Counted from the stretch's first letter, positions 1-64,000 are shown. The stretch: DNA of 64,000 nt from Natrinema salifodinae (GCF_900110455.1 NZ_FOIS01000003.1:203491-267490), one strand, 5' to 3'. Numbers and translations are program-made. Notes: generated by a model not told the origin, from the sequence alone.

Positions 1-40
1 ACTCGACTTCGGGGATCTCGACCTCGCCGTCGTCGGTCAT
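1..40 (-). CDS. leuD: 3-isopropylmalate dehydratase small subunit, first codons only
   Basis: Only the first 13 codons ([13 protein letters not shown]) lie in the window; the gene runs off the left edge. Its ATG overlaps the leuC stop in the four bases ATGA, the usual sign of translational coupling. The assignment rests on position right after leuC, because LeuC and LeuD form one enzyme and are normally adjacent; the visible residues alone would not identify it. Confidence 0.7.
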
Positions 41-1464
41 GCGGTGGTCACCTCCGCTTCCGGCAGCTCTCGAACGTCGGTTACTTCACCCTCGATCGCC
101 GCGGCGGCGACCATCCGCGGGTTCATCAGGACGGTCCGCCCGTCCTTCGAGCCCTGGCGGCCGATGAAGTTCCGATTCGAGGAGGAGGCACAGGACTCGT
201 CGCCCTCGAGTTGGTCCTCGTTCATGCCCAGGCACATCGAACAGCCGGCGTTGCGCCACTCGAAGCCGGCTTCCTCGAAGATATCCTTGAGGCCCGCTTC
301 CTCGGCGGCGTCCTGGACGCGTTGGCTGCCGGGGACGACCATCGCGCGGACGTCGTCGTGGACCTCGCGGCCCTCGACGATCCGGGCGGCCCGCCGCAGG
401 TCCGGCAGGCGGGCGTTCGTACAGGAGCCGAGGAAGGCCACGTCGATCTCGTAGCCCTCCATCGTGTCGCCTGGCTCGACGCGCATGTGCTCCTGGGCGC
501 GTCGCGCGGTCTCTTGTTTGTCCTCGGGCAGGTCCTCGGGGGCCGGAATCGGGTCGGTGATGCCGATGCCCTGGCCAGGCGTGGTGCCCCAGGTGACGAC
601 CGGCTCGAGTTCGTCGGCGTCGATCCGGACGATATCGTCGTATTCGGCGTCCTCGTCCGAACGGATCGACTCCCAGTAGGGCTTGAGTTCCTCGAACTTC
701 TCGGGGTTTTCCCGGAAGTAGTCGGTCTCCTCGAGCCACTCGTAGGTGGTCTCGTCGGGGTTGACGTAGCCCGCGCGGGCGCCGCCCTCGATGGACATGT
801 TGCAGATCGACATCCGACCCTCCATGCCGAGGTTCTCGATGGCCTCGCCGGCGTACTCGTAGACGTAGCCGACGCCGCCCTCGGTGCCGAGTCGGCGGAT
901 GATCTCGAGGATGACGTCTTTAGCCTCGACGCCCTCACCGAGTTCGCCGTCGACCTGGATCTTGCGGACCTGCTGTTTCTCCATGGCGACGGTGCCCGTC
1001 GCGAGCACGTCGCGGATCTGGCTGGTCCCGATCCCGAACGCCAGCGCGCCGAAGGCGCCGTGGGTCGAGGTGTGGGAGTCGCCACAGACGATCGTCTTAC
1101 CGGGCTGGGTGAGTCCCTGCTCCGGTCCGATGACGTGGACGATGCCCTGATCGCCCGTCGTCGGGTCGGAGAACTCGATGCCCGCCTCGCGGACGTTCTG
1201 CTCGAGTTCGGCCATCATCTCCTCGGCCGCGTCCTCCTCGTACGGGCGAGACTGATCGGCCGTCGGGACGATGTGGTCGACGGTCGCGTGGGTCAGTTCG
1301 GGGAAGGCGACTTCGAGGTCGCGCTCGCGGAGCATCCCGAACGCCTGCGGACTCGTCACCTCGTGAATGAGGTGGAGGCCGACGAACAGTTGATCCTGTC
1401 CCGTCGGCAGCGTCGTGACCTTGTGGCGATTCCAGACCTTGTCGTACAGTGTTCCCTCGCTCAT
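37..1464 (-). CDS. leuC: 3-isopropylmalate dehydratase large subunit
   Basis: Isomerises 2-isopropylmalate to 3-isopropylmalate in leucine synthesis, as the large subunit with LeuD. The 475-residue protein has the aconitase-superfamily pattern: [13 protein letters not shown] near residue 127 and three [4Fe-4S] cysteine ligands at C348 (GSCTNAR), C408 and C411 ([11 protein letters not shown]). Length matches bacterial-type LeuC. It overlaps leuD by 4 bases downstream and the small repeat protein by 4 bases upstream, so it belongs to the long ilv-leu operon and is probably co-transcribed from ilvB. Confidence 0.96.
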
Positions 1465-1772
1465 TCCTCTACTACCGTGTCGCGATCCGTTCGCCGTTCG
1501 TGGTCGACGCCGCGCTCGAAGACGCGGTTCGCGTCGTCGGCGCGGTGTGGCGGCGTGTGATCGACGTCGCGCATCGTCGCGTCTGTCTCCGTGCCCGTGC
1601 TCCCGTCGGCCTCGTCAGTCTCGTCGGCCTCGTCGGACTCGGTCGCGGCCGGTTTACCACCGTCGGCGGCGACGATCGGTCCGCGGTTGAACAGCCGCCC
1701 GGCCGTCTCTCCCGTGGAGGGGTTGGTGTGGCTGACGTCGGCCATCGTGTCCGTCGTGTCGTTCTCTGTCAT
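1461..1772 (-). CDS. Small acidic protein with an internal duplication, between ilvC and leuC
   Basis: 103 residues, function unknown. Two 22-residue modules, M10-G31 and M67-G88, share 11 identical positions with pattern M-x-D-V-x-H-T-x-P-x(5)-x-A-x-R-(L/V)-F-x-R-G. They are joined by a Thr/Glu/Asp-rich linker (about 40-66). There is no signal peptide, membrane segment or cysteine. The stop overlaps the leuC start by 4 bases, and ilvC ends 28 bases upstream, so it is an integral operon member. The conserved His, Arg and Phe of each module could bind a ligand or partner, but no function can be assigned. Confidence 0.8.
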
Positions 1773-1800
1773 GATTTCGCTCTCGTTCTCGGTTTCGGTC

Positions 1801-2839
<1,039 letters not shown>

Positions 2840-2847
<8 letters not shown>

Positions 2848-3505
2848 CGTTGGCAGTCTGGTGGGTTTCGTAGTGCTGGTTCGCCTGGTCGGCGGTCGAT
2901 GCTGCTCGATCGGTCGCGGCGGTGTCGTCGGTGCCGCGAGCCAGCGCCGTCGTGCCGGTTCGGGAGATTTCCCGGATGCCGAACTGGCCGAACGTCTCGA
3001 TCGCGGCCTCGATCTTCTGGCGCGCGCCCGTGATCTCGAAGGTCGCGGTCTCGGGGCTGGAGTCGACGGTCGTCGCGTCGTACATGTCCGCGACGGCGTT
3101 GACCTGCGCCGGGTCCGCGGCGTCGACTTTCACCAGCGCGAGTTCCCGGCGCATCGCATCGGGCTCGAGTTCCCGCACCGCGATCACCGGCACCAGCTTC
3201 CGCAGCTGTTTCTTGAGCTGATCGATTCCGGGGTCGGGCTCCTCGACGACGACCGTGATCCGGGCGCGGTTCTCGTCCTCGGTGGGCCCGACGGTCAGGC
3301 TCTCGATGTTGAACTGGCGCCGGGAGAACAGCCCGGAGACGTCCGAGAGGACGCCCGGCTCGTGTTCGACCAGCGCCGAGATGACGGTGCGCCGGGGCTC
3401 GTGGGTCGCTTCGACCTCGGGGTCGATGCGAATGCCCTGTTCGTTGCGCCGTCCCTCGGGGCTCGGTCGCTCCTCCGGAGCCGGGCCGTCTAATCCGCGT
3501 CTCAT
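2840..3505 (-). CDS. ilvN: Acetolactate synthase small (regulatory) subunit
   Basis: Regulatory subunit that usually confers valine feedback on IlvB. An ACT domain lies at about residues 38-112 ([20 protein letters not shown], then [10 protein letters not shown]), followed by the second ALS small-subunit domain to about residue 180. N-terminal (about 35) and C-terminal (about 40) extensions are charged and probably disordered. It overlaps ilvB by 4 bases and ilvC by 8. The start is uncertain because the N-terminal stretch is unconserved in type; the coupled ATGA overlap with ilvB favours the one given. Confidence 0.94.
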
Positions 3506-5325
3506 AGCTGGTCCTCCGTCAATGCGAACTGACCGTTGTCGCCGCCGCTTGGCACCATCGGGTAGACGTTCGCCTCGGGATCGATGTGGACGTCGATCAC
3601 CGAGGGGCCGTCGTAAGTCAGCGCCGACTCGATGGTGTCGGCGACGTCGTCGTAGTCGTCGATCCGGTACCCCTGCGCGCCGAAGGCCTCGGCGAGCTTA
3701 TCGAATTCGGGCATCCAGCCGTAGTCCGACGCGGCGTGGCGGCCCTCGAAGAAGGCGTCCTGCCACTGCCGGACCATTCCGATGTACTCGTTGTTGAGCA
3801 CGGCGACCGTGATGTCCAAGTTCTCGCGGACCGCCACGGACAGCCCTTGCATCGTCATCAGGAACGAGCCGTCGCCGTCGATGCAGACGACCTCCTGATC
3901 GTCGTCGGCCGCGATCCGCGCGCCGATGGCGGCGGGCAGGCCGTAGCCCATCGTCCCGAGACCGTGACTCGAGACCCAGGTGCGGGGCTCGGTGAACGTC
4001 CAGTACTGGCAGGCCCACATCTGGTGTTGGCCGACACCGGTCGTGACGATCGCGCGGTCGCTAGTGGCCTCGTCTAACGCCTCGACGACGAACTCCGGCT
4101 GGACCGGCTCGTCCTCGGGCGCGTCGTAGGCCATCGAGTAGTCGGACTTCCACTGCTGGCACTGCGCGCGCCACTTCGTGGCTTCCGGCGAGGCGTCGAC
4201 CGCGTCGGCCAGCTGCTCGACGACGGTTTCGGCGTCGCCGACCAGCGGGTAGTCCGCGTGGATGTTCTTCGAGATCTCCGCGGGGTCGATGTCGACGTGG
4301 ATGAGCTCCGCGTCGGGCGCGAAGGTCTCGATCCCGCCGGTTAGGCGGTCGTCGAACCGGGTCCCGATCCCGATCAGGGAGTCACAGTGGGTGATCGCCA
4401 TGTTGGCGTACCCAGTGCCGTGCATCCCCGCCATCTCCAAGGAGAGTTCGTGGTCCTCGGGGAACGCGCCGAGGCCGGGCATCGTGGTGATGACCGGGAT
4501 CTCGTGTTCGATCGCGAACTCCCGGCAGGCCTCGCTGGCTTCGCCCTTGATGACGCCCCCGCCCAGCAGCATGACCGGGCGGTTCGAGTTCTCGATCCGC
4601 TCGGCCGCGGCGTCGATGATCTCCGGGTCCGCCCGCTCCTGCACGCGGTAGGTGTCGGGCGTCTTCGGCTCGTCGGGTTCGCTGTCGGTGTCGGCCTGGG
4701 TGACGTCCTTTGGCAGGTCGACCAGGGTCGGCCCCGGTCGCCCCTCGCTTGCGAGCGCGAACGCCTCGCTGACGTCGGTCCCGACGCGATCCGAGTCGGT
4801 CGCGAACGTGTTCTCCTTCGTAACCGGCGTCGTGACGCCGGTGGTGTCGGTCTCCTGGAACGCGTCGTTGCCGACGAACTCCGTCGGCACCTGGCCGGTC
4901 AGCGCGACCATCGGGTCCGAGTCCATGTCGGCGTCGGCGATGCCGGTCACCAGGTTGGTCGCGCCCGGGCCCGACGTCGCCAGGCAGATCCCCGGCTCGC
5001 CCGAGACGATGCCGTAGGCGTCGGCCGCGTGGGCTGCGCCCTGCTCGTGGGCCATCGTCACGTGGTAGATGTCCGAGTCGTAGAGGGCGTCGTAGACGGG
5101 CATGATCGCCCCGCCCTGCACGCCGAAGGCGTACTCGACGCCCGCGTTTTCCAACGCGCGGATGACGGCCTCTGCACCCGTCGTAACGGGTTCGGTCGTC
5201 GTCTCGGACTCGACGTCGGGTTCCGCCGCGTCGGGCGCGGCGCTGTCGGTGATCTGCTCTTGGCTCTGGTCGTCTGCCTGTTCCTCCGCGTCCGCTGGCG
5301 TGACCTTTGCTGCGCGTTCGCTCAT
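3502..5325 (-). CDS. ilvB: Acetolactate synthase large (catalytic) subunit
   Basis: ThDP-dependent enzyme that condenses pyruvate with pyruvate or 2-oxobutyrate, the first common step of valine/isoleucine (and leucine) synthesis. In the 607-residue protein the PYR domain carries the catalytic Glu E93 (AHEQGAAHAADAYG), and the C-terminal domain has the ThDP motif GDGSFLMTMQ...NNEYIGM. The first 45 or so residues are an acidic extension not needed for catalysis. It starts the ilvBNC-orf-leuCD operon. A 245-base leader upstream may carry leader peptides (see the regulatory entry). Confidence 0.95.
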   Translation of the reverse strand: MSERAAKVTPADAEEQADDQSQEQITDSAAPDAAEPDVESETTTEPVTTGAEAVIRALENAGVEYAFGVQGGAIMPVYDALYDSDIYHVTMAHEQGAAHAADAYGIVSGEPGICLATSGPGATNLVTGIADADMDSDPMVALTGQVPTEFVGNDAFQETDTTGVTTPVTKENTFATDSDRVGTDVSEAFALASEGRPGPTLVDLPKDVTQADTDSEPDEPKTPDTYRVQERADPEIIDAAAERIENSNRPVMLLGGGVIKGEASEACREFAIEHEIPVITTMPGLGAFPEDHELSLEMAGMHGTGYANMAITHCDSLIGIGTRFDDRLTGGIETFAPDAELIHVDIDPAEISKNIHADYPLVGDAETVVEQLADAVDASPEATKWRAQCQQWKSDYSMAYDAPEDEPVQPEFVVEALDEATSDRAIVTTGVGQHQMWACQYWTFTEPRTWVSSHGLGTMGYGLPAAIGARIAADDDQEVVCIDGDGSFLMTMQGLSVAVRENLDITVAVLNNEYIGMVRQWQDAFFEGRHAASDYGWMPEFDKLAEAFGAQGYRIDDYDDVADTIESALTYDGPSVIDVHIDPEANVYPMVPSGGDNGQFALTEDQL

Positions 5326-5577
5326 CGGTTGTCCCCTGCCGTTGTGCGGCGAACGGGTGTACGGGTACGGTAGTGTGTCATCTGATGGATTACTGATCGC
5401 TCGGAGAACGATACGGCGAATTCGGGTCCGAAGCTGCGAGGTACAAAGTGAGGGGCTAGAACGCCCCTACAATACGAATCGGAGCGAACGCGCCGCTGCC
5501 GGCCGGGCGAACGCGAGCCGACAGTCGAGCGCGGACCGTCATTACTGTTGATGTAGCTCTCTCGAGGGTCATAATCC
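5326..5577 (-). promoter_or_regulatory. Long leader of the ilv-leu operon with possible attenuator
   Basis: This fills the 335-base gap between leuA and ilvB together with the promoter flank to 5660. On the minus strand a TATA-like box (GGATTATG, complement of 5570-5577) predicts a start near 5545, some 220 bases before ilvB. A 28-codon ORF begins at 5542. Its TAG stop lies inside a perfect 6-bp hairpin (5451-5456 with 5463-5468, loop 5457-5462). A second mini-ORF of 19 codons (5322-5381) ends with an ATGA overlap onto the ilvB start. All of this is seen in sequence; regulation by leader translation is inferred. Confidence 0.4.
5456..5542 (-). CDS. Putative ilv leader peptide
   Basis: 28 codons, ending in PIRIVGAF and then TAG. 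Six of 28 residues are Val, Leu or Ile. The ATG lies 3-4 bases after the predicted transcription start, so it would be the first ORF a ribosome meets on the ilvB transcript. The stop codon sits in the AGGGGC/GCCCCT hairpin, so a terminating ribosome would melt it. It could equally be a chance ORF in a GC-rich leader; only conservation in relatives would decide. Confidence 0.3.
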   Translation of the reverse strand: MTVRARLSARVRPAGSGAFAPIRIVGAF

Positions 5578-5660
5578 TTACGAGTGGTGCGGGCTCGGGT
5601 CCGAGCGCTCGAGCGCGACAGCCGAGGCTCGCGACCGGTGGCAAACGGGGAGGACATCCC

Positions 5661-6908
5661 TCAGGCGCGCACCTCCTCTTCCTCCTCGCGCCGGCGTTCG
5701 ATGCCGGTCTCTTCGGCGAAGCGCTCGAGGTCGCTGACCGTGACCCGGCGCTTCTCGGCCCCGTAATCCTTGACACGGCGGGTGACGGCCCGCACCTGGT
5801 CGTCGGTGGGGTCGAACCCGCACTCGACGAGCCGTTCGCGGACCGAGTGGGTGCCGGTGTGCTTGCCCATGACCAGGCGGCGCTCGGCGCCGACCATCTC
5901 GGGGGTCATTACGCCGGGCTCGAAGGTGTCGGAGTTTTCGATGACGCCGGCGGCGTGGATGCCGCTCTCGTGGGAGAAGGCGTTGTCGCCGACGACGGGC
6001 TTGTTGCCCGGCGTCGGGACGTCGCTCTTCTCCGCGACGATCTCCGAGAGCTCGGTGATGCGCGTCGTGTCGATCCCCGTCTCAGTCTGATACAGGGACT
6101 CGACGGCCATCACGAACTCCTCGTAAGCGGCGTTGCCGGCCCGCTCGCCGATAGAGTTGACCGACACCTGGGCCTGGTCGGCCCCCGCCTCGATGCCCGC
6201 GAGGGCGTTGGCGGTGGCCAGGCCGAAGTCGTCGTGGGCGTGGACGTCGATCCGCGCGTCGGTGTGGGCCGAGACCTTCTCGATCATGGCCCGGAACCGA
6301 CCGGGGGTGGCGACGCCACATGTGTCGGGAATGTTGATCCAGTCGGTTCCCGCCTCGGTGACCGCTTCGATCACCTCGATCAGGAACTGTTCGTCGGTTC
6401 GGGTCGCATCCATCGGCGAGAACATGCAGGTCGCGCCCGCCGCTTTGATGCGTTCGACCGACTCGACTGCGCGCTGTACGACTTCCTCCCGGGTGGCGTG
6501 CATCGAATCCTCGATCTGGACGTCGCTGGTGCTGACGAACGTGTGCACCATCTCGACGCCGGAATCGAGCGCCGCTTCGATATCCTTGTCGACGACGCGG
6601 GCTAAGCCGCAGGTCGTCGAACTGGTGGACGAAGCGATATCACGAACGGCCTCGAACTCGGCGTCCGAGTTGACAGGGAACCCGGCCTCGATGACGTGGG
6701 TCCCCATATCGTCCAGAACGGACGCGATCTGCCGTTTATCGTCGTAGGAGAACGAAGTTCCGGGTGACTGCTCGCCGTCCCGGAGGGTCGTATCGAAGAC
6801 ACGTGCTGACTCTATTTCGTCAGTGGAATCTAACGTGCCCTGGAAGAACTCGACCCCCCTGACTGGTGTCAGAGGACGGGTTGTCTTGTGCAGACATTGT
6901 ATCTGCAT
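5661..6908 (-). CDS. leuA: 2-isopropylmalate synthase (or citramalate synthase), short form
   Basis: Claisen-condensing enzyme of the HMGL family: DTTLRDGEQSPG (from D39, with R43 and D44) and the metal-binding DVHAHDDFG. At 415 residues it lacks the roughly 100-residue C-terminal allosteric domain of long LeuA enzymes. Without that domain, specificity for 2-oxoisovalerate versus pyruvate cannot be decided here; the company of leuCD and ilv genes favours leucine synthesis. The start at 6908 is preferred because a TATA box (6925-6936) is correctly spaced for a leaderless mRNA. The next upstream residues of the core (VRGVEFFQG) have no start codon. Confidence 0.88.
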   Translation of the reverse strand: MQIQCLHKTTRPLTPVRGVEFFQGTLDSTDEIESARVFDTTLRDGEQSPGTSFSYDDKRQIASVLDDMGTHVIEAGFPVNSDAEFEAVRDIASSTSSTTCGLARVVDKDIEAALDSGVEMVHTFVSTSDVQIEDSMHATREEVVQRAVESVERIKAAGATCMFSPMDATRTDEQFLIEVIEAVTEAGTDWINIPDTCGVATPGRFRAMIEKVSAHTDARIDVHAHDDFGLATANALAGIEAGADQAQVSVNSIGERAGNAAYEEFVMAVESLYQTETGIDTTRITELSEIVAEKSDVPTPGNKPVVGDNAFSHESGIHAAGVIENSDTFEPGVMTPEMVGAERRLVMGKHTGTHSVRERLVECGFDPTDDQVRAVTRRVKDYGAEKRRVTVSDLERFAEETGIERRREEEEEVRA

Positions 6909-6936
6909 CCGACGTGCGACTGCCTATATAAATATA
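6889..6936 (-). promoter_or_regulatory. leuA promoter with palindrome at the transcription start
   Basis: The TATA-like box TATATTTATA (complement of 6925-6936) is centred about 23-25 bases upstream of the ATG at 6908. A perfect inverted repeat TGCAGA-7-TCTGCA spans 6889-6907, covering the start codon and predicted transcription start. A second hairpin CTGAC-TGGT-GTCAG lies at 6859-6872 inside codons 13-17. The first palindrome could be an operator or a 5' RNA hairpin. Confidence 0.55.
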
Positions 6937-7404
6937 CCGCCTTCGTAGCATACGGATGAGAGGAAGAAATGCTATAATCATCAGTGATAGTCAAAAACCG
7001 CACGACGTAAACGGCCTAATATTGGTAGGTATTCCCTATTACGATATGACCTAGTCGCGACGGTTGGGCTGATCACGCAGCTGAAGACGCGAAATAAACG
7101 GGCGCGGGGGCGTTTGACGAGGACGGGTCGATGGCGCGCGGTCAGCGATGGACGTTCAGTCAGTGCCCGCGACCGCAGATCGGTCGAAGCGTCTACTCGT
7201 CCAATTCGGGGAAGCGTTGGAGACATCCGTTCAATCCGGCGGCGGATTGGGACGGCAAGCGACGGCGTCACCGCCGATCGGTGTTCGCGCTGTTCGGTCG
7301 CCGACGCCCGCGTGCTGGCGACGAACCGTCCGTTCAGTAACTGAAAACGACGAAGCAGGCGCGCGTGTCAGGATTTTATGTTCGGTCGTGGTAGGGCCCC
7401 GCGC
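6937..7404. other. Intergenic region between divergent leuA and ferritin-like gene
   Basis: About 470 bases without a convincing gene. The leuA-proximal part (about 6945-7065) is relatively AT-rich; the remainder is GC-rich with only short ORFs of unnatural composition. A TATA-like TTTTATG at 7374-7380 serves the ferritin-like gene at 7405. No tRNA or hairpin-plus-T terminator was found. Confidence 0.5.
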
Positions 7405-7860
7405 ATGACGACCGACGAGATCAGCACCCTCCTGACCGAGGCTTACATCGACGAACTCGAGACCGTGATGAACTACCTCACCAACGCGATCGTCCTCGAC
7501 GGCATCCACGCCGAGGAGGTCAAGGAGAGTCTCCAGGAGGACATTCAGGAGGAACTCGACCACGCCCAGATGCTCGGCGAGCGATTGAAACAACTCGACG
7601 AGTCACCGCCAGGCTCCGAATCGTTCGAGGCGAACCAGCACAGCCTCCAGCCTCCGGAGGACACGACCGACGTCCAGTCGGTCATCGAAGGCGTCCTCGA
7701 GGCCGAGAACGACGCGATCGAGACCTACCAATCGCTCCACGAGGCCGCGTCCGAGGCGAACGATCCCGTCACGGAGGACGTCGCGGTGACGATCCTGGCC
7801 GACGAGGAGGCCCACCACACCGAGTTCCGCGGCTTCCAGAAGGAGTTCCCACAGGACTGA
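7405..7860 (+). CDS. Ferritin-like diiron-fold protein
   Basis: 151 residues, mostly helical. Two E-x-x-H motifs (EELDH in the first half and EEAHH near the end) plus Glu residues in the alternating helices form the four-helix ferritin-like carboxylate pattern. This suggests iron or manganese binding in the cytoplasm, as in bacterioferritin/rubrerythrin relatives. Substrate and ferroxidase activity are not established. The ATG at 7405 is chosen over the in-frame ATG at 7378, because TTTTATG at 7374-7380 lies about 28 bases upstream of it and covers the earlier codon. Confidence 0.8.
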   Translation: MTTDEISTLLTEAYIDELETVMNYLTNAIVLDGIHAEEVKESLQEDIQEELDHAQMLGERLKQLDESPPGSESFEANQHSLQPPEDTTDVQSVIEGVLEAENDAIETYQSLHEAASEANDPVTEDVAVTILADEEAHHTEFRGFQKEFPQD

Positions 7861-7949
7861 AGACGGGTGGGTAAGGGCTGTACACGGGTACTTGGGGACT
7901 CCCGTCGGACGAGAGGAACGTTTTTCTCGCCCCGGTCCAACCCTCGCGT

Positions 7950-8240
7950 ATGAGCGATTTCGACCTCGACCTCCGGGCCGTCGAGGAGCACATCGACGAC
8001 GAACTCGAGATAGAGGGCAGTATCCTCCTCGGCGTGCTCGACGGCACGACGCCCGGCGACGAATGGCTCGACGCGATCTCGAAGGGCAACGTTCTCGTCC
8101 TCAACGTCGAAGGCGACGTCAACGAACTGGCCGCGGGCTTCGCCCGCGACGTCAAGGAATCCGGCGGCAGCCTCGTCCACTTCCGCGGCTTCCTGCTCGT
8201 GACGCCGCCTGGCGTGGACGTGAGCACGGACCGGCTCTGA
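7950..8240 (+). CDS. Conserved haloarchaeal protein (DUF5779-like)
   Basis: 96 residues with no membrane segment. Visible features are an acidic first helix, a GVLDGTTPGDEWLDAI segment and a conserved-looking end (GGSLVHFRGFLLVTPPGV). I recall this as the haloarchaeal DUF5779 family, a label from memory; no function is known to me. CGTTTTTC at about 7919 is spaced 28 bases before the ATG, consistent with a monocistronic leaderless transcript. Confidence 0.75.
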   Translation: MSDFDLDLRAVEEHIDDELEIEGSILLGVLDGTTPGDEWLDAISKGNVLVLNVEGDVNELAAGFARDVKESGGSLVHFRGFLLVTPPGVDVSTDRL

Positions 8241-8318
8241 ATCGGATTCGCCGTTTTCTCTTCCCTCGCCGAATCGTCGCTCGAACCGTCGACCGGATGC
8301 GACGCTCGCTCGTCGCCG

Positions 8319-9005
8319 TCAGGCCGACGTAAACGTCAGGAAGTGCCCGTCGGGATCCCGGACGACGACCTCGTCGTCGCCCTCCCGCTCGACGGACCGG
8401 ACGCGATCGCCAATCGCCTCGAGCGCCGCCGCGGGATCGTCCGTCGCGAAGCCGAGGTCGACGTGGACGCCGCCGCGGGCGTCGGCGATCCCCAGATGCG
8501 GTTCCCAGAGTTCCAGCGCCATCGGTCCGTGGAGCCGCACGCGCTTTCGGGCGTCGCCCACGTCGACGGTCTCGAACCCCAGATCCTCGTAGAACGCCCG
8601 CGAGCGGTCGAGGTCCTCGACCTCGAGGACGACCTCGAAAATCCCGTCGATCCCCGGCCCGGCTACGTCCTGCTGGCCGAGTTCGACGCAGTTGCCGTCG
8701 GGATCGTACAGGTACAGCGACCGCGCGGAGCCGAACTGCATCTCCTCGAGGTCGTACTCCTCGCCCAGGCGATCCCACCAGGCGTCGTACTCGGACTCGG
8801 GGATCGAGAACGCGTAGTGGGTGTGCAGCCCGCCCCGCGGGACCCCCTCAGGTCGTCGGAGCACGAGGTCGGTGTCGCCAGCTGCGAACGCGAGTTCGTT
8901 GGCTCCGCGCTCGCGGACGGGGAGGTCCAGCGTCTCCGCGTAGAACGCCTGCGCCGGGTCGAGGTACTTGACCTCGAGGGCGAGCCAGGCCAGGCCGGAT
9001 AGCAT
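8319..9005 (-). CDS. VOC (glyoxalase/bleomycin-resistance) superfamily protein, two domains
   Basis: Two tandem VOC beta-alpha-beta-beta-beta modules: about residues 1-110 (LALEVKYLDPAQAFYAETL ... LYLYDPDGNCVEL) and 120-228 (VVLEVEDLDRSRAFYEDLGF ... VVVRDPDGHFLTF). The DPDGN-x-VEL and DPDGH motifs are typical of metal-binding VOC dioxygenases, but substrate cannot be inferred. The internal ATG at 9005 is preferred over 9032; it begins just before the first domain and leaves an 80-base divergent promoter region to the next gene. Confidence 0.85.
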   Translation of the reverse strand: MLSGLAWLALEVKYLDPAQAFYAETLDLPVRERGANELAFAAGDTDLVLRRPEGVPRGGLHTHYAFSIPESEYDAWWDRLGEEYDLEEMQFGSARSLYLYDPDGNCVELGQQDVAGPGIDGIFEVVLEVEDLDRSRAFYEDLGFETVDVGDARKRVRLHGPMALELWEPHLGIADARGGVHVDLGFATDDPAAALEAIGDRVRSVEREGDDEVVVRDPDGHFLTFTSA

Positions 9006-9084
9006 AGCCGTCCGTACGCGCGGCGGCGGCATAGAAGCTTGGCCCCCGCCGACGTTTATAGACGAACGGCCCGTAGGAGTCGGT

Positions 9085-9765
9085 ATGAGCTTCCGCGTCG
9101 ACGAGCGCGCAACCGACTACCGCGAGATCGATCGCTTCGAGGGGGGCGTCGGGTGGATCGCCCACCCCGAAGAGGAGATGCAACGGGCCAGCCACGCCCT
9201 CGAAGTCGACGGCGAGGTCTGGGTCATCGATCCCGTCGACGCCGAGGGGATCGACGACCTGTTCGCCGAGTTCGGCGACGTGGCCGGCGTCGTCGTCACG
9301 CTCGACCGGCACACGCGCGACGCCGCCGCGATCGCGGACCGTCACAGCGTTCCCGTCTACCTTCCCGAGTTCTTCGAGGGGGTCAGCGAGGACGTCGACG
9401 CCGCGGTCGCTCGCTTCGGCGACGAACTCTCCGACACCGGGATTCGCGCCCTTCCGGTGCTGAACAACCGCTTCTGGCAGGAGGTCGCCCTCTACAACTC
9501 GGCCGACGGAACGTTCGTCGTCCCCGAAGCGGTCGGGACGGCCGACTTCTTCCTGGCCGGCGACGAGACGCTGGGCGTCCACCCGATGTTGCGACTGACG
9601 CCGCCGCGAAAGCTCCGTCAGGTGGCGGCGAGACGACTGCTCGTCGGCCACGGATCGGGTATCGCGGACGGCGCATCGAGCGCCATCGAGAACGCCATTG
9701 CCAGTTCTCGCAGGCAAGCCCCGCGGCTGTACGCATCGACCGCCCGGGACCTGCTCCCGATCTGA
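9085..9765 (+). CDS. Conserved hypothetical protein, possibly a degenerate metallo-beta-lactamase-like fold
   Basis: 226 residues. WIAHPEEEM...VWVIDPVDAEGIDDLF...GVVVTLDRHTRDAAAIADRHSVPVYLP follows the strand order of MBL-fold proteins (start of fold, ID-P turn, then D-x-H-x-x-D-A). The canonical H-x-H-x-D-H is reduced to DRHTRDA, so catalysis is doubtful. The C-terminal part (residues 150-226) is basic. TTTATA at about 9054 lies 28 bases before the ATG at 9085, which rules out the longer in-frame ORF starting at 8968. Confidence 0.7.
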   Translation: MSFRVDERATDYREIDRFEGGVGWIAHPEEEMQRASHALEVDGEVWVIDPVDAEGIDDLFAEFGDVAGVVVTLDRHTRDAAAIADRHSVPVYLPEFFEGVSEDVDAAVARFGDELSDTGIRALPVLNNRFWQEVALYNSADGTFVVPEAVGTADFFLAGDETLGVHPMLRLTPPRKLRQVAARRLLVGHGSGIADGASSAIENAIASSRRQAPRLYASTARDLLPI

Positions 9766-9860
9766 CGGGCTCACCTGCCGCTTGGCGGCCAGACTGGCGG
9801 CGCCGTGAGACACCGGTCGCCGGGGCATACATCTAACTACTCTCCGCCCAAAACAGCCCT

Positions 9861-10289
9861 GTGGTCTACGTCACCCGCGCGCTCGTCGACGTCCTGCTGG
9901 ATCTGGCCAGCGAGGCCGATCCCGACGACGTCACGACCGGCGTCTCCATCACACCCGCAGGCGACCTCGAAGGCGCCGGCGCGGACGGACTCCCGCCCGA
10001 GACTCCCGTCTTCACGGACTTCTTCCTCCCGGATCCAGGCAACCCCGTCAACGCCGTCTTTGGGGTCGACCTCTCGACGCCCGCCCGCCAGGCGCAGGGT
10101 CGGTTCGTCTCCCATCCCGTCGGCGAACTCGCCGTGACGCGACGGGACGACCTGGCCCAGGTGGTCTTCGTCGCGGTCCCGCCGTGGACGCTCGGCGAGC
10201 GGTCGTTCGCCGCGTTCGATCGAAGTGGCGAGCGCCAACCCCTCGAAATCGTCGACGCCTCGCCGCCGGGACAATCGCTGGCGGAGTGA
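9861..10289 (+). CDS. Conserved hypothetical haloarchaeal protein
   Basis: 142 residues starting at GTG. It is Asp/Pro-rich with a central FFLPDPGNPVNAVFGVDLS and a later FVAVPPWTLGERSFAAFD. The alternation of strand-like segments with SHPVGELAVTRRDDLA faintly recalls JAB/MPN-type folds, but the metal motif H-x-H...S-x-x-D is absent, so I do not assign it. It has no signal or membrane segment. A CTAACTAC box about 25 bases upstream supports the GTG start. Confidence 0.65.
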   Translation: MVYVTRALVDVLLDLASEADPDDVTTGVSITPAGDLEGAGADGLPPETPVFTDFFLPDPGNPVNAVFGVDLSTPARQAQGRFVSHPVGELAVTRRDDLAQVVFVAVPPWTLGERSFAAFDRSGERQPLEIVDASPPGQSLAE

Positions 10290-10615
10290 GTCGAACACCG
10301 ACCCGCTCGAAAATACGGGAGACGGAACGGCGGGACCCGGGACCGGACGTGGAAATCAGGCCCTGGTGGTTACCGGCAACTCGTCGTCACCGATGATTCG
10401 GTCGATGATGCTACCGGGACTCCGCTCGCGTCGCTCGTCGTCGGACCCCTCGGAGTCCTCGGACGGGAAACGTGGAATGTGCGGCATTCATCTCGCCCTC
10501 CGTGCGGCGCTAGTCGCTTCGAGCCGGAAAAACGCTGCCCCGTTGGGGACGCGCTACGGCCGGTCCCCGTCGAACGAGTCCGTTCGCCACCGGTCCGACG
10601 TGTCCCGCTCGCGGC
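10290..10615. other. Intergenic region between convergent genes
   Basis: 326 bases between the gene ending at 10289 and the RHH gene ending at 10616. It holds one short acidic ORF on the minus strand (10356-10487, listed separately at low confidence). I see no RNA gene, clear promoter or repeat. Confidence 0.4.
10356..10487 (-). CDS. Possible 43-residue acidic protein
   Basis: A short ORF (MPHIPRFPSEDSEG...SIIDRIIGDDELPVTTRA) with haloarchaeal composition: about a quarter Asp/Glu and G/C-ending codons. No TATA-like box is evident at the right distance, and no family is recognised. Ser/Asp/Glu/Arg-rich ORFs arise by chance in such DNA, so this is tentative. Confidence 0.25.
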   Translation of the reverse strand: MPHIPRFPSEDSEGSDDERRERSPGSIIDRIIGDDELPVTTRA

Positions 10616-10825
10616 TCACTCCAGGTAGCCCAGGCCCCGGAGCTGTTCGGTGATCTCCTCGAACTCCGCCTCGGTGAGTTCGCCCTCCTTCTGGTGTTGG
10701 ATGACGATACTGCGCAGCAGGAACCGGACCAGGTCGCTCGTACTCTGGAAGCTCGTCCCCTCGATGGTCTCCTCGACGCGGTCCGCCAGGTCCTTCGGGA
10801 TCGACACCGTGGTGTACTCGGTCAT
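10616..10825 (-). CDS. Ribbon-helix-helix (CopG-type) DNA-binding protein
   Basis: 69 residues. The opening TTVSIPKDLADRVEETI is the beta-strand plus first helix of the RHH fold, followed by FQSTSDLVRFLLRSIV as the second helix. RHH proteins bind DNA as dimers through the N-terminal strand. The C-terminal 25 residues end in LRGLGYLE, a tail resembling those on the sulfatase-like proteins later in the window. The ATG at 10825 has a CATTTGA box 28 bases upstream. It is divergent from the gene at 10955, which it could control. Confidence 0.85.
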   Translation of the reverse strand: MTEYTTVSIPKDLADRVEETIEGTSFQSTSDLVRFLLRSIVIQHQKEGELTEAEFEEITEQLRGLGYLE

Positions 10826-10954
10826 ACGCCATACTCCGTCGCGGTCCTCAAATGAGTGTCGACAGGTCGACCGCGAACGCCGGTCGCAAGCCATCGATCG
10901 TCGCCCGTCTCCGTAGGCATTTTTATATCCGGCTGCGTACCGGGAGGTATAGGT

Positions 10955-11284
10955 ATGGGAGTCCGGCCACCATCGAGCGGAGACGACGAGGAGCCCGAGA
11001 GCATCGAATTCGGCATCGCCGCGGTCGACGTCCGTCTCAAGGACGCCGATCTCTCGTTTCCGGCCACGAAAGCGGACGTTGCGGCCGAGATCGGTCACGA
11101 GCGCATCCCGTACGACGTCCACGGAAACGACGTGGCGCTGAGCCAGATGCTCGAGGAAGTCCCGACGAACGAGTTCGGCTCCCGCCAAGAACTGTTGAAC
11201 GAACTCCACGGACCGTTCGAGGAGTACCGACGGAACCGTTCGAGCGGGGTCGTCGCTCAAGTGCGGTCGCTGTTGCCCTTCTGA
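10955..11284 (+). CDS. Small conserved haloarchaeal protein (DUF5789/DUF2795-like)
   Basis: 109 residues. After a disordered acidic N-terminus comes LSFPATKADVAAEIGHERIPY...VALSQMLEEVPTNEFGSRQELLNEL. This is the pattern of small haloarchaeal proteins of the DUF5789/DUF2795 type: a helix-turn-helix-like first half and a second helix pair. The family name is from memory. TTTTTATAT at 10919-10927 lies 30 bases before the ATG at 10955. It is divergently transcribed from the RHH gene. Confidence 0.7.
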   Translation: MGVRPPSSGDDEEPESIEFGIAAVDVRLKDADLSFPATKADVAAEIGHERIPYDVHGNDVALSQMLEEVPTNEFGSRQELLNELHGPFEEYRRNRSSGVVAQVRSLLPF

Positions 11285-11359
11285 CCGCACCAATCGCGAC
11301 CTTCTCCGGCCGTCGATCCCGGCGATCCCAGCCGTCCGTTCTCCCGTCTCCCGCCCGCT

Positions 11360-12034
11360 TTAATCGTCGCGCGCCTCGCGAGCGATCCGCTCGAGCCGCC
11401 GCCGCTGCTCGCGGTGGAGGGTCACGAGCATGTCCGAGAGCACGCCGAACATGATCAGCTGGACCCCGAGCAGAATGGCGGCCGCCGCGGCCAGCGCCAT
11501 GATCTCGTGCCCCTGGCGGTACTGGATCCACTCCCAGAGGACATAGGTCGCGATACAGCCCCCGGAGATGATCCCGCCCATCCCCAGGCTGCCGAAGTAG
11601 AACAGCGGGTTGTTCGTCTTCGCGAGCGAGTACAGCGCGAGCAAAATCGTCCCGCCGTCCTTGACCGGATGCAGGTTGGTCTCCGACTCGTCGGGCCTGG
11701 CGCTGTAACTGATCGGGACGACGGTGGTATCGATTCCGTGTTTGACGCACTCGACGGCGAGTTCGGTCTCGATCGTGAAGCCGTCGGAGTCGAGCGACAG
11801 GCGATCGAACGAGTCGACGGTGAACGCCCGGTAGCCGGATAGGATATCCTCGTAGTTGGCCCCGTGGACGAACCCGAACGCGCGGTTGATCAGCCGGTTC
11901 CCGAATCCGTTCAACGCGCGCATCGCGTCGTCGTCCATGTCGGCAAAGCGGTTGCCGATCACGTGCTCGTACCCCCGCGAGAGGGGCTCGATCATCTTGT
12001 CAGCGTCTGTCGGGTCGTACGTCCCGTCGCCGCC
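11360..12034 (-). pseudogene. 5'-truncated AglJ-like glycosyltransferase
   Basis: Encodes the C-terminal two thirds of a family-2 glycosyltransferase of the AglJ/dolichol-phosphate hexosyltransferase type: GGDGTYDP (the D-x-D region), HVIGNRFADM, ANYEDILSGYRAFT, ETELAVECVKHG, then two membrane segments. The N-terminal nucleotide-sugar half (about 90-100 residues) is missing. At about 12030 the sequence changes frame and identity to the end of the TrmB-PfkB gene. The only upstream start in frame is a TTG at 12052 lying in foreign sequence. AglJ starts the N-glycan in haloarchaea; this copy should be dead. Confidence 0.75.
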
Positions 12035-13790
12035 GTATATCCGCGGGATCAACGAAGATTGACGCCGGCGGATCCGACAGGAGTGGCCACAAGTCTCGAC
12101 GAATGCCGTCCCAGATCGTCGGCATCATCGGGAGGTTTGCCCAGTAACCGATTCCGAACAGCTTTGCACCGTCGATGGCGTCAGCTAGCGTCTCCAAGCC
12201 GACTTTGTCACAGATCGTTTCCCAGTCGACGGTCGGATGGTCACCCGTATCCATTACCATTAGCTTGCCGTCACGGAACTCCACCGCGTCGGTAATCGTC
12301 GGCTCGCCGACGGTCAGAAGCTGATACTCCTGAAACTCGTCTTCGAACTCTTCGCGGGGCGGTTCGCCGAAGGTACCCACGAGCGTCGGTTCGTAGCCGA
12401 GACGACCGAACGCACGTGAAAGGTGCGAGGTGAGGCCGCCACAGCGGGTTCCGGTCTGGGCCCACTCATTCGTAAACGAGGTGTTCGTGGCGGCAGACTT
12501 GCTGATTCGTACTCCGAGCTCGCCGAGCTCCTCGAGGCGGTCGAAGTCGTTCGGTCCGTTCCGCCTGTCCACCATCTGCCTGACGTTGTCGATGAACCCG
12601 TCGAATCCGAACGTCAGCTTCCCGGTTGTCGGCTCATCGGGGAGCGCGTGACGGCAGGCCTCGAGGTGCTCGGCGGTTTCCTCGTCCAGTTCTTGAGCCG
12701 CCTTGCGCGCTTCTCGCCTATAGACAGTTAGTGCCTCACACCCATAATCTTCGAGCGTTGCCTTCCAGCCACCGACCGTGGTGATCCCGTCCTCTCCGTC
12801 GATGTCGAGTTCGAGGTAGGCTCTGACGTCGAAGGGCGAGTAATAGTATCCCGTGAGGATTCCGCGTTTCGTGACGTTCTCGTGGGTCTCGACTTCGTAC
12901 CCCTCAAACTCCACTTCGAACGCCTCGACAGGGGCAGAGCGCGTAACCTCCTTTAGATCAGCGAGGCAGTTCCGCATCCGAGCGTACCGTTCGGGAAAGG
13001 CGATTTCCGCTTCCCGTCCTGCCGCAGGCTTCGCCAGCGACCACATCGACACATCGAGGAACCGATCCAGTTCGAACGCGAGTTCTGGATTGGTGATGCG
13101 GAACCCCTGCTCTTTCGTCGTCATACCGGTCTTCGAGACATCGGGCCAGAAGAACGCCTCATCGCGATCACTGGTAACGACCAGCGACTCGTTGCTCTTG
13201 ATTCCCCTGACCCGATCCACGGCATCGGTGATCTCGTGCGGAAGTTCGATCGTCTCTTCACCGATTGCGTCGTCGTCGAGATTCGAGATGATAAGCTGTG
13301 TTTTAACGTCTTCACGGTCGGCGAGGTCGTCGAAGAACTCGGAGAGCATCTGCTGAGGGGCGAGCATGAAGACGCTCTCCTCCGCGCTCTGGACGACGTC
13401 TCGGATGTGTTTCTCGATGGACGCTCTACTGTGGAAAAGACTAATTCCGCTAGTAACCTCCTCAACCGTCTGGTGAAGGTTCGCCAGCTTATCACCGGCC
13501 TCCTCGAGGCGGGAGGCGAGCGGATCGATCGTCTTCGCCGGATCGATCGCGTATGCTTGTTGGGGATACTTGTCGATAATTTCAACGAATCCTCCATCGC
13601 ACAACGCTTCGACGACCGTGTAGACGCGTTGTTTCGGGATATCGCTGTGTTCGGCGATCTCGGTCATCGTTTGCTTTCCGTAACGGACCAGCGTGAGGTA
13701 GACTGTCGCCTCAGAGGCGGACATACCGGCATTTTCCTCCAACGTTTCCTGCAGATTTGGTCCGTCAACTGCGTCTCTTTGGTCAGGCAT
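12000..13790 (-). CDS. TrmB-family sugar-responsive regulator fused to a PfkB-type sugar kinase, 3'-truncated
   Basis: 596 residues. Domain 1 (about 15-90) is a TrmB winged helix (ASEATVYLTLVRYGKQTMTEIAEH...IPKQRVYTVVEAL). Domain 2 (about 115-360) is the TrmB effector/PLD-like region with sugar-binding part (ITNPELAFELDRFLDV, TVGGWKATLEDYG). Domain 3 (about 390 on) is PfkB-like (FGFDGFIDNV, then CGGLTSHLSRAFGRLGYEPTLVGTFG) but stops after FVDPADIRR, before the usual C-terminal anion-hole/catalytic GAGD motif. The last 10 or so residues are out-of-frame glycosyltransferase sequence. It is last in the ABC operon; a GTG at 13796 overlapping the permease stop is an alternative start. Confidence 0.8.
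   Translation of the reverse strand: MPDQRDAVDGPNLQETLEENAGMSASEATVYLTLVRYGKQTMTEIAEHSDIPKQRVYTVVEALCDGGFVEIIDKYPQQAYAIDPAKTIDPLASRLEEAGDKLANLHQTVEEVTSGISLFHSRASIEKHIRDVVQSAEESVFMLAPQQMLSEFFDDLADREDVKTQLIISNLDDDAIGEETIELPHEITDAVDRVRGIKSNESLVVTSDRDEAFFWPDVSKTGMTTKEQGFRITNPELAFELDRFLDVSMWSLAKPAAGREAEIAFPERYARMRNCLADLKEVTRSAPVEAFEVEFEGYEVETHENVTKRGILTGYYYSPFDVRAYLELDIDGEDGITTVGGWKATLEDYGCEALTVYRREARKAAQELDEETAEHLEACRHALPDEPTTGKLTFGFDGFIDNVRQMVDRRNGPNDFDRLEELGELGVRISKSAATNTSFTNEWAQTGTRCGGLTSHLSRAFGRLGYEPTLVGTFGEPPREEFEDEFQEYQLLTVGEPTITDAVEFRDGKLMVMDTGDHPTVDWETICDKVGLETLADAIDGAKLFGIGYWANLPMMPTIWDGIRRDLWPLLSDPPASIFVDPADIRRRRDVRPDRR
12026..12036. other. Recombination junction between island and AglJ-like gene
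   Basis: Minus-strand reading towards lower coordinates passes from PfkB codons (FVDPADIRR) directly into GT codons (GDGTYDP) in a different frame. The short string CGGCGGCGACGG at the switch fits both genes, suggesting microhomology. Both genes are broken at this one point. Confidence 0.65.
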
Positions 13791-13792
13791 GG

Positions 13793-14653
13793 TCACTGCT
13801 TCATTGCCCCCATCGTTAAGCCACTAACCAGGTAATTTTTCACGATCAGCCCGAAGAGAACCATCGGCGTGAGGATGACGACACCGATCGCCATGACTTG
13901 ACCCCACAATGTGCCGGTCTGCGTGACGAGCTGTGCGGCAGCGACCGGAACAGTCTGCGTCTCGCTGTTGGTGAAGATCAGCGCGAACAGGAAGTCGTTC
14001 CAAGCGAAGACGATCGATATGATCGCCGTCGCACCCATCCCCGGGAGGACGAGCGGGAGCGCGACCTTGTAGAACGCTTGCCAGTGAGTAGCGCCGTCTA
14101 TCCGCGCAGCTTCCTCAAGCGCCTCTGGAACCTCGTCAAAGAACGAACGCATCAGCCAGATAGCGAACGGAAGGTTAAACGTCGTATAGGCGATGACGAG
14201 CCCGATTCGCGTGTTCAGTAACCCCGCGTACTGGTACAGGAAGTACAGTGGAAGGATGACGACCGCGATCGGCGCCATTCGGGTGCTGATGATCCAGAAA
14301 GCGAAGTGCTTCTTTCCTCTCATCCGAATCCGTGAGAGACCGTACCCACCGAGCGTCCCGAGGCTGACAGCCACGACAGCGGACGCAACTGCGACGACGA
14401 TGCTGTTAAGAAGGTACTTCGTCAGTGGATTCGCGCCGAACAGCAGCTCCGCGTAGTACTGAAGTGTGGGTTCGAAGATCAACTGCGGTGGCATCTGGAA
14501 CATTCCGGAGCGAATCTTTAGCGACGAGAGAACCATCCAGATGATGGGTACGAGCGTCCAGACGACGAATAACCCTAACACGAGGTAGGGACCGGCCTGG
14601 CCCAGAATTTTGTGCCAGTTCAGAGACTGGTCTGACGACGTTGCGTCACGCAT
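13793..14653 (-). CDS. Sugar ABC transporter permease (MalG/UgpE type)
   Basis: 286 residues, six membrane segments. The EAA loop (EALEEAARIDGATHWQAFYKVALPLVLPG) that contacts the ATPase is intact. Together with the upstream permease it forms the membrane channel of a CUT1-family sugar importer. The ATG at 14653 overlaps the end of the upstream permease by 8 bases; the GTG at 14665 is possible. Its stop overlaps the GTG option of the TrmB gene. No ATP-binding subunit is present in the window. Confidence 0.92.
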   Translation of the reverse strand: MRDATSSDQSLNWHKILGQAGPYLVLGLFVVWTLVPIIWMVLSSLKIRSGMFQMPPQLIFEPTLQYYAELLFGANPLTKYLLNSIVVAVASAVVAVSLGTLGGYGLSRIRMRGKKHFAFWIISTRMAPIAVVILPLYFLYQYAGLLNTRIGLVIAYTTFNLPFAIWLMRSFFDEVPEALEEAARIDGATHWQAFYKVALPLVLPGMGATAIISIVFAWNDFLFALIFTNSETQTVPVAAAQLVTQTGTLWGQVMAIGVVILTPMVLFGLIVKNYLVSGLTMGAMKQ

Positions 14654-15584
14654 CGTCGCCAGCACCTCCCATGACGGACTCGGTGAAGAATATCCCGAGC
14701 AGAACTGTCACGATGAGCATACCGATGCCCATCGCTGCGCCGTAGCCGAGATTGTAGAATCGAAGCGACTCCTCGTAAACGAGAAAGCCGATGATCTTCG
14801 TCGAGCTCGCCGGGCCACCGCCCGTCGTAATGAAGATCTTCGTGAAGTACCGGATAAGATCCATCGAGCGTAATAACAGGGCGATCGCCAGTGCGGGTTT
14901 GAGCATCGGCAGCGTCACGTACCGGAACTCCGTCCAAAACGTCGCGCCGTCCACGCGAGCCGCTTCGTAGAGTTGTCGGGGGACAGCCTTGAGTCCGGCA
15001 AGAACGATGAGCACCACGAGCGGTGTCCACTGCCATGTGTCCATGACGATAACCGCGATGAGAGCACTCGGTTGTGACCCTAATATCGGACTCTCCGTGA
15101 ACAGACCGATCTGATTGAGGAGCCACGTATAGAGGCCGAACGACGGATCGAGAAGGAACTGCCAGAGTAGCCCGACAACCACGGGTGCAATCATCATCGG
15201 CATGATGATAATACCCGTCAGTACGTTCTCACCTCGCGAAACGCGATCCAACAGCAACGCGATAGCCGTTCCCAGTGTGATTTGCAAGGAGAGAGCACCG
15301 ACGATGTAGAACACCGTCACCTTCCATGAATTGGCGACAGTGCTGTTGAACATCGCCTGGTAATTTTCGAGGCCAACGAACGTGGGTTCGTGACCGGGCA
15401 AGAAGTTGACCTCCATAGCGGACAGCCATAGTAGTGCGATCAAGGGGACGATGCTGAGTATTCCGAGGACGAGAACGCTCGGCGCTAGCAAGAGGCCCTC
15501 GAACGATACCGGCAGTCTATCGACGATCGGCCCTTTGGTTTCGGGCTCATCGCCGACGAACACATCTGACTGTTGAGTTGCCAT
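14646..15584 (-). CDS. Sugar ABC transporter permease (MalF/UgpA type)
   Basis: 312 residues with six membrane segments after a cytoplasmic N-terminus, and an EAA motif (YEAARVDGATFWTEFRYVTLPML). It is the partner of the downstream permease. The internal ATG at 15584 is chosen; the 30 residues encoded upstream are basic, out of character, and would overlap the binding-protein gene. It follows the binding-protein gene by 25 bases, so one transcript is likely. Confidence 0.92.
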   Translation of the reverse strand: MATQQSDVFVGDEPETKGPIVDRLPVSFEGLLLAPSVLVLGILSIVPLIALLWLSAMEVNFLPGHEPTFVGLENYQAMFNSTVANSWKVTVFYIVGALSLQITLGTAIALLLDRVSRGENVLTGIIIMPMMIAPVVVGLLWQFLLDPSFGLYTWLLNQIGLFTESPILGSQPSALIAVIVMDTWQWTPLVVLIVLAGLKAVPRQLYEAARVDGATFWTEFRYVTLPMLKPALAIALLLRSMDLIRYFTKIFITTGGGPASSTKIIGFLVYEESLRFYNLGYGAAMGIGMLIVTVLLGIFFTESVMGGAGDDA

Positions 15585-15609
15585 AATGGGAAACGTCAGT
15601 TTGGAGGGA

Positions 15610-17040
15610 TTACAGCGTGTTCGACCACTGTTCGTCGACGGCTTGCATCGCTTCTTCCGGCGACTTGTCATCACTGATCATCGCCGAAAGCTCGGAGTAA
15701 AGCGCCTCGTTAAGTTCTAGCCACTGGGCTGGTTTCGGACGCATCCCGACGTACTCTTCTTCCCACGCTTCCTCGACGGGTGGGACAACGTTGGGGAACT
15801 CGCTTTCCTCCGTGGGCTGTTCGGCGGCCTCCGTAACTGCATCGCGCTCGTACACCGAGTGGCGTGTTGGTGTCCCGCCGGCCATCTCGAGTGCGCGCAT
15901 CTGGATCTCTGGGGAGGTAGCCCAGACGAGGAACTTCCAAGCAGCCTTCCGTTCGGCATCCGACGCGTGAGAGTTGATTGTGATTCCCGCACCGCCGTAG
16001 AGGTTCACGGAGCGCTCGGGTCCCTGGGGGAGCAGCGCCCAGCCGACGTCTTCGGTGACCACGCTCTGTTCGGGGTCGGCGAACATTCCGTTGAACTCGT
16101 GCCATTCGGGCGTCATCGCGATTTCTCCTTGCGCGAATGCCTGTCCGACGCCGTCCCAAGTCCACGAGGTCGAGCCAGGGTGGGCAATATCGAGCAACCG
16201 GTCGTAGAACTCCGCAGCCTCGATGCCTCGTTCCCCCGAGAGGTTAGGCTTTGGATCGTCGGACCATCCGTGGTCGACACGGCCGCTGAACCCTTCAACG
16301 TCCTCTCCGCCGTACGCCCAGAGGACGTTATGGAAGTCACATTGCAAGGAGTCGTGCTGCTGAGCTTGGTGACCGGTCCCGTAGTCGACTTCGTCGACGT
16401 TCTCGTTGATCCACTCCGCCATCTCGTAGTACTCTTCCCAGGTTCGCTCCCTGCCCGGTTCGAACGGGAAGCCGAGATCCGCTTCAGCTTCGTCCTTGTA
16501 GTTCTCGATGATGTCTGTGCGGTAGGCCCACAGCATCGTTGGGCAGTCGTATGGGAGGCCGCGAAGTTGGTTATCGCCGAAGTACCCGCACGCATCGAGG
16601 TGACTCGCGATGAAGTCGTCAGTTCCGTTCGGAAGGTCCTCGAAGTCGTCGGACTCGATGTACGGATCGAGCGATTCCATGTCCGGGTAGTACCGGGAGC
16701 CGACGATGTACGGATCGGCGTAGAAAACCTGAATGTCTCCGGTTTGGCTATTTATGTCGCTTGCAAGACGTTCGGAATAGTTATCGAACGGTGCGAGCGT
16801 GATATCGACTTCGATACCCGTCTCTTCAGTAAACTCGCCGATCAATTCATTTACCGCTACGCTTGGTGGCGTCGCTTCCGAAATGAAACTGATCGAGGAG
16901 GCTGGTTCGATATCGGGGTCGGGAAGCCCTCCCGCTTCGTTATCTTCGCCGAGACACCCTCCGAGACCTGCGAGGCCGGCAGCACCACTCGCTCGTATGA
17001 AAGTACGACGATCGATACCTGGTCTGTTATTATCTATCAT
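15610..17040 (-). CDS. Sugar-binding lipoprotein of ABC transporter (family 1 solute-binding protein)
   Basis: 476 residues. A twin-arginine signal (R11-R12-TF) is followed by a lipobox ending in C29 (LGGC), so it is exported folded and lipid-anchored outside the membrane. The mature part resembles maltose/multiple-sugar-binding proteins (NELIGEFTEETGIEVDITLAPFDNYSERLASD; later EMAGGTPTRHSVY and a Trp-rich cleft). Sugar specificity cannot be read, but the neighbouring polyol-type dehydrogenases suggest a pentose, hexitol or uronate. The ATG at 17040 is placed just before the Tat motif; ATG at 17064 is also possible. Confidence 0.9.
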   Translation of the reverse strand: MIDNNRPGIDRRTFIRASGAAGLAGLGGCLGEDNEAGGLPDPDIEPASSISFISEATPPSVAVNELIGEFTEETGIEVDITLAPFDNYSERLASDINSQTGDIQVFYADPYIVGSRYYPDMESLDPYIESDDFEDLPNGTDDFIASHLDACGYFGDNQLRGLPYDCPTMLWAYRTDIIENYKDEAEADLGFPFEPGRERTWEEYYEMAEWINENVDEVDYGTGHQAQQHDSLQCDFHNVLWAYGGEDVEGFSGRVDHGWSDDPKPNLSGERGIEAAEFYDRLLDIAHPGSTSWTWDGVGQAFAQGEIAMTPEWHEFNGMFADPEQSVVTEDVGWALLPQGPERSVNLYGGAGITINSHASDAERKAAWKFLVWATSPEIQMRALEMAGGTPTRHSVYERDAVTEAAEQPTEESEFPNVVPPVEEAWEEEYVGMRPKPAQWLELNEALYSELSAMISDDKSPEEAMQAVDEQWSNTL

Positions 17041-17277
17041 TCGGATCGAGCCTGTGTGAGTCATAATCACACTCATTAATAAAATTTATCGTGGTTACAT
17101 AGCAGCAGTTTATGGCCAAAATTCTCCGATTCAACTCGTATTAACCCAGAATTCAATATATCGGAGTGAATTGAATTGTTCCATACATTTGATTGTATAT
17201 GTAACTGATTAACGTCAATGATAGCGACTATGAATTATCCCTCATGTTTTTATTGAATGGAAAAGTCTGACCAGCCG
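17041..17277. promoter_or_regulatory. Divergent promoter region of the sugar island
   Basis: A strongly AT-rich spacer between the binding-protein operon and the dehydrogenases. An inverted repeat AATTCAAT-12-ATTGAATT spans 17150-17177, with arm centres about 20 bases apart on one DNA face. GTTTTTATTG at 17246-17255 is the TATA-like box of the gene at 17278. The minus side has TTTTATTA at about 17079-17086. TrmB-family control is plausible, given the regulator in the operon. Confidence 0.5.
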
Positions 17278-18309
17278 ATGCGTGCCGCAGTACTCACTGA
17301 TCCGGAGGAGTTCGAGATCGAAGAAAGAGAACGGCCTGAGCCAGACGCAGATGAGGTTCTCGTCAAAATCCGTAATGTCGGTATCTGTGGCTCAGATGTC
17401 CACTACTATGAACATGGCCGAATCGGCGACTTCGTAGTTGAGAATCCGCTCGTCCTTGGCCACGAGAGTGCGGGAGAGATCGTTGAAACAGGTGCTAATG
17501 TCAATGGATTCGAAGCCGGTGACCGCGTTACTCTCGAGCCAGGCGTCCCCTGTCGGCGTTGTTCTCACTGCAAACGCGGTGATTACCACCTCTGTCCCGA
17601 CGTCACGTTTATGGCAACGCCGCCTCACGATGGCGCATTTTCGGAGTACGTTGCATGGCCCACGGACTACACGTACAAACTCCCCGAAAACATCTCGACA
17701 CGAGCGGGAGCGCTCTGTGAACCGCTCTCTGTCGGCATCCATGCATGTCGACGGGGTAACGTCGGAACCGGTGACACCGTTCTCATTACGGGTGCGGGAC
17801 CGATCGGTCTTCTCGCGATGGAGGCCGCACGTGCGGCCGGCGCGACGGATGTCATCATCACCGACATCGTACAGTCGAAACTCGAATTTGCAAAAGAACG
17901 TGGCGCAGACCACGCTGTCAATGTCGCTGAAACAGACCTCGAGACGGCGATCAACGAATACACGGACGAGAGTGGCGCCGATGTCGTCATCGAAGCTTCC
18001 GGGGCCGAACCCTCCGTCAAGTCGACGCTCGACGGCGTCCGTCGTGGGGGGAACATCGTATTCGTCGGACTCGCCAGCGAGTCAGAGATCCCACTCGACG
18101 TCGTCGACATCATCAACAACGAGCTCGACGTGTACGGCTCGTTTCGCTACAAGAACACGTATTCGACGGCGGTGAAACTTCTCGCCGACGGTGTCGTGGA
18201 CGTCGAGGGTATTATCGACTTCGAGCGGGGATTGGACTCGATCGACGAAGCCTTCGAACGTTCGATGAAGCCGGACGTCATCAAAGGCATGATCTCAGTA
18301 GATCGTTGA
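17278..18309 (+). CDS. Zinc-dependent medium-chain dehydrogenase (sorbitol/xylitol/threonine dehydrogenase-like)
   Basis: 343 residues from the chosen ATG. The catalytic zinc region is GICGSDVHYYEHG and GHESAGEIV; the four-cysteine structural zinc lobe is CRRCSHCKRGDYHLC; the Rossmann motif is GAGPIGLLAMEAA followed by an Asp-ending strand (IITD), which favours NAD(H). The SDVHYYEHGRIGDFVV stretch is characteristic of polyol dehydrogenases. The ATG at 17278 is preferred to 17257 because the TATA-like box at 17246-17255 is 28 bases upstream of it. It probably oxidises the imported sugar or its polyol. Confidence 0.9.
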   Translation: MRAAVLTDPEEFEIEERERPEPDADEVLVKIRNVGICGSDVHYYEHGRIGDFVVENPLVLGHESAGEIVETGANVNGFEAGDRVTLEPGVPCRRCSHCKRGDYHLCPDVTFMATPPHDGAFSEYVAWPTDYTYKLPENISTRAGALCEPLSVGIHACRRGNVGTGDTVLITGAGPIGLLAMEAARAAGATDVIITDIVQSKLEFAKERGADHAVNVAETDLETAINEYTDESGADVVIEASGAEPSVKSTLDGVRRGGNIVFVGLASESEIPLDVVDIINNELDVYGSFRYKNTYSTAVKLLADGVVDVEGIIDFERGLDSIDEAFERSMKPDVIKGMISVDR

Positions 18310-18398
18310 TCAATGGCGATTATCACAGCGTCAATTCGGCCGATCGCACGCGGAACCAGAATGGCTAGATATGACTGACGGATGCGAAACCACATCGA

Positions 18399-19178
18399 AT
18401 GTCCATACTTGATTCATTTCGCTTGGATCAGCGCACTGCAGTCGTAACGGGCGGAAATCGCGGGATCGGGAAAGGAATCGCCACAGCGCTCGCCGATGCC
18501 GGCGCGGACCTCGTCGTGGCGAATCGTGACCGGGACTCCGGCGTCGCTGCAGCCGAGGAAATCGCGGCCGAAACGGGCGCTGAGACGCTCGCGGTTCAGA
18601 TGGACGTAACCAATGAGGACGACGTGGCAACAGCGGTAGAAGCTATCATCGACGAGTACAATTCGATCGATGTGCTGGTCAACAATGCTGGCATAACGGA
18701 GAACGTCCCTGCTGAACGGATGGATCCCGAGGACTGGCAACGAGTAGTTGACGTCAACCTCACCGGCGTGTTTCTCTGTTCGAAACATGTCGGTCGCCGG
18801 ATGATCGATGGCGATGGCGGATCGATTGTCAATGTCTCGTCTATCTCGGCTTTCATCGCCAATCATCCTCAACCGCAGGTAGCCTACAATGCATCCAAGG
18901 CGGGTCTCGAAGGCCTCAAAACCCAACTAGCCTCAGAGTGGGCGAGGTACGACATCAGGGTCAACAATATCAATCCCGGTTACATCCGCACCAATATGGT
19001 CGAGGACGTTCTCAAAAACGATCCCGAGATGGCCGAAGAGTGGAAACGAGAGATGCTCCTCGACGAGATGGCGCGTCCAGAATCGATCGGGGCGCTCGCC
19101 GTGTACCTGGCATCGGAGGCCTCGTGGTACATGACGGGCGAATCGATCTCTATCGATGGCGGGTACACCGTCCGCTGA
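18399..19178 (+). CDS. Short-chain dehydrogenase/reductase (sugar/polyol type)
   Basis: 259 residues, classical SDR: cofactor motif TGGNRGIGKGIA, NNAG at about 90, catalytic S-Y-K as VSSIS...YNASK, and C-terminal SWYMTGESISIDGGYTV. The family includes gluconate 5-dehydrogenase, 2-deoxygluconate 3-dehydrogenase and arabinitol dehydrogenase; specificity is open. It lies 89 bases after the zinc dehydrogenase in the same direction, so the two may catalyse consecutive oxidations of the sugar imported by the ABC system. It is the last gene of the lower-GC island. Confidence 0.9.
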   Translation: MSILDSFRLDQRTAVVTGGNRGIGKGIATALADAGADLVVANRDRDSGVAAAEEIAAETGAETLAVQMDVTNEDDVATAVEAIIDEYNSIDVLVNNAGITENVPAERMDPEDWQRVVDVNLTGVFLCSKHVGRRMIDGDGGSIVNVSSISAFIANHPQPQVAYNASKAGLEGLKTQLASEWARYDIRVNNINPGYIRTNMVEDVLKNDPEMAEEWKREMLLDEMARPESIGALAVYLASEASWYMTGESISIDGGYTVR

Positions 19179-19354
19179 CCGCTCTATGGGGACCGACACG
19201 CGCATCGATAATCTGCTGTAAGCCCTGCACTTGAGACGAGTGATCCGATAGAGACGCCATTATCGACGTACACAGTTGAGACTGTCGAGTAACAGCGCCG
19301 TTGTACTCCGGTTCCGAACCGACTCTTTTAATCCTGGATCCACGAACGAGGAAT

Positions 19355-20038
19355 ATGACAGCCGATCCGCCGCTCGTTCTCGACATAGATGGTACCCTGA
19401 CTCGCCCCGAGGGGTGGGGCATCGATCCCCGCATCTTCGACCCGCTGCGCGAGTGGGACGCCCCCGTCGTGATCGCCACCGGGAAGGCTTTCCCCTACCC
19501 CGTCGCCCTCTGTCACTTCGTCGGCATCCCCGAACTCGTCGTCGCCGAGAACGGCGGCGTCGTCTACACTGGCGACGACGTCTTCTTCACCGCCGACCGC
19601 CAGGCGGCCCAGGCTGTCGCCGAAGAGTATCGGGCCGCCGGCTACGACCTCGGCTGGGGGGAAGAGGACACGGTTAACCGCTGGCGAGAGACCGAAATCG
19701 CGGTCAACCTCGAGCAGCCGATCGACCCGCTGCGTGAGATCGCCGCCGAGTACGGCCTGGAAGTGATCGACACCGGTTACGCCTACCACGTCAAGGACGC
19801 GGCTCCGAACAAGGGCGACGGCGTCGAGACGATCGCCGACCGTGTCGGGATCGACCTCGCAGACTGCGTCGCCGTCGGCGACTCGATCAACGACGCCTCG
19901 ACGTTCGAGGTCGTCGGCCGGAGCTTCGCGGTCGGCAACGCCGATCAAGCTGCGACGGAGGCGGCCGACGACGTCCTCGACGAGGTCCACGCGGACGGCG
20001 CGCTGGCGGTGCTCGAACGGGTCCGCGGGGCGGTGTAG
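19355..20038 (+). CDS. pgp: HAD-superfamily phosphatase, archaeal phosphoglycolate phosphatase type
   Basis: 227 residues. Motif I is DIDGTLTRPEGWGID, motif II VIATGKAFPYPVA, the Lys motif VKDAAPNKGDGV, and motif IV GDSINDASTFEVVG. The size and the IIB cap between motifs II and III match archaeal phosphoglycolate phosphatases, which recycle 2-phosphoglycolate; sugar phosphatase activity cannot be excluded. The ATG at 19355 has CTTTTAATC 27 bases upstream, so the longer in-frame ORF from 19301 is rejected. Codon use returns here to the GC-rich core type. Confidence 0.85.
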   Translation: MTADPPLVLDIDGTLTRPEGWGIDPRIFDPLREWDAPVVIATGKAFPYPVALCHFVGIPELVVAENGGVVYTGDDVFFTADRQAAQAVAEEYRAAGYDLGWGEEDTVNRWRETEIAVNLEQPIDPLREIAAEYGLEVIDTGYAYHVKDAAPNKGDGVETIADRVGIDLADCVAVGDSINDASTFEVVGRSFAVGNADQAATEAADDVLDEVHADGALAVLERVRGAV

Positions 20039-20225
20039 GAGTCACCGGTTCGGGACCCGGGATCCAGTGCCCGGCTCCGTCGGACGCATCGGACGCGTCG
20101 GACGGCGGGCCTGGTCGGGCGCGAGAACAGCAGGGAACCGAGGTCACGTCGCGGACCGCAGACGGCGCTGAGAGGAGGAGCGGAGATCCCCGCTCGCCGC
20201 GGACCGACGAGAGAGGCGAGCCGCC

Positions 20226-20582
20226 CTACTCGGAGCCGCCGCTATCGCCCGAATTGTCGGTGAACTCCTCGGTCTCCGACTCGGCCGACGACTGAACGTC
20301 GTCCATGTCGAACGTCGAGCCGATCCGGTCGGCGTCGATCGACTGATCGAGGGTGTCGCGGTCGGCCACCGCGCTCAACCCTTCGTTCTCGACCGCGGAC
20401 CGGAGTTCGTCGGCGTCGATCGCCGAGTCGACGTTCTCGGAGTTCGCGGCCGATTGGAGGGCTCGTCGGACGATGACGTAGCCCGCCAGGGCCGCGCCGC
20501 CGGACGCAATCGCACCCGGAATTCCGTAGCGCCTGTACCCGAACGTGACCGCCTTCTTACCGATGGTGTACGCGCCAATCAT
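20226..20582 (-). CDS. Small single-span membrane protein, unknown
   Basis: 118 residues: a short basic N-terminus (TIGKKAVTFGYRRYG), one Gly/Ala-rich membrane segment at about 21-40, then an acidic tail. The tail contains loosely repeated units (VDSAIDADELRSAVE; LDQSIDADRIGSTFD) about 31 residues apart, ending in Ser/Glu/Asp. No family is recognised. The gene is convergent with the HAD gene and divergent from the next membrane protein. Confidence 0.6.
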   Translation of the reverse strand: MIGAYTIGKKAVTFGYRRYGIPGAIASGGAALAGYVIVRRALQSAANSENVDSAIDADELRSAVENEGLSAVADRDTLDQSIDADRIGSTFDMDDVQSSAESETEEFTDNSGDSGGSE

Positions 20583-20738
20583 GGACGATGTTTGCGCCGG
20601 AACGGGCAAGAGAGCGAGGCTTTCGTACGGAAGCGAGCGAGGGGCGAAGCAAGACCCATCTCGCCGTCGACGGTGGGACGGTTTCGCCCGCGAATCGCCT
20701 CTCAGAACGCTTTTCCCCTCGTTCTCGTAACTCGACGT

Positions 20739-21107
20739 ATGGCTTCCTTGCAGGGGATCGCGGGCGCGGTCCTCGGGTTCGCGGTCGTCCTCGGCTGTAC
20801 CGGCGTCGTGTACCGAGACGCGCGCCGGATCGGCGTCTCGCGGCCGCACCTGTGGGCGGGGTTCGTCTTCGTCACGTGCGGCGGCGGGCTCGGGATCTTC
20901 CTCTCGCCGCTGGACGTGCCGGTACCAGGCCTGCTCGTGATCGTCATCGCGGGCCCGGCGCTGTACCTGTTCGAGCGCGACGACGCGAGACACGGGGACG
21001 AACCCGCCGACCCGCACGTTCTCCCGGACGGCCGCAGTGAGACGGCCGACAGCGATGGCAGCGACGGCGACGAACGGACCGCGAACGAGCGACGGTCCGA
21101 CGGCTAG
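20739..21107 (+). CDS. Small membrane protein, unknown
   Basis: 122 residues with about three hydrophobic segments (residues 5-25, 37-56, 60-78) and then a hydrophilic Asp/Glu/Arg tail that is probably cytoplasmic and disordered. The first loop VYRDARRIGVSRPHLWAG is reminiscent of haloarchaeal phospholipase D-nuclease N-terminal-like membrane proteins, but no function is claimed. TTTTCCCC at 20711 lies 27 bases before the ATG, supporting this start over the long in-frame ORF. Confidence 0.65.
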   Translation: MASLQGIAGAVLGFAVVLGCTGVVYRDARRIGVSRPHLWAGFVFVTCGGGLGIFLSPLDVPVPGLLVIVIAGPALYLFERDDARHGDEPADPHVLPDGRSETADSDGSDGDERTANERRSDG

Positions 21108-21186
21108 CGAGCCGATCCGCGACGCCCGCCCGACGGGCCCGGGACACCACACACCTTTTGCCCGCGCCCGCCCAACGGCCGTCAAC

Positions 21187-22233
21187 ATGAGCGACTCCGC
21201 GAATTCCGGGGGCGACGGCGCGAGCGCCGACGCCGAGGCGGGTCCCGACGGCGACGCCGACCGCACCGGCGGCCCGGCTCAGGTCTCGAGCCCGGACTAT
21301 CACAGCGAGAACCACACGGCGGCCCAGACCTGCGGCTGGACGGCTAACGCCATCCGCGGCGAGGGCAAGTGCTACAAGTACATTTTCTACGGCATCGAGT
21401 CCCACCGCTGCATCCAGATGACGCCCGTCGTCAAGTGCAACGAGCGCTGCGTCTTCTGCTGGCGCGACCATCAGGGCCACGCCTACGAGATGGACGAGGT
21501 CGAGTGGGACGACCCCGAGGCGGTCGTCGACGCCTCGATCCGGCTCCAGAAGAAGCTCCTCTCGGGTTTCGGCGGCAACGACGAGGTCCCCCGCGAGGTC
21601 TTCGACCAGGCGATGGAGCCGCGCCACGTCGCCATCTCGCTGGACGGCGAGCCCACGCTCTACCCCTACCTGCCCGAACTCATCGAGGCCTTCCACGACC
21701 GCGATATCACCACGTTCCTGGTCTCGAACGGCACTCGCCCCGAGGTGCTCCGGGAGTGTGACCCGACGCAGTTGTACGTCAGCGTCGACGCCCCCGAGCG
21801 CCACACCTTCGATCAGGTCGTCGGCGCGATGGAGGACGATTCCTGGGAGCGGCTCCTCGAGACGATGGACGTCCTCGCGGAGAAAGACGAGACCCGGACC
21901 GTCCTCCGGACGACGCTCGTCGACGGCGAGAACATGCACCACCCCGACTGGTACGCGGGCTTCTACCAACAGGCCGATCCGGACTTTATCGAGCTGAAGG
22001 CGTACATGCACGTCGGCCACTCGCAGGGGCGGCTCGACCGGTCTTCGATGCCCGACCACGAGGAGGTCGTAGCGTTCGCCGAGGACGTCAAGGAGTACAT
22101 GCCCGCGTTCGCCGAGTGTCGGGGCGTCCCGGCCTCCCGCGTCGCCCTGCTCGCGAAGGAGAAGGACACCTGGGTCCCGAAACTGAAGAAGGGCAGCGAG
22201 TTCTGGGAGCGCGATCCGGTCGTCGGCGACTGA
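21187..22233 (+). CDS. taw1: tRNA 4-demethylwyosine synthase (radical SAM)
   Basis: 348 residues, TYW1/Taw1 family: converts N1-methylguanosine at position 37 of tRNA-Phe to the tricyclic imG-14 using pyruvate. The radical-SAM cluster motif is C84-x3-C88-x2-C91 (KCNERCVFCW), followed by the TYW1 signature region HVAISLDGEPTLYPYLPELIEAFH and the terminal WERDPV. A second cluster is expected from the N-terminal cysteines C49 and C62. The start follows a CCTTTTG box; the first 35 residues are a low-complexity acidic extension. Confidence 0.94.
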   Translation: MSDSANSGGDGASADAEAGPDGDADRTGGPAQVSSPDYHSENHTAAQTCGWTANAIRGEGKCYKYIFYGIESHRCIQMTPVVKCNERCVFCWRDHQGHAYEMDEVEWDDPEAVVDASIRLQKKLLSGFGGNDEVPREVFDQAMEPRHVAISLDGEPTLYPYLPELIEAFHDRDITTFLVSNGTRPEVLRECDPTQLYVSVDAPERHTFDQVVGAMEDDSWERLLETMDVLAEKDETRTVLRTTLVDGENMHHPDWYAGFYQQADPDFIELKAYMHVGHSQGRLDRSSMPDHEEVVAFAEDVKEYMPAFAECRGVPASRVALLAKEKDTWVPKLKKGSEFWERDPVVGD

Positions 22234-22275
22234 CCGAGATCCGTCGCAGTACCTACCGGGACGGACCCGGGAACG

Positions 22276-23718
22276 CTACAGATCGAGTCGCGAACTGTGG
22301 AGGACGCCCTTGATCGTGATCCGGAGTTTGCGACTGATCGCCGCCAGCGTGACGGCGTACACGACCGCACCCAGGACGACGATCGCGAGGAGGTGATACC
22401 ACTGATCGACGGCGACGGCGCGTTCGACGGGCACGATCACGGCGAACATCACGGCACCGGCCGCGACCTGTTCGGCAAGCGTCCGCGGAAGCAGGACGAC
22501 GGACGATAGCCGCCGTTTGACGACGGCGGCCGAGAGGACGTATCGGAGCGTCTCGGCGACGACCGTCGCGACCACGACGCCGATTGCCCCGTAGACGAGC
22601 GTCAGCGCCACGCCGAGCGCGATGTTGAGTGCCAGCGTCACCGCCGAGATGCGCGTGTTGACGTCCGGCCGATCGATCCCGTCGATCACGCTCGTGAGCA
22701 CGCCGGCCTGGGTCTTCGCGACGTGATACAGCGCGAGTCCGACGAGAAGCGGCGCGGCGGCGGCGTAGTCGGGACCGAAGAACGTCACGACGAGTTGCTT
22801 CGGCATCGCGACGGCCCCGAAGAACATCGGGATCGCGACGACGCTCGTAAACGCCAACGTGTTCGAGACGTCCGTGCCGAGGTCGTCCCCCTTGCTGTGC
22901 CGGTGGCTCACCCGCGCCATCAGTCCGCTCGCGGCGGCCATCGTCACGAACGTCGCCGGAACCGTGAGTTTGAGCGCGACCTCGTAGTGGCCGGCAGCGG
23001 CGGGCGCCAACAGGTAGCCCAGCAGGATGATGTCGAACCGATCGTAGGCCTGGCTCAGCAGCGAGTTCGGAATGCTGAACCTGGCGTACGACCAGAGGCT
23101 CGCGACCGTCTCCCGTCCCGGAGAGACCGGCCGCACTCGGACGTAGTACCAGAGGATCGGCACCGTTAGGAACGTCGCCGCGGCCAGCCCGTAGGCCATG
23201 CCGGCGGCCCCGAACCCGAGCAGTATCAGGCCCAGCTGGAGCGGGAAGGTGAGCAGCGATCGCAGCGTGTCGGTCCACATCGAGGCCCCGACGCGCCCGC
23301 GGGCCTGCACCATCAGATCGAGCGGCTCGAAGAGCGTGACGGCGAACAGTAGGACGATGAACAACACCGGCGCCTCGGGAAGCCCCGTGTACGCGACGAG
23401 CCGGTCGGACGCCAGGATGGTCGTCGCGCAGACGATCGCCATCCAGACCAGCGTGAACAGCGCCTGGCTGCCGACCAGTTCGCCCGGCGTGGTTTCGGCT
23501 TCCGAAAACCGCTTCTTGACCGCGGTTCCCCACCCGTTGACCGCCCGATCGGCGATCTTCACCAGCGAAAAGAGGAGGTAGTACCCGCCGAATCCGGTCG
23601 GGCCGAGGACCCGCGCGAAGACGATCGTGCCGAGGAATCCGATCGCAGCCATCGTGAACTTCGCGGCCGTCGCCTTGAGCGTCTCGCCGCCGAGGCTGAC
23701 CGACGTCGCGTCACTCAT
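22276..23718 (-). CDS. Polysaccharide/lipid-linked oligosaccharide flippase (MOP superfamily, Wzx-like)
   Basis: 480 residues with about 12-14 hydrophobic segments and the MOP-type opening (KFTMAAIGFLGTIVFARVLGPTGFGGYYLLFSLV). It would move lipid-linked glycans to the outer face of the membrane. It is the last gene of the minus-strand glycan cluster, 88 bases after the sulfatase-like gene. It likely works on the product of the three glycosyltransferases upstream. Its substrate and lipid carrier are unknown. Confidence 0.88.
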   Translation of the reverse strand: MSDATSVSLGGETLKATAAKFTMAAIGFLGTIVFARVLGPTGFGGYYLLFSLVKIADRAVNGWGTAVKKRFSEAETTPGELVGSQALFTLVWMAIVCATTILASDRLVAYTGLPEAPVLFIVLLFAVTLFEPLDLMVQARGRVGASMWTDTLRSLLTFPLQLGLILLGFGAAGMAYGLAAATFLTVPILWYYVRVRPVSPGRETVASLWSYARFSIPNSLLSQAYDRFDIILLGYLLAPAAAGHYEVALKLTVPATFVTMAAASGLMARVSHRHSKGDDLGTDVSNTLAFTSVVAIPMFFGAVAMPKQLVVTFFGPDYAAAAPLLVGLALYHVAKTQAGVLTSVIDGIDRPDVNTRISAVTLALNIALGVALTLVYGAIGVVVATVVAETLRYVLSAAVVKRRLSSVVLLPRTLAEQVAAGAVMFAVIVPVERAVAVDQWYHLLAIVVLGAVVYAVTLAAISRKLRITIKGVLHSSRLDL

Positions 23719-23806
23719 AGCTGATGGACAACGGGCACGCTAGAGCCGAATTTATCGGGTGGAGACCGCGTTCGGCCGGTCGCCGTCGGTCGCATCGAGC
23801 GCACGG

Positions 23807-25219
23807 TCACAGGTACCCCAGGTCCTCGAGCTGAGATTCCAGACCTGATAGATCCGTTTCGTCGAGGCCGTCCCGCGTTTCGAGGTCGGCGAGCAGCCGC
23901 TCGAGTTCCGACTCGAGGGTCGCCTGGTCGCAGTCGCCGAGCAGCCGGTCCTCGAAGATGCCCTCGAAGTAGTAGCAGCCGGCTGTCGCGATGCCGTACC
24001 GTTCGCGGTCGACGGGTGCGACGTCGTAGCCGTCGTCCTCGAGCGCGAGCGCTCGCCGCTTCGAGATCCCGTGGTACTCCAGCAGCGCGTTCGACCGCGG
24101 TTCCGGCGCGACGGGGTCGCCCGAGAGCAGCGGACGGAGCGATTCGCCGCGGCGGTGTTCCGACTGGATTTCCGCGAGGTCGAGCACCGTCGCGTGGACG
24201 TCGAGCAGGTTCGCGAGGGCGTCCCGCGTCGCTCGCTCCTCGCCGTCCGCGTTGGGGGTCCGGTCGTCGGCGTTCGGACCGGGCGCGGAGACGACGAGCG
24301 GGACGCGCGTCACCGGGGGGTGGAGACCGCCGCCGTGTTGCCAGGCGCCGTACTCTCCGAGCGCTTCGCCGTGGTCGGCGAGTGTCACGACGTAGTCGAA
24401 CTCCTCGGCGAGTTCCCGGTAGATGTCCCGATAGATGTCCGAGAGGTACCGCACGGCGTCGTCGTACGCGGTCGCGATCCGATCCGGGTCGGCCGACGGC
24501 TCCCCGAGCGTCGCTTTCACGCTGTCGAAGTGCGGCGGCTCCTCGTCGGGATAGGTGCGGTACTCGTCCGGCGGGTCGTACGGCAAGTGCGCCTCCATGA
24601 GATTCGTGAAGAGGAACTCGGGATCGTCGTTCCACGACCGCTCTCGGACGTACTCCAGAAACTCCGCCGCACCGTCGTCGGGGTGGCGGCCCTTCAGTCC
24701 CATGTCCCGGAGTTTCATCAGGGCGCCTTGCCGCAGCGATTGGACCGTATCGCAGTCGCCGTCGACGCAGCGCCAGAGCGCACGGACGTACCGTTCCGGA
24801 CCGTCCGATCGGTGGTCCGCGATGAACTCGTCCCAGTCGAAGACGTCCTCGCCGAGGCCGCGAAGCCGCCAGCCGCCGTCGAACTCGTCGAACCCGTGGT
24901 GCCAGCCCAACTGTTCGGAGATGTTGACGTTACAGCTGAACGCTCGCGTCCGATAGCCGCGATCCTGCAGCAGTTCGGGGAGGCGAGTGGCGTGCCGATC
25001 GAACGCTTGGGACGTGATCGTCACGCCGACCTCGCTCGCGTAGCGGCCGGTGAACAGCGAGGCGTGGGCCGGGGCCGTCCAGTGAGTCGTGCTCCACGCG
25101 TTCGTGAACTGCACGCCGGGCAACCAATCGAAGTGCTCGTCGAACGAATCCGCCCGAAGCGTATCGAGCACGATGAGGGCGATAGATGGCTCGTCTCCCA
25201 TAGTCGCGGTTCCGATCAT
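23807..25219 (-). CDS. Sulfatase-like alkaline-phosphatase-superfamily protein with Thr nucleophile
   Basis: 470 residues. The metal-site start is IALIVLDTLRADSFDEH, the nucleophile loop STTHWTAPAHASLFTGR has T48 where sulfatases have Cys/Ser of C-x-P-x-R, and the second metal site is VTLADHGEALGEYG. There is no signal peptide, so it is probably cytoplasmic or loosely membrane-associated. Lack of the formylglycine residue makes sulfate-ester hydrolysis unlikely; phosphodiester transfer or hydrolysis on a glycan is more plausible. It ends in LEDLGYL. ATG at 25201 is an alternative start. Confidence 0.85.
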   Translation of the reverse strand: MIGTATMGDEPSIALIVLDTLRADSFDEHFDWLPGVQFTNAWSTTHWTAPAHASLFTGRYASEVGVTITSQAFDRHATRLPELLQDRGYRTRAFSCNVNISEQLGWHHGFDEFDGGWRLRGLGEDVFDWDEFIADHRSDGPERYVRALWRCVDGDCDTVQSLRQGALMKLRDMGLKGRHPDDGAAEFLEYVRERSWNDDPEFLFTNLMEAHLPYDPPDEYRTYPDEEPPHFDSVKATLGEPSADPDRIATAYDDAVRYLSDIYRDIYRELAEEFDYVVTLADHGEALGEYGAWQHGGGLHPPVTRVPLVVSAPGPNADDRTPNADGEERATRDALANLLDVHATVLDLAEIQSEHRRGESLRPLLSGDPVAPEPRSNALLEYHGISKRRALALEDDGYDVAPVDRERYGIATAGCYYFEGIFEDRLLGDCDQATLESELERLLADLETRDGLDETDLSGLESQLEDLGYL

Positions 25220-25271
25220 CGTACCATATCGCCGATAAAGAACCTAGTCCCGGCAATGGAACCGGGTGCGC

Positions 25272-26282
25272 TCACAGGACGGTCGCGACCCCCTCTTCGA
25301 GAGCCTCGACCTGCGCGTCCTTCTCCCGCTCGAGTTCGTCCATATCGAACGAGACCGGCTCGGCCGTGACGTCCCCGTCGATCGGGACCCGGTCGAACAG
25401 GTTCGCTCTGGGGGTGTCGAAGTAGAACTGGGCCCTGTTGCCGTAGGTCAGCGCGGGGAGGCAGGCGTGGATCCGGTCGGACCGCACCACGTCCGCGTTG
25501 GCGTAGAGGAAGAGGTAATCGGTCACGAGATCGGAGACGAAGACGTTCTCCGTCTCGAACAGCGGCGTCTCGAGGCCGGCCAGTTCCCTCGCCCGTTCGC
25601 CGACCGGGAAGTGGTACGGTTCGTCGAAGGGCGCGTGATCGGGCCTGATGACCGTCGACGCGCCGTCGATATCGGGTTCCTCGAGTTTGTCGAACGTGTG
25701 GACGTCGAACGCCTGGTTCGCGTCCGGCGGCCGATGCCGGTCGCCGAGGAATAGCGAACAGTCGATGCCGTCGTACCTGTATTCGACGAGATCGCCGTAC
25801 TCCTCGTAGGCGGTCCGGTCCCGCGTGAGCAGGACCTCGATATCCAGCGCGTCGAACACGGTCTCCACGTACTTCCGTTCGTCCTGATCGTACTCTTCGC
25901 CGCCCCCGCCGACGATAACGATCGGCACGCCCCGCTCCCTGAGTTCCCGGAGCGTATCGTAGTACTTGCGGAAGGTCGGCCTGGAGAGCACGCATCCCGG
26001 GAGGACGGCTAGGTCAGCATCGATCAGCTCGCTGACGTTCACCGCGTTCCGGCGGATCGGGTGGGTCGGCGACTCGTAGTCGGAGCGATCGAACCCCGTC
26101 ATCCGAGCGAGCTTCCGGGTTCCGCCCCACAGCGCCGCGGTGTCCGACGCGTGGTTGGGATAACCCCCCGTTTCGACGATCTCCGCGTCGGGAAACGCCC
26201 GTTCGAGCATCGCTCTTGCCCCGTAATCGATGAATCCGTTCCCGATGTTCGTCGTCCACGTTCGCAGAAGCAGGATTCGCAT
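25272..26282 (-). CDS. Polysaccharide pyruvyl transferase family protein
   Basis: 336 residues. The N-terminal MRILLLRTWTTNIGNGFIDYGARAMLE, the VIVGGGGEEYDQDE loop and the later VVRSDRIHACLPALTYGNRAQFYFD are the CsaB/WcaK family pattern. Known members put a pyruvate ketal from phosphoenolpyruvate on cell-surface polysaccharides. Here it sits among glycosyltransferases and phosphatase-fold proteins, so the glycan is probably pyruvylated and negatively charged. It is 96 bases after the preceding gene in the same direction. Confidence 0.87.
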   Translation of the reverse strand: MRILLLRTWTTNIGNGFIDYGARAMLERAFPDAEIVETGGYPNHASDTAALWGGTRKLARMTGFDRSDYESPTHPIRRNAVNVSELIDADLAVLPGCVLSRPTFRKYYDTLRELRERGVPIVIVGGGGEEYDQDERKYVETVFDALDIEVLLTRDRTAYEEYGDLVEYRYDGIDCSLFLGDRHRPPDANQAFDVHTFDKLEEPDIDGASTVIRPDHAPFDEPYHFPVGERARELAGLETPLFETENVFVSDLVTDYLFLYANADVVRSDRIHACLPALTYGNRAQFYFDTPRANLFDRVPIDGDVTAEPVSFDMDELEREKDAQVEALEEGVATVL

Positions 26283-26378
26283 CGTGGTTCTCTCCGCCGG
26301 AATCGGGTATAATTATGCGGTGGATACACCCCGTTCCCGTCTCGGTCCGTCGGCGACGACCCGTCCGCCCGCCGCGCC

Positions 26379-27293
26379 TCAGTCGAGATAGCCGAGTTCG
26401 CGCAGGCGGTCGGTCGGCATGTCGATCCCCTCGTCGGTTCCGGTCGCGGTCGCGGAGCCTTTCGCACGTTCCTCGACCCACGCCCGCACGTCGTAGACCG
26501 ACTCCGGGCAGGTCTCCGCCGTGGAACTCGCGTACGCGCGCCAGGAGTGACTCGCCGGCTTCTCGCCGTCGTCCGGCGGGTAGAACGCGGTCCGCATGCC
26601 GTGATCGCTGACGACGAGGAGGTCGTCGTCCTCGCCGAGGGCGTCGGCGACCTCCTCGACGAACCCCCCGACGCGGCCGTAGGCCCGACGCAACGCGGCC
26701 TCGTCGTCGGCGTAGGCGTGGCCCGCCGCGTCCAGCGTGTGGACGTGGACGCCAGCGATCGAGACGGGGTGTTCGAGCATCTCGCGCGCCCAGCCGAACT
26801 GCTGGGCGCAGAGCCCGAACAGTTCGCGCTCGAACTCGCTGCGGGACATCCCCTCCGCCACGGCGTTCATCAGGTCCCAGGCCCGCTGGAGCGGCTCGCC
26901 GTCGTGGACGCCTGGCCAGTTGTGGACGACCGCGTCGTCGGCGTCGAACATCGACTCTCGGTCCGTCTCGCCGATCCGCTCGCGCGTGCCGGTCCGCGAC
27001 CGAACCAGTTTGCCGAGCGTCCCCCGAGTCGACTCGTCGAGGTGCCCGGTGACGGTCGACGCGAGGTCGAGCGCGGGGTTTTCCCACTCGCTCGTTCCGC
27101 CGCCGGTGATCCCGTGCTCGGCCGGTTCGAGCCCGGTCGCGACGGTCGCCCAGACCTCTGGCGTGTACGGGACGTCCTGCGTGTTCGCGAACGTCTCGAT
27201 CTCCCCGCCCGACCCGAGGCGGACGGCGTCGAGATCGAAGTAGTCGACCAGTCCGGCGTCGAGCGCGTCCAGCGCCAGTACGACGACCGTCAT
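26379..27293 (-). CDS. Alkaline-phosphatase-superfamily protein (type I phosphodiesterase-like)
   Basis: 304 residues, the shortest of four paralogues. Metal residues are VVLALDALDAG at the start and VVSDHGMRTAFYPP; the nucleophile T44 is in VPYTPEVWATVATGLEP, as in nucleotide pyrophosphatase/phosphodiesterase relatives. HVHTLDAAGHAYA supplies the other metal ligands. It has no signal peptide and ends in LRELGYLD. It overlaps the upstream paralogue by 4 bases, so the pair is translationally coupled and may act in succession on the same glycan. Confidence 0.85.
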   Translation of the reverse strand: MTVVVLALDALDAGLVDYFDLDAVRLGSGGEIETFANTQDVPYTPEVWATVATGLEPAEHGITGGGTSEWENPALDLASTVTGHLDESTRGTLGKLVRSRTGTRERIGETDRESMFDADDAVVHNWPGVHDGEPLQRAWDLMNAVAEGMSRSEFERELFGLCAQQFGWAREMLEHPVSIAGVHVHTLDAAGHAYADDEAALRRAYGRVGGFVEEVADALGEDDDLLVVSDHGMRTAFYPPDDGEKPASHSWRAYASSTAETCPESVYDVRAWVEERAKGSATATGTDEGIDMPTDRLRELGYLD

Positions 27294-28399
27294 GCGTAAC
27301 CGAGATCCTCCAGATCTTCCTGCAGCGCGTCTTCCTTGACGACGTAGGCGGGGTCGAACCGTTCGCGCTCCCGCTCGAGGGCGGGATCGTCGACAGGCTC
27401 GCCGTCGTCGAGTCGGTACGTGCCGTCGTCCGTCGCGATGTGTTCAGCGGTCATCGCAGCCTTTCGATCCCCGTAGGCGGCGAAGGCGGTGTCGCGATCG
27501 AACGTGCCGCTGCCGTGTTCGGCGCCCGTCAGGATCGTCGGGACGTCGACCAGCGAGACGACCTCCCCGACCTCGGGGGCGTTCCGCGTGCCGAACGGGA
27601 CGTTCAGCAGTTCGGGGCGCATCTCTCCCGGGTGGCCCCACAGCCCGTCCTCGCCGAGCAGTTCGCCGTGATCGCCGCAGCAGACGACGCGGGTCTCGTC
27701 GGGGATCGACGCCCACAGGGACTCGAGGGCCGCGTCGAGTTCGGCGACCTCCCGCCGGTAGAGGTCCCGAACGAGGGCTTCGTCCTCCGCCGAGCCGCGG
27801 TCCGAGAGCACGCGACGGGTGATCCGCTGTGCCGTCGCCCGGTCGACGTCCGCGCCGTCGGGATCGTACGGGTGGTGGGGCTCCATGAAGTGCAGCCAGG
27901 CGAACCACTCGTCGCGACCGGCGACCTCGTCTAAGAACTGGTCGACGACGGCGTCCGCGGGTCGGAACGACTTCTCAGTCTCGTCGACGTAGCTCCGAAG
28001 CTGCTGATAGCGGTTGTAGCCCCAACTGGCGATCTTGTACGGGAGCGACCCGCGCTCGAGCAGGATCGCGCCCTTGTCCTTCAGCGACTCGCCGCCGCCT
28101 TTCGGTGACGTGAACGAGTCGAACCCGGTCGCGTAGCCGTACTCCTGAGAGAGCAGGTGATTCGTCGTGATACCGACGCAGTGGACGTCGAACTCGTTCG
28201 CGACACTAGCCTCCGTCTCGAGGCCATTTCCGGCCGGGTACTCCCCGCCGATGATCGCCGGGAAGCTGCCGGGCGTCGCGGTGCTCGTGGCGAACGCGGC
28301 GTCGTGGGTGTCGTCCAGGAACTCCCGGGTTCGGGGCATGTACTGGACGTGATCGGTTCTGAGCGAATCGATCGTGACTAGCAGGGTCGTCTCTGTCAT
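27290..28399 (-). CDS. Sulfatase-like alkaline-phosphatase-superfamily protein
   Basis: 369 residues. It opens TTLLVTIDSLRTDHV; the nucleophile loop TATPGSFPAIIGGEYP places T42 at the catalytic position when aligned on the G-G that replaces the T-G ten residues on. The loop lacks the His seen in two paralogues. Other ligands are in WLHFMEPHHPYDP and CCGDHGELLGEDGLWGHPGE, the latter a typical sulfatase-fold metal site. It has no signal peptide and ends LEDLGYA. It lies 34 bases after the previous gene. Confidence 0.85.
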   Translation of the reverse strand: MTETTLLVTIDSLRTDHVQYMPRTREFLDDTHDAAFATSTATPGSFPAIIGGEYPAGNGLETEASVANEFDVHCVGITTNHLLSQEYGYATGFDSFTSPKGGGESLKDKGAILLERGSLPYKIASWGYNRYQQLRSYVDETEKSFRPADAVVDQFLDEVAGRDEWFAWLHFMEPHHPYDPDGADVDRATAQRITRRVLSDRGSAEDEALVRDLYRREVAELDAALESLWASIPDETRVVCCGDHGELLGEDGLWGHPGEMRPELLNVPFGTRNAPEVGEVVSLVDVPTILTGAEHGSGTFDRDTAFAAYGDRKAAMTAEHIATDDGTYRLDDGEPVDDPALERERERFDPAYVVKEDALQEDLEDLGYA

Positions 28400-28433
28400 G
28401 CGTGGGTATTCACCGTCCGAATCGAATTCGTGC

Positions 28434-29891
28434 TCATAGGTATCCCAGATCCTCCAGTCGCGCGCGACTCGCCTGGTCGACCTCCGCGGCGTCGGTCCGC
28501 TCGCCGTCGGTGATCCAGTCGCCGAAGGCGGATTCGAAGACGCCGTCCGGGACCGTCTCGTCCGGTCGTTCGACCTGTTTCGACGGCGGCCCGGAGACGT
28601 CGTACACCGCCTCGGTGCCGAGCTGGTCGCGGTAGTACTTCCGCTCGCCCTCGTAGACGACCCGCTGTCCTCGGTCCCAGTACGACTCGTCCCCGCCCTC
28701 CGGGATGCCGGAGCCGGAGCCGACGATCTCGGCGCGAGCGCGCTCGCGCTCGAACGAGAACGGATCGAACGGGTCCTCGTTCGCGAGCGACCGGATCACG
28801 TCGCCGAGGTCGGCGTGGGAACTGAGCCCGTCGACGTCGACGGGACGGGCGGCGCCGTCGGCGCCCGTGTCGTCGACCGCGAGCTCGAGGGCGCGGTCGC
28901 CGGTGGTGACGACGTCGAACGGGACGTGCAACAGCCCCTCCGAGAGGCTGCTCATGTGGTTCATGAGGTGGCCGTCCGATTCGTAGCCGAGGTTCTCGCC
29001 GTGATCGGCCGTGACGATCAGGATCGACTCGCGGTCATCGCGCTCTAACGCGGTCACCAGGTCGGCGACGATCCGATCGAGGTACTCCACCGTCGCGGCG
29101 TACAGCCGGCGGACGCGCTCGACGTCCGGACCGAACTCGCCGAGGCCGTCCGCGACGTTCACGTCCGAGTCCCGGAACGAACTCGAGTGGAAGTCGGCCG
29201 AAACGCCGTGAATCGAGTCATCCAACCCGCGGAACGGGGTGTGGGGCCCGTGAGCGTCCATGAAGTTGGCGAAAGCCAGCACCGGGCCGTCGCGCTCGGT
29301 GATCTCCCGCTCGAGGGACCGAGCGATCGCCCGCCCGCCGAAATCGGTCGGTTTCTCGATCGGCAGTTTCCGACTCACGTCGTCCAGTTTGAGCAGGACA
29401 CCGTTGCACAGCGATCGCAGCGGATGCTCGTGGTCTAGCGCCTGGCGGACGAAATCGGCGTAAGCCCCCATTCCCTCGGTCGACCGGTCGGAAATGTGCC
29501 GTTGGACGTCCATCCCAGCCGGCAGTCTGCGACTCGGTGAGACGGGGATCGTCCGATCGAAGAACCGGTCGAATCCGAAGACGGGGCTCGCGTAGATGTT
29601 CGCCGTGACGCAAACCGACTCGTACCCCTGGCGCGCGAGTGGCGCGATCCAGGTGTCCTCGACGTCGATCGGATCGAACCGGCGCTGGTGGGCGTGCACG
29701 CCCGTTTCCGACGGGACCGACCCCGTCAGCAGTCCGGCGTGACTCGGGACGCTCCAGCCGCCGAGCGCTCGCATCCCCTCGAAGCGGACGGCGGCCCGCT
29801 CCCGCAGCCCGGTCGCGTACCGATCGTAGACGTCTTTCCTGACGGTGTCGAGACAGACGACGACGACGTTCGGTCGGTCGGCTCCGGTCAT
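28434..29891 (-). CDS. Sulfatase-like alkaline-phosphatase-superfamily protein with Ser nucleophile
   Basis: 485 residues. PNVVVVCLDTVRKDV starts the fold. The loop GGWSVPSHAGLLTG has S47 at the nucleophile position and His where sulfatases have Arg. FANFMDAHGPHTPF and IVTADHGENLGY complete the metal sites. It ends LEDLGYL and has no signal peptide. The ATG at 29891 overlaps the stop of the upstream glycosyltransferase (ATGA). The frame is open far upstream to 30884, but that stretch is an arginine-rich shadow of the glycosyltransferase gene. Confidence 0.86.
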   Translation of the reverse strand: MTGADRPNVVVVCLDTVRKDVYDRYATGLRERAAVRFEGMRALGGWSVPSHAGLLTGSVPSETGVHAHQRRFDPIDVEDTWIAPLARQGYESVCVTANIYASPVFGFDRFFDRTIPVSPSRRLPAGMDVQRHISDRSTEGMGAYADFVRQALDHEHPLRSLCNGVLLKLDDVSRKLPIEKPTDFGGRAIARSLEREITERDGPVLAFANFMDAHGPHTPFRGLDDSIHGVSADFHSSSFRDSDVNVADGLGEFGPDVERVRRLYAATVEYLDRIVADLVTALERDDRESILIVTADHGENLGYESDGHLMNHMSSLSEGLLHVPFDVVTTGDRALELAVDDTGADGAARPVDVDGLSSHADLGDVIRSLANEDPFDPFSFERERARAEIVGSGSGIPEGGDESYWDRGQRVVYEGERKYYRDQLGTEAVYDVSGPPSKQVERPDETVPDGVFESAFGDWITDGERTDAAEVDQASRARLEDLGYL

Positions 29892-30982
29892 GCGTACTCC
29901 TCGAGCGCGGCGCTGAAGCGGTCTCCCTGGTTCGACTCGGTCAGGTCGGCGACGAGGCGTCGCTGCTCGCTCGCGGTGGCCCGCCGCTCGTCCGGCGACC
30001 GCTCGGAGACATCTCGCAAGCCCTCGAACAGCCCCCGCTCGGTCGGCGGAACGACCTGCCGAGCGGGCAGCAGCTCCCGCACGCCGGTCGCTTCGGTGAC
30101 CAGCGTCGGCGTTCCCGAGAGGATCCCCTCGAGCGCGGCGACGGGGAACGCGTCGCCCCGCGACGACTGGACGTAGACGCTCGCGCGACCGAACCAGTCG
30201 GCGAAGGCGTCCAGGTCGACGAACCCGGGCGTGACGACGTGGGGGCGGTCCGCGTAGGCCCGCTCGTCGTGTCCCTCGCCGAGGACGGCCAGGCGCATGT
30301 CGGCCTCGACGGTGCCGGCGAACCGCTCGACCGCTCGGGCCAGGCGGTCGTATCCGTTCGCCGGTTTGGCCTCGCCCGCCGAGAGGACGGTAAACGGATC
30401 GGCGGGCGAGCGCGGCGAGAGCGACGCGAGCCGGTCGTACTTGTCGTCGGCGATCGGCGGCCGGACGTACGCGACCGGGACGTCGCCGACGTACGGCCGC
30501 GCCCAGCGGTAGACGTCGCGGCCGACCGCGATCACGCCGTCGAGCAACCGATTCGCGAGCGGCTTGAGTCCGCGCCAGAGGTGCCGCGTCGGGCGCTCGG
30601 GCAGCGTGTAGAACGTCTCGTCGGCGGCGAGATAGACGAGGGTCGTTCCCGGCCGGCGCAGTTTGTACGCGAGACCGGTCTGGAGCGGCGCGGTTCCTTC
30701 CGCGATGACGGTGTCGTACGACGGGAGCGTCCCGGCGATCCGGAGCCGATCGACGATTCGCTCCGTGTTCCCGCCCGGTGCGGGCGGTCGCGCGCCGGTC
30801 TCGAAGTGGCGACGGTCGGCGTCCACGGCGTCGGCGAAGACCCGGTGTGCGGGGTGTGCATCGTCGTTTTGGTAGAGGAAACACCGGTTGCTCGGCTCCG
30901 CTCCCCGCGGTCCCGACGCCTGGTCTTCTCGCCGCTCCCTCGATTCACCGCTCCGGTCGCGAGCGGTCGTACTCGCCGTCAC
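29888..30982 (-). CDS. Glycosyltransferase family 4-type protein
   Basis: 364 residues from a GTG that overlaps the upstream gene's stop (GTGA). The C-terminal Rossmann half has FTVLSAGEAKPANGYDRLARAVERF and the donor-site pattern DAFPVAALEGILSGTPTLV, equivalent to the E-x7-E region with Asp in first place. The N-terminal acceptor half is divergent. The first 30 residues are charged and probably disordered. It would transfer a sugar in the cytoplasm to the glycan built by this cluster. Confidence 0.84.
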   Translation of the reverse strand: MTASTTARDRSGESRERREDQASGPRGAEPSNRCFLYQNDDAHPAHRVFADAVDADRRHFETGARPPAPGGNTERIVDRLRIAGTLPSYDTVIAEGTAPLQTGLAYKLRRPGTTLVYLAADETFYTLPERPTRHLWRGLKPLANRLLDGVIAVGRDVYRWARPYVGDVPVAYVRPPIADDKYDRLASLSPRSPADPFTVLSAGEAKPANGYDRLARAVERFAGTVEADMRLAVLGEGHDERAYADRPHVVTPGFVDLDAFADWFGRASVYVQSSRGDAFPVAALEGILSGTPTLVTEATGVRELLPARQVVPPTERGLFEGLRDVSERSPDERRATASEQRRLVADLTESNQGDRFSAALEEYA

Positions 30983-32280
30983 CGATCGGTCACCCCTTCG
31001 GCGCGCTCTTCGCCGCGCCCCGCGCTGCGCCGCTGGTCGGCGTCTCGAGGGTCGTCTGCGCGTTCCGATTCCGACTCCCGCTCCGTTTCTACCGCCGGTT
31101 CCGGTTCCGTTGCGGCGGCTCCGGCTCCGGCGGCCGCGGTCTCCGCGACGACCCGACGGAGCCCCGCCGCGAAGCGGTCGTACTCGTACCGGCGCGCTTC
31201 CTCGCGGATCTCGACCGGATCGAAGTCGTCGGGGTCGAACCGGCGGACCGCCCGGCGGAGCGACTCGACGGTCGGCTCGAAGACGAGTCCCGTCCGGTCG
31301 CCCTTGACCTGATAGCGAGTGAACCCCTCGTTCACGCCGAGCAGGGGTTTGCCGGCCATCATGGTCTCGGCCCCGACGAGTCCGAAGTCCTCCTGCTTCG
31401 GCGCGTAGACGACCGCGGTGGCCCGCGCGACCAGCGATTCGATGTCCTCGACGTAGCCCCGCACCTCGATGTTGTCGTAGTTCGCCGCGAAGGCCTCGAG
31501 CCGGTCGCGCTGCTCGCCGTCGCCGGCGATCACGAGTCGCTCGTCGAGCCCCGCGAAGGCCTTCGCGATCAGGTCGATCCGCTTCTCGGGGGCGAGCCGG
31601 GACCAGGTGAGGAAGTAGCCGTCGTCGCCCTCGTTGCGCCAGTCGCCGGTGACCGGCGGGTAGACCACCGCGGCGTCGCGGTCGTAGAACCGCCGGATCC
31701 GATCCCGAACGAGTTCGCTGTTCGCGACGAACCGATCGACGTAGTCGTTGGCCTCCTTGTCCAGCGCTCGCCAGGCCTTCGCGTAGGCCTTGAGCCCGGT
31801 CTCGACGAACGGGCGGTCGAACGCGGAGAGCCGGTCCCGGTAGAGGTCGTACAGCCACCGCGGCGGGCTGTGGGGGTAGTGAACGATTCGCTGGCCGACG
31901 TCGGGGACGTAGTACTTCGACAGCGGCGCGCTCTCGAGGATCACGTCGTACTCGGCGAGGTCCTCGTGGGCGTCGGTCATGTCGAGCGCGACGTTGAGCG
32001 TCTCGAGGGGGTTCATCCCCTCGTTTTTCCACTCGAGAAAGGGCCGCCACGGCAGCGACGTGTACTTCGCCTGCTCGAAGGGGATCACCTCGACGTCGTC
32101 GGGGAGTTCCGTTCCCTCGGCGACGTAGGTCGTGTAGATCGGCGCGTCGAGCACCCGCGCGGCTTCGATGGCGAACTCCTCGCCGCCGCCGATGCCGGGA
32201 AACCGGTCGTGGAGGATCGCGACGTCGACGGGGACGGGGACGTCCGCGGCGGCGTCGGGGTCGGTCTCGCCGTCGGTCAC
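30979..32280 (-). CDS. Glycosyltransferase family 4 protein
   Basis: 433 residues starting at a GTG overlapping the GT2 stop. The acceptor-side domain begins VDVAILHDRFPGIGGGEEFAIEAARVL. The donor domain has SRLAPEKRIDLIAKAF, LVIAGDGEQRDRL and the E-x7-E motif EDFGLVGAE. The last 55 residues are Ala/Glu/Arg-rich and disordered. The sequence SPPRWLYDLYRDRLSAFDRPF is typical of mannosyltransferase-like GT4 proteins. It is second in the nine-gene run, coupled by 4-base overlaps on both sides. Confidence 0.9.
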   Translation of the reverse strand: MTDGETDPDAAADVPVPVDVAILHDRFPGIGGGEEFAIEAARVLDAPIYTTYVAEGTELPDDVEVIPFEQAKYTSLPWRPFLEWKNEGMNPLETLNVALDMTDAHEDLAEYDVILESAPLSKYYVPDVGQRIVHYPHSPPRWLYDLYRDRLSAFDRPFVETGLKAYAKAWRALDKEANDYVDRFVANSELVRDRIRRFYDRDAAVVYPPVTGDWRNEGDDGYFLTWSRLAPEKRIDLIAKAFAGLDERLVIAGDGEQRDRLEAFAANYDNIEVRGYVEDIESLVARATAVVYAPKQEDFGLVGAETMMAGKPLLGVNEGFTRYQVKGDRTGLVFEPTVESLRRAVRRFDPDDFDPVEIREEARRYEYDRFAAGLRRVVAETAAAGAGAAATEPEPAVETERESESERADDPRDADQRRSAGRGEERAEGVTDR

Positions 32281-33440
32281 TGTAACACCTCCCGCAGCTC
32301 TCGGTCGGGCGACCAGGTGCCGTCGTGGGCTTCGTCGTCGTCCTCGGCGCGGGCCCGGAGGAGGGAGACGCTCGCGCGCAGCAGCGAGATCTGGGTGTCG
32401 AACAGCGAGTAGAGCGGCTGGATCGGGCCGAGCGCGTCGCGGGAGCCGAGCGCCGTGAACCCGAGGATACCGGCCGGGACCGCGAGTCCGAACGGTCCCG
32501 CGACGGCCAGCGAGCCGACCGTCGCCAGCGCGAGCGAGCCGGCGACGAGCCACGGCGAGACGACCATGAACCACCAGTTGAACGGCAACACGACGCGGCC
32601 GTAGGCCCCGTGGCGGCCGAGCGCGTCGCGCTGGCGCCACAGCAGCCGAAGCAGCCCCATCGCCCGTCGATCCTTCTGCTCGCGGCGCTTCCCGAACTCG
32701 GAGTGGGCCGCCTCCTTGTAGTGAATTTCCGGATCGAAGACGACCCGGCCGCCGTTCCGGCGGATCTTCAGGGCGAGTTCGGTGTCGTCGGCCAGCGAGT
32801 CCTCGTCGATCGAGACGATGGCGTCGCGTTCGAACGCCGAGAACGGCCCGTGGAAGATCAGCGTCGAGTCGAGGTGCGATTCGAGCACCTGGATCATCGT
32901 CTGGAGGTCGCGGTAGCCCCGCTCGACCTCGCTGTCGCCGATAACCTCGGCGTTGCGGCCGGTCACCGCCGCAACGTCGGGATCGGCCAGGTTCGCGGCG
33001 GCCGTACGCACGGCGTCGGCCGCGATCCGGGAGTCGCAGTCGGTCTTGACGACGATCTCGTTGGCCGCGGCGGCGTAGGCCTCGTTCAGCGCGGTCGCCA
33101 GGCCCTCGCGTTCTTCCTTCCGGACGAGCGTCAGGTCGGGCGCCGGCCGGCCCGCGAAGAAGGTCTCGACCAGGTCGGCCGTCCCGTCGTCGCTCGAGTC
33201 GACGACGACGATCTCGACCTTCTCCATCGGGTAGTCGAGTCCGACGAGTTCCTCGAGTTTCGACTCGACGATCGCAGCTTCGTTGTACGTCGGCAAGACG
33301 ATGCTCACCGACGGCTCTCGCGGCTGTGCATCGGCGGGCGTGCCGGACGGCCGCCGGAGATAGTACACCCCCAAGTAGAGCAGGTACGGGAGGCCCGTCA
33401 GTGCCACCAGGCCGAACAGGGCCTCGACGAGACGTTTCAT
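32277..33440 (-). CDS. Membrane-associated glycosyltransferase family 2
   Basis: 387 residues. One N-terminal membrane segment, then the GT-A domain: VSIVLPTYNEAAIVESKLEE, VVVDSSDDGTAD, the D-x-D at TDCDSR, and a Q/R-x-x-R-W-like KIRRNGG. Three or four C-terminal membrane segments follow. Architecture matches processive or lipid-linked-glycan initiating enzymes at the inner face. It is the first gene of the cluster, so its upstream region (33441-33500) should hold the cluster promoter, including a TTGCA-TTG-TGCAA palindrome at 33487-33499. Confidence 0.9.
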   Translation of the reverse strand: MKRLVEALFGLVALTGLPYLLYLGVYYLRRPSGTPADAQPREPSVSIVLPTYNEAAIVESKLEELVGLDYPMEKVEIVVVDSSDDGTADLVETFFAGRPAPDLTLVRKEEREGLATALNEAYAAAANEIVVKTDCDSRIAADAVRTAAANLADPDVAAVTGRNAEVIGDSEVERGYRDLQTMIQVLESHLDSTLIFHGPFSAFERDAIVSIDEDSLADDTELALKIRRNGGRVVFDPEIHYKEAAHSEFGKRREQKDRRAMGLLRLLWRQRDALGRHGAYGRVVLPFNWWFMVVSPWLVAGSLALATVGSLAVAGPFGLAVPAGILGFTALGSRDALGPIQPLYSLFDTQISLLRASVSLLRARAEDDDEAHDGTWSPDRELREVLQ

Positions 33441-33486
33441 GCAGATACGCCTTAACGCTCAACAGTCCGCGTCAAAACCCGACGGC

Positions 33487-33499
33487 TTGCATTGTGCAA
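33487..33499. promoter_or_regulatory. 13-bp palindrome upstream of the glycan cluster
   Basis: TTGCA-TTG-TGCAA, a perfect 5-bp inverted repeat 47 bases before the GT2 start. It is the only clear dyad between the glycan cluster and the divergent riboflavin genes apart from the one at 33645. Operator function is inferred. Confidence 0.3.
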
Positions 33500-33644
33500 G
33501 GACGGACAGTCGGGCGCATCACGAATTCAGGGAACCGTGAACGCCGCCCGCTTGTCCATGTACGCGTCGTTCGCGGGACGGCCGTTCGCCGGATCGGTGG
33601 CTTTTTGCGTCGCGCTCGGAACCTCCGAGTACGCGATAAACGCT

Positions 33645-33696
33645 CGTGAACTACGTCACGGTTTCGTTACGCATCCCACATTCGATATGCTTTTAG
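33645..33696 (+). promoter_or_regulatory. ribK promoter with possible RbkR operator
   Basis: CTTTTAGG at 33690-33697 is the TATA-like box, about 27 bases before the ATG at 33720. An inverted repeat CGTGA-6-TCACG spans 33645-33660. The product is a DNA-binding riboflavin kinase, and relatives (RbkR) repress riboflavin genes, so autoregulation through this dyad is plausible. Confidence 0.45.
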
Positions 33697-33719
33697 GCGG
33701 CTACGGTCTACCGGCACGT

Positions 33720-34427
33720 ATGTCAGTGCTAACGGAGTCCGCCGTCGGGCACGACGAACTCGCCGTGCTCAAACTCCTCGCGCTCGAGGGTGGGCTCGAG
33801 GGTGACGTCAAGATCTCCTGTTCTCACCTCGCGGACCGCCTCGACGCGTCGAACCAGACCGCCTCTCGTCGGCTCCAGCGCCTCGAGAGCGCCGACCTAC
33901 TCGAGCGCGATACGGTCAGCGACGGGCAGTGGGTCAAGATCACCGAGACGGGCGAACGGACGCTCCACGCCGAGTACGAGGACTACCGTCGCATCTTCGA
34001 GACGGAGTCGCAGATCGAACTCGACGGCACCGTCACCAGCGGCATGGGCGAGGGACGCCACTACATCTCCCTCCCCGGCTACCAGCGTCAGTTCGAGGAC
34101 CGACTCGGGTACGAACCATTCCCCGGGACGCTCAACGTCGACCTCCGCGAGGACAGCATCCGCCGGCGCAGCGCCATGTCCTCGCTCGAGCCCGTTCCAA
34201 TCGACGGCTGGGAGACCGACGAGCGGACCTACGGCCCCGCCGTCTGCTCCCCCGCGACGATCGAGACCGCCGACGGCGAGACCTACGAGACCGCCCACAC
34301 CATCGCCCCCGAACGCACCCACCACGACGAGGACCAACTCGAGGTCATCGCGCCGGACAAACTCCGGGAGGAACTCGACCTCGAGGACGGCGACCACGTC
34401 ACCGTCTCGGTGGGTGATCGGGAATGA
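33720..34427 (+). CDS. ribK: CTP-dependent riboflavin kinase with N-terminal DNA-binding domain (RbkR type)
   Basis: 235 residues. Residues 10-90 form a MarR-like winged helix ([25 protein letters not shown]). Residues about 100-230 are the archaeal riboflavin kinase ([40 protein letters not shown]), which makes FMN using CTP. Fused proteins of this kind (RbkR) also regulate riboflavin genes. The ATG at 33720 is set by the TATA-like box; the in-frame ORF from 33492 is rejected. The end overlaps ribB by 4 bases (ATGA). Confidence 0.94.
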
Positions 34428-35140
34428 CGGGCCACCGCGCCGGCGCGCGGTCGGGCGCGAGCACGGACGACGGCGCGAACGCCGGCGCACCGAGCGCGAA
34501 CGCGTTCGATCACGCCCTGGAATCGCTCCGGAACGGCGAACCCGTCCTCGTCCACGACGCGGCCGACCGCGAGGGCGAGACGGACCTGATCTACCACGCC
34601 GACGCCGTCACGCCCGACGCCGTCGCCAGGCTGCGCAACGACGCGGGCGGCCTGGTCTGTGTCGCGCTCGGCTACGAGATCGCGGAGGTGTTCGACTTGC
34701 CCTTCTACTCGGACGCGGTCGACCACCCCGCGACGAGCGATCACGAACTCGGCTACGACGACCGCTCGTCGTTCTCGCTGACGGTCAACCACCGGGACAC
34801 CTACACCGGGATCACCGACGAGGACCGGTCGACGACCATCCGGTCGCTCGGCGAGGTCGCGGCCGATCCCGACGGCGCAGACTTCGCCGCGGAGTTTCGC
34901 GTCCCCGGTCACGTCCACCTGCTCAAGGGCGCGCCGGACCTGCTCGCCCAGCGCGAGGGCCACACCGAACTCGGCCTGGCCCTCGCCGACGTCGCGGACC
35001 TGGCGCCCGCCGTCGTCGTCTGTGAGATGCTCGACGACCAGACCGGCGAGGCGCTCTCGCCGGCCGACGCCCGCGCCTACGCGGAGCGCCACGACTTCGC
35101 CTACCTCGAGGGCCGCGAGATTCTCGAGCGCCTCGGATAG
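34424..35140 (+). CDS. ribB: 3,4-dihydroxy-2-butanone 4-phosphate synthase
   Basis: 238 residues. It makes the four-carbon riboflavin precursor from ribulose 5-phosphate. Family features are [16 protein letters not shown] (acidic metal loop), [39 protein letters not shown] and the later [25 protein letters not shown]. The monofunctional form without a GTP cyclohydrolase II domain is usual in archaea. It is coupled by ATGA to the riboflavin kinase, so precursor synthesis and FMN formation share one transcript. Confidence 0.94.
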
Positions 35141-35195
35141 GACGCGTTCGGTCGACTCCTGACGGCCGCGAGAAGACGGCGAATCCGCTCGTTTT

Positions 35196-35310
35196 CGTTC
35201 GATTGTCACACCATCCTCGGTCGGTCGACCGACCGACAGACCGGCACGTTGAGGGACGATTTCGACGTTCGTACCATAATTTCGACGGTCGCACCAGAAT
35301 AGAAAATAGG
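35196..35310 (+). promoter_or_regulatory. Promoter of the lipoprotein-copCD operon with three 20-bp repeats
   Basis: Two exactly adjacent 20-bp repeats lie at 35259-35278 and 35279-35298 (17 of 20 bases the same), just upstream of the TATA-like AGAAAATAGG at about 35299-35308. A third copy of the core TTCGAnnGTCnCACCA lies at 35198-35213, 61 bases before the matching base of the first. Spacing of 20 and about 60 bases puts all copies on similar faces of the helix. This is a likely operator array for an unknown, perhaps metal-sensing, regulator. Confidence 0.5.
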
Positions 35311-35332
35311 CCGCGGCGGATGGGTACCGCAC

Positions 35333-36514
35333 ATGGCGCACTCCATCGACCGACGACGATTCGTACAGGTGGTCAGCGGCGGTCTCGCGATCGGTGCCGC
35401 GGGCTGTCTCGGTGGCGATGACGACGACGAAAGCGGCGACGAGAACGACGGTGATGGGGCCGGCGAGGGAAGCGCCGGCCTGGCCTACGCGTTCGGACCG
35501 AACGCGATCTCGCTTATCGATCCCGCCGCGGGAGAGGTCGTCGACGAGATCGCGGACGGCGTCGACGGCTACGAGTACGGCGACGCGGTGGTGACGAACG
35601 ACGGAAGCCAGCTTTTCGTCATCGAAGAGACGCTCAGCCAGGTGCTCGTCATCGACCTCGAGACGCGCGAGATCGCCGCCGAGGTCGGAATGGGGCCCGA
35701 CGGCACCCACATGTACCACCCGACCGACGACGAGATGTGGGCTCATTCCGACGCGGAAGGGACCTTCTACGTCATCGATACCGAGTCCCACGAGGTCGTC
35801 GAGACCGTGGAGGCGGGCCTCGACGGAGAAGGACACGGGAAACTCCTCTCCCACGAGGACTTCGGCGACGTGGGGTACGCGACCAACGTCAACGATCCCG
35901 CGCTCCACGTCATCGACCTCGAGTCGTACGAGCGAACCGACTCGATCGAACTCGGCGAGGACGGCGGCACTCACTACAAGGCGTACAGTCCGTCGAACGG
36001 CTTCGCGTACGTCGAGTACGGCGACGTCACCGCCGTCGTCGACACCGAGACCGACGAGGTCGTCGACGAACTCGACGTCGTCGGCGGCATGTACCTCACG
36101 CCGGACGAGGAGCGAATGGCGATCATCGATCACGGCGAGCTCCACCTGTTCGACGTGACCGGCGACGAGACGGCGGAAGTCGGTTCCGTCGCGATCGAGG
36201 GCGGTCCCGACGACCTCGAGTACTACGAGGCCGACGACGGGCTCTACGGCTTCACGGCGAACACGATGGACTCCCAGACGGCCGTCGTCGACATGGACGC
36301 CCTCGAGGAAGTCGACCGGATCGAGGCCGGCGACATCGAGCGCCCGGAGGGCGCCCAGCACCTCCACCGGTCGGCCGTCTCCGGAGACGGCTACTTCTTC
36401 ACGCCCGCGGACGCCGAGGGCTCCGTCGCGGTGATCGACATGGCCGACCGGGAACTGATCGACCAGGTCGCGATCGAAGACGGCGTCGGCGCCGTCGCCT
36501 ACATCCCCGAGTGA
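35333..36514 (+). CDS. Tat-exported lipoprotein with YVTN-type beta-propeller
   Basis: 393 residues. The Tat signal has RRRF at 7-10 and a lipobox ending in C25, followed by an acidic linker. The rest is about seven blades of YVTN/WD-like repeats (NAISLIDPAAGEVVDEIADG, FYVIDTESHEVVETVEAG, ALHVIDLESYERTDSIELG and others). Several His recur at similar blade positions (GTHMYH, GEGHGK, GTHYK, QHLHR), reminiscent of propeller metallochaperones of the AztD type. It is two bases before the CopC-CopD gene, so a metal-delivery role outside the membrane is inferred. Confidence 0.82.
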   Translation: MAHSIDRRRFVQVVSGGLAIGAAGCLGGDDDDESGDENDGDGAGEGSAGLAYAFGPNAISLIDPAAGEVVDEIADGVDGYEYGDAVVTNDGSQLFVIEETLSQVLVIDLETREIAAEVGMGPDGTHMYHPTDDEMWAHSDAEGTFYVIDTESHEVVETVEAGLDGEGHGKLLSHEDFGDVGYATNVNDPALHVIDLESYERTDSIELGEDGGTHYKAYSPSNGFAYVEYGDVTAVVDTETDEVVDELDVVGGMYLTPDEERMAIIDHGELHLFDVTGDETAEVGSVAIEGGPDDLEYYEADDGLYGFTANTMDSQTAVVDMDALEEVDRIEAGDIERPEGAQHLHRSAVSGDGYFFTPADAEGSVAVIDMADRELIDQVAIEDGVGAVAYIPE

Positions 36515-36516
36515 CC

Positions 36517-38610
36517 ATGCCACCGGGTGAATCGCTCGAGCGGACGCCTGGCGACCGATCGCACCGTTCCCGCCCCCGTCGAGCGTGGCTCCTCGTCGGT
36601 CTCGTTGTCGCTGTCGTCGTCCTCCCGGGTATCGCTGCGCCGGTCGCGGCCCACGCGTACCTGAGCGATTCCGACCCGTCGAACGGGGACCAGGTCGCGT
36701 CCGTTCCCGACGAGGTGACGCTGACGTTCGGCGGGGACGGCGTTCAGACCGCCGACGTCGCGGTGACCGGGCCCGACGGCGAGGACGTCAGCGGCGACGC
36801 CGCGGTCGACGCCGACGACTCGCGGATCGTTCGCGTCCCGCTCGCGGACGCGGCCGACGGCGAGGACGCCGACGGAATGTACACCGTTCGGTGGTCCATC
36901 CTCGCCGATGACGGCCACGAGACCAGCGGCTCGTTCGTCTTCAGCGTCGGCGACGAACCGCTCGACCGGGACGCCGTCCTCGCGGCCTACGAGACCGACG
37001 GCGAGGAGACGGACGAGTCGGTTCCGCCCGTCGAAATCGCCGCGAAGGGGCTGCTATTGGTTGCGCTCGTCGGACTCGTCGGCGGTCCGGTAACGGCCGC
37101 GGTCGCCGTCTACCCGGTCGCCGCCCGATTCGACTCGTCGGGTCGGACCGTCGATCGCCGCCTCATCCGAGCGTTCGCCGCCGCGGGCGGACTGCTGCTC
37201 GTCTCGGTGCTCGCGCTCGGACTCAGCCGGGCCGCGTCGGTCGGCCCACCGTCGGTCGAGACGATCGTCGAATTCGCCGGAACGGCGCTCGGGCGCGCCT
37301 GGCTGCTCCAACTCGCGCTCGCAACAATCCTCCTGGTCGTCCTCGCCCTCGCCGCGGCGGGGTCGCTCTCCCGCCGCGTCTGGCTTCCCGGAACGGCCGT
37401 CGGCGCGACCTACGTCGGTGCGACCGTCAGCTGGACGAGCCACTCCGCGACGGCGATCGATCGGCTGCAAGGGACGGCCGTCGACTTCGCCCACATCGGC
37501 GGCGCGGGGCTGTGGGTCGGCGGCCTGGTCGTCCTCGCGCTCGTCGTCCCGCCGGTGCTCCGGGAGACGGCCCCCGCCGATCGGGCGGCGCTCGCCGCCG
37601 GAACGATCCGCCGCTACTCCCTGCTCGCACTCGGCGGCGTGACGCTGGCGGCGGCGACCGGATTCCTCCTGGCGGCGTGGCACGTGCCGACCGTCGAGTC
37701 GCTCAGTGCGAATCGCTACGGCGTCGTCCTCTCCGCGAAATTCCTGCTGGTCCTGCTGGCGCTCGGCCTCGGTGGACTCACTCGATTCGGTCTTCTCCGC
37801 CGGCTCGAGCCCGGCGCGGACGGCGATCGGGGCAGGTTCGCCGAGCGATTGTTCGGCGGTCGCTCCGAGGCCGATTCCGAGATGCGGGTGCGAGAGGACG
37901 GCGGCCAGGCGGACGCGGCCGCCGGGACGATCACCGCGTTCACTCGCGCCGTCCGCTTCGAAGTCGCCGTGCTCGTCCTCGTCGTGCTCCTCTCGGGGGT
38001 GCTCACCTCCGTCCCGACGGCCGCCGTCGGCGGCGAGGACGACGGCCTCGAGAGCGCGACGATCGAACGCGAGGGCGACGTCGGTGTCGAGTTGACGGCG
38101 ATTCCCGCCGAGCACGATGGCGACGGCGGCGACTCCGACGAGCAACTCCTCGTGCAGGCGGGTGAGCCGATCGTCTTCGAGGCCGCCTTCCGAGCGGGCG
38201 GCGAACCGCTGGAATCGGAGCGGACCGTCCGCCTGCTCGCCGACGGCCCCGACGGCGATCGGTTCGAGGTCGAACTCGAGGAGACCGACGACGGAACCTA
38301 CGCGACCGTTCAAACGCTGCCGGCGGACGGCGCCTGGCGGCTGCGAATCACCGGCGAACCGGACAGCCGGTACGTCGACGAGTGGGTCGACGTGCACGCG
38401 CTATCGGACGCCGACGCACAGGGTCACGACCACGAGCGCGGTGACGACGAAGCGAACGAACGCGACGACCAGGGAGAGAGCGGTGACGGTGACGACGCGG
38501 GCGACTCGCTGTTTACCGCCGGACTGCGGGTCGTCGCGCTCGCGATCGGACTCGTCGGCACCGTAGCTGTCGCGGTCGAGGCGGTCCGCTTCCGCGGACG
38601 CGCCGACTGA
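36517..38610 (+). CDS. CopC-CopD copper-resistance/uptake membrane protein with extra C-terminal domain
   Basis: 697 residues. A signal-like hydrophobic segment (23-45) precedes a CopC domain: mature-type AHAYLSDSDPSNG with H46, and DDGHETSGSFVFSVG. Eight or so membrane segments of CopD follow (about 170-510), with HSATAID and FAHIGGAGLWVGGL. A further extracellular beta-rich domain (about 530-640), a His/Asp-rich linker and one final membrane segment come last. CopCD proteins take up or handle copper. It is in an operon with the beta-propeller lipoprotein. Confidence 0.88.
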   Translation: MPPGESLERTPGDRSHRSRPRRAWLLVGLVVAVVVLPGIAAPVAAHAYLSDSDPSNGDQVASVPDEVTLTFGGDGVQTADVAVTGPDGEDVSGDAAVDADDSRIVRVPLADAADGEDADGMYTVRWSILADDGHETSGSFVFSVGDEPLDRDAVLAAYETDGEETDESVPPVEIAAKGLLLVALVGLVGGPVTAAVAVYPVAARFDSSGRTVDRRLIRAFAAAGGLLLVSVLALGLSRAASVGPPSVETIVEFAGTALGRAWLLQLALATILLVVLALAAAGSLSRRVWLPGTAVGATYVGATVSWTSHSATAIDRLQGTAVDFAHIGGAGLWVGGLVVLALVVPPVLRETAPADRAALAAGTIRRYSLLALGGVTLAAATGFLLAAWHVPTVESLSANRYGVVLSAKFLLVLLALGLGGLTRFGLLRRLEPGADGDRGRFAERLFGGRSEADSEMRVREDGGQADAAAGTITAFTRAVRFEVAVLVLVVLLSGVLTSVPTAAVGGEDDGLESATIEREGDVGVELTAIPAEHDGDGGDSDEQLLVQAGEPIVFEAAFRAGGEPLESERTVRLLADGPDGDRFEVELEETDDGTYATVQTLPADGAWRLRITGEPDSRYVDEWVDVHALSDADAQGHDHERGDDEANERDDQGESGDGDDAGDSLFTAGLRVVALAIGLVGTVAVAVEAVRFRGRAD

Positions 38611-38641
38611 CGACAGTTACGGTCGGGTCGCGAATTGAATT

Positions 38642-38674
38642 CGACGGCACGGCGCCGTCGCCGAGCGCGATTTT
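38642..38674 (+). terminator. Possible terminator after the copCD operon
   Basis: A perfect 7-bp hairpin CGACGGC-5-GCCGTCG at 38642-38660, followed within 14 bases by TTTT at 38671-38674, 32 bases after the CopCD stop. The T-run is short and not adjacent to the stem, so termination is only probable. Confidence 0.4.
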
Positions 38675-38725
38675 CGATCCCGAAACCGCGAACACTTAGT
38701 AGAGTGGCTTGCAACACACACGATC

Positions 38726-39658
38726 ATGGGATTCGACGAGATGGACGTCGACACGATCTGGATGGACGGTGAGTACGTGGATTGGGACGACGCGCAGATC
38801 CACGTGCTCACGCACGGCCTCCACTACGGGAGCGGGGTCTTCGAGGGCGCACGCTGTTACGAGACCGAGAAGGGCCCCGCCATCTTCCGCTGGGAGGAAC
38901 ACCTCGAACGGCTCTTCCAGTCCGCGAAGCCGTACGACATGGACATCGACCACACGAAGGCAGAGCTCACCGAGGCAACGAAGGAACTCATCCGTCGCCA
39001 GGACCTCACCTCGTGTTACATCCGGCCGGTCGCCTTCTACGGCTACAACTCCCTGGGCGTCAGCCCCAAGGACTGCCCCACCCGTACCGCCATCGCCGTC
39101 TGGCCGTGGGGCGCGTACCTCGGCGAGGACGCCCTCGAAAACGGGATCGACGTGATGGTCTCCTCGTGGCGGAAACACGCCTCGAGCCAGATTCCGACCA
39201 ACGCCAAGACCAACGGTCTCTACGTCAACAGCATGCTCGCCGGCGAGGAGGCCCGCCGCAACGGCTACGCCGAGGCCATCGTCCTCAACAAGGAGGGCAA
39301 CGTCGCCGAAGGCCCCGGCGAGAACGTCTTCCTGGTGCGCGACGGCGAGATCTACACGCCCGGCCTCTCGGAGTCGATCCTCGACGGGATCACCCGCGAC
39401 ACCGTGATCGAACTGGCGGAGGACCTGGGCTATACGGTCCACGACAACGTCTCGATCTCGCGGGGCGAACTCAACACGGCCGACGAACTGTTCTTCACCG
39501 GCTCCGCGGCCGAGGTCACGCCCATCCGGAAGGTCGACAACGTCGTCATCGGCGACGGCTCCCGCGGCCCCGTCACAGAGGAGCTCCAGCAGCGGTTCTT
39601 CGAGGTCGTCGAGCGCCGGACCGACGAGTACGACGAGTGGTTCGAATACCTCGAGTGA
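38726..39658 (+). CDS. ilvE: Branched-chain amino acid aminotransferase
   Basis: 310 residues, fold-type IV PLP enzyme: final transamination of valine, leucine and isoleucine. The PLP lysine is K161 in IPTNAKTNGLYVNSMLAG, with GLHYGSGVFEGAR near the N-terminus and the late motif LFFTGSAAEVTPIRKVD. Length is standard. A CTTAGTAG box 27 bases before the ATG indicates its own leaderless promoter, separate from the ilv-leu operon 33 kb away. Confidence 0.95.
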   Translation: MGFDEMDVDTIWMDGEYVDWDDAQIHVLTHGLHYGSGVFEGARCYETEKGPAIFRWEEHLERLFQSAKPYDMDIDHTKAELTEATKELIRRQDLTSCYIRPVAFYGYNSLGVSPKDCPTRTAIAVWPWGAYLGEDALENGIDVMVSSWRKHASSQIPTNAKTNGLYVNSMLAGEEARRNGYAEAIVLNKEGNVAEGPGENVFLVRDGEIYTPGLSESILDGITRDTVIELAEDLGYTVHDNVSISRGELNTADELFFTGSAAEVTPIRKVDNVVIGDGSRGPVTEELQQRFFEVVERRTDEYDEWFEYLE

Positions 39659-39951
39659 CGTAATCGGCGCTCGGTCGACCGTCGAACGGAGTCCCGATCT
39701 CTTCTCTCCGGTTTCCGTTCTCGGCTCGAAGAGCGCCGCGAGGAGGCGAGCGGCGCTCGATCGAGGGAGGGAAGGCCACCGATTCCGGCCGCGAGCGAAG
39801 GCGGCGGCCGAGCGAGCGGGCGACGATCAACGTCGAGAGCGCGAAGCGCTCGAAACGAAGGGTGAAGCGTTTTTGATCGGCACTTTGCCGAGGGACATCG
39901 CGCTGTGCGGCGCAGCCGCCAGGCGGTAGATCGCAGGTGAAATGTCGGCGG

Positions 39952-40650
39952 TCAGTCGTCGTCCGCGCCGCTCGGTCCGCTCGTCTTCGCCTCGTCGACG
40001 ACGTCGATCGAGACGCCGGCGTCCATGCCGCGGCGATTTGCGTCGCCGAATCCGGCGCTCAGGATGCGGGTCAGCGCGTCCTCGACGTCCTCGTCGAGTT
40101 CGGTGATCCGATCCGATTTGACCTCGATGACGTACCCGGTGGTGATGTTCGGCGACGTCGGCAGGAAGAGCACTTCGCGACCGTCGTCGGTCACTTTCCC
40201 CGTCTTGAACGCCGTCATCCGGAGCCCCTCCCAGGTCTCGATCTTGACCGGTTTCTGGAGCGACTCCTGCTCGCCGAAGGCCGTCTCGGCGGCCATCTTC
40301 GACGCGTTGTAGACGACCCGGATCACCGGGACGCGGTTCGCGACGTTGTCGACCAGGCGTTCGACCAGGCCGCCGACGGTCGTCCGCATCAGGTAGCCAA
40401 CCGAGAACGTGAGAATGATGAAGACGGTCAGCGCGACGACCACCCGGAGGAACTGGGCGAGTTGCTCGCGCGTCTGGACGGCCTGGTCGCTCGTCCCGGT
40501 AATGAACGGTTCGAGCGCCTCCTCCTGAAGAATGAGACCGGGAGTCAGGCCGGCGACGAGCCCGTAGAGCCAATAGATAGCGTAGAGCGTGACGAGGATG
40601 GGTCCCAGGACGACGAGCCCGCTCGCAAAATCCCGCTTCCACGAAGCCAT
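39952..40650 (-). CDS. DUF502 family membrane protein
   Basis: 232 residues. Two membrane segments (about 11-33 and 68-90), then a cytoplasmic or outer domain with the DUF502 hallmarks NRVPVIRVVYNASKMAAETAFG and VLFLPTSPNITTGYVIEV. Family function is unknown. The gene ends convergently with ilvE across a 293-base spacer that shows no gene, and starts divergently from the MFS gene. Confidence 0.88.
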   Translation of the reverse strand: MASWKRDFASGLVVLGPILVTLYAIYWLYGLVAGLTPGLILQEEALEPFITGTSDQAVQTREQLAQFLRVVVALTVFIILTFSVGYLMRTTVGGLVERLVDNVANRVPVIRVVYNASKMAAETAFGEQESLQKPVKIETWEGLRMTAFKTGKVTDDGREVLFLPTSPNITTGYVIEVKSDRITELDEDVEDALTRILSAGFGDANRRGMDAGVSIDVVDEAKTSGPSGADDD

Positions 40651-40781
40651 TGTCCTGAACTCACACTACGAGTTAATGAGCCCTTCCCTTTGTCGTATCA
40701 GTCCGCAGGCCACAGCGAGGCCCAGAAGGTTCGACGACCGATGAACCAAATTTCAAACCGGAGTGGTTCGTACCGTCGCCC

Positions 40782-42158
40782 ATGAGCCTCGAGCGGGAGC
40801 AGGCCGAAGAGGAGGTCGATCCGTGGGACGCGTTTCGGCAGTTCTTCGCGCTCGAGCGCGACGTCCTCGTCCTCTCGGCGGCGATGTTCGCCTTCAGCCT
40901 CGGGTTTCAGATGACGAACCGGTACATGGCCGAGTACATGTCGGCCCTGGGGGCGTCGGCGTTCGTCGTCGGCCTGTTCGGGACGGTCGGAAACGTCATC
41001 AGCGCCGTTTACCCATATCCAGGCGGGGCGATCTCGGACCGGATCGGCTCGCGGTACGCCCTGACCGCCTTCGGTCTCTGCTCGACGCTCGGCTTCGGGA
41101 TCTGGTTGCTCGCGCCCGCGGTCGCGGACGCGACGGCCGGTTCGTCATCGCCGGCGATTCTCGCGATCTTCGTCGGCCTGGTGCTCGCCCAGGCCTGGAA
41201 GTCCTTCGGACTCGGGGCGACCTTCGCGATCGTCAAGCAGTCGGTGCCGTCCTCGAAGCTAGCCGCCGGCTTCGCGAGCACCGAAACGTTCCGCCGGACG
41301 GCCTTCCTCGTCGGCCCCCTGTTCGCCGCCGCGCTGTTCTATCCGTTCGGGTCGACCGACGGCGAGATCGTCACCGCCTTCCAGCTGATTTTGCTCGTCG
41401 CCGTCGCGTTCGGCGCTGTCGGGACGGTCGTCCAACATATCCTCTACCGGCCCGACGCGGACGACATCGGCAAGGAGTTCGAAGGCGTCTCGCAACTGTT
41501 CACCGATCTCCGAGAGATGCCCGCCGAGCTCCGGCCCCTGCTCGTCGGGGACACGCTCGTTCGCTTCGCCAACGGGATGGTCTACGTCTTCTTCGTCCTC
41601 GTCGTCACGCGCTTCCTCGAGGTCGGGCTCTCGCTGTCCCTGCCGGCGGTCGGCGCGGTCGAGCTCTCACCGCAGTCGTACTTCGGGATCCTGCTGGGAA
41701 TCGAGATGCTGGTCGCCCTCCTGACGATGATCCCGGTCGCCAAGGCCGCCGAGCACATCGGGCTCAAGCCCGTGGTCGCGCTCGGATTCGCGGTCTACGC
41801 GATCTTCCCGATCCTGCTGATCAACGCGCCCGACGACGCCGCCGTTCTCGCCCTCCTCTTTGCCTTCTCCGGACTCCGATTCGCGGGCCTGCCCGCCCAC
41901 AAGGCCCTGATCGTCGGCCCGGCCGAACGGGGCGCCGGCGGCCGGGTGACCGGCGCCTACTACCTCCTGCGGAACCTGATCGTCATCCCGAGCGCGGCGC
42001 TGGGCGGCCTGCTCTGGGGCGGCTTCGCGAATCCGCTGACCGGCGACCAGGCGTTCGCCGGCGATCCGACGGTCGCCTTTACGATCGCGACGGCGATCGG
42101 GCTCGTCGGCACCGCCTACTTCCTCGTCTTCGGCGAGGGGTTCGACGCCTACCAGTAG
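40782..42158 (+). CDS. Major facilitator superfamily transporter
   Basis: 458 residues with about 12 membrane segments. MFS loop motifs are visible at YPGGAISDRIGSRYALT (the A motif between segments 2 and 3) and AKAAEHIGLKPVVALG in the second half. The substrate is unknown; the sequence has drug-efflux or sugar-like features only at family level. The acidic N-terminus (EQAEEEVDPWDAF) is cytoplasmic. It is divergent from DUF502 and convergent with the SpoIIM-like gene, so the context gives no substrate hint. Confidence 0.88.
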   Translation: MSLEREQAEEEVDPWDAFRQFFALERDVLVLSAAMFAFSLGFQMTNRYMAEYMSALGASAFVVGLFGTVGNVISAVYPYPGGAISDRIGSRYALTAFGLCSTLGFGIWLLAPAVADATAGSSSPAILAIFVGLVLAQAWKSFGLGATFAIVKQSVPSSKLAAGFASTETFRRTAFLVGPLFAAALFYPFGSTDGEIVTAFQLILLVAVAFGAVGTVVQHILYRPDADDIGKEFEGVSQLFTDLREMPAELRPLLVGDTLVRFANGMVYVFFVLVVTRFLEVGLSLSLPAVGAVELSPQSYFGILLGIEMLVALLTMIPVAKAAEHIGLKPVVALGFAVYAIFPILLINAPDDAAVLALLFAFSGLRFAGLPAHKALIVGPAERGAGGRVTGAYYLLRNLIVIPSAALGGLLWGGFANPLTGDQAFAGDPTVAFTIATAIGLVGTAYFLVFGEGFDAYQ

Positions 42159-42185
42159 CGACGTCGATCTCTCCGATTCGGCCGA

Positions 42186-43712
42186 TCAGACGAAGGGGCG
42201 GTAGTAATACGGGCTGACGAACCCCTCGATGACCGCGGCGACCGCCAGCAGGAGTCCGATTCCGATCAGGACCCAGAACGCCCGTTCGAGGGCGTCCGCC
42301 AGGTCCGGGCGACCGGCGCGACCGCGCCACGTCCGCCAGGCAACCCGGCCCACGGAGATCCCGAGCGCGGTCGCGATCAGGATCGCCGGAATCTCGAGGA
42401 GTCCGTGGGGGACGACGAAGGCAGCGAGCTCCGTCGGTGCGACCTCGAGGCGGGCGATGACGCCCATGGAGACGCCGTTGAAAAGCAGCGAGACGATCGC
42501 GGGGAGCGCGAGCGCGACGCCGCCGTAGGCCGTCGTGAACGCGACCAGCCAGTTGTTGCCGAACAGTTCGATCGCGGCCGCCGGCGGGAAGTGACCCTCG
42601 AGGCGGGCCGCGATCGACGTCTCGAACGTCCCGGCGACGGGCTCGGCGGCCAGCCAGCCGGCACCGAATCCGAGGACGGCCAGGCCGACGACGAGCGCGT
42701 GCGTTCCCGGTCGCGCTCGGACGAACGCGGTCAGTTCGGTCCAGCCGCGGCGGAGCCCCGTTCGGAGCTGCTCGCGAACCGAGCGAGTCGGCGGCTCCGG
42801 CGGGGACAGGCGGTTTCGATGACCGCAGTACAGCGCCGTCTTCAGCAGATCCAGAATCGGAAACAGGACGAGCGACGTGAGCAGCGAACCGAGGGCGACT
42901 ACGTCGACGAGCGAGAGCAAGCCGCTGATCGTCGAGAGGGCGATGATCGATCCGACTGCGAGGACGCAGTAGAAGGCCGCGCCGACCGGCTGCGCGCGCA
43001 CGAACCCGGCGGCGCGTCGCAGCGAGCCGAAGACGCCCGCGTCGTCGACGACGACCGCGACCGGGGCGAACGCGAACAGCGCGCGGACGACGGCGAGGAC
43101 GGCGATCGTGACGGGGATCGCCAGTAGGACGACGGGGGCGGCGAGCACCGCGGACTGGGTCGCAAGCGAGGCCGCGCCGGCGAACAGCGCCGTTCCGACG
43201 CCGACGGTGCCGAGGACGACCGCCCAACAGAGGAATTCGAGGACGAACAGGCCGAGGAACCGCGGCCAGTAGCGGCGGGCTCCTGCGAGCCCAGCGACGA
43301 GTCCGCGGTTGTTTCGCAGCCGGCCGTAGCAGGCCGCGAGCTGGCCCGCGGCGACGACGGCGGAGCCGAGGACGAAGAGGACGAGACTCGCGACGACCGT
43401 CACGCCCGCGAGGGCGACCAGCGACGGCGTGAGCAACTGCTCGACGACCGGCTCGAGGCCGCTGGCCCACGCCTCGAACGCCTCGGGGTCGGCGTTCGGA
43501 TCCGGCGGCGAGTCGAGATCGGCCAGGTGCGTCCGGATCGCCGCGAGCCGGCCGGTCGTCGCGAGCGAGAGGTACGCGACGGCGACCGCGAGAAACGGGA
43601 CGACGCGGACGACCGCTGTGAGCGCGACGCCGAGCAGGTACATCGGCAGGATATCGGACGGGCGACGACGCAGGACGGCGACGACGGCGGCGACGAAATC
43701 TGACAGCGCCAT
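42186..43712 (-). CDS. Membrane protein with C-terminal SpoIIM (stage II sporulation protein M-like) domain
   Basis: 508 residues in two membrane modules. The N-terminal half (about 1-290) has six hydrophobic segments of a glycerophosphoryl-diester-phosphodiesterase-membrane/DUF-type region. The C-terminal part (about 315-500) is SpoIIM-like: FGNNWLVAFTTAYGGVALALPAIVSLLFNG...VVPHGLLEIPAILIATALG. The HG-x-x-E-I-P motif in the third SpoIIM helix is typical. Function in archaea is unknown; lipid or envelope remodelling is only a guess. Confidence 0.82.
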   Translation of the reverse strand: MALSDFVAAVVAVLRRRPSDILPMYLLGVALTAVVRVVPFLAVAVAYLSLATTGRLAAIRTHLADLDSPPDPNADPEAFEAWASGLEPVVEQLLTPSLVALAGVTVVASLVLFVLGSAVVAAGQLAACYGRLRNNRGLVAGLAGARRYWPRFLGLFVLEFLCWAVVLGTVGVGTALFAGAASLATQSAVLAAPVVLLAIPVTIAVLAVVRALFAFAPVAVVVDDAGVFGSLRRAAGFVRAQPVGAAFYCVLAVGSIIALSTISGLLSLVDVVALGSLLTSLVLFPILDLLKTALYCGHRNRLSPPEPPTRSVREQLRTGLRRGWTELTAFVRARPGTHALVVGLAVLGFGAGWLAAEPVAGTFETSIAARLEGHFPPAAAIELFGNNWLVAFTTAYGGVALALPAIVSLLFNGVSMGVIARLEVAPTELAAFVVPHGLLEIPAILIATALGISVGRVAWRTWRGRAGRPDLADALERAFWVLIGIGLLLAVAAVIEGFVSPYYYRPFV

Positions 43713-43887
43713 GACCGTCCTTTGCCCGCGTCTCAGTTAAATGAACCCTCTCGACGCGCGGAACGTGCAGCGGTCGGTCGTTGCGCCGCCACGGGCGCAA
43801 GCGGTCTCGGGTAGCCGACGCGCTCCCGGTGCGACCGTGGCGAATGATGCGTCGGCGTTTACGTCGGTCGCGGTCGTAGGCGTGCGT

Positions 43888-45072
43888 ATGGTCACCACGA
43901 TCTCGCCCGAGCGGCTCGCGGAACTGCAGGACGAGGCCGGGGCCCAGAGTGAGAACGGGGACGAAAGTGGAGATGCGGACTACGTCCTCCTCGACACCAG
44001 GCCCGAAGACAGCTACGCGGCCTGGCACATCGCGGACGCGGTCCACTTCCCGTTCGGTCCCGAGGAGGACCTGGACGGCCGCCTCGACGACCTCCGGGAC
44101 ACCGTCGGGGACGCCGAGCGCGTGATCACCGTCTGCGCGAAGGGCATCTCGTCGGGGAACCTGGCGAGCCGCCTCGAGTCGGCGACCGACGAGTACGACG
44201 TCGCGACCGTCGAGGGCGGCATGAAGGGGTGGAGCGGCGTCTATGATCACGCCAAAATCGACGTCGGCGCCGGCGACGACCTGACGATCGTTCAGGTCCA
44301 GCGGCGCGCGAAGGGCTGTCTGGGCTACGTCGTCGGCTGCGCGGCTACCGGCGAGGCCGTCGTCGTCGATCCGACTGCCGACGTCGACGAGTACAAAATC
44401 GCGGCCGAGGAGGTGGACCTCGAGATCACGGGCGTGATCGATACGCACGTCCACGCCGACCACGTCTCGGGCGGTCGCGACCTCGCGGACGACCTCGACG
44501 TGCCCTACTACCTCGGTGCGCGGGCCGCCGAACGCGGCGTCGACCTGGAATACACGCCCCTCGAGCGAAACGAGGTGCTCGAAGTCGGCGACCGCGAGCT
44601 CAAGGCCGTGTTCGCGCCTGGCCACACCAGCGAGATGATCACCCTGCTAGTCGACGACCGGGCGCTATTGACCGCCGACACGCTCCACGTCGACTCCACG
44701 GGCCGGACTGAACTCGAGTTCAGCGAGGATGCGGGGGAGAAAGGCGCCGAACTGCTCTACGAGACGCTCCACCGGACGATCCTGGCCGAACCCGAGGACG
44801 TCGTCGTGCTTCCGGGCCACGTGACCGTCACCGCCGACGGGGCGTTCGCACACGGCGCGCCAGGCGAGCCGATCGAGACGACGATCCGCGACGCGCGGAC
44901 GGGGATCGACCTGCTCGGCCTCGAAGAAGACGAGTTCGTCGAGCGGATGGCGGACGCCGGAGAGAAGCCGTCGAACTACGAGGAGATCATCGATCTGAAC
45001 CGCGGCGCGACGTCCGAGCCGCCCGAGGAGCGAACGGAACTCGAACTCGGGCCGAACAACTGTTCGGCCTGA
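43888..45072 (+). CDS. Rhodanese-metallo-beta-lactamase fusion (persulfide dioxygenase/sulfurtransferase-like)
   Basis: 394 residues. Residues 3-115 are a rhodanese domain with active-site C83 in VCAKGISSGN. Residues about 128-365 are an MBL domain with HVHADHVSGG, the GHTSEM ligand and the terminal LPGH, as in ETHE1-type persulfide dioxygenases. The rhodanese comes first, the reverse of the common MBL-rhodanese order. It probably acts on persulfides or thiosulfate. The ATG at 43888 has CGTTTACG 29 bases upstream; the in-frame ORF start at 43741 is rejected. Confidence 0.88.
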   Translation: MVTTISPERLAELQDEAGAQSENGDESGDADYVLLDTRPEDSYAAWHIADAVHFPFGPEEDLDGRLDDLRDTVGDAERVITVCAKGISSGNLASRLESATDEYDVATVEGGMKGWSGVYDHAKIDVGAGDDLTIVQVQRRAKGCLGYVVGCAATGEAVVVDPTADVDEYKIAAEEVDLEITGVIDTHVHADHVSGGRDLADDLDVPYYLGARAAERGVDLEYTPLERNEVLEVGDRELKAVFAPGHTSEMITLLVDDRALLTADTLHVDSTGRTELEFSEDAGEKGAELLYETLHRTILAEPEDVVVLPGHVTVTADGAFAHGAPGEPIETTIRDARTGIDLLGLEEDEFVERMADAGEKPSNYEEIIDLNRGATSEPPEERTELELGPNNCSA

Positions 45073-45097
45073 GCCGCGGCGAGAGGGCGCGTCGCCG

Positions 45098-45442
45098 TCA
45101 CCGCGAGTAGGTCTCGAGACGGGCGAGTCGGCCGTCCGCGAGGTCGAAGAAGTCGGCGAATTCGAAGAGTACCGTTCCGTCACCGTCGTCTCGCTCTCCC
45201 GCTTCAACCACGCGACCGCGGGCCGCGGCGCGGTCGTCCCCGGCGATCACGTCCTCGAGTTCGTGGCGCGTGTCGGGGTTCGGCCGCTCCTCGCGCATGA
45301 ACCGGACGAACGACTCGCGGTCCTCGAACGTGCGATCGGGACGATGCTGGACGAACTCGGGTGCGAGAACCGCTTCGAGTGCGTCGTAGTCGTGCTCGTC
45401 GAGCGCGTCGTAGTAGCGTCGGACGAGGGCGGCCGCATCCAT
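45098..45442 (-). CDS. SnoaL/NTF2-like fold protein
   Basis: 114 residues. The opening AALVRRYYDALDEHDYDALEAVLAPEFVQHRP is the cone-forming helix of SnoaL-like polyketide-cyclase/NTF2 proteins, followed by the strand pattern VFEFADFFDLADGRLARLETYS. Such proteins bind small molecules; none can be named. The start at 45442 follows the family pattern; the frame is open far upstream only because it shadows the Rieske gene on the other strand. Confidence 0.85.
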   Translation of the reverse strand: MDAAALVRRYYDALDEHDYDALEAVLAPEFVQHRPDRTFEDRESFVRFMREERPNPDTRHELEDVIAGDDRAAARGRVVEAGERDDGDGTVLFEFADFFDLADGRLARLETYSR

Positions 45443-45556
45443 ACCCGACGTTTCGTCGCGAACGCCAAAAGCGTGCCACTCCGGCTGACTTCTCAGCCTC
45501 GTTACAGTATTTGACTTCAGCGAACGCTTACGCACCTGTGTGGTGATATCACACGC

Positions 45557-47416
45557 ATGGCAACGGCAGACGAATTTCAGGCGGCCGTACCGCTGGACGA
45601 CTTGCGAGAGACGACCCGCGAACTGGTGACCGTCGACGGCACGGCGATCGCGCTGTTCTACCACGAGGACGAGATTCGCGCGGTCGACAATCGCTGTCCG
45701 CACATGGGGTTTCCCCTCAGCGAGGGCAGCGTCGAGGACGGCATCCTTACCTGTCACTGGCACCACGCGCGGTTCGAACTCTCCTGCGGCGATACGTTCG
45801 ATCCCTGGGCCGACGACGTCCGGACGTATCCGACCGAAATCCGGGACGGCACCGTCTACGTGAACCCGAATCCGCCCCGCGAGTTGCCGCCCGACGAGCA
45901 CTGGGCGAATCGCTTGGAGACCGGTCTCGAGGAAAACCTCCGACTCGTCGTCGCGAAATCGACGATCGGTCTGTTGGACGCCGGCGTCGACTATCGCGAA
46001 CCGATGGCGACCGCCCTCGAGTTCGGAACCCGCTACCGGGACTCGGGTTGGGGACCCGGCCTGACGATCCTGGGCTGCCTGGCGAACGTGATCGACGACC
46101 TCGACCCGGCGGACCGGAAGCGGGCGCTGTACACCGGCGTTCGTCACGTCGCAGACGACTGCGCCGACCAGCCGCCGAACTTCGACCAGCCGTCGTTCTC
46201 GACCGACGAGGTCGCGTTCGATCGGCTGAAGGCCTGGTTCCGAAACTGCATCGAGGTGCGCGACGCCGACGGCGCCGAGCGGTGCCTCCGAACCGCCGTC
46301 GCGACGGGCCGGTCCGAGTCCGAGGTCGCCGAACTGCTCTTCGCCGCCGCGACCGACCACCCCTACCTCTCGACCGGGCACGTGCTCGATTTCGCCAACA
46401 CGGCCTTCGAGAGCCTCGAGCACGTCGGCTGGGAGCACGCCGGCGAGACGCTGGCGAGCCTGATCGAACCGCTCGCGACCGCCGACCGCAGCGACGAGCG
46501 GTCCTCGTGGCGCCAGCCAGTCGACCTGGTCGCGCTGCTCGAGGACGCCTACGGCGGCGACGTGACGGTGACGAGCAGGCTGGAAGCACTCGCGAGCGAG
46601 GGAGGCGAGGGTGCTGGACGGGACTGGTCGCCGCCCGCCGAGTTCCAGGACACGCTGCTGTCGGATGACCCCGAAGCCGTCGTCGACGCGCTCGCGACCG
46701 CCGTCGACAACGGAGCGTCGACCGAGGACCTTGCGGCCGAGGTCGCGCACGCGGCCGCGACTCGCGTCGCGCAGTTCGGGACCGCCAACGAGTTCGGCGA
46801 CTGGAACACCGTCCACCACACGTTCACGTACGCGAACGCGGTCCACCAGAGCGCGCGGCGGACGGACGCGGTCGAACTCTACCGCGGCGTTTTCGACGCC
46901 GCCCTCTCCGTCTACCTCGATCGGTTCCTCAACACGCCGCCCGCGCCCGTTCCCGCCCCCGGCGACAACGAGACCGGCCGCGATCCCGCGGCGATCCGCG
47001 AGGAACTGCTGGCGACCTTCGACGTCGAAGGCGAGGTGAACGAGGCCGGCCGCCTGGTCGCCGAGCACTTCGACTGCGGCGGTGATCCCGACGAATTGAA
47101 GCGGACGCTCGGCCATGGATTGCTGCGCGAGGACGCCGGCTTCCACACGCTCCAGAACCTCGAGGCGGCGTTCCGGCAGTTCGATCTCGCCGACGAGCGA
47201 GCCGAGCAAGCGGTAACGCGCGACGGGCGGGCGTCGGAACGGGGGGACCGCGCGGACGAGTCCGCGGCTGCGATCGATCTCGAGCGGCGCCGTCGCGTGC
47301 CGTTGATCGCGACGGCCCGCTACCTGGCCGCCCACTTTCCGACGCGGCGCCAGGCGGAGCAGACGTTCTCGATCGCCGCGCGGCTCAACCGCGGCGAGAC
47401 GATCCACGACGAGTAG
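45557..47416 (+). CDS. Rieske iron-sulfur domain fused to a large helical domain
   Basis: 619 residues. Residues 8-110 are a Rieske domain with C47-P-H49 and C66-x2-H69, the complete [2Fe-2S] ligand set. Residues about 115-610 form a helical domain with recurrent His-containing stretches ([38 protein letters not shown]) that recall questin-oxidase-like proteins, a resemblance I hold loosely. An acidic disordered insert lies at about 560-580. It is probably a cytoplasmic oxygenase or redox enzyme. A palindrome GTGATATCAC (45543-45552) lies just before the ATG. Confidence 0.78.
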
Positions 47417-47550
47417 CGGCGGTGCGGTGTCTCGGCCTCGGCCGGCGACATGACGTCGACCAGCGACGTGGCATCGCCGTCGGCCAGCGGGACGGCGTCG
47501 GCGGCCGGCGTTCCATACGCCTTTTCTCTCGGCCGCCCCTATCCCCTCGC

Positions 47551-48081
47551 GTGGAGTGTCACGTCTACTACGAGGGCGACGACGACCCCGCCAAGTGCAC
47601 CGCCCGACGCCTCGAGAAGTTCGATAAGGCGACCCTCTACCGGTCGATGGGGCAGGTGCCCTACGGCGTCGTCCTCAACCCCCACGCCGACCAGGCGCTC
47701 TCGCCGGCCGACGCCGCGGACGGCCTGGGGACGCTGGTCGCGCTGGACTGCTCGTGGGAGTCCGCCGAGGCGGCGTCGTTCCGGATGAACGGCGTCCACC
47801 GGGCGCTGCCCTTCCTCGTCGCCGCCAATCCGGTCAACTACGGCCGGCCGTTCCGCCTAACCACCGTCGAAGCCCTCGCCGGCGCCTGTTGCATCTTCGG
47901 GGAGCGAGAGCGGGCCGAGGAGCTGCTCGAGCCGTTCCGCTGGGGCGAGACCTTCCTGACGCTCAACGAGGAACCCCTGCGTCGGTACAGCGAGTGCGCG
48001 GACTCGAGCGAAGTCGTCGCGGTCCAGGAGGACTACCTGGCCGACGAGGACGAGGGTGACGCCTCGACTGACGAGGGGTGA
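47551..48081 (+). CDS. tsr3: rRNA aminocarboxypropyltransferase, Tsr3/DUF367 family
   Basis: 176 residues from a [25 protein letters not shown], the [16 protein letters not shown] stretch, [45 protein letters not shown] and the late [12 protein letters not shown] are the Tsr3 signature. The family adds the aminocarboxypropyl group from SAM to the hypermodified small-subunit rRNA residue. The GTG at 47551 is preferred because a CCTTTTC box lies about 28 bases upstream and family homology begins there. The C-terminal acidic tail is haloarchaeal. Confidence 0.9.
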
Positions 48082-48174
48082 CGGCTCGGCTAACGAGGAC
48101 GAGGAGTGGCGCCTGGCGACGGCGACTGCCGGCTCTCCCGCTCTCACCTGCTTGCTGCCGCCCGGCTACCGCCG

Positions 48175-49083
48175 TCACCGGTCCGATGTCGACGCGGCGC
48201 GGCGGGCCAGCCACGATTCGTATCCGGCGTAGCCGAGTGCGATCGCGGCGAACGTCGCGAGAAGCACGATCGGGTAGAACACCCGCCCGCCGGCCGTTTG
48301 CCCCGTCTGTACGACGAGGGCGCCGAAGCCGACCGCGAGTCCGAGGAACCCGAGTCCGATCGCGGCCAGCGCGATCCGCATCGGGCGGGTCGTCGACGCC
48401 GTCGCCGGCTCCGACGCGGGGGCCGCCGCCAGGCCGCGCTCGAGCGCGCGGTCGAACGCCGCGACGCGTCGCTTCGGGATGGGAACGATCAGCGGCGGGC
48501 CCGCAATCCGTCGGAGGACGGTGACTCGCCAGGCCGACGGCGGCCCGAGCGAGAAGTGCCACGCGCCGGTCGCGTCGGCGAGGTCGACGGCGGTCGCGCC
48601 GGCGAACCGCGATTCGGGACCGACTCTGAGTCGCCCGGCGACGGGATCGAGCTCGACGGCGACCGCGAGTGAACTCCCGAACACGGACAACAGGACGGCG
48701 ACGACGAGTGCGGCGGCCAGCAACCGCGGCGAAATCGTGATCCCGCCGGCGATCGCGAACGCACCGAGGACCGTCGCGACGGCGAGCCCGCGGCCCGTGA
48801 GTTGGTCCGTGCCGACGAGTTTGCCGACCCATCGCGAACCGTTCGCTCCGTAGCTCGCGATCCACCAGGCGTACAGCAGTGACATCGGGCCGCCGACGAG
48901 AACGACGATTAGGAGCAACGCGACCGTCGACCCGCTGACCGCCCCGTTCGCGGCGAGGGCGGCGACGCCGACAGCGAGCCAGAGGGCGACGCCGCCCAAG
49001 AGACCGTGCGGCGCGTACGTGACGAAGCGCACGAGCCAGCTGTTGTGCGGGCCGCAGGTCCACCGAACGGGGTCGGTCGCCAT
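48175..49083 (-). CDS. Multi-pass membrane protein, unknown
   Basis: 302 residues. Hydrophobic segments lie at about 18-45, 50-75, 95-140 (two), and two more at about 235-290. The loop of about 145-230 carries a soluble PH-like or beta-rich stretch (LAVAVELDPVAGRLRVGPESRF...IAGPPLIVPIPKRRVAAFDRALE). No family is recognised. The ATG at 49083 is the first in frame after the AT-rich ATAATAAAC box (49115-49123). It is divergent from the L40e gene. Confidence 0.7.
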   Translation of the reverse strand: MATDPVRWTCGPHNSWLVRFVTYAPHGLLGGVALWLAVGVAALAANGAVSGSTVALLLIVVLVGGPMSLLYAWWIASYGANGSRWVGKLVGTDQLTGRGLAVATVLGAFAIAGGITISPRLLAAALVVAVLLSVFGSSLAVAVELDPVAGRLRVGPESRFAGATAVDLADATGAWHFSLGPPSAWRVTVLRRIAGPPLIVPIPKRRVAAFDRALERGLAAAPASEPATASTTRPMRIALAAIGLGFLGLAVGFGALVVQTGQTAGGRVFYPIVLLATFAAIALGYAGYESWLARRAASTSDR

Positions 49084-49227
49084 TATCGATCCGTACGCGC
49101 CGGCTCCCCCTAAGTGTTTATTATGCAATGGTTGTGGCGGCGACGCAAATGCACGAAGGAGTCCGGCGGCGTCGGCCCCGTCGCACGGACCACAGCGATT
49201 ATATGTACCACGGGCTAACGGGGCGGT

Positions 49228-49377
49228 ATGCCAAGTTTCGACGCCGCCGAGAGACGGACGCTCGAGAAGATGATCTGCATGCGCTGTAACGCTCGCAACC
49301 CGAAGCGAGCCGACAGCTGCCGCAAGTGCGGCTACGAGAAGCTTCGCCCCAAGGCGAAGGAACCCCGCGCCGCATAA
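49228..49377 (+). CDS. rpl40e: 50S ribosomal protein L40e
   Basis: 49 residues, typical for this tiny archaeal protein of the large ribosomal subunit. A C4 zinc ribbon, C17-x2-C20 and C31-x2-C34 ([10 protein letters not shown], then [13 protein letters not shown]), identifies it. GATTATATG at 49196-49204 is centred 27 bases before the ATG, a clean leaderless promoter. It ends with TAA at 49375-49377. Confidence 0.93.
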
Positions 49378-49536
49378 TCGACGGCAACGACGGATCGCGT
49401 CTCGATCCACTTTCTTCCGCGTTTCGCCGAGCAGTCACAACGCTGTCGCGTTGCTATCGCGGCGCTATCGGCGGACGAGGGCAAGTGAGAGCGAGTGTGG
49501 ACGAGCGGTCGAACCGGCTACGCCCTCCGAAATCCG

Positions 49537-50148
49537 CTACTCGTCTGGGTACTTCGGCTCCCGCTTTTCCGCCCGCTCGAGCGCCGTCTCGACGACATCG
49601 CGCACGTCCCCGTGGAAGACGTCGCCGTGACCCGCGTACATGTGCTCGACGCCGTCTGGCATTCGATCGAGAAGGTCCTCGATGCTCTGGATGAGCCGCT
49701 CGCGGGACTGGCCGGCCATGTCGGTGCGGCCGAAGCTCCCGTAGTCGAATGCCCCGTCGTCGTGGACGACTACGTCGCCGGAGAACAGCGTCGTCTCCGA
49801 AACCAGGGAGACGTGATCGTCGGCGTGGCCCGGCGTGTAGACGACGTCGAACTCCTCGTCGCCGATCGTGACGGTGTCGCCGTCGTCGAGTTCGCGGGTC
49901 CGCGTCGGATGGTCCGCGTAGGCGTACACGTCGGGATCGAAGGCGTCGACGACGCTCTCGAGTCGCTCGACGTGGTCGCCGTGCTGGTGGGTCAGGACGA
50001 CGGCCTCGAGGTCGTCGGTGTGCGAGCGAATCTCGTCGACGACGCCGTCCATCGCCCCCGCGTCGACCAGGGTCGTCCGGTCGCCGACGGCGAGGTAGGC
50101 GTTGCAGGTGAACGTCTCCGTGTCTTCGGTGACGTGATAAACCTCCAT
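49537..50148 (-). CDS. Metallo-beta-lactamase-fold hydrolase
   Basis: 203 residues. It has the full metal set: THQHGDHVERL, TPGHADDHVSL, FSGDVVVHDDGAFDYG and YAGHGDVF near the end. The shape is that of glyoxalase II-like or general MBL-fold esterases; substrate unknown. The ATG at 50148 (MEVYHV) is chosen because GTTTTTGCC lies about 29 bases upstream and the fold begins immediately. Its 3' end faces L40e across a 159-base gap with no gene seen. Confidence 0.88.
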   Translation of the reverse strand: MEVYHVTEDTETFTCNAYLAVGDRTTLVDAGAMDGVVDEIRSHTDDLEAVVLTHQHGDHVERLESVVDAFDPDVYAYADHPTRTRELDDGDTVTIGDEEFDVVYTPGHADDHVSLVSETTLFSGDVVVHDDGAFDYGSFGRTDMAGQSRERLIQSIEDLLDRMPDGVEHMYAGHGDVFHGDVRDVVETALERAEKREPKYPDE

Positions 50149-50245
50149 ACGCGGACACTCGACGGCCGGCGGCAAAAACGGTGCCATCGACCCCGCATTC
50201 CGATCGTCGTCGCCACAGCGCCCGCTCGCATAACCTGGCAGAATC

Positions 50246-50350
50246 CATATATACTTCGGAGGATCGGTGGGTACACACCGGTACTGGGCCCTCTCCGGAA
50301 CGTGTCTCCGGTCTTGAAAACCCCACGAAACTGGTAACCGCGGACTTTTT
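50246..50350 (+). other. Orphan promoter-like segment, possible small RNA or long leader
   Basis: A strong TATA-like CATATATACT at 50246-50255 predicts a start near 50277, 100 bases before the next gene. The following bases can pair ACCGG (50277-50281) with CCGGT (50308-50312), and GGACTTTTT closes the segment at 50342-50350. That T-run also looks like the TATA-like element of the gene at 50378. Small RNA, leader or chance are all open. Confidence 0.25.
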
Positions 50351-50377
50351 CAATCGCAATCGCGTAGGGAACACCGT

Positions 50378-50554
50378 ATGGGATTCGGGAGCTACGACGA
50401 ATCCGAGCAACAAGAAGTCGACGCTGATTTTGACGACGATGACGCAGTCAAGTCCGGGGAGAACAGCCACGAAGGCACAATCGAGTTCGAAAACGGTGCG
50501 ACCAGCGACGAGCTGCTCGATCGGCTACAGGAGATCAAAGACGACGACGAATGA
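50378..50554 (+). CDS. Small acidic haloarchaeal protein (DUF5786 family)
   Basis: 58 residues: MGFGSYDESEQQEVDADFDDD, then HEGTIEFENGATSDELLDRLQEIK. I recall this as DUF5786, a very widely conserved haloarchaeal small protein of unknown function. Nearly a third of residues are Asp or Glu. It overlaps the DUF99 gene by 4 bases (ATGA), so the two are co-translated. The ATG lies 29 bases after ACTTTTTC. Confidence 0.85.
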   Translation: MGFGSYDESEQQEVDADFDDDDAVKSGENSHEGTIEFENGATSDELLDRLQEIKDDDE

Positions 50555-51129
50555 AGCCCGGGGTGCGGGCGCTGGGCGTCGCCGAATCGTACCGCGAGCG
50601 CGACGGTCGCGATCGAAATCGGAGCACGCTCGCCGGCGCCGTCGTCCGCGCGGACCGCGTCTGTGACGGCCTCGCGTACGACGCCTGTACCGTCGGCGGC
50701 ACCGACGCGACCGATGCGGTGATCCGCCTGGTCGACGAGGTGGGTCGCCCGGACGTCCGGTACGTCCTGCTCGGCGCCGTCGCCCCCGCCTGGTACAACC
50801 TCCTCGATCTCTCGCGGATTCACGAGGCGGCCGCCCGCCCGGTTCTGGCCGTCACCTTCGAGGCCAGCGACGGGCTCGCGGCCGGTCTCGAAGATGCGTT
50901 TTCGGGCACCGAACTCGAACAGCGCCTGGCGACTTACCGAGCGCTGCCGGCGCGGCGCGACCTGACGGTCAACGACGAGACGGTCTACGTCAGAGCCGTC
51001 GGCCTCGACCCCGACGAAGCCGACGACGTCGTCCGGTCGTTCACCCCCGTCGGCGGCCGCCCGGAACCGATTCGCGTCGCCCGCCTGGCGGCGCGGGCGG
51101 CGGATTCGTACGCTCGTTCGTTCGAGTAG
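50551..51129 (+). CDS. DUF99 family protein (endonuclease V-like fold)
   Basis: 192 residues. Family pattern: MKPGVRALGVAESY, GAVVRADRVCDGLAY, GRPDVRYVLLGAVAPAWYNLLDL, RPVLAVTFEASDGL. DUF99 is related in fold to endonuclease V; activity is not established. It is translationally coupled to the DUF5786-type small protein, a pairing that suggests a shared role. The next gene downstream is a uracil-DNA glycosylase, so a nucleic-acid context is possible. Confidence 0.85.
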   Translation: MKPGVRALGVAESYRERDGRDRNRSTLAGAVVRADRVCDGLAYDACTVGGTDATDAVIRLVDEVGRPDVRYVLLGAVAPAWYNLLDLSRIHEAAARPVLAVTFEASDGLAAGLEDAFSGTELEQRLATYRALPARRDLTVNDETVYVRAVGLDPDEADDVVRSFTPVGGRPEPIRVARLAARAADSYARSFE

Positions 51130-51211
51130 AGTCAGGGTGGGGAGAGCCGAACCGGCAGCGACGCGAGCGGGAAAGAGAAAGACGTAGGAGGCGCTCGACC
51201 GAGCCACGACT

Positions 51212-51808
51212 ATGGGCGACATGGAGGATCTCTGCGTCACGGACTGTACGCGCTGCCCGGCGCTGGTCGACTCCCGCAGCCGGATCGTCAACGGCGGCGG
51301 CCCGGAGGACGCCGATCTCCTGTTCGTCGGCGAGGGCCCGGGCGCCAACGAGGACGAGCAGGGCGAACCGTTCGTCGGCCGCAGCGGCACCGTTCTGGAC
51401 GACGGGCTCCGGACGGTCGGGCTCGACCGCAGCGACGTTCGCATCACCAACTGCGTGCGCTGCCGGCCGCCGGAGAACCGCGACCCGAAGACGGACGAAC
51501 TCGCGAACTGCCGCGGCTACCTCGAACGGGAGATCGAACTCCTCGACCCGGACGTGATCGTCACGCTGGGCAAGGTCCCGAGCGAACACCTGCTGGGTCG
51601 CTCGGTCGCGGTGACCAAAGAGGCGGGCACGCTCGAAGAGGTCCGGATCGAGGACGCGCCGCGTCGGCTCCTGATCTGCGTCCACCCGGCCGCGACGCTG
51701 TACGATCGGAGCCAGGAAGAGACGTTCGAGAACGCCCTCCAGCGGGCGGCGGAACTCGCGGGCGTCGCCGACGGCGAGAGCGGGCAGACGCGACTCGACG
51801 GATTCTGA
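51212..51808 (+). CDS. Uracil-DNA glycosylase, family 4 (iron-sulfur)
   Basis: 198 residues. Removes uracil from DNA after cytosine deamination. Motif 1 is GEGPGANEDEQGEPFVGRSG (from G40) and motif 2 is CVHPAATLYD. Cysteines C12-x2-C15 and C84-x15-C100 fit the [4Fe-4S] cluster spacing of family 4. The acidic tail after HPAA is short. Start at 51212; an internal ATG at 51221 (MEDLC) is equally possible. Confidence 0.92.
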   Translation: MGDMEDLCVTDCTRCPALVDSRSRIVNGGGPEDADLLFVGEGPGANEDEQGEPFVGRSGTVLDDGLRTVGLDRSDVRITNCVRCRPPENRDPKTDELANCRGYLEREIELLDPDVIVTLGKVPSEHLLGRSVAVTKEAGTLEEVRIEDAPRRLLICVHPAATLYDRSQEETFENALQRAAELAGVADGESGQTRLDGF

Positions 51809-51913
51809 TCGGACGCAGTCGCGTGACGGCGTCGCCGTCGGCGCGTATCACCCTGCCGGTACGCGATCTGATCAACGAGAATATTGATGTCGAGTGTCAG
51901 GTACTGTTCGTGT

Positions 51914-52420
51914 ATGGTCCCCGTTCCGACGTTCGCCGCGTCCGCCGACCCGTCGTGGCGATACGGTGTCTACCTGTTCCCCGTCCCGCCGCTTCTGGTC
52001 GCGGTCTCGGACGTCGCGCTCGCGCTTTTCGTCCGAGCGGTCGAACTCGAGTCGGCCGGACTCAGAATCGTTACGTTCGTCGGGATACTGCTCGTCGGCT
52101 GGCTCTCGTACCTGTTCGCTGCGATCGTCGCAGTCGCGTTGACCGCGGACGTGCTCGCGCTTCGCGACCATCCCGGCTGGAACTCGAATCCGTGGCTCGC
52201 GGCCGGCCTCGGTGTCGTCCACGTCGCGGGGACCGAGCTGGCGTTTCCGTACCTGATTTCGGTCCCTGCCATCGGGTACTACGTCTACCGGCGACGCCAG
52301 CTGATCGCTGGTGGCGATCCCGACAGCGGCGAGGGTGGTAACGACGGCAGTGACGGCAGCGACGGCAGCGGCGACAGCGAGCCGGCCGAGTCGTCGAGCG
52401 TCCCCGCTGTGACTGAATAG
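51914..52420 (+). CDS. Membrane protein, unknown
   Basis: 168 residues. Four hydrophobic segments (about 18-38, 48-75, 92-112, 115-128) with short loops, then a Gly/Ser/Asp repeat tail (DGSDGSDGSGDSEPAESSS) that is disordered. No family is recognised. The ATG at 51914 is supported by AATATTGA about 29 bases upstream; the in-frame ATG at 51884 lies within that box. Confidence 0.65.
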   Translation: MVPVPTFAASADPSWRYGVYLFPVPPLLVAVSDVALALFVRAVELESAGLRIVTFVGILLVGWLSYLFAAIVAVALTADVLALRDHPGWNSNPWLAAGLGVVHVAGTELAFPYLISVPAIGYYVYRRRQLIAGGDPDSGEGGNDGSDGSDGSGDSEPAESSSVPAVTE

Positions 52421-52472
52421 GTCGCGTTGCACGAAGGACAATACACTTTACCGCGCCCCACCGAGTACCGGT

Positions 52473-53192
52473 ATGAGCACCGCTTCGTCTCCACAGGAGC
52501 AGTCTCTCGCCTCCGTAGTCGTCGTCGATTACGGGTTGGGGAACCTCCGGAGCGTCACCCGCGGCCTCGAACGCGCGGGCGCCGACGTCGAGATTACCGA
52601 CGATCCGGACGCCTTCGCCGCGGCCGACGGCGTCGTCCTGCCCGGCGTCGGCGCGTTCCGCGAGGGCGTCGAGAACGCCGATCCGCTCCGCGAGGACCTC
52701 CTCGAGGTCGCAGAGAGCGGCACGCCGCTGTTCGGGATCTGCCTCGGCATGCAGATGCTGCTCACGACCAGCGAGGAGGGCGACAACGAGGGCGAATCTG
52801 CCGTCCAGGGCCTGGATCTGATTCCCGGTACCAACGTTCGGTTTGCCGAGGGCCAGAAGGTCCCGCACATGGGTTGGAACGAACTCGACGTCCGACGCGA
52901 TCACCCGCTCGTCGAGGGTATTGACAGCGGTGCGTCAGAGACGCACCGAGAAAACGGATCCGTCGAAGGCGGATCCGTTGACGGGAATTACGCCTACTTC
53001 GTCCACTCCTACTACGCGATGCCCGACGACGAGAACGCCGTGGTTGCGACGACCGACTACGAGCGGGAGTTCCCGTCGATCGTGGCCAACGAGGCCGGCA
53101 ACGTCTTCGGGACGCAGTTCCACCCCGAGAAGAGCGGCGAGACGGGCCTGCAGATCTTACGGAACTTCGTCGAAATCTGCGCCGACGAGTAA
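52473..53192 (+). CDS. hisH: Imidazole glycerol phosphate synthase, glutamine amidotransferase subunit
   Basis: 239 residues. Supplies ammonia from glutamine to HisF in histidine synthesis. The class I amidotransferase nucleophile is C90 in FGICLGMQML, with VVDYGLGNLRSV at the start, GWNELDV and the catalytic FHPEKS near the end. At residues about 150-169 there is a Ser/Gly/Glu insert (SGASETHRENGS and onward) not expected in HisH, encoded by two hairpins (see the repeat entry). It keeps the frame and sits in a surface loop before YAYFVHSYY, so the enzyme may still work. CACTTTACC lies 28 bases upstream of the ATG. Confidence 0.93.
   Translation: MSTASSPQEQSLASVVVVDYGLGNLRSVTRGLERAGADVEITDDPDAFAAADGVVLPGVGAFREGVENADPLREDLLEVAESGTPLFGICLGMQMLLTTSEEGDNEGESAVQGLDLIPGTNVRFAEGQKVPHMGWNELDVRRDHPLVEGIDSGASETHRENGSVEGGSVDGNYAYFVHSYYAMPDDENAVVATTDYEREFPSIVANEAGNVFGTQFHPEKSGETGLQILRNFVEICADE
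52928..52979. repeat. In-frame double-hairpin insertion inside hisH
   Basis: Two consecutive perfect hairpins. The first is CGGTGCGT-CAGAG-ACGCACCG at 52928-52948; the second is AACGGATCCG-7-CGGATCCGTT at 52953-52979. Together they encode about 18 residues rich in Ser, Gly and Glu and leave the reading frame intact. Perfect stems of 8 and 10 bp in tandem inside a conserved gene look like a small palindromic mobile repeat. Confidence 0.6.
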
Positions 53193-53239
53193 CGCTCCCG
53201 CGTACTCGTCGGTCGCGACGACTCCGGTCGACAAGTCTT

Positions 53240-53400
53240 TGCTTTTCGGTTCGTTCTCGATTCGTTCTCGATTTGTTTTCGCTTCGTTCCTCTCCGGTTC
53301 GGGGGTCCGACCAGGCCGACGAACTGGGCCGAGAAGTAGTGGCCGACGAACCGAATCGAGCGGTGGTGACCGATGAACCGAGTGGCGTCGCCGAGCGGGA
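53240..53400. repeat. Degenerate tandem repeats at the left of the origin
   Basis: Bases 53247-53290 repeat the string TCGTTCTCGAT with variants. Bases about 53309-53386 hold three degenerate 27-bp units containing GACGAAC or GATGAAC followed by a G-rich segment. The role is unknown; this may be decayed ORB-like or structural DNA. Confidence 0.4.
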
Positions 53401-53409
53401 TCGGAGAGA

Positions 53410-54166
53410 CACCCCTCGGTGCCGCTGTAAGTGTACAGGAGAGCGACCGAAATCCGATATCGCCGTCGGAACGTCCTCTGGTGAACGAATCCCCAACTGA
53501 ACGAGTTTGCTCGAGTATAACCGGAATGCGGTTACCGGATCGCTCGGGTACCACTGAAACTCGGTTATTATCCACGATCAAACTCCGAAACTCGGTCACC
53601 ATCCTGATCGAGTCGGAAGACGGTATCATTAAATATGATTGGTGTGTCACCATCCACTGAGTGTTTCGGGCGCAATTGCGTTCGGTCGGTTTCGAACGCA
53701 GAATCGCCGTTCGAGTCGAGATCACCGGTAGCGATTCGCTGCGGTCGCCCGCCTGGTCGGTCAACTGAACCCCTCGTCTGTTCCTTTCTCGCCGCCGATC
53801 CCCCGTTTCCCGTGACCCCCAAACCGCCAGGCCCTTACAGCGGCACCGCGGGGTGTGTGTCTCCGCATACAGCGGCACCGAGGGGTGGAGAACGACCGGA
53901 ACGGTCCCTATAGAAACCCTTTTGCATCTATACAGGAGAAATCCGGTACTCGGTCGCAGGCGAATCCGACTGACTCCCGGTTCGCGCTCGGGCGGACCGC
54001 TCGCGATACAGCGGCACTCCGGGGTCCCCGCCGGCCGATCGCCGCGCCGATTACAGCGGAACTCCGGGGTGCGATCTCGGTCATACAGCGGCACCGAGGG
54101 GTGTGTTTTCCGCCGTTTAGCTACTCAACGGTCAAAATACCTGGCATACAGCGGCACTACGGTCCG
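53410..54166. repeat. Origin recognition box (ORB)-like repeats
   Basis: Consensus TACAGCGGCACCGAGGGGTG. Copies: 53410-53429 (minus), 53836-53855, 53868-53887, 54007-54026, 54052-54071, 54084-54103 and a diverged 54147-54166 (all plus). Copies 4 and 5 have CTCCGGGG in place of CCGAGGGG, and the last keeps only the first 12 bases. The core CAG-x-GG-x-A-x-CGA-GGGG matches the archaeal ORB plan of a half-dyad plus G-string bound by Orc1/Cdc6. The TACAG ends face the AT-rich element on both sides. Confidence 0.85.
53555..53660. other. AT-rich element, candidate duplex-unwinding region
   Basis: The least GC-rich stretch of the spacer, including GGTTATTATCC near 53563 and the dyad ATCAT-TAAAT-ATGAT at 53625-53639. 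It lies between the inverted left ORB and the right ORB cluster, where a haloarchaeal origin would melt first. Confidence 0.6.
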
Positions 54167-54207
54167 AACAGATTAAGTGGCCGCCGCGGAATGTCCCCGG
54201 CAACTGA

Positions 54208-55407
54208 ATGTCCGACTCGATGGATTACTTCGGCAGCGAAAACGAGATCTTCCGGAACAAGGAACTCCTGCAGGTCTCGCACCTCCCCGACGGCGACCGG
54301 ATCATCGGCCGCGAGGACGAACTGACCAACCTTGCGAACGCGATCAAACCCGCCACGCGCGGGAATACGCCGAACAACGTCCTCGTCTACGGGAAGACGG
54401 GCACCGGCAAGTCCCTCTGTTCGAAGTTCATCACCAACCAGGCCGTCGAGCGCGCGAAGGGCAACGACGTCTCGATCGGCGTCGCCTACGTCGACTGCTT
54501 ACAGGAGTCGACGGAGACCCAGGCCGTCCAGTCGGCCGGTCACCAGCTGAACGACCAGGCGGCGACGGACATCTCGATCCCCCATTCGGGGCTGAGCACC
54601 TCGGAGTACTACCGGCGGCTGTGGCGGATCGTCGACAACCGGTACGACGTCGCGCTGATCATCTTAGACGAGGTGGACAAGATCGAGGACGACGACATCC
54701 TGATGCAGCTCTCGCGGGCGGTCGAGTCGGGGAAACTCACCGAGAGCACGATCGGCGTCATCGGCATCTCGAACAAGGTCCGCTACAAGGACTCGTTAGA
54801 CGAGCGGATCAAATCGAGCCTCTGTGAGCGCGAGTACGTTTTCTCGCCGTACGACGCGACCCAGATCCGGGAGATTCTCCGGTCGCGCGGCGACGCGTTC
54901 CACGAGGGGGTCCTCGAGGACGGCGTCGTGCCCCGCGTCGCCGCGCTGGCCGCCCGGGAACACGGCGACGCGCGGAAGGCGATCGACATCCTCCGCTTTG
55001 CTGGCGAGATCGCCGAGGAGAACGACTTCGAGACTGTCACGGAGAACTGCGTCGACCAGGCCCACGAGCGCGAGGAGACCAGCCGCCTGGCCGAACTCAT
55101 CTCCAAGAGCCCGAGCCACGCGAAATTGGTCCTCGAAGCGATGGCGCTGCTCACCCAGCAAAAGGAGGGCGACAACGCGCCGGTGACGACGAACGAGGCC
55201 TACGACCTCTACAAGCGCCTGTGCGAGCGCGATCAGTCCGAGCACCTGAAGCTCCGGCGGGTGCGGGACATCCTCTCGGAGCTCGAGTTCCTCTCGATCA
55301 TCGACCAGGAGCGCAAGTGGGCCGGCAGGGGGAAGGGCAACTACATGGAGAATCGGCTGATCGACGATCCGGAGGTTATCATCGCCGCGTGTAACGAGTC
55401 CGAGTAG
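54208..55407 (+). CDS. orc: Orc1/Cdc6 replication initiator
   Basis: 399 residues. AAA+ ATPase with Walker A YGKTGTGKS (G62-S69), Walker B LIILDEVDK near 155, sensor 1 VIGISNK, and a C-terminal winged helix (about 300-395: LLTQQKEGD...VRDILSELEFLSIIDQERKWAGRGKGNY) that binds ORBs. It should bind the adjacent repeats and open the origin. GATTAAG about 33 bases upstream may be its TATA-like box, placing transcription inside the origin. Haloarchaea have many orc paralogues; which one this is cannot be told. Confidence 0.95.
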   Translation: MSDSMDYFGSENEIFRNKELLQVSHLPDGDRIIGREDELTNLANAIKPATRGNTPNNVLVYGKTGTGKSLCSKFITNQAVERAKGNDVSIGVAYVDCLQESTETQAVQSAGHQLNDQAATDISIPHSGLSTSEYYRRLWRIVDNRYDVALIILDEVDKIEDDDILMQLSRAVESGKLTESTIGVIGISNKVRYKDSLDERIKSSLCEREYVFSPYDATQIREILRSRGDAFHEGVLEDGVVPRVAALAAREHGDARKAIDILRFAGEIAEENDFETVTENCVDQAHEREETSRLAELISKSPSHAKLVLEAMALLTQQKEGDNAPVTTNEAYDLYKRLCERDQSEHLKLRRVRDILSELEFLSIIDQERKWAGRGKGNYMENRLIDDPEVIIAACNESE

Positions 55408-55443
55408 TGGCGTCGAAACTCCTGACGCGGCCCGAGAGTCGAG

Positions 55444-55800
55444 TCACAGGAGTTCGCGCACGTCCGAGTACCACATGTCGTGGTAGTCGACGTGGCCCAC
55501 TCGGCGCGCGATCGCGACCGCTAAGGAGTGCCAGCAGCGTTCGGTCGGATCGTCCGCGTCGAGGTTGTACTCGCTGTCCTTGCAGGTACAGCCGCCGTCT
55601 TCGACGATGTACTCCTCTTTGTAGCCGACGACGATCGTGAAATCTCGGTAGGCCTTCACCCGATTTTCGCCCACCGCCTCGATGGCGCGGACCCCGCGGT
55701 CGCCGTGGATCTGCGAAATATCATCGACGATCTCCGGCGTTAGCTCGCCGGTCTCCTCGAGGGCAGCCTGCCATCGCTCGACGGGATTGGCCTCCGACAC
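55444..55800 (-). CDS. SWIM zinc-finger protein
   Basis: 118 residues. The C-terminal part has the SWIM C-x-C...C-x-H pattern (GGCTCKDSEYN, then RCWHSLAVAIA). The centre (EAVGENRVKAYRDFTIVVGYKEEYIV) is the strand pair that precedes the zinc finger. SWIM domains bind DNA or proteins; archaeal ones have been linked with recombination partners in some lineages, but nothing here proves this. GTG at 55800 is preferred, because GTAAAATC lies 26 bases upstream and the earlier codons look unlike protein. Confidence 0.8.
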   Translation of the reverse strand: MSEANPVERWQAALEETGELTPEIVDDISQIHGDRGVRAIEAVGENRVKAYRDFTIVVGYKEEYIVEDGGCTCKDSEYNLDADDPTERCWHSLAVAIARRVGHVDYHDMWYSDVRELL

Positions 55801-56033
55801 GTCCGTGACTGTGCACCGGACTGTAAAATCGGTTTGGTTGTGCGGCCACGCGGACGGACGATCGATGGGATAATCGATGTCTCGAGGCGCGCTTCCACGC
55901 GGTTCGTCTCGGCGTTGCTGTCGGTATCGATCCGGGAATCGTTTCAGTCGCCGTGACACGTCGAACGGAGCGATATTCGGTCAATTCGACGGTTAGCGTA
56001 ACCCGAAAATAGTCGCCGCACTGAGTCTCTCTA

Positions 56034-57260
56034 ATGGGCGACCGGCATCGACTCACGACCGCTGTCAGGGGACGCGGGACGATCGCGGCCCTCGGAGCGC
56101 TGTACGTTGCGCTCGCGTTCGGCTGGGCGTTCGGACAGCTGGCCGCCGGCCATCCGATTTCGAACGTGGCGCTCGTCGCCGCCTTCATCGGCGTCCCCGG
56201 CCTGATCCTCCTGTACGGCGCCTATCGAGTACCGCGCACCGACGTTCGACCCGAGTTCTTCTCGACGATCGCGACGTGGTGTCTCGGCGGAGCGGGACTG
56301 TTGCTCGGCATGCTCGCCCTCTACCAGCTCGAGCCCGCCGAGAGCGTGAGCAATCCGTTGCGGGCTGCGCTCGTGCTCACGGCGTTCGGCGCCGCCGCGG
56401 GGTTCGGCGTCGGCGTCAACGACGCCCTGGCGAAGACGCGGGCACACGAGATCGAGCAGCGGAATCGGGAACTGAAGCGAGTAAAGCGGGAACTCGACGA
56501 AACGGTCGCTCGGCTCGAGGCGGCTAACCGGGAGTTCGAGGAATCGAACGAGCGCCTCGAACAGTTCGCCTACGCGGCCTCCCACGACCTCCAGGAACCC
56601 CTGCGGATGGTCTCGAGTTACCTCACGCTCGTCGAGAACCGGTACGGCGACGATCTCGACGCTGACGGCCGGGAGTTCATCGCGTTCGCCGTCGACGGCG
56701 CCAACCGCATGCGCGAGATGATCGACGGCCTGCTGGCGTACTCGCGGATCGAAACACAGGGGGAGCCGTTCGAACCCGTCGACCTTGACGCGGTGTTCGA
56801 GGACGTCGAGACGGACCTCCGCATCCAGATCGTCGAAAGCGATGCTACTCTCGAGATACCCTCGTTACCGACCGTCTCGGGCGACAGCAACCAGCTGCGG
56901 CAACTGTTTCAGAATCTGGTGTCGAACGCCATCGAGTACAGCGGCGACGACCCGCCGCGAGTGACCGTCGCCGCCGAGCGAAACGGATCACACTGGACGA
57001 TCTCGGTCGAGGACGAGGGAATCGGCATCGATCCGGCGGACGCTGACCGCATCTTCGACGTCTTCCAGCGGCTGCACGGCCGCGAGGAGTACGACGGGAC
57101 GGGGCTCGGACTCGCGCTCTGCGAGCGGATCGTCGAACGCCACGGCGGCGACATCTGGGTCGACGCCGAACCGGGCGAGGGATCGACGTTCTCGGTGACG
57201 CTGCCGGCTGCCGATTCGGAGAGCGACGCCTCGCAGCCGGTCAGCGCCGGCGAGCCCTGA
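56034..57260 (+). CDS. Membrane sensor histidine kinase
   Basis: 408 residues. Four hydrophobic segments (about 15-36, 42-64, 76-97, 108-129), a coiled coil (about 135-180), then a HisKA domain of the phytochrome-type with H184 in YAASHDLQEPLRM. The HATPase has N-box NLVSNAIEY, G1 EDEGIGID, and G2 GTGLGLALCERIVERHGG. There is no HAMP or PAS domain. No response regulator is adjacent, so the partner and signal are unknown. AAAATAG about 26 bases before the ATG suggests a leaderless single gene. Confidence 0.92.
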   Translation: MGDRHRLTTAVRGRGTIAALGALYVALAFGWAFGQLAAGHPISNVALVAAFIGVPGLILLYGAYRVPRTDVRPEFFSTIATWCLGGAGLLLGMLALYQLEPAESVSNPLRAALVLTAFGAAAGFGVGVNDALAKTRAHEIEQRNRELKRVKRELDETVARLEAANREFEESNERLEQFAYAASHDLQEPLRMVSSYLTLVENRYGDDLDADGREFIAFAVDGANRMREMIDGLLAYSRIETQGEPFEPVDLDAVFEDVETDLRIQIVESDATLEIPSLPTVSGDSNQLRQLFQNLVSNAIEYSGDDPPRVTVAAERNGSHWTISVEDEGIGIDPADADRIFDVFQRLHGREEYDGTGLGLALCERIVERHGGDIWVDAEPGEGSTFSVTLPAADSESDASQPVSAGEP

Positions 57261-57323
57261 GACGCACCGACGAGGACCGACCGAGACCACACCGTTTTTC
57301 GCCCGTTACCGTCGAGAGGTGGT

Positions 57324-58445
57324 ATGCGCGTCACCGAGGGCGGGGTCGAACTCGAGGTCCCCGGCGAGCAGACCGACGGCGTCGAGGAGGCGGTGTTCTA
57401 CAACCCGCGACAGGAACTGAATCGCGATCTGACGATCGCGACGCTGCGAGCCTATTGCGACCGCGAGGAGCGCGCCGAGTCGTACCTCGACGCGATGACG
57501 GCGAGCGGCATCCGCGGCGTCCGGGCCGCCGCCGACGGCTGGGACGTGACCTGCTGTGACGTCAACGAGGACGCGATCGAACTCGCCCGGGACAACCTCG
57601 AACGGAACGACTGCGAGGACCAGGCGACCGTCGAGCACCGCAACGTCAACGCCCTCATGCACGACTCGACGTTCGACGTGATCGACCTCGATCCCTACGG
57701 CACGCCGATGCCGTTCGCCGACGCGGCGTTCGCGAACTGCCGGGACCTCGTTTGCGTCACCGCGACCGACACCGCGCCCATGTGTGGCGCCCACTTCAAC
57801 AGCGGCGTCCGGTCGTACTCGGCGGTCCCCCGAAACACGGACTACCACGCGGAGATGGGCGTTCGGATCCTCGTCTCCGCGCTCGCCCGCAGCGCCGCGC
57901 GGTTCGACGTCGGCGTCGAGCCGATCCTGACTCACGCGACCAGCCACTACGTCCGAACCTACCTCGAACTCGAGCACAAGCCGACCGCGGCGGACGCCGC
58001 AATCGACGAGTTAGGCCACCTCTATCACTGCGAAGACTGCCTCTACCGGGAGGCCGATCCGGGACTGATCGCCGACCCGCTCGAGACGTGTCCTCACTGC
58101 GGCGGGAATCGCATGCTCACCGCCGGGCCGGTCTGGCTCGGTCCGGTACGGGACCCCGAGTTCGTCGCGGCGGTCCGCGCGGAGGTCCCGGACACCTTCG
58201 GAACCGCCGACAACGCGCGGGACCTCTGCGAGACGCTCGAAGCGGAACTCGACGAACCGACCCACTACGACCAGCACAAGCTCTGTCGGCAGTGGGGCCT
58301 GCCCGCCAACGCGATGGACGAGTTCCTGGCCGACCTGCGCGACGCGGGCTACGCAGCCTCGCGGGCCCACTACGGCGGGACGACGTTCAAGACGGACGCC
58401 AGCGTGAGCGAGATCCGTGCGGCGACCGAGGAGAATCTGGACTGA
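57324..58445 (+). CDS. trm1: tRNA (guanine(26)-N(2))-dimethyltransferase
   Basis: 373 residues. Trm1 methylates G26 of tRNAs with SAM. Family features: [19 protein letters not shown] at about 22, [26 protein letters not shown], the catalytic [26 protein letters not shown], and a C-terminal zinc ribbon ([10 protein letters not shown], then [10 protein letters not shown]). Length is as in other archaea. CGTTTTTC about 30 bases upstream supports the start. Confidence 0.95.
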
Positions 58446-58595
58446 ACGCCACTCAGCTCGGTCCCGATAGAATACTACCCCTATCGCGTCAAAAGGGCCA
58501 TATTCCGTCCGGACTGCGAATTGCCTCGCCGTAACGGGGCGTTGCAGTGTCGTGCTATGTGATTACATATTTATCTCCTCGTAGAAACGCGACGC

Positions 58596-59891
58596 GTGAT
58601 CGACAGACGGGAATTCGAACTGACCGGGCGGGCCGTCCGGCTCGCCAGGGGCGAACAGCTAACGTTGCTCGCGGCCGGCGTCGCGTTCTACGGGTTCATC
58701 TCGCTCGTCCCGCTGATGTTGCTCGCGCTGGGGATCGCCGCGTCGATCGGCGGCGAGGCCCTCGCGATCCGGCTCACCGAAGGTGCCGAAGACGTCCTCA
58801 CGCCGGCGGCCAGGCAACTGCTCGCCGAGACGCTCGTCGACGAGACCGGCCGGCAGAGTGCGACCGTCGCCGGCGTTCTCGGACTGCTGTGGGGGGCGAG
58901 TCGGGTGCTTCGCGGACTCGACCGGGCCTTCTCGAAAGTGTACGGGACCGTCGGCTCGAAGTCGCTGCTCGACACGTTCTGGGACGCGACGCTCGTCTCG
59001 CTGGTCATCGCCGCCGGTCTGGCGCTGGTCGGCGCCCTCGAGTTCGCGATTCGGATCGTTCCGGGGACGGGCCTGGCGGTCGTCGGCCAGCTGTTCGTCG
59101 TGTTGGGACTGTTCGCGACGTTCCTGCCGCTGTATATCGTCTTTCCGGACGCGAACGTCGGCTTTCGCGAGGCGGTTCCGGGATCGGTCGTCGCCGCCGT
59201 CGGCTGGTACGTGCTGAGTCACGCGTTCTCGCTGTACGCTACTCTGATCGGCGAGTACGCGATCTACGGCGCGCTCGGGGCCGTGTTTCTCGTCTTAATC
59301 TGGCTCTACGTCGGCGCGATCATCCTGGTTTTCGGGGCGGTACTCAACGCCGTCCTCGCCGACCGTGAAGTGGATCGGCAGCTACAAAGTCCCGGCGGAC
59401 GACAGGTCCCGACAGAAGCGATGACCGACGACGCCACGGGTGCCGACGAGGGGGCCACGGAGGACCGCACCGGCGATCACGCGGCGAGAGGCCGCGCGAG
59501 CGCCCGAACCCGCGATCGGGCGGACGATCCGGAAGCCCTCCGCGAGGAGATCGAGCGGCTGCGCGACCGCGTCGACGAGTTCGAGGACGACGTCGAGGAC
59601 CGCACTGTCAGGAAGGAGTCCCTCGAGAGCGAACTCAAACGCTACGTCCGCCGCCGCGCCCGACGCGGTCACGCGCGCGACTGGGGTCCGTACCTCGTCT
59701 TGCTGTACGGGACCGCGATGTCGATCGCGGCGTTTTACTTCCTCTCGGGCGGCTGGGCGATCCTCGCGATGTTCGTCGTCTGGACGTCAACGCTCGGCGT
59801 CTACGTGCTGATGGTGCTGTTCGGCTTCGGGATCGGCGTACTCGGACTTCCGGGTCGCCTGCGCGATCTGATCGGCGAGCGCCGTTCCTGA
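58596..59891 (+). CDS. YihY/virulence factor BrkB family membrane protein with C-terminal extension
   Basis: 431 residues. The first 265 carry the six-segment YihY domain (AGVAFYGFISLVPLMLLAL; LRGLDRAFSKVYGT; FGAVLNAVLADRE). A charged linker with a coiled coil (about 300-350: EALREEIERLRDRVDEFEDDVEDR) leads to two more membrane segments (about 365-420). The extension is unusual for YihY proteins. Function of the family is unsettled, and the old RNase BN name is wrong for it. GTG start at 58596 with CATATTTATC 26 bases upstream. Confidence 0.86.
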   Translation: MIDRREFELTGRAVRLARGEQLTLLAAGVAFYGFISLVPLMLLALGIAASIGGEALAIRLTEGAEDVLTPAARQLLAETLVDETGRQSATVAGVLGLLWGASRVLRGLDRAFSKVYGTVGSKSLLDTFWDATLVSLVIAAGLALVGALEFAIRIVPGTGLAVVGQLFVVLGLFATFLPLYIVFPDANVGFREAVPGSVVAAVGWYVLSHAFSLYATLIGEYAIYGALGAVFLVLIWLYVGAIILVFGAVLNAVLADREVDRQLQSPGGRQVPTEAMTDDATGADEGATEDRTGDHAARGRASARTRDRADDPEALREEIERLRDRVDEFEDDVEDRTVRKESLESELKRYVRRRARRGHARDWGPYLVLLYGTAMSIAAFYFLSGGWAILAMFVVWTSTLGVYVLMVLFGFGIGVLGLPGRLRDLIGERRS

Positions 59892-60002
59892 ATCCGCCGA
59901 CGACCGATACCGTCAATACCGTTCCGGCTCCTTCTCGGCGGCCCCGTCCGTTCTCGGCACCGATTCACAGCCGCTCGCGATCCGCTCGGTCCGCAAGCGT
60001 CG

Positions 60003-60806
60003 TCACTGCCGCGTGCGGGCGGCCTGGCGAACGAACCGTCGCACGCGGTCCGTGTACGTCGCCGGCCGGTGGAGGTTACAGATGTGGCCGGCGTCGGCCA
60101 GCACTTCGACGCGGCCGTCTCGTGCCGCCGCAGCGTGGGCCTGCTCGCCGCGGCGCATGAGTTTGTCGTTCTCCCCGTTGAGGATCAGCGTCGAGCCGGG
60201 ATAGGTCGAGAGCGCGCCCCGGAAGTCCTCTCCCGCGATGTCCGGGCCTGCGTCGCCGAACTGCTTGGGATAAAACCCCGAATCGATGATCTCCCGCTCG
60301 ATGTCCGGCGGGAGGTTCCGGTTGCGGACCCAGCGCGCGGCGAGTTTCTCCACGGCCCGCTTCCCGAGGTCGGGTTTCGTCAGGAGTCTCGCCAGGCCGC
60401 CGGTCAGTCGCGTCCCGAGTTCCATCGTATTCACCGGATTCACGCTGCTGCCGGACAACACCAGCGCGTCGACCTCGCCGGGGAAGCGGTAGGCGTACTC
60501 CGTGACGGTGTAGCCGCCGAGCGACAGCCCGACGAGCACCGCCGAGCCGTCGGTGTATCGCTCGATGACGTCCGAGACGACGTCGATCGCCGGCTCCATT
60601 CGAAACGGCTTGCCGGCGCGGGCACCGTGCCCCGGGAGATCCGGCGCGACGACGTGAAAGTCCTCGGCGAGTTCCCGTTGCTGGGGCAGCCACATCTTTC
60701 GCGTGAACATCGCGCCGTGTACGAACACGATCGACTGTGCGTTCGACGGACCGGCGACGTCGACTCCCGTATCATCGCCGCCGGCACCCTCGCCTGGCCG
60801 TGCCAT
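60003..60806 (-). CDS. Alpha/beta hydrolase
   Basis: 267 residues. The fold shows SIVFVHGAMFTRKMW (oxyanion HG), the nucleophile elbow GLSLGG with S95, acid residue probably in LILNGENDKLM, and catalytic His in DAGHICNLHRP. Its relatives include haloperoxidase-like and esterase-like hydrolases of the MhpC type; substrate unknown. The ATG at 60806 is chosen over 60824, since the first 6 residues of the longer form add nothing conserved. Convergent with the BrkB gene. Confidence 0.87.
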   Translation of the reverse strand: MARPGEGAGGDDTGVDVAGPSNAQSIVFVHGAMFTRKMWLPQQRELAEDFHVVAPDLPGHGARAGKPFRMEPAIDVVSDVIERYTDGSAVLVGLSLGGYTVTEYAYRFPGEVDALVLSGSSVNPVNTMELGTRLTGGLARLLTKPDLGKRAVEKLAARWVRNRNLPPDIEREIIDSGFYPKQFGDAGPDIAGEDFRGALSTYPGSTLILNGENDKLMRRGEQAHAAAARDGRVEVLADAGHICNLHRPATYTDRVRRFVRQAARTRQ

Positions 60807-60890
60807 AGTCGTCGGACGTATCACGGAGAGCGACTTAGTACGGTACCCCGCACAGTACGGCGCGATCGGACACTGGGACTGGACGTGTGG

Positions 60891-61685
60891 CTACTCGTCT
60901 TCGTCGGTGTCAGAATCGGAATCGGAATCGGAATCGAGGTCGGCGTCCGCGAGCCGTTCCGTTTCGGGACCGCCCTCGACGTCCTCCGCGCCGTCCTCGG
61001 TCGTCGGCCCTCGTGCGGTCGACTCCGTCTCGCGGAGCGCGTCTGGATCGACCGCGGCGTCGGTCCGATTCGTGTCCTCCGACGGATCGACGGCCGCGTC
61101 CGTCCGCTGGGTTTCCTCACCGGGGTCGACTGCGGCGTCGGTTCGCCGTCTGTCTTCATCGCGATCCACTGCGGCGTCGGTGCGCCGAGCGTCACCGCCG
61201 TCGGGTCCCGAATCGCGGTCGGTTAGTTCGGTCGGATCGACCTCCGCGCCGCGACTGCGCTTCTCGACCTGTGCTACCTCGTCGGCGGCCTCGAACTCGT
61301 CGCCTTCGGCCATGTCGTCGGCGATCTCCGTCTCGTCGATCCCGCTCGCGCCGCCGGCGGGCTCCGTCTCCGGGCCCCGATCTGCTCCGTCCGATGGCGC
61401 CGTGCGTTCGGCGCTCGTTCCGGGATCCGACTCGTCTCGAATCGGTAACGCCCCGTCGAGCCGAACCGCGTCGTCGGTGACGTCCCGAACCGACTCGTGA
61501 TCGAGGCGGACCGTCACCTCGGCGCCTTTCTCCCAGCCTAGCGAGGACTTGACCGAGTCGACGACCGTCGGGTCCGGCCTGACGTGAGCGACGTCGCCCT
61601 CGGCCGCCGCGACGACCCCGACGGTCTCGCCGTTGTCGTTCTCGACGGATTTGCCGACGTCGTCGTCGGTAAACGTGGCACACAT
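60891..61685 (-). CDS. Small N-terminal barrel-like domain with 13-residue repeats and acidic tail
   Basis: 264 residues. Residues 1-80 (FTDDDVGKSVENDNGETVGVVAAAEGDVAHVRPDP...VTDDAVRL) resemble haloarchaeal PRC-barrel-like proteins. From about 165, four exact-period 13-residue repeats start RTDAAVD, followed by an acidic Ser/Asp tail (DSDSDSDSD). No catalytic motif or membrane segment. It probably binds RNA, metals or a protein through the barrel; the repeats look disordered. The ATG at 61685 is preferred over 61712, which precedes the barrel. Confidence 0.68.
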   Translation of the reverse strand: MCATFTDDDVGKSVENDNGETVGVVAAAEGDVAHVRPDPTVVDSVKSSLGWEKGAEVTVRLDHESVRDVTDDAVRLDGALPIRDESDPGTSAERTAPSDGADRGPETEPAGGASGIDETEIADDMAEGDEFEAADEVAQVEKRSRGAEVDPTELTDRDSGPDGGDARRTDAAVDRDEDRRRTDAAVDPGEETQRTDAAVDPSEDTNRTDAAVDPDALRETESTARGPTTEDGAEDVEGGPETERLADADLDSDSDSDSDTDEDE

Positions 61686-61775
61686 ACGTCGCGCTATCAG
61701 CACCCGCGGCAAGCCCGTGGTGCCTGCAACGGCCGGCCGAACGACCCGGCCGTCGATGCCGGTCGCAACCCCGCG

Positions 61776-62870
61776 TCAGTCGATCGGGAACCGCAACAGC
61801 GCCCCGACGCCGTCGAACGCCTCGACGAACCGCTCGCCGTCGGGAAAGTCGTCCGGGACGACGACCGTCTCGCCGCCCTGGTCGACCGTGCGGTCGCCGA
61901 GTTCCTGCAGCTCTCGTCCCTCGAGCGCCGTCGAGAGCAACAGCGTCTCGACCGCGTCGTACTCGAGGGCGTCGTCGACCTCGTCGACCCCGTAGGCGAC
62001 GGGCTCATCGTCGTCGCGAACGCCCTCGAAGAACGTCTCGAGCGTTTCGCGGACGTCCCGCCGATCGCGCTCGTCGATGGCCTGTTCGCCCTTCTCCGCG
62101 AGCTGTCGCAGCCCCTGTTCGGTGGCGTACTCGACGGCGAACTCGCCGACCAGCGCGTCTTCGAGTCGGTGGTCGAGGTCGGCCTCCTCGCGGAAGTTCT
62201 CGACCGTTCCCGTGGTGCCTCCGAGCAGCATTCCGTCGATTCCGTCTTCGTCTCCGCCCCCGCTGTCAAGAAACTCGAGTTCGGCGCGCTCGGCGACCTC
62301 GTCGAAGAAGTCCCGTTTCTGCCGTTCGCGGTCGCGTTCGAACCGCTCGGCCGACTGGCCGCCGGCGCTCGATTTCCCGGGCACGTCGCTGTCGAACGTC
62401 TCGACGGGTTCGACGCCCTCGTCGTCCAGCCGACCCAGCGCGGCCCCGCCGCGCTCGACGACGACCAGGCCGTAGGTCGACTCGGGTTCGGTAACGTCCT
62501 CGAGCGGTGTGAGATCGAACTCGTTTCCGTGTTCGTATCGCGACTCCTCGATCGGGATCGGGAGGTCGTCGAAGGTCGCGGTCACGAGATCCCTGTCGAC
62601 GACGCCGGCGTAGATCGCCAGGCCGTTGTCCGGAATGTCGTCGTACTCGTTTAGCCGACTCCGGACCGTTTCGAGGGCGTCGACCAGCGGCGTGGGGAAC
62701 GACCGCTCGTCGAGTTGAGTCGCCTCGGCGTAGTCGGTTTCGACGGGCTGGCGGGCCTCGCCGATCGATTCGTCGGGCCTGACGGTCACCGTGACGAGCA
62801 CGTCGCGGTCGGCGGACGCGTTCGAGAGGCGGGCGAGTCGCTCGTGGAGTTCGTAGTTCGCGAGAGACAT
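61776..62870 (-). CDS. Vms1/Ankzf1-eRF1-like protein with GGQ motif
   Basis: 364 residues. It is an eRF1-family relative: the middle region has AGGQSAERFERDRERQKRDFFDEV with G170-G171-Q172, the motif that reaches the ribosomal peptidyl-transferase centre. The C-terminal region (LEYDAVETLLLSTALEG) matches the third eRF1-like domain. It lacks the stop-codon-reading NIKS domain of aRF1. This combination suits peptidyl-tRNA cleavage on stalled subunits, as in Vms1. It is an independent gene between the barrel protein and dcd. Confidence 0.85.
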   Translation of the reverse strand: MSLANYELHERLARLSNASADRDVLVTVTVRPDESIGEARQPVETDYAEATQLDERSFPTPLVDALETVRSRLNEYDDIPDNGLAIYAGVVDRDLVTATFDDLPIPIEESRYEHGNEFDLTPLEDVTEPESTYGLVVVERGGAALGRLDDEGVEPVETFDSDVPGKSSAGGQSAERFERDRERQKRDFFDEVAERAELEFLDSGGGDEDGIDGMLLGGTTGTVENFREEADLDHRLEDALVGEFAVEYATEQGLRQLAEKGEQAIDERDRRDVRETLETFFEGVRDDDEPVAYGVDEVDDALEYDAVETLLLSTALEGRELQELGDRTVDQGGETVVVPDDFPDGERFVEAFDGVGALLRFPID

Positions 62871-63052
62871 GCGTAGCAGGGAGTCGTTTCTGTCGCCGCA
62901 CCGTCGACGGGTCGAGAGCGGTCGCGCGGCGTAACGGGTCCGCCGTCGTGACGTCGCGTCCCGAACGTCGCAGTGAGGTAGATACCAGCGGTTACGAACG
63001 GCCCGGGGTTGAACTCCCTGCCGGCGTGTTCAGCCCCCGTTCGACGTCGTAT

Positions 63053-63655
63053 TCACTCGTCGCGGCCGAGCTGATCGCCGCCGAACTCGTGGTCGCTCTG
63101 GATGCGCGAGGCCTGGGGGCCGTCCTGGTCCTGATACTTCGAGCCGCGCTCGCTGCCGTAGGGCCGTTCCGCTTCGGTCTTGAGCTCCGTGAAGGTGAGC
63201 TGCGAGATGCGCATGCCGGGCGTCAGCGCGACCGGCGCGGTGCCGAGGTTCGAGAGCTCGAGCGTGATCTGGCCCCTGTATCCGGGGTCGCAGAGGCCGG
63301 CCGTGGCGTGGACGACGACGGCGAGCCGGCCCAGGGAGGAGCGGCCCTCGACGTGGGCGATCAGGTCCGCCGGGATCTCGACGCGCTCGTGGGTCGTCCC
63401 GAGCACGAAGTCGCCGGGATGGAGGATGAAATCGTCGCCCTCGTCGACGATCGTCTCGGTGACGTACTCGTCGACCTCCTGTTCGGAGTTGGGATGGATA
63501 CACGGGATGTTCGTCCGCTGGAACTCGAGGAACTCTCGGCCCAGCCGGAGATCGACGCTCGCGGGCTGGATCTGCAGTTTCGGCTCGTCCAGGGGCTCGA
63601 CGACGAGATCGCCGTCCTCGAGTCGATCGAGGATGTCCGCGTCGGAGAGGATCAT
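63053..63655 (-). CDS. dcd: dCTP deaminase
   Basis: 200 residues. Dcd/dUTPase trimer fold: [46 protein letters not shown] (catalytic Glu region and trimer interface), [20 protein letters not shown], and the C-terminal Gly/Ser-rich arm. It makes dUMP precursors (dUTP, or dUMP directly if bifunctional). The C-terminal [15 protein letters not shown] tail is probably the flexible lid. Confidence 0.94.
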
Positions 63656-63825
63656 ACCGGGTAGGAGCGAACCAGGCTTCCTAAATTATCCGATCCGATT
63701 GCGGTCCGATCGTGATTCGATCCCAATCAGATCGCGGCGACGGGTATCCGGCGATCGGTCGAGAAGCCGGACGCTCCCGCCATCGGCCACAATCGATTAT
63801 ACGGACGCATCCCGAAGGGCGTCCC

Positions 63826-64000
63826 ATGGGTGGGCAACAGGAACGGTTCACCGGAGATGCAGGGGTGATCCATCAACGAGCGGTCAGAACGCCGCTCCCG
63901 AACGAAGCAGCCGAGCGAGTCTTCCACGAGAACATGATGACCGTCGCGGATGCCAGAGAGCGGAAGGCGGATCTGCTCGCTGATCCAGACGTCCCGCTGC
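63826..64000 (+). CDS. Unidentified gene, 5' part only
   Basis: 58 codons are visible before the right edge: MGGQQERFTGDAG...VIHQRAVRTPLPNEA and on to LLADPDVPL. GATTATACG at about 63794-63802 is spaced 28 bases before the ATG, so this is a plausible leaderless start. The sequence is hydrophilic with lower GC than its neighbours and no motif I can name. The gene continues beyond the window. Confidence 0.6.
   Translation, partial: MGGQQERFTGDAGVIHQRAVRTPLPNEAAERVFHENMMTVADARERKADLLADPDVPL

Follow-up and report, generated by a model that had tools for sequence, protein, structure and literature searches.

Four neighbouring genes of the haloarchaeon Natrinema salifodinae encode proteins of the alkaline phosphatase superfamily in which Thr or Ser stands where ordinary sulfatases carry the Cys that becomes formylglycine, and they lie within a cluster of glycan genes. 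This arrangement raises the question of what chemistry the four proteins perform, and on which molecule. We addressed it in a window of 64,000 nucleotides (GCF_900110455.1, NZ_FOIS01000003.1:203491-267490), taken from a haloarchaeal genome of 8 contigs, and in the corresponding loci of its relatives.

Organization of the locus

The four genes, designated A, B, C and D, are all intact and all on the minus strand. Read along that strand between a pair of conserved borders, the order is GT2, GT4a, GT4b, A, B, C, the PF04230 gene, D and Wzx. The border labels TYW1-like and RFK/ribB-like are our own assignments.

33492..35140, plus strand: RFK/ribB-like riboflavin genes, conserved right border (locus map of relatives)
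32277..33440, minus strand: GT2, glycosyltransferase with a hydrophobic N-terminus, cluster gene 1 (PF13641/PF00535, hydropathy; kept beside RFK in relatives)
30979..32280, minus strand: GT4a, GT4 glycosyltransferase (PF00534, 79.8 bits; conserved in relatives)
29888..30982, minus strand: GT4b, GT4 glycosyltransferase (PF13692/PF00534), its start taken as a GTG overlapping the GT4a stop
28434..29891, minus strand: A, 485 aa, PF00884 (Pfam, orthologue alignment, profile alignment, hydropathy)
27290..28399, minus strand: B, 369 aa, PF00884 (Pfam, orthologue alignment, fold search, profile alignment, hydropathy)
26379..27293, minus strand: C, 304 aa, PF01663/NPP-type (Pfam, orthologue alignment, ENPP4 alignment, fold search)
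25272..26282, minus strand: polysaccharide pyruvyl transferase-like protein, PF04230 (Pfam, marginal score)
23807..25219, minus strand: D, 470 aa, PF00884 (Pfam, orthologue alignment, choline sulfatase alignment, hydropathy)
22276..23718, minus strand: Wzx/MOP-type flippase, last cluster gene (PF13440/PF01943; 75 hydrophobic windows; conserved position)
21037..22233, plus strand: TYW1-like radical SAM gene, conserved left border (same place in loci L041-L043 and L045-L049)

The family assignments of A, B and D (PF00884 scores of 59.6, 40.7 and 86.7 bits, cut-off 25) and of C (PF01663, 45.4, cut-off 23) are clear of their thresholds. With respect to the neighbours, the three glycosyltransferases listed in the initial annotation are present, but its pyruvyl transferase is a marginal call (28.3 against a cut-off of 25.3). 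The Wzx-type flippase is likewise part of the locus. The earlier description of a surface-glycan locus is supported. In terms of transcription, the 4-bp overlaps at GT2/GT4a, GT4b/A and B/C make the single operon proposed earlier plausible, although the gaps of 97, 53 and 88 bp within the cluster would permit three or four transcripts.

Conservation in relatives

The whole cluster has orthologues in three genomes (G008, G028 and G049; loci L041-L043), with protein identities of 80-90% for A, B, C and D; among the loci mapped, the PF04230 protein occurs in these three only. In six further genomes (G010, G043, G060, G016, G036 and G018), B and D, mostly with C (not detected in locus L047), occupy the same position between TYW1 and RFK, accompanied by GT2 and/or GT4a and by Wzx. 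These six usually encode two more superfamily proteins, a short one termed E and another of C type, for a total of four to five such genes. The gene aglB is found about 5-35 kb from the locus in nine relatives, and elsewhere orthologues of A, B, C and D belong to clusters directly adjoining it, with the arrangements D-B-C-Wzx-AglB (L044), D-E-C-C-Wzx-AglB (L055), E-B-Wzx-AglB (L085) and A-E-B-E-Wzx-GT4a-GT2 plus AglB (L068 and L069). Since four to five genes are the rule at the TYW1-RFK locus of relatives and comparable sets adjoin aglB, glycan clusters of haloarchaea normally hold several superfamily genes, and the earlier view of four such genes together as something unusual is not supported. 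The retention of B, C and D as a block suggests one pathway, though not one chemistry. A PADLOC search gave no match, and an anti-phage or degradative role was dropped for lack of support.

Active sites of the four proteins

In each protein, a Thr or Ser occupies the nucleophile position exactly nine residues ahead of a T-G or G-G pair, as originally read. Specifically, Ser47 of A lies in W-S-V-P-S-H followed by T56-G57, Thr42 of B in T-A-T-P-G-S-F followed by G51-G52, Thr44 of C in T-P-E-V-W followed by T53-G54, and Thr48 of D in W-T-A-P-A-H followed by T57-G58. None of the four protein sequences contains C-x-P-x-R, and the Arg position of C/S-x-P-x-R is held by His, Phe or Trp. The metal-site residues are also in place, namely D15, D296-H297-G-E299 and H312 in A, D11, D243-H244-G-E246 and H256 in B, and D19, D282-H283-G-E285 and H295 in D. 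The last residue of each set (H312, H256 and H295) replaces the Lys that follows DHG/DNG in formylglycine sulfatases, and this replacement is invariant in orthologues. C contains instead a two-metal set (D9, D188-x3-H192, D230-H231 and H249), invariant in 12/12 orthologues.

The nucleophile residue never varies among orthologues (T42 in 14/14, T44 in 12/12, S47 in 8/8 and T48 in 20/20). Profile alignments place S47 of A on T48 of D (E 2e-47) and T42 of B on the same residue (E 4e-28), and T48 in turn is matched to Cys54 of choline sulfatase, a residue mutated to Ala or Ser in the aligned chains. T44 of C aligns with the nucleophile position of ENPP4, within what we take to be the ENPP nucleophile motif, T-F-P-N-H. 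This invariance, along with the alignments, points to S47, T42, T44 and T48 as the catalytic positions and, with Pfam, upholds the original reading of Thr/Ser in the nucleophile loop beside superfamily metal sites. Judged from these residues, there are two kinds of active site: a sulfatase-family DHGE plus His site in A, B and D, and an NPP/phosphodiesterase-type two-metal site in C. The four proteins, called paralogues at the outset, are related at superfamily level only and are not recent paralogues, and A, B and D are themselves far from one another in sequence.

Predicted location and structure models

A hydropathy scan found no membrane segment in A, B, C or D. The highest 19-residue hydropathy of A, B and D is 0.93-0.96, and an N-terminal membrane domain of the LtaS/EptA kind is absent from all three. 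The four proteins are therefore predicted to be soluble and cytosolic. In the structure prediction suggested in the initial annotation, the AlphaFold model of C (pLDDT 67) returned ENPPs as top Foldseek matches (probability 1.00 but TM 0.35-0.49) and also resembles Xac NPP. The model of B (pLDDT 55) is too poor for an active-site overlay. C shares the Thr nucleophile and all two-metal residues with NPP/ENPP phosphodiesterases, and differs from them in being short, predicted cytosolic, encoded in a glycan cluster and equipped with the C-terminal tail described below.

Precedent for sulfation

The closest functional precedent comes from Halobacterium salinarum NRC-1, where three superfamily proteins are encoded in the aglB cluster. 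There, VNG1056C (Agl30) and VNG1057C (Agl31) are both required for N-glycan sulfation (PMC11980604): deletion of either lowers the di-sulfated glycan more than 50-fold, in the double deletion the sulfated peptide is more than 300-fold below the non-sulfated one, and expression of Agl30 or Agl31 in Haloferax volcanii leads to sulfation of its N-glycan. For the third protein, VNG1063H, no part in sulfating the N-glycan could be detected. The sections considered contain no discussion of the Agl30/Agl31 nucleophile, and the authors leave the modes of action to be deciphered. In Hfx. volcanii, Agl7 contributes to sulfation of the dolichol-linked glycan, and Agl15 of the same cluster is required late in the pathway, once the glycan has been assembled (PMC3871713). 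These findings run against the earlier preference for phosphoglycosyl or phosphodiester chemistry.

Agl30 and Agl31 resemble A-D in superfamily, in glycan cluster context and in their C-termini. The tails of our four proteins read LEDLGYL (A), LEDLGYA (B), LRELGYLD (C) and LEDLGYL (D), and the cloning primers given in PMC11980604 translate to HLEDLGYL and LEELGYT for Agl30/Agl31 and to KELGYIE for VNG1063H. In a sample gathered around our own matches, which is not an unbiased census, the LxxLGY tail occurs in 97/105 non-Cys superfamily ORFs and in 0/6 Cys-type ORFs; most of the eight tail-less non-Cys ORFs appear truncated or wrong-frame. Because it is also found on NPP-type and other superfamily members, the tail marks a broad class, wider than the Agl30/Agl31 group. 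There are differences as well, in that Agl31 is soluble but Agl30 is membrane-associated (PMC11980604), unlike A-D, and the window's genome lacks aglB. With respect to the NRC-1 genes themselves, the type-strain genome of Hbt. salinarum has a different glycan cluster (L061), the NRC-1 primer pattern has no match in Hbt. salinarum DSM 3754 or one relative, and the primer-derived Agl30/Agl31 peptides occur in no aglB-flanking Halobacterium locus examined.

Weighing the alternatives

Taken together, superfamily membership, a haloarchaeal glycan cluster and the LxxLGY tail favour the view that A, B and D are sulfotransferases resembling Agl30/31, a reading to which we give about an even chance, the likeness being known from primer-derived C-termini and gene context. 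The invariance of nucleophile and metal residues in orthologues, the lack of membrane segments and the retained position near aglB in relatives also speak for it. Among superfamily proteins from such clusters only Agl30 and Agl31 have been tested, and both put sulfate on the glycan; sulfate is the best-supported group. VNG1063H, a similar NRC-1 cluster protein without a detectable sulfation role, counts against the reading, as does the His that replaces Lys in A, B and D, as in phosphoethanolamine transferases. The latter feature keeps phosphotransfer in play, as Thr and His are common to EptA/LtaS-type enzymes. A, B and D would then be soluble cytoplasmic phosphotransferases moving glycerol-phosphate, ethanolamine-phosphate or another phospho-alcohol onto a lipid-linked glycan by an LtaS/EptA/PIG-N-like mechanism. 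B and D share the Thr nucleophile and one-metal DHG(E)...H site of LtaS, EptA, MCR and YejM (A has Ser), the D profile also matches EptA and MCR catalytic domains, and a structure search with the low-confidence model of B brought up YejM/PbgA, phosphonate monoester hydrolase, LtaS and sulfatases. Those enzymes are, however, membrane-anchored and extracytoplasmic with phospholipid donors, whereas A, B and D are predicted cytosolic, and the tested haloarchaeal examples add sulfate (PMC11980604); we consider this reading, the main rival, rather unlikely.

Somewhat less likely again is a mixed set, with sulfotransferase activity confined to one or two proteins among A, B and D, and phosphodiesterase or trimming functions of differing chemistry in C and the others. 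The mutual distance of A, B and D fits such a division, as do the complete NPP site of C with its ENPP- and Xac NPP-like model and the apparent lack of a sulfation role for VNG1063H (PMC11980604), but B, C and D are co-conserved as a block. Phosphotransfer by C is a reasonable proposal. The last alternative is ordinary sulfatases or dead remnants of them. A, B and D share fold, metal-site frame and PF00884 with formylglycine sulfatases (S1, choline sulfatase), and some bacterial sulfatases begin from Ser-x-P-x-R. Moreover, a Ser mutant of EfAS (C61S) retains 20-35% activity (PMC12421950). Nonetheless, three of the four proteins have Thr, and a Ser-type formylglycine sulfatase was rejected because the motif Arg and, in A, B and D, the sulfatase Lys are missing; this accords with the original view that these are not ordinary sulfatases. 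Catalytically dead remnants would be hard to reconcile with a site strictly conserved in up to 20 orthologues. We regard conversion of Ser/Thr to formylglycine, or loss of catalysis, as highly improbable.

Sulfate donor and loss of aglB

Of the window's genome, nine relatives and Hbt. salinarum DSM 3754, the first alone gave a full APS kinase match (E 2e-45); in the others the matches were short, covering some 50-85 residues of a P-loop region. PF01747 ATP sulfurylase was detected in 0/12 genomes. By these two markers PAPS supply does not track the locus, which counts against the sulfotransferase reading, and PAPS is not established as the donor. The APS kinase gene adjoins a PAPS-type sulfotransferase-like gene.

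No aglB was detectable in the N. salifodinae genome, although an assembly gap elsewhere is conceivable. Collinearity with G008 breaks at window position 12035 and resumes at 19354; between these points G008 has about 27 kb, including aglB, and the window has 7.3 kb of other genes, a sugar ABC transporter among them. The match of the aglJ gene (11360-12052) is limited to positions 80-293 of the profile. The studied cluster itself is intact. Either its glycan needs no AglB or the loss of aglB is recent, and given this loss the glycan of this genome may not be N-linked.

Proposed mechanism and implications

The predicted cytosolic location, the glycosyltransferase and flippase neighbours, the Thr/Ser nucleophile and the Agl30/31 precedent suggest that groups are transferred to a lipid-linked glycan ahead of its export. 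GT2 and the two GT4 enzymes would build the glycan in the cytoplasm, attached to a lipid carrier, the superfamily enzymes would decorate it, with A, B and D each modifying a separate position of the chain, and the Wzx-type flippase would export the product, yielding a charged surface glycan. C would serve the same glycan as a two-metal NPP-type phosphodiesterase or transferase. For sulfation by A, B and D, an activated donor (PAPS, APS or another) may sulfate the metal-activated Thr/Ser, giving an enzyme ester from which a sugar hydroxyl could then take the sulfuryl group. In sulfatases the formylglycine ester is released by hemiacetal elimination; a Ser/Thr ester cannot be, which would suit transfer to an acceptor rather than hydrolysis. 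We infer the class membership, donor, acceptor and transfer mechanism of this scheme.

Overall, the four proteins probably modify the sugar chain with charged groups, of which sulfate is the most likely, and A, B and D may well be further members of the recently recognised Agl30/31 kind. A more tentative idea, possible though doubtful, is that a large family of haloarchaeal cytosolic alkaline phosphatase-fold Thr/Ser enzymes are sulfotransferases acting via a covalent sulfo-enzyme, with a donor possibly other than PAPS. If true, proteins would have solved the problem of biological sulfation in a third way, besides those of the PAPS-fold and arylsulfate sulfotransferases. The Thr/Ser nucleophile, the His in place of Lys and the LGY tail give a large class of "sulfatases" in haloarchaea a concrete signature that can be tested; its members are probably mis-annotated, and their role is probably to make charged surface glycans, not to break down sulfate esters.

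aglJ, aglB and an LGY-type C-terminus

The gene aglJ lies at window 11360-12052 and is missing its N-terminal ~79 profile positions, and no aglB was detectable in the window's genome. Comparison with G008, a relative that carries orthologues of the glycan cluster, shows that its ~27-kb aglB-holding region is replaced in the window by 7.3 kb of other genes:

Window 12036-19353: sugar ABC transporter, TrmB/PfkB-like and dehydrogenase genes

Nearby, the ORF at window 10616-11293 (minus strand) ends in LRGLGYLE and so shares its C-terminal motif with the sulfatase-fold proteins; the C-terminal part of this ORF looks like a ribbon-helix-helix regulator.

APS kinase

Elsewhere in the same genome (locus L088, G000:C1:956322 region), a nucleotidyltransferase-like (HIGH-type) domain is fused to an APS kinase domain, and the adjoining 407-aa protein has the appearance of a PAPS-type sulfotransferase. 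A full APS kinase was not found in the nine relatives searched.

Short superfamily proteins and Halobacterium loci

A short superfamily type, E, combines a W-S-V-G/A-S loop with the LGY tail, often together with a V-H-Y-M/L-Q-P-H motif and in some cases with an N-terminal hydrophobic stretch. Examples, among others, are:

L048:8338-9423, type E protein
L061:6413-7396, type E protein
L083:14889-15845, type E protein

The primer-derived pieces of VNG1063H, from the aglB cluster of Hbt. salinarum NRC-1, are similar to these proteins. None of the NRC-1 primers or primer-derived peptides tested matched L061, the type-strain contig of Hbt. salinarum, whose glycan cluster encodes further superfamily proteins besides one of type A (W-S-V-S-S-H). 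A further Halobacterium locus, L070 (G067:C1:1122001-1142000), holds at least six superfamily genes in about 14 kb.
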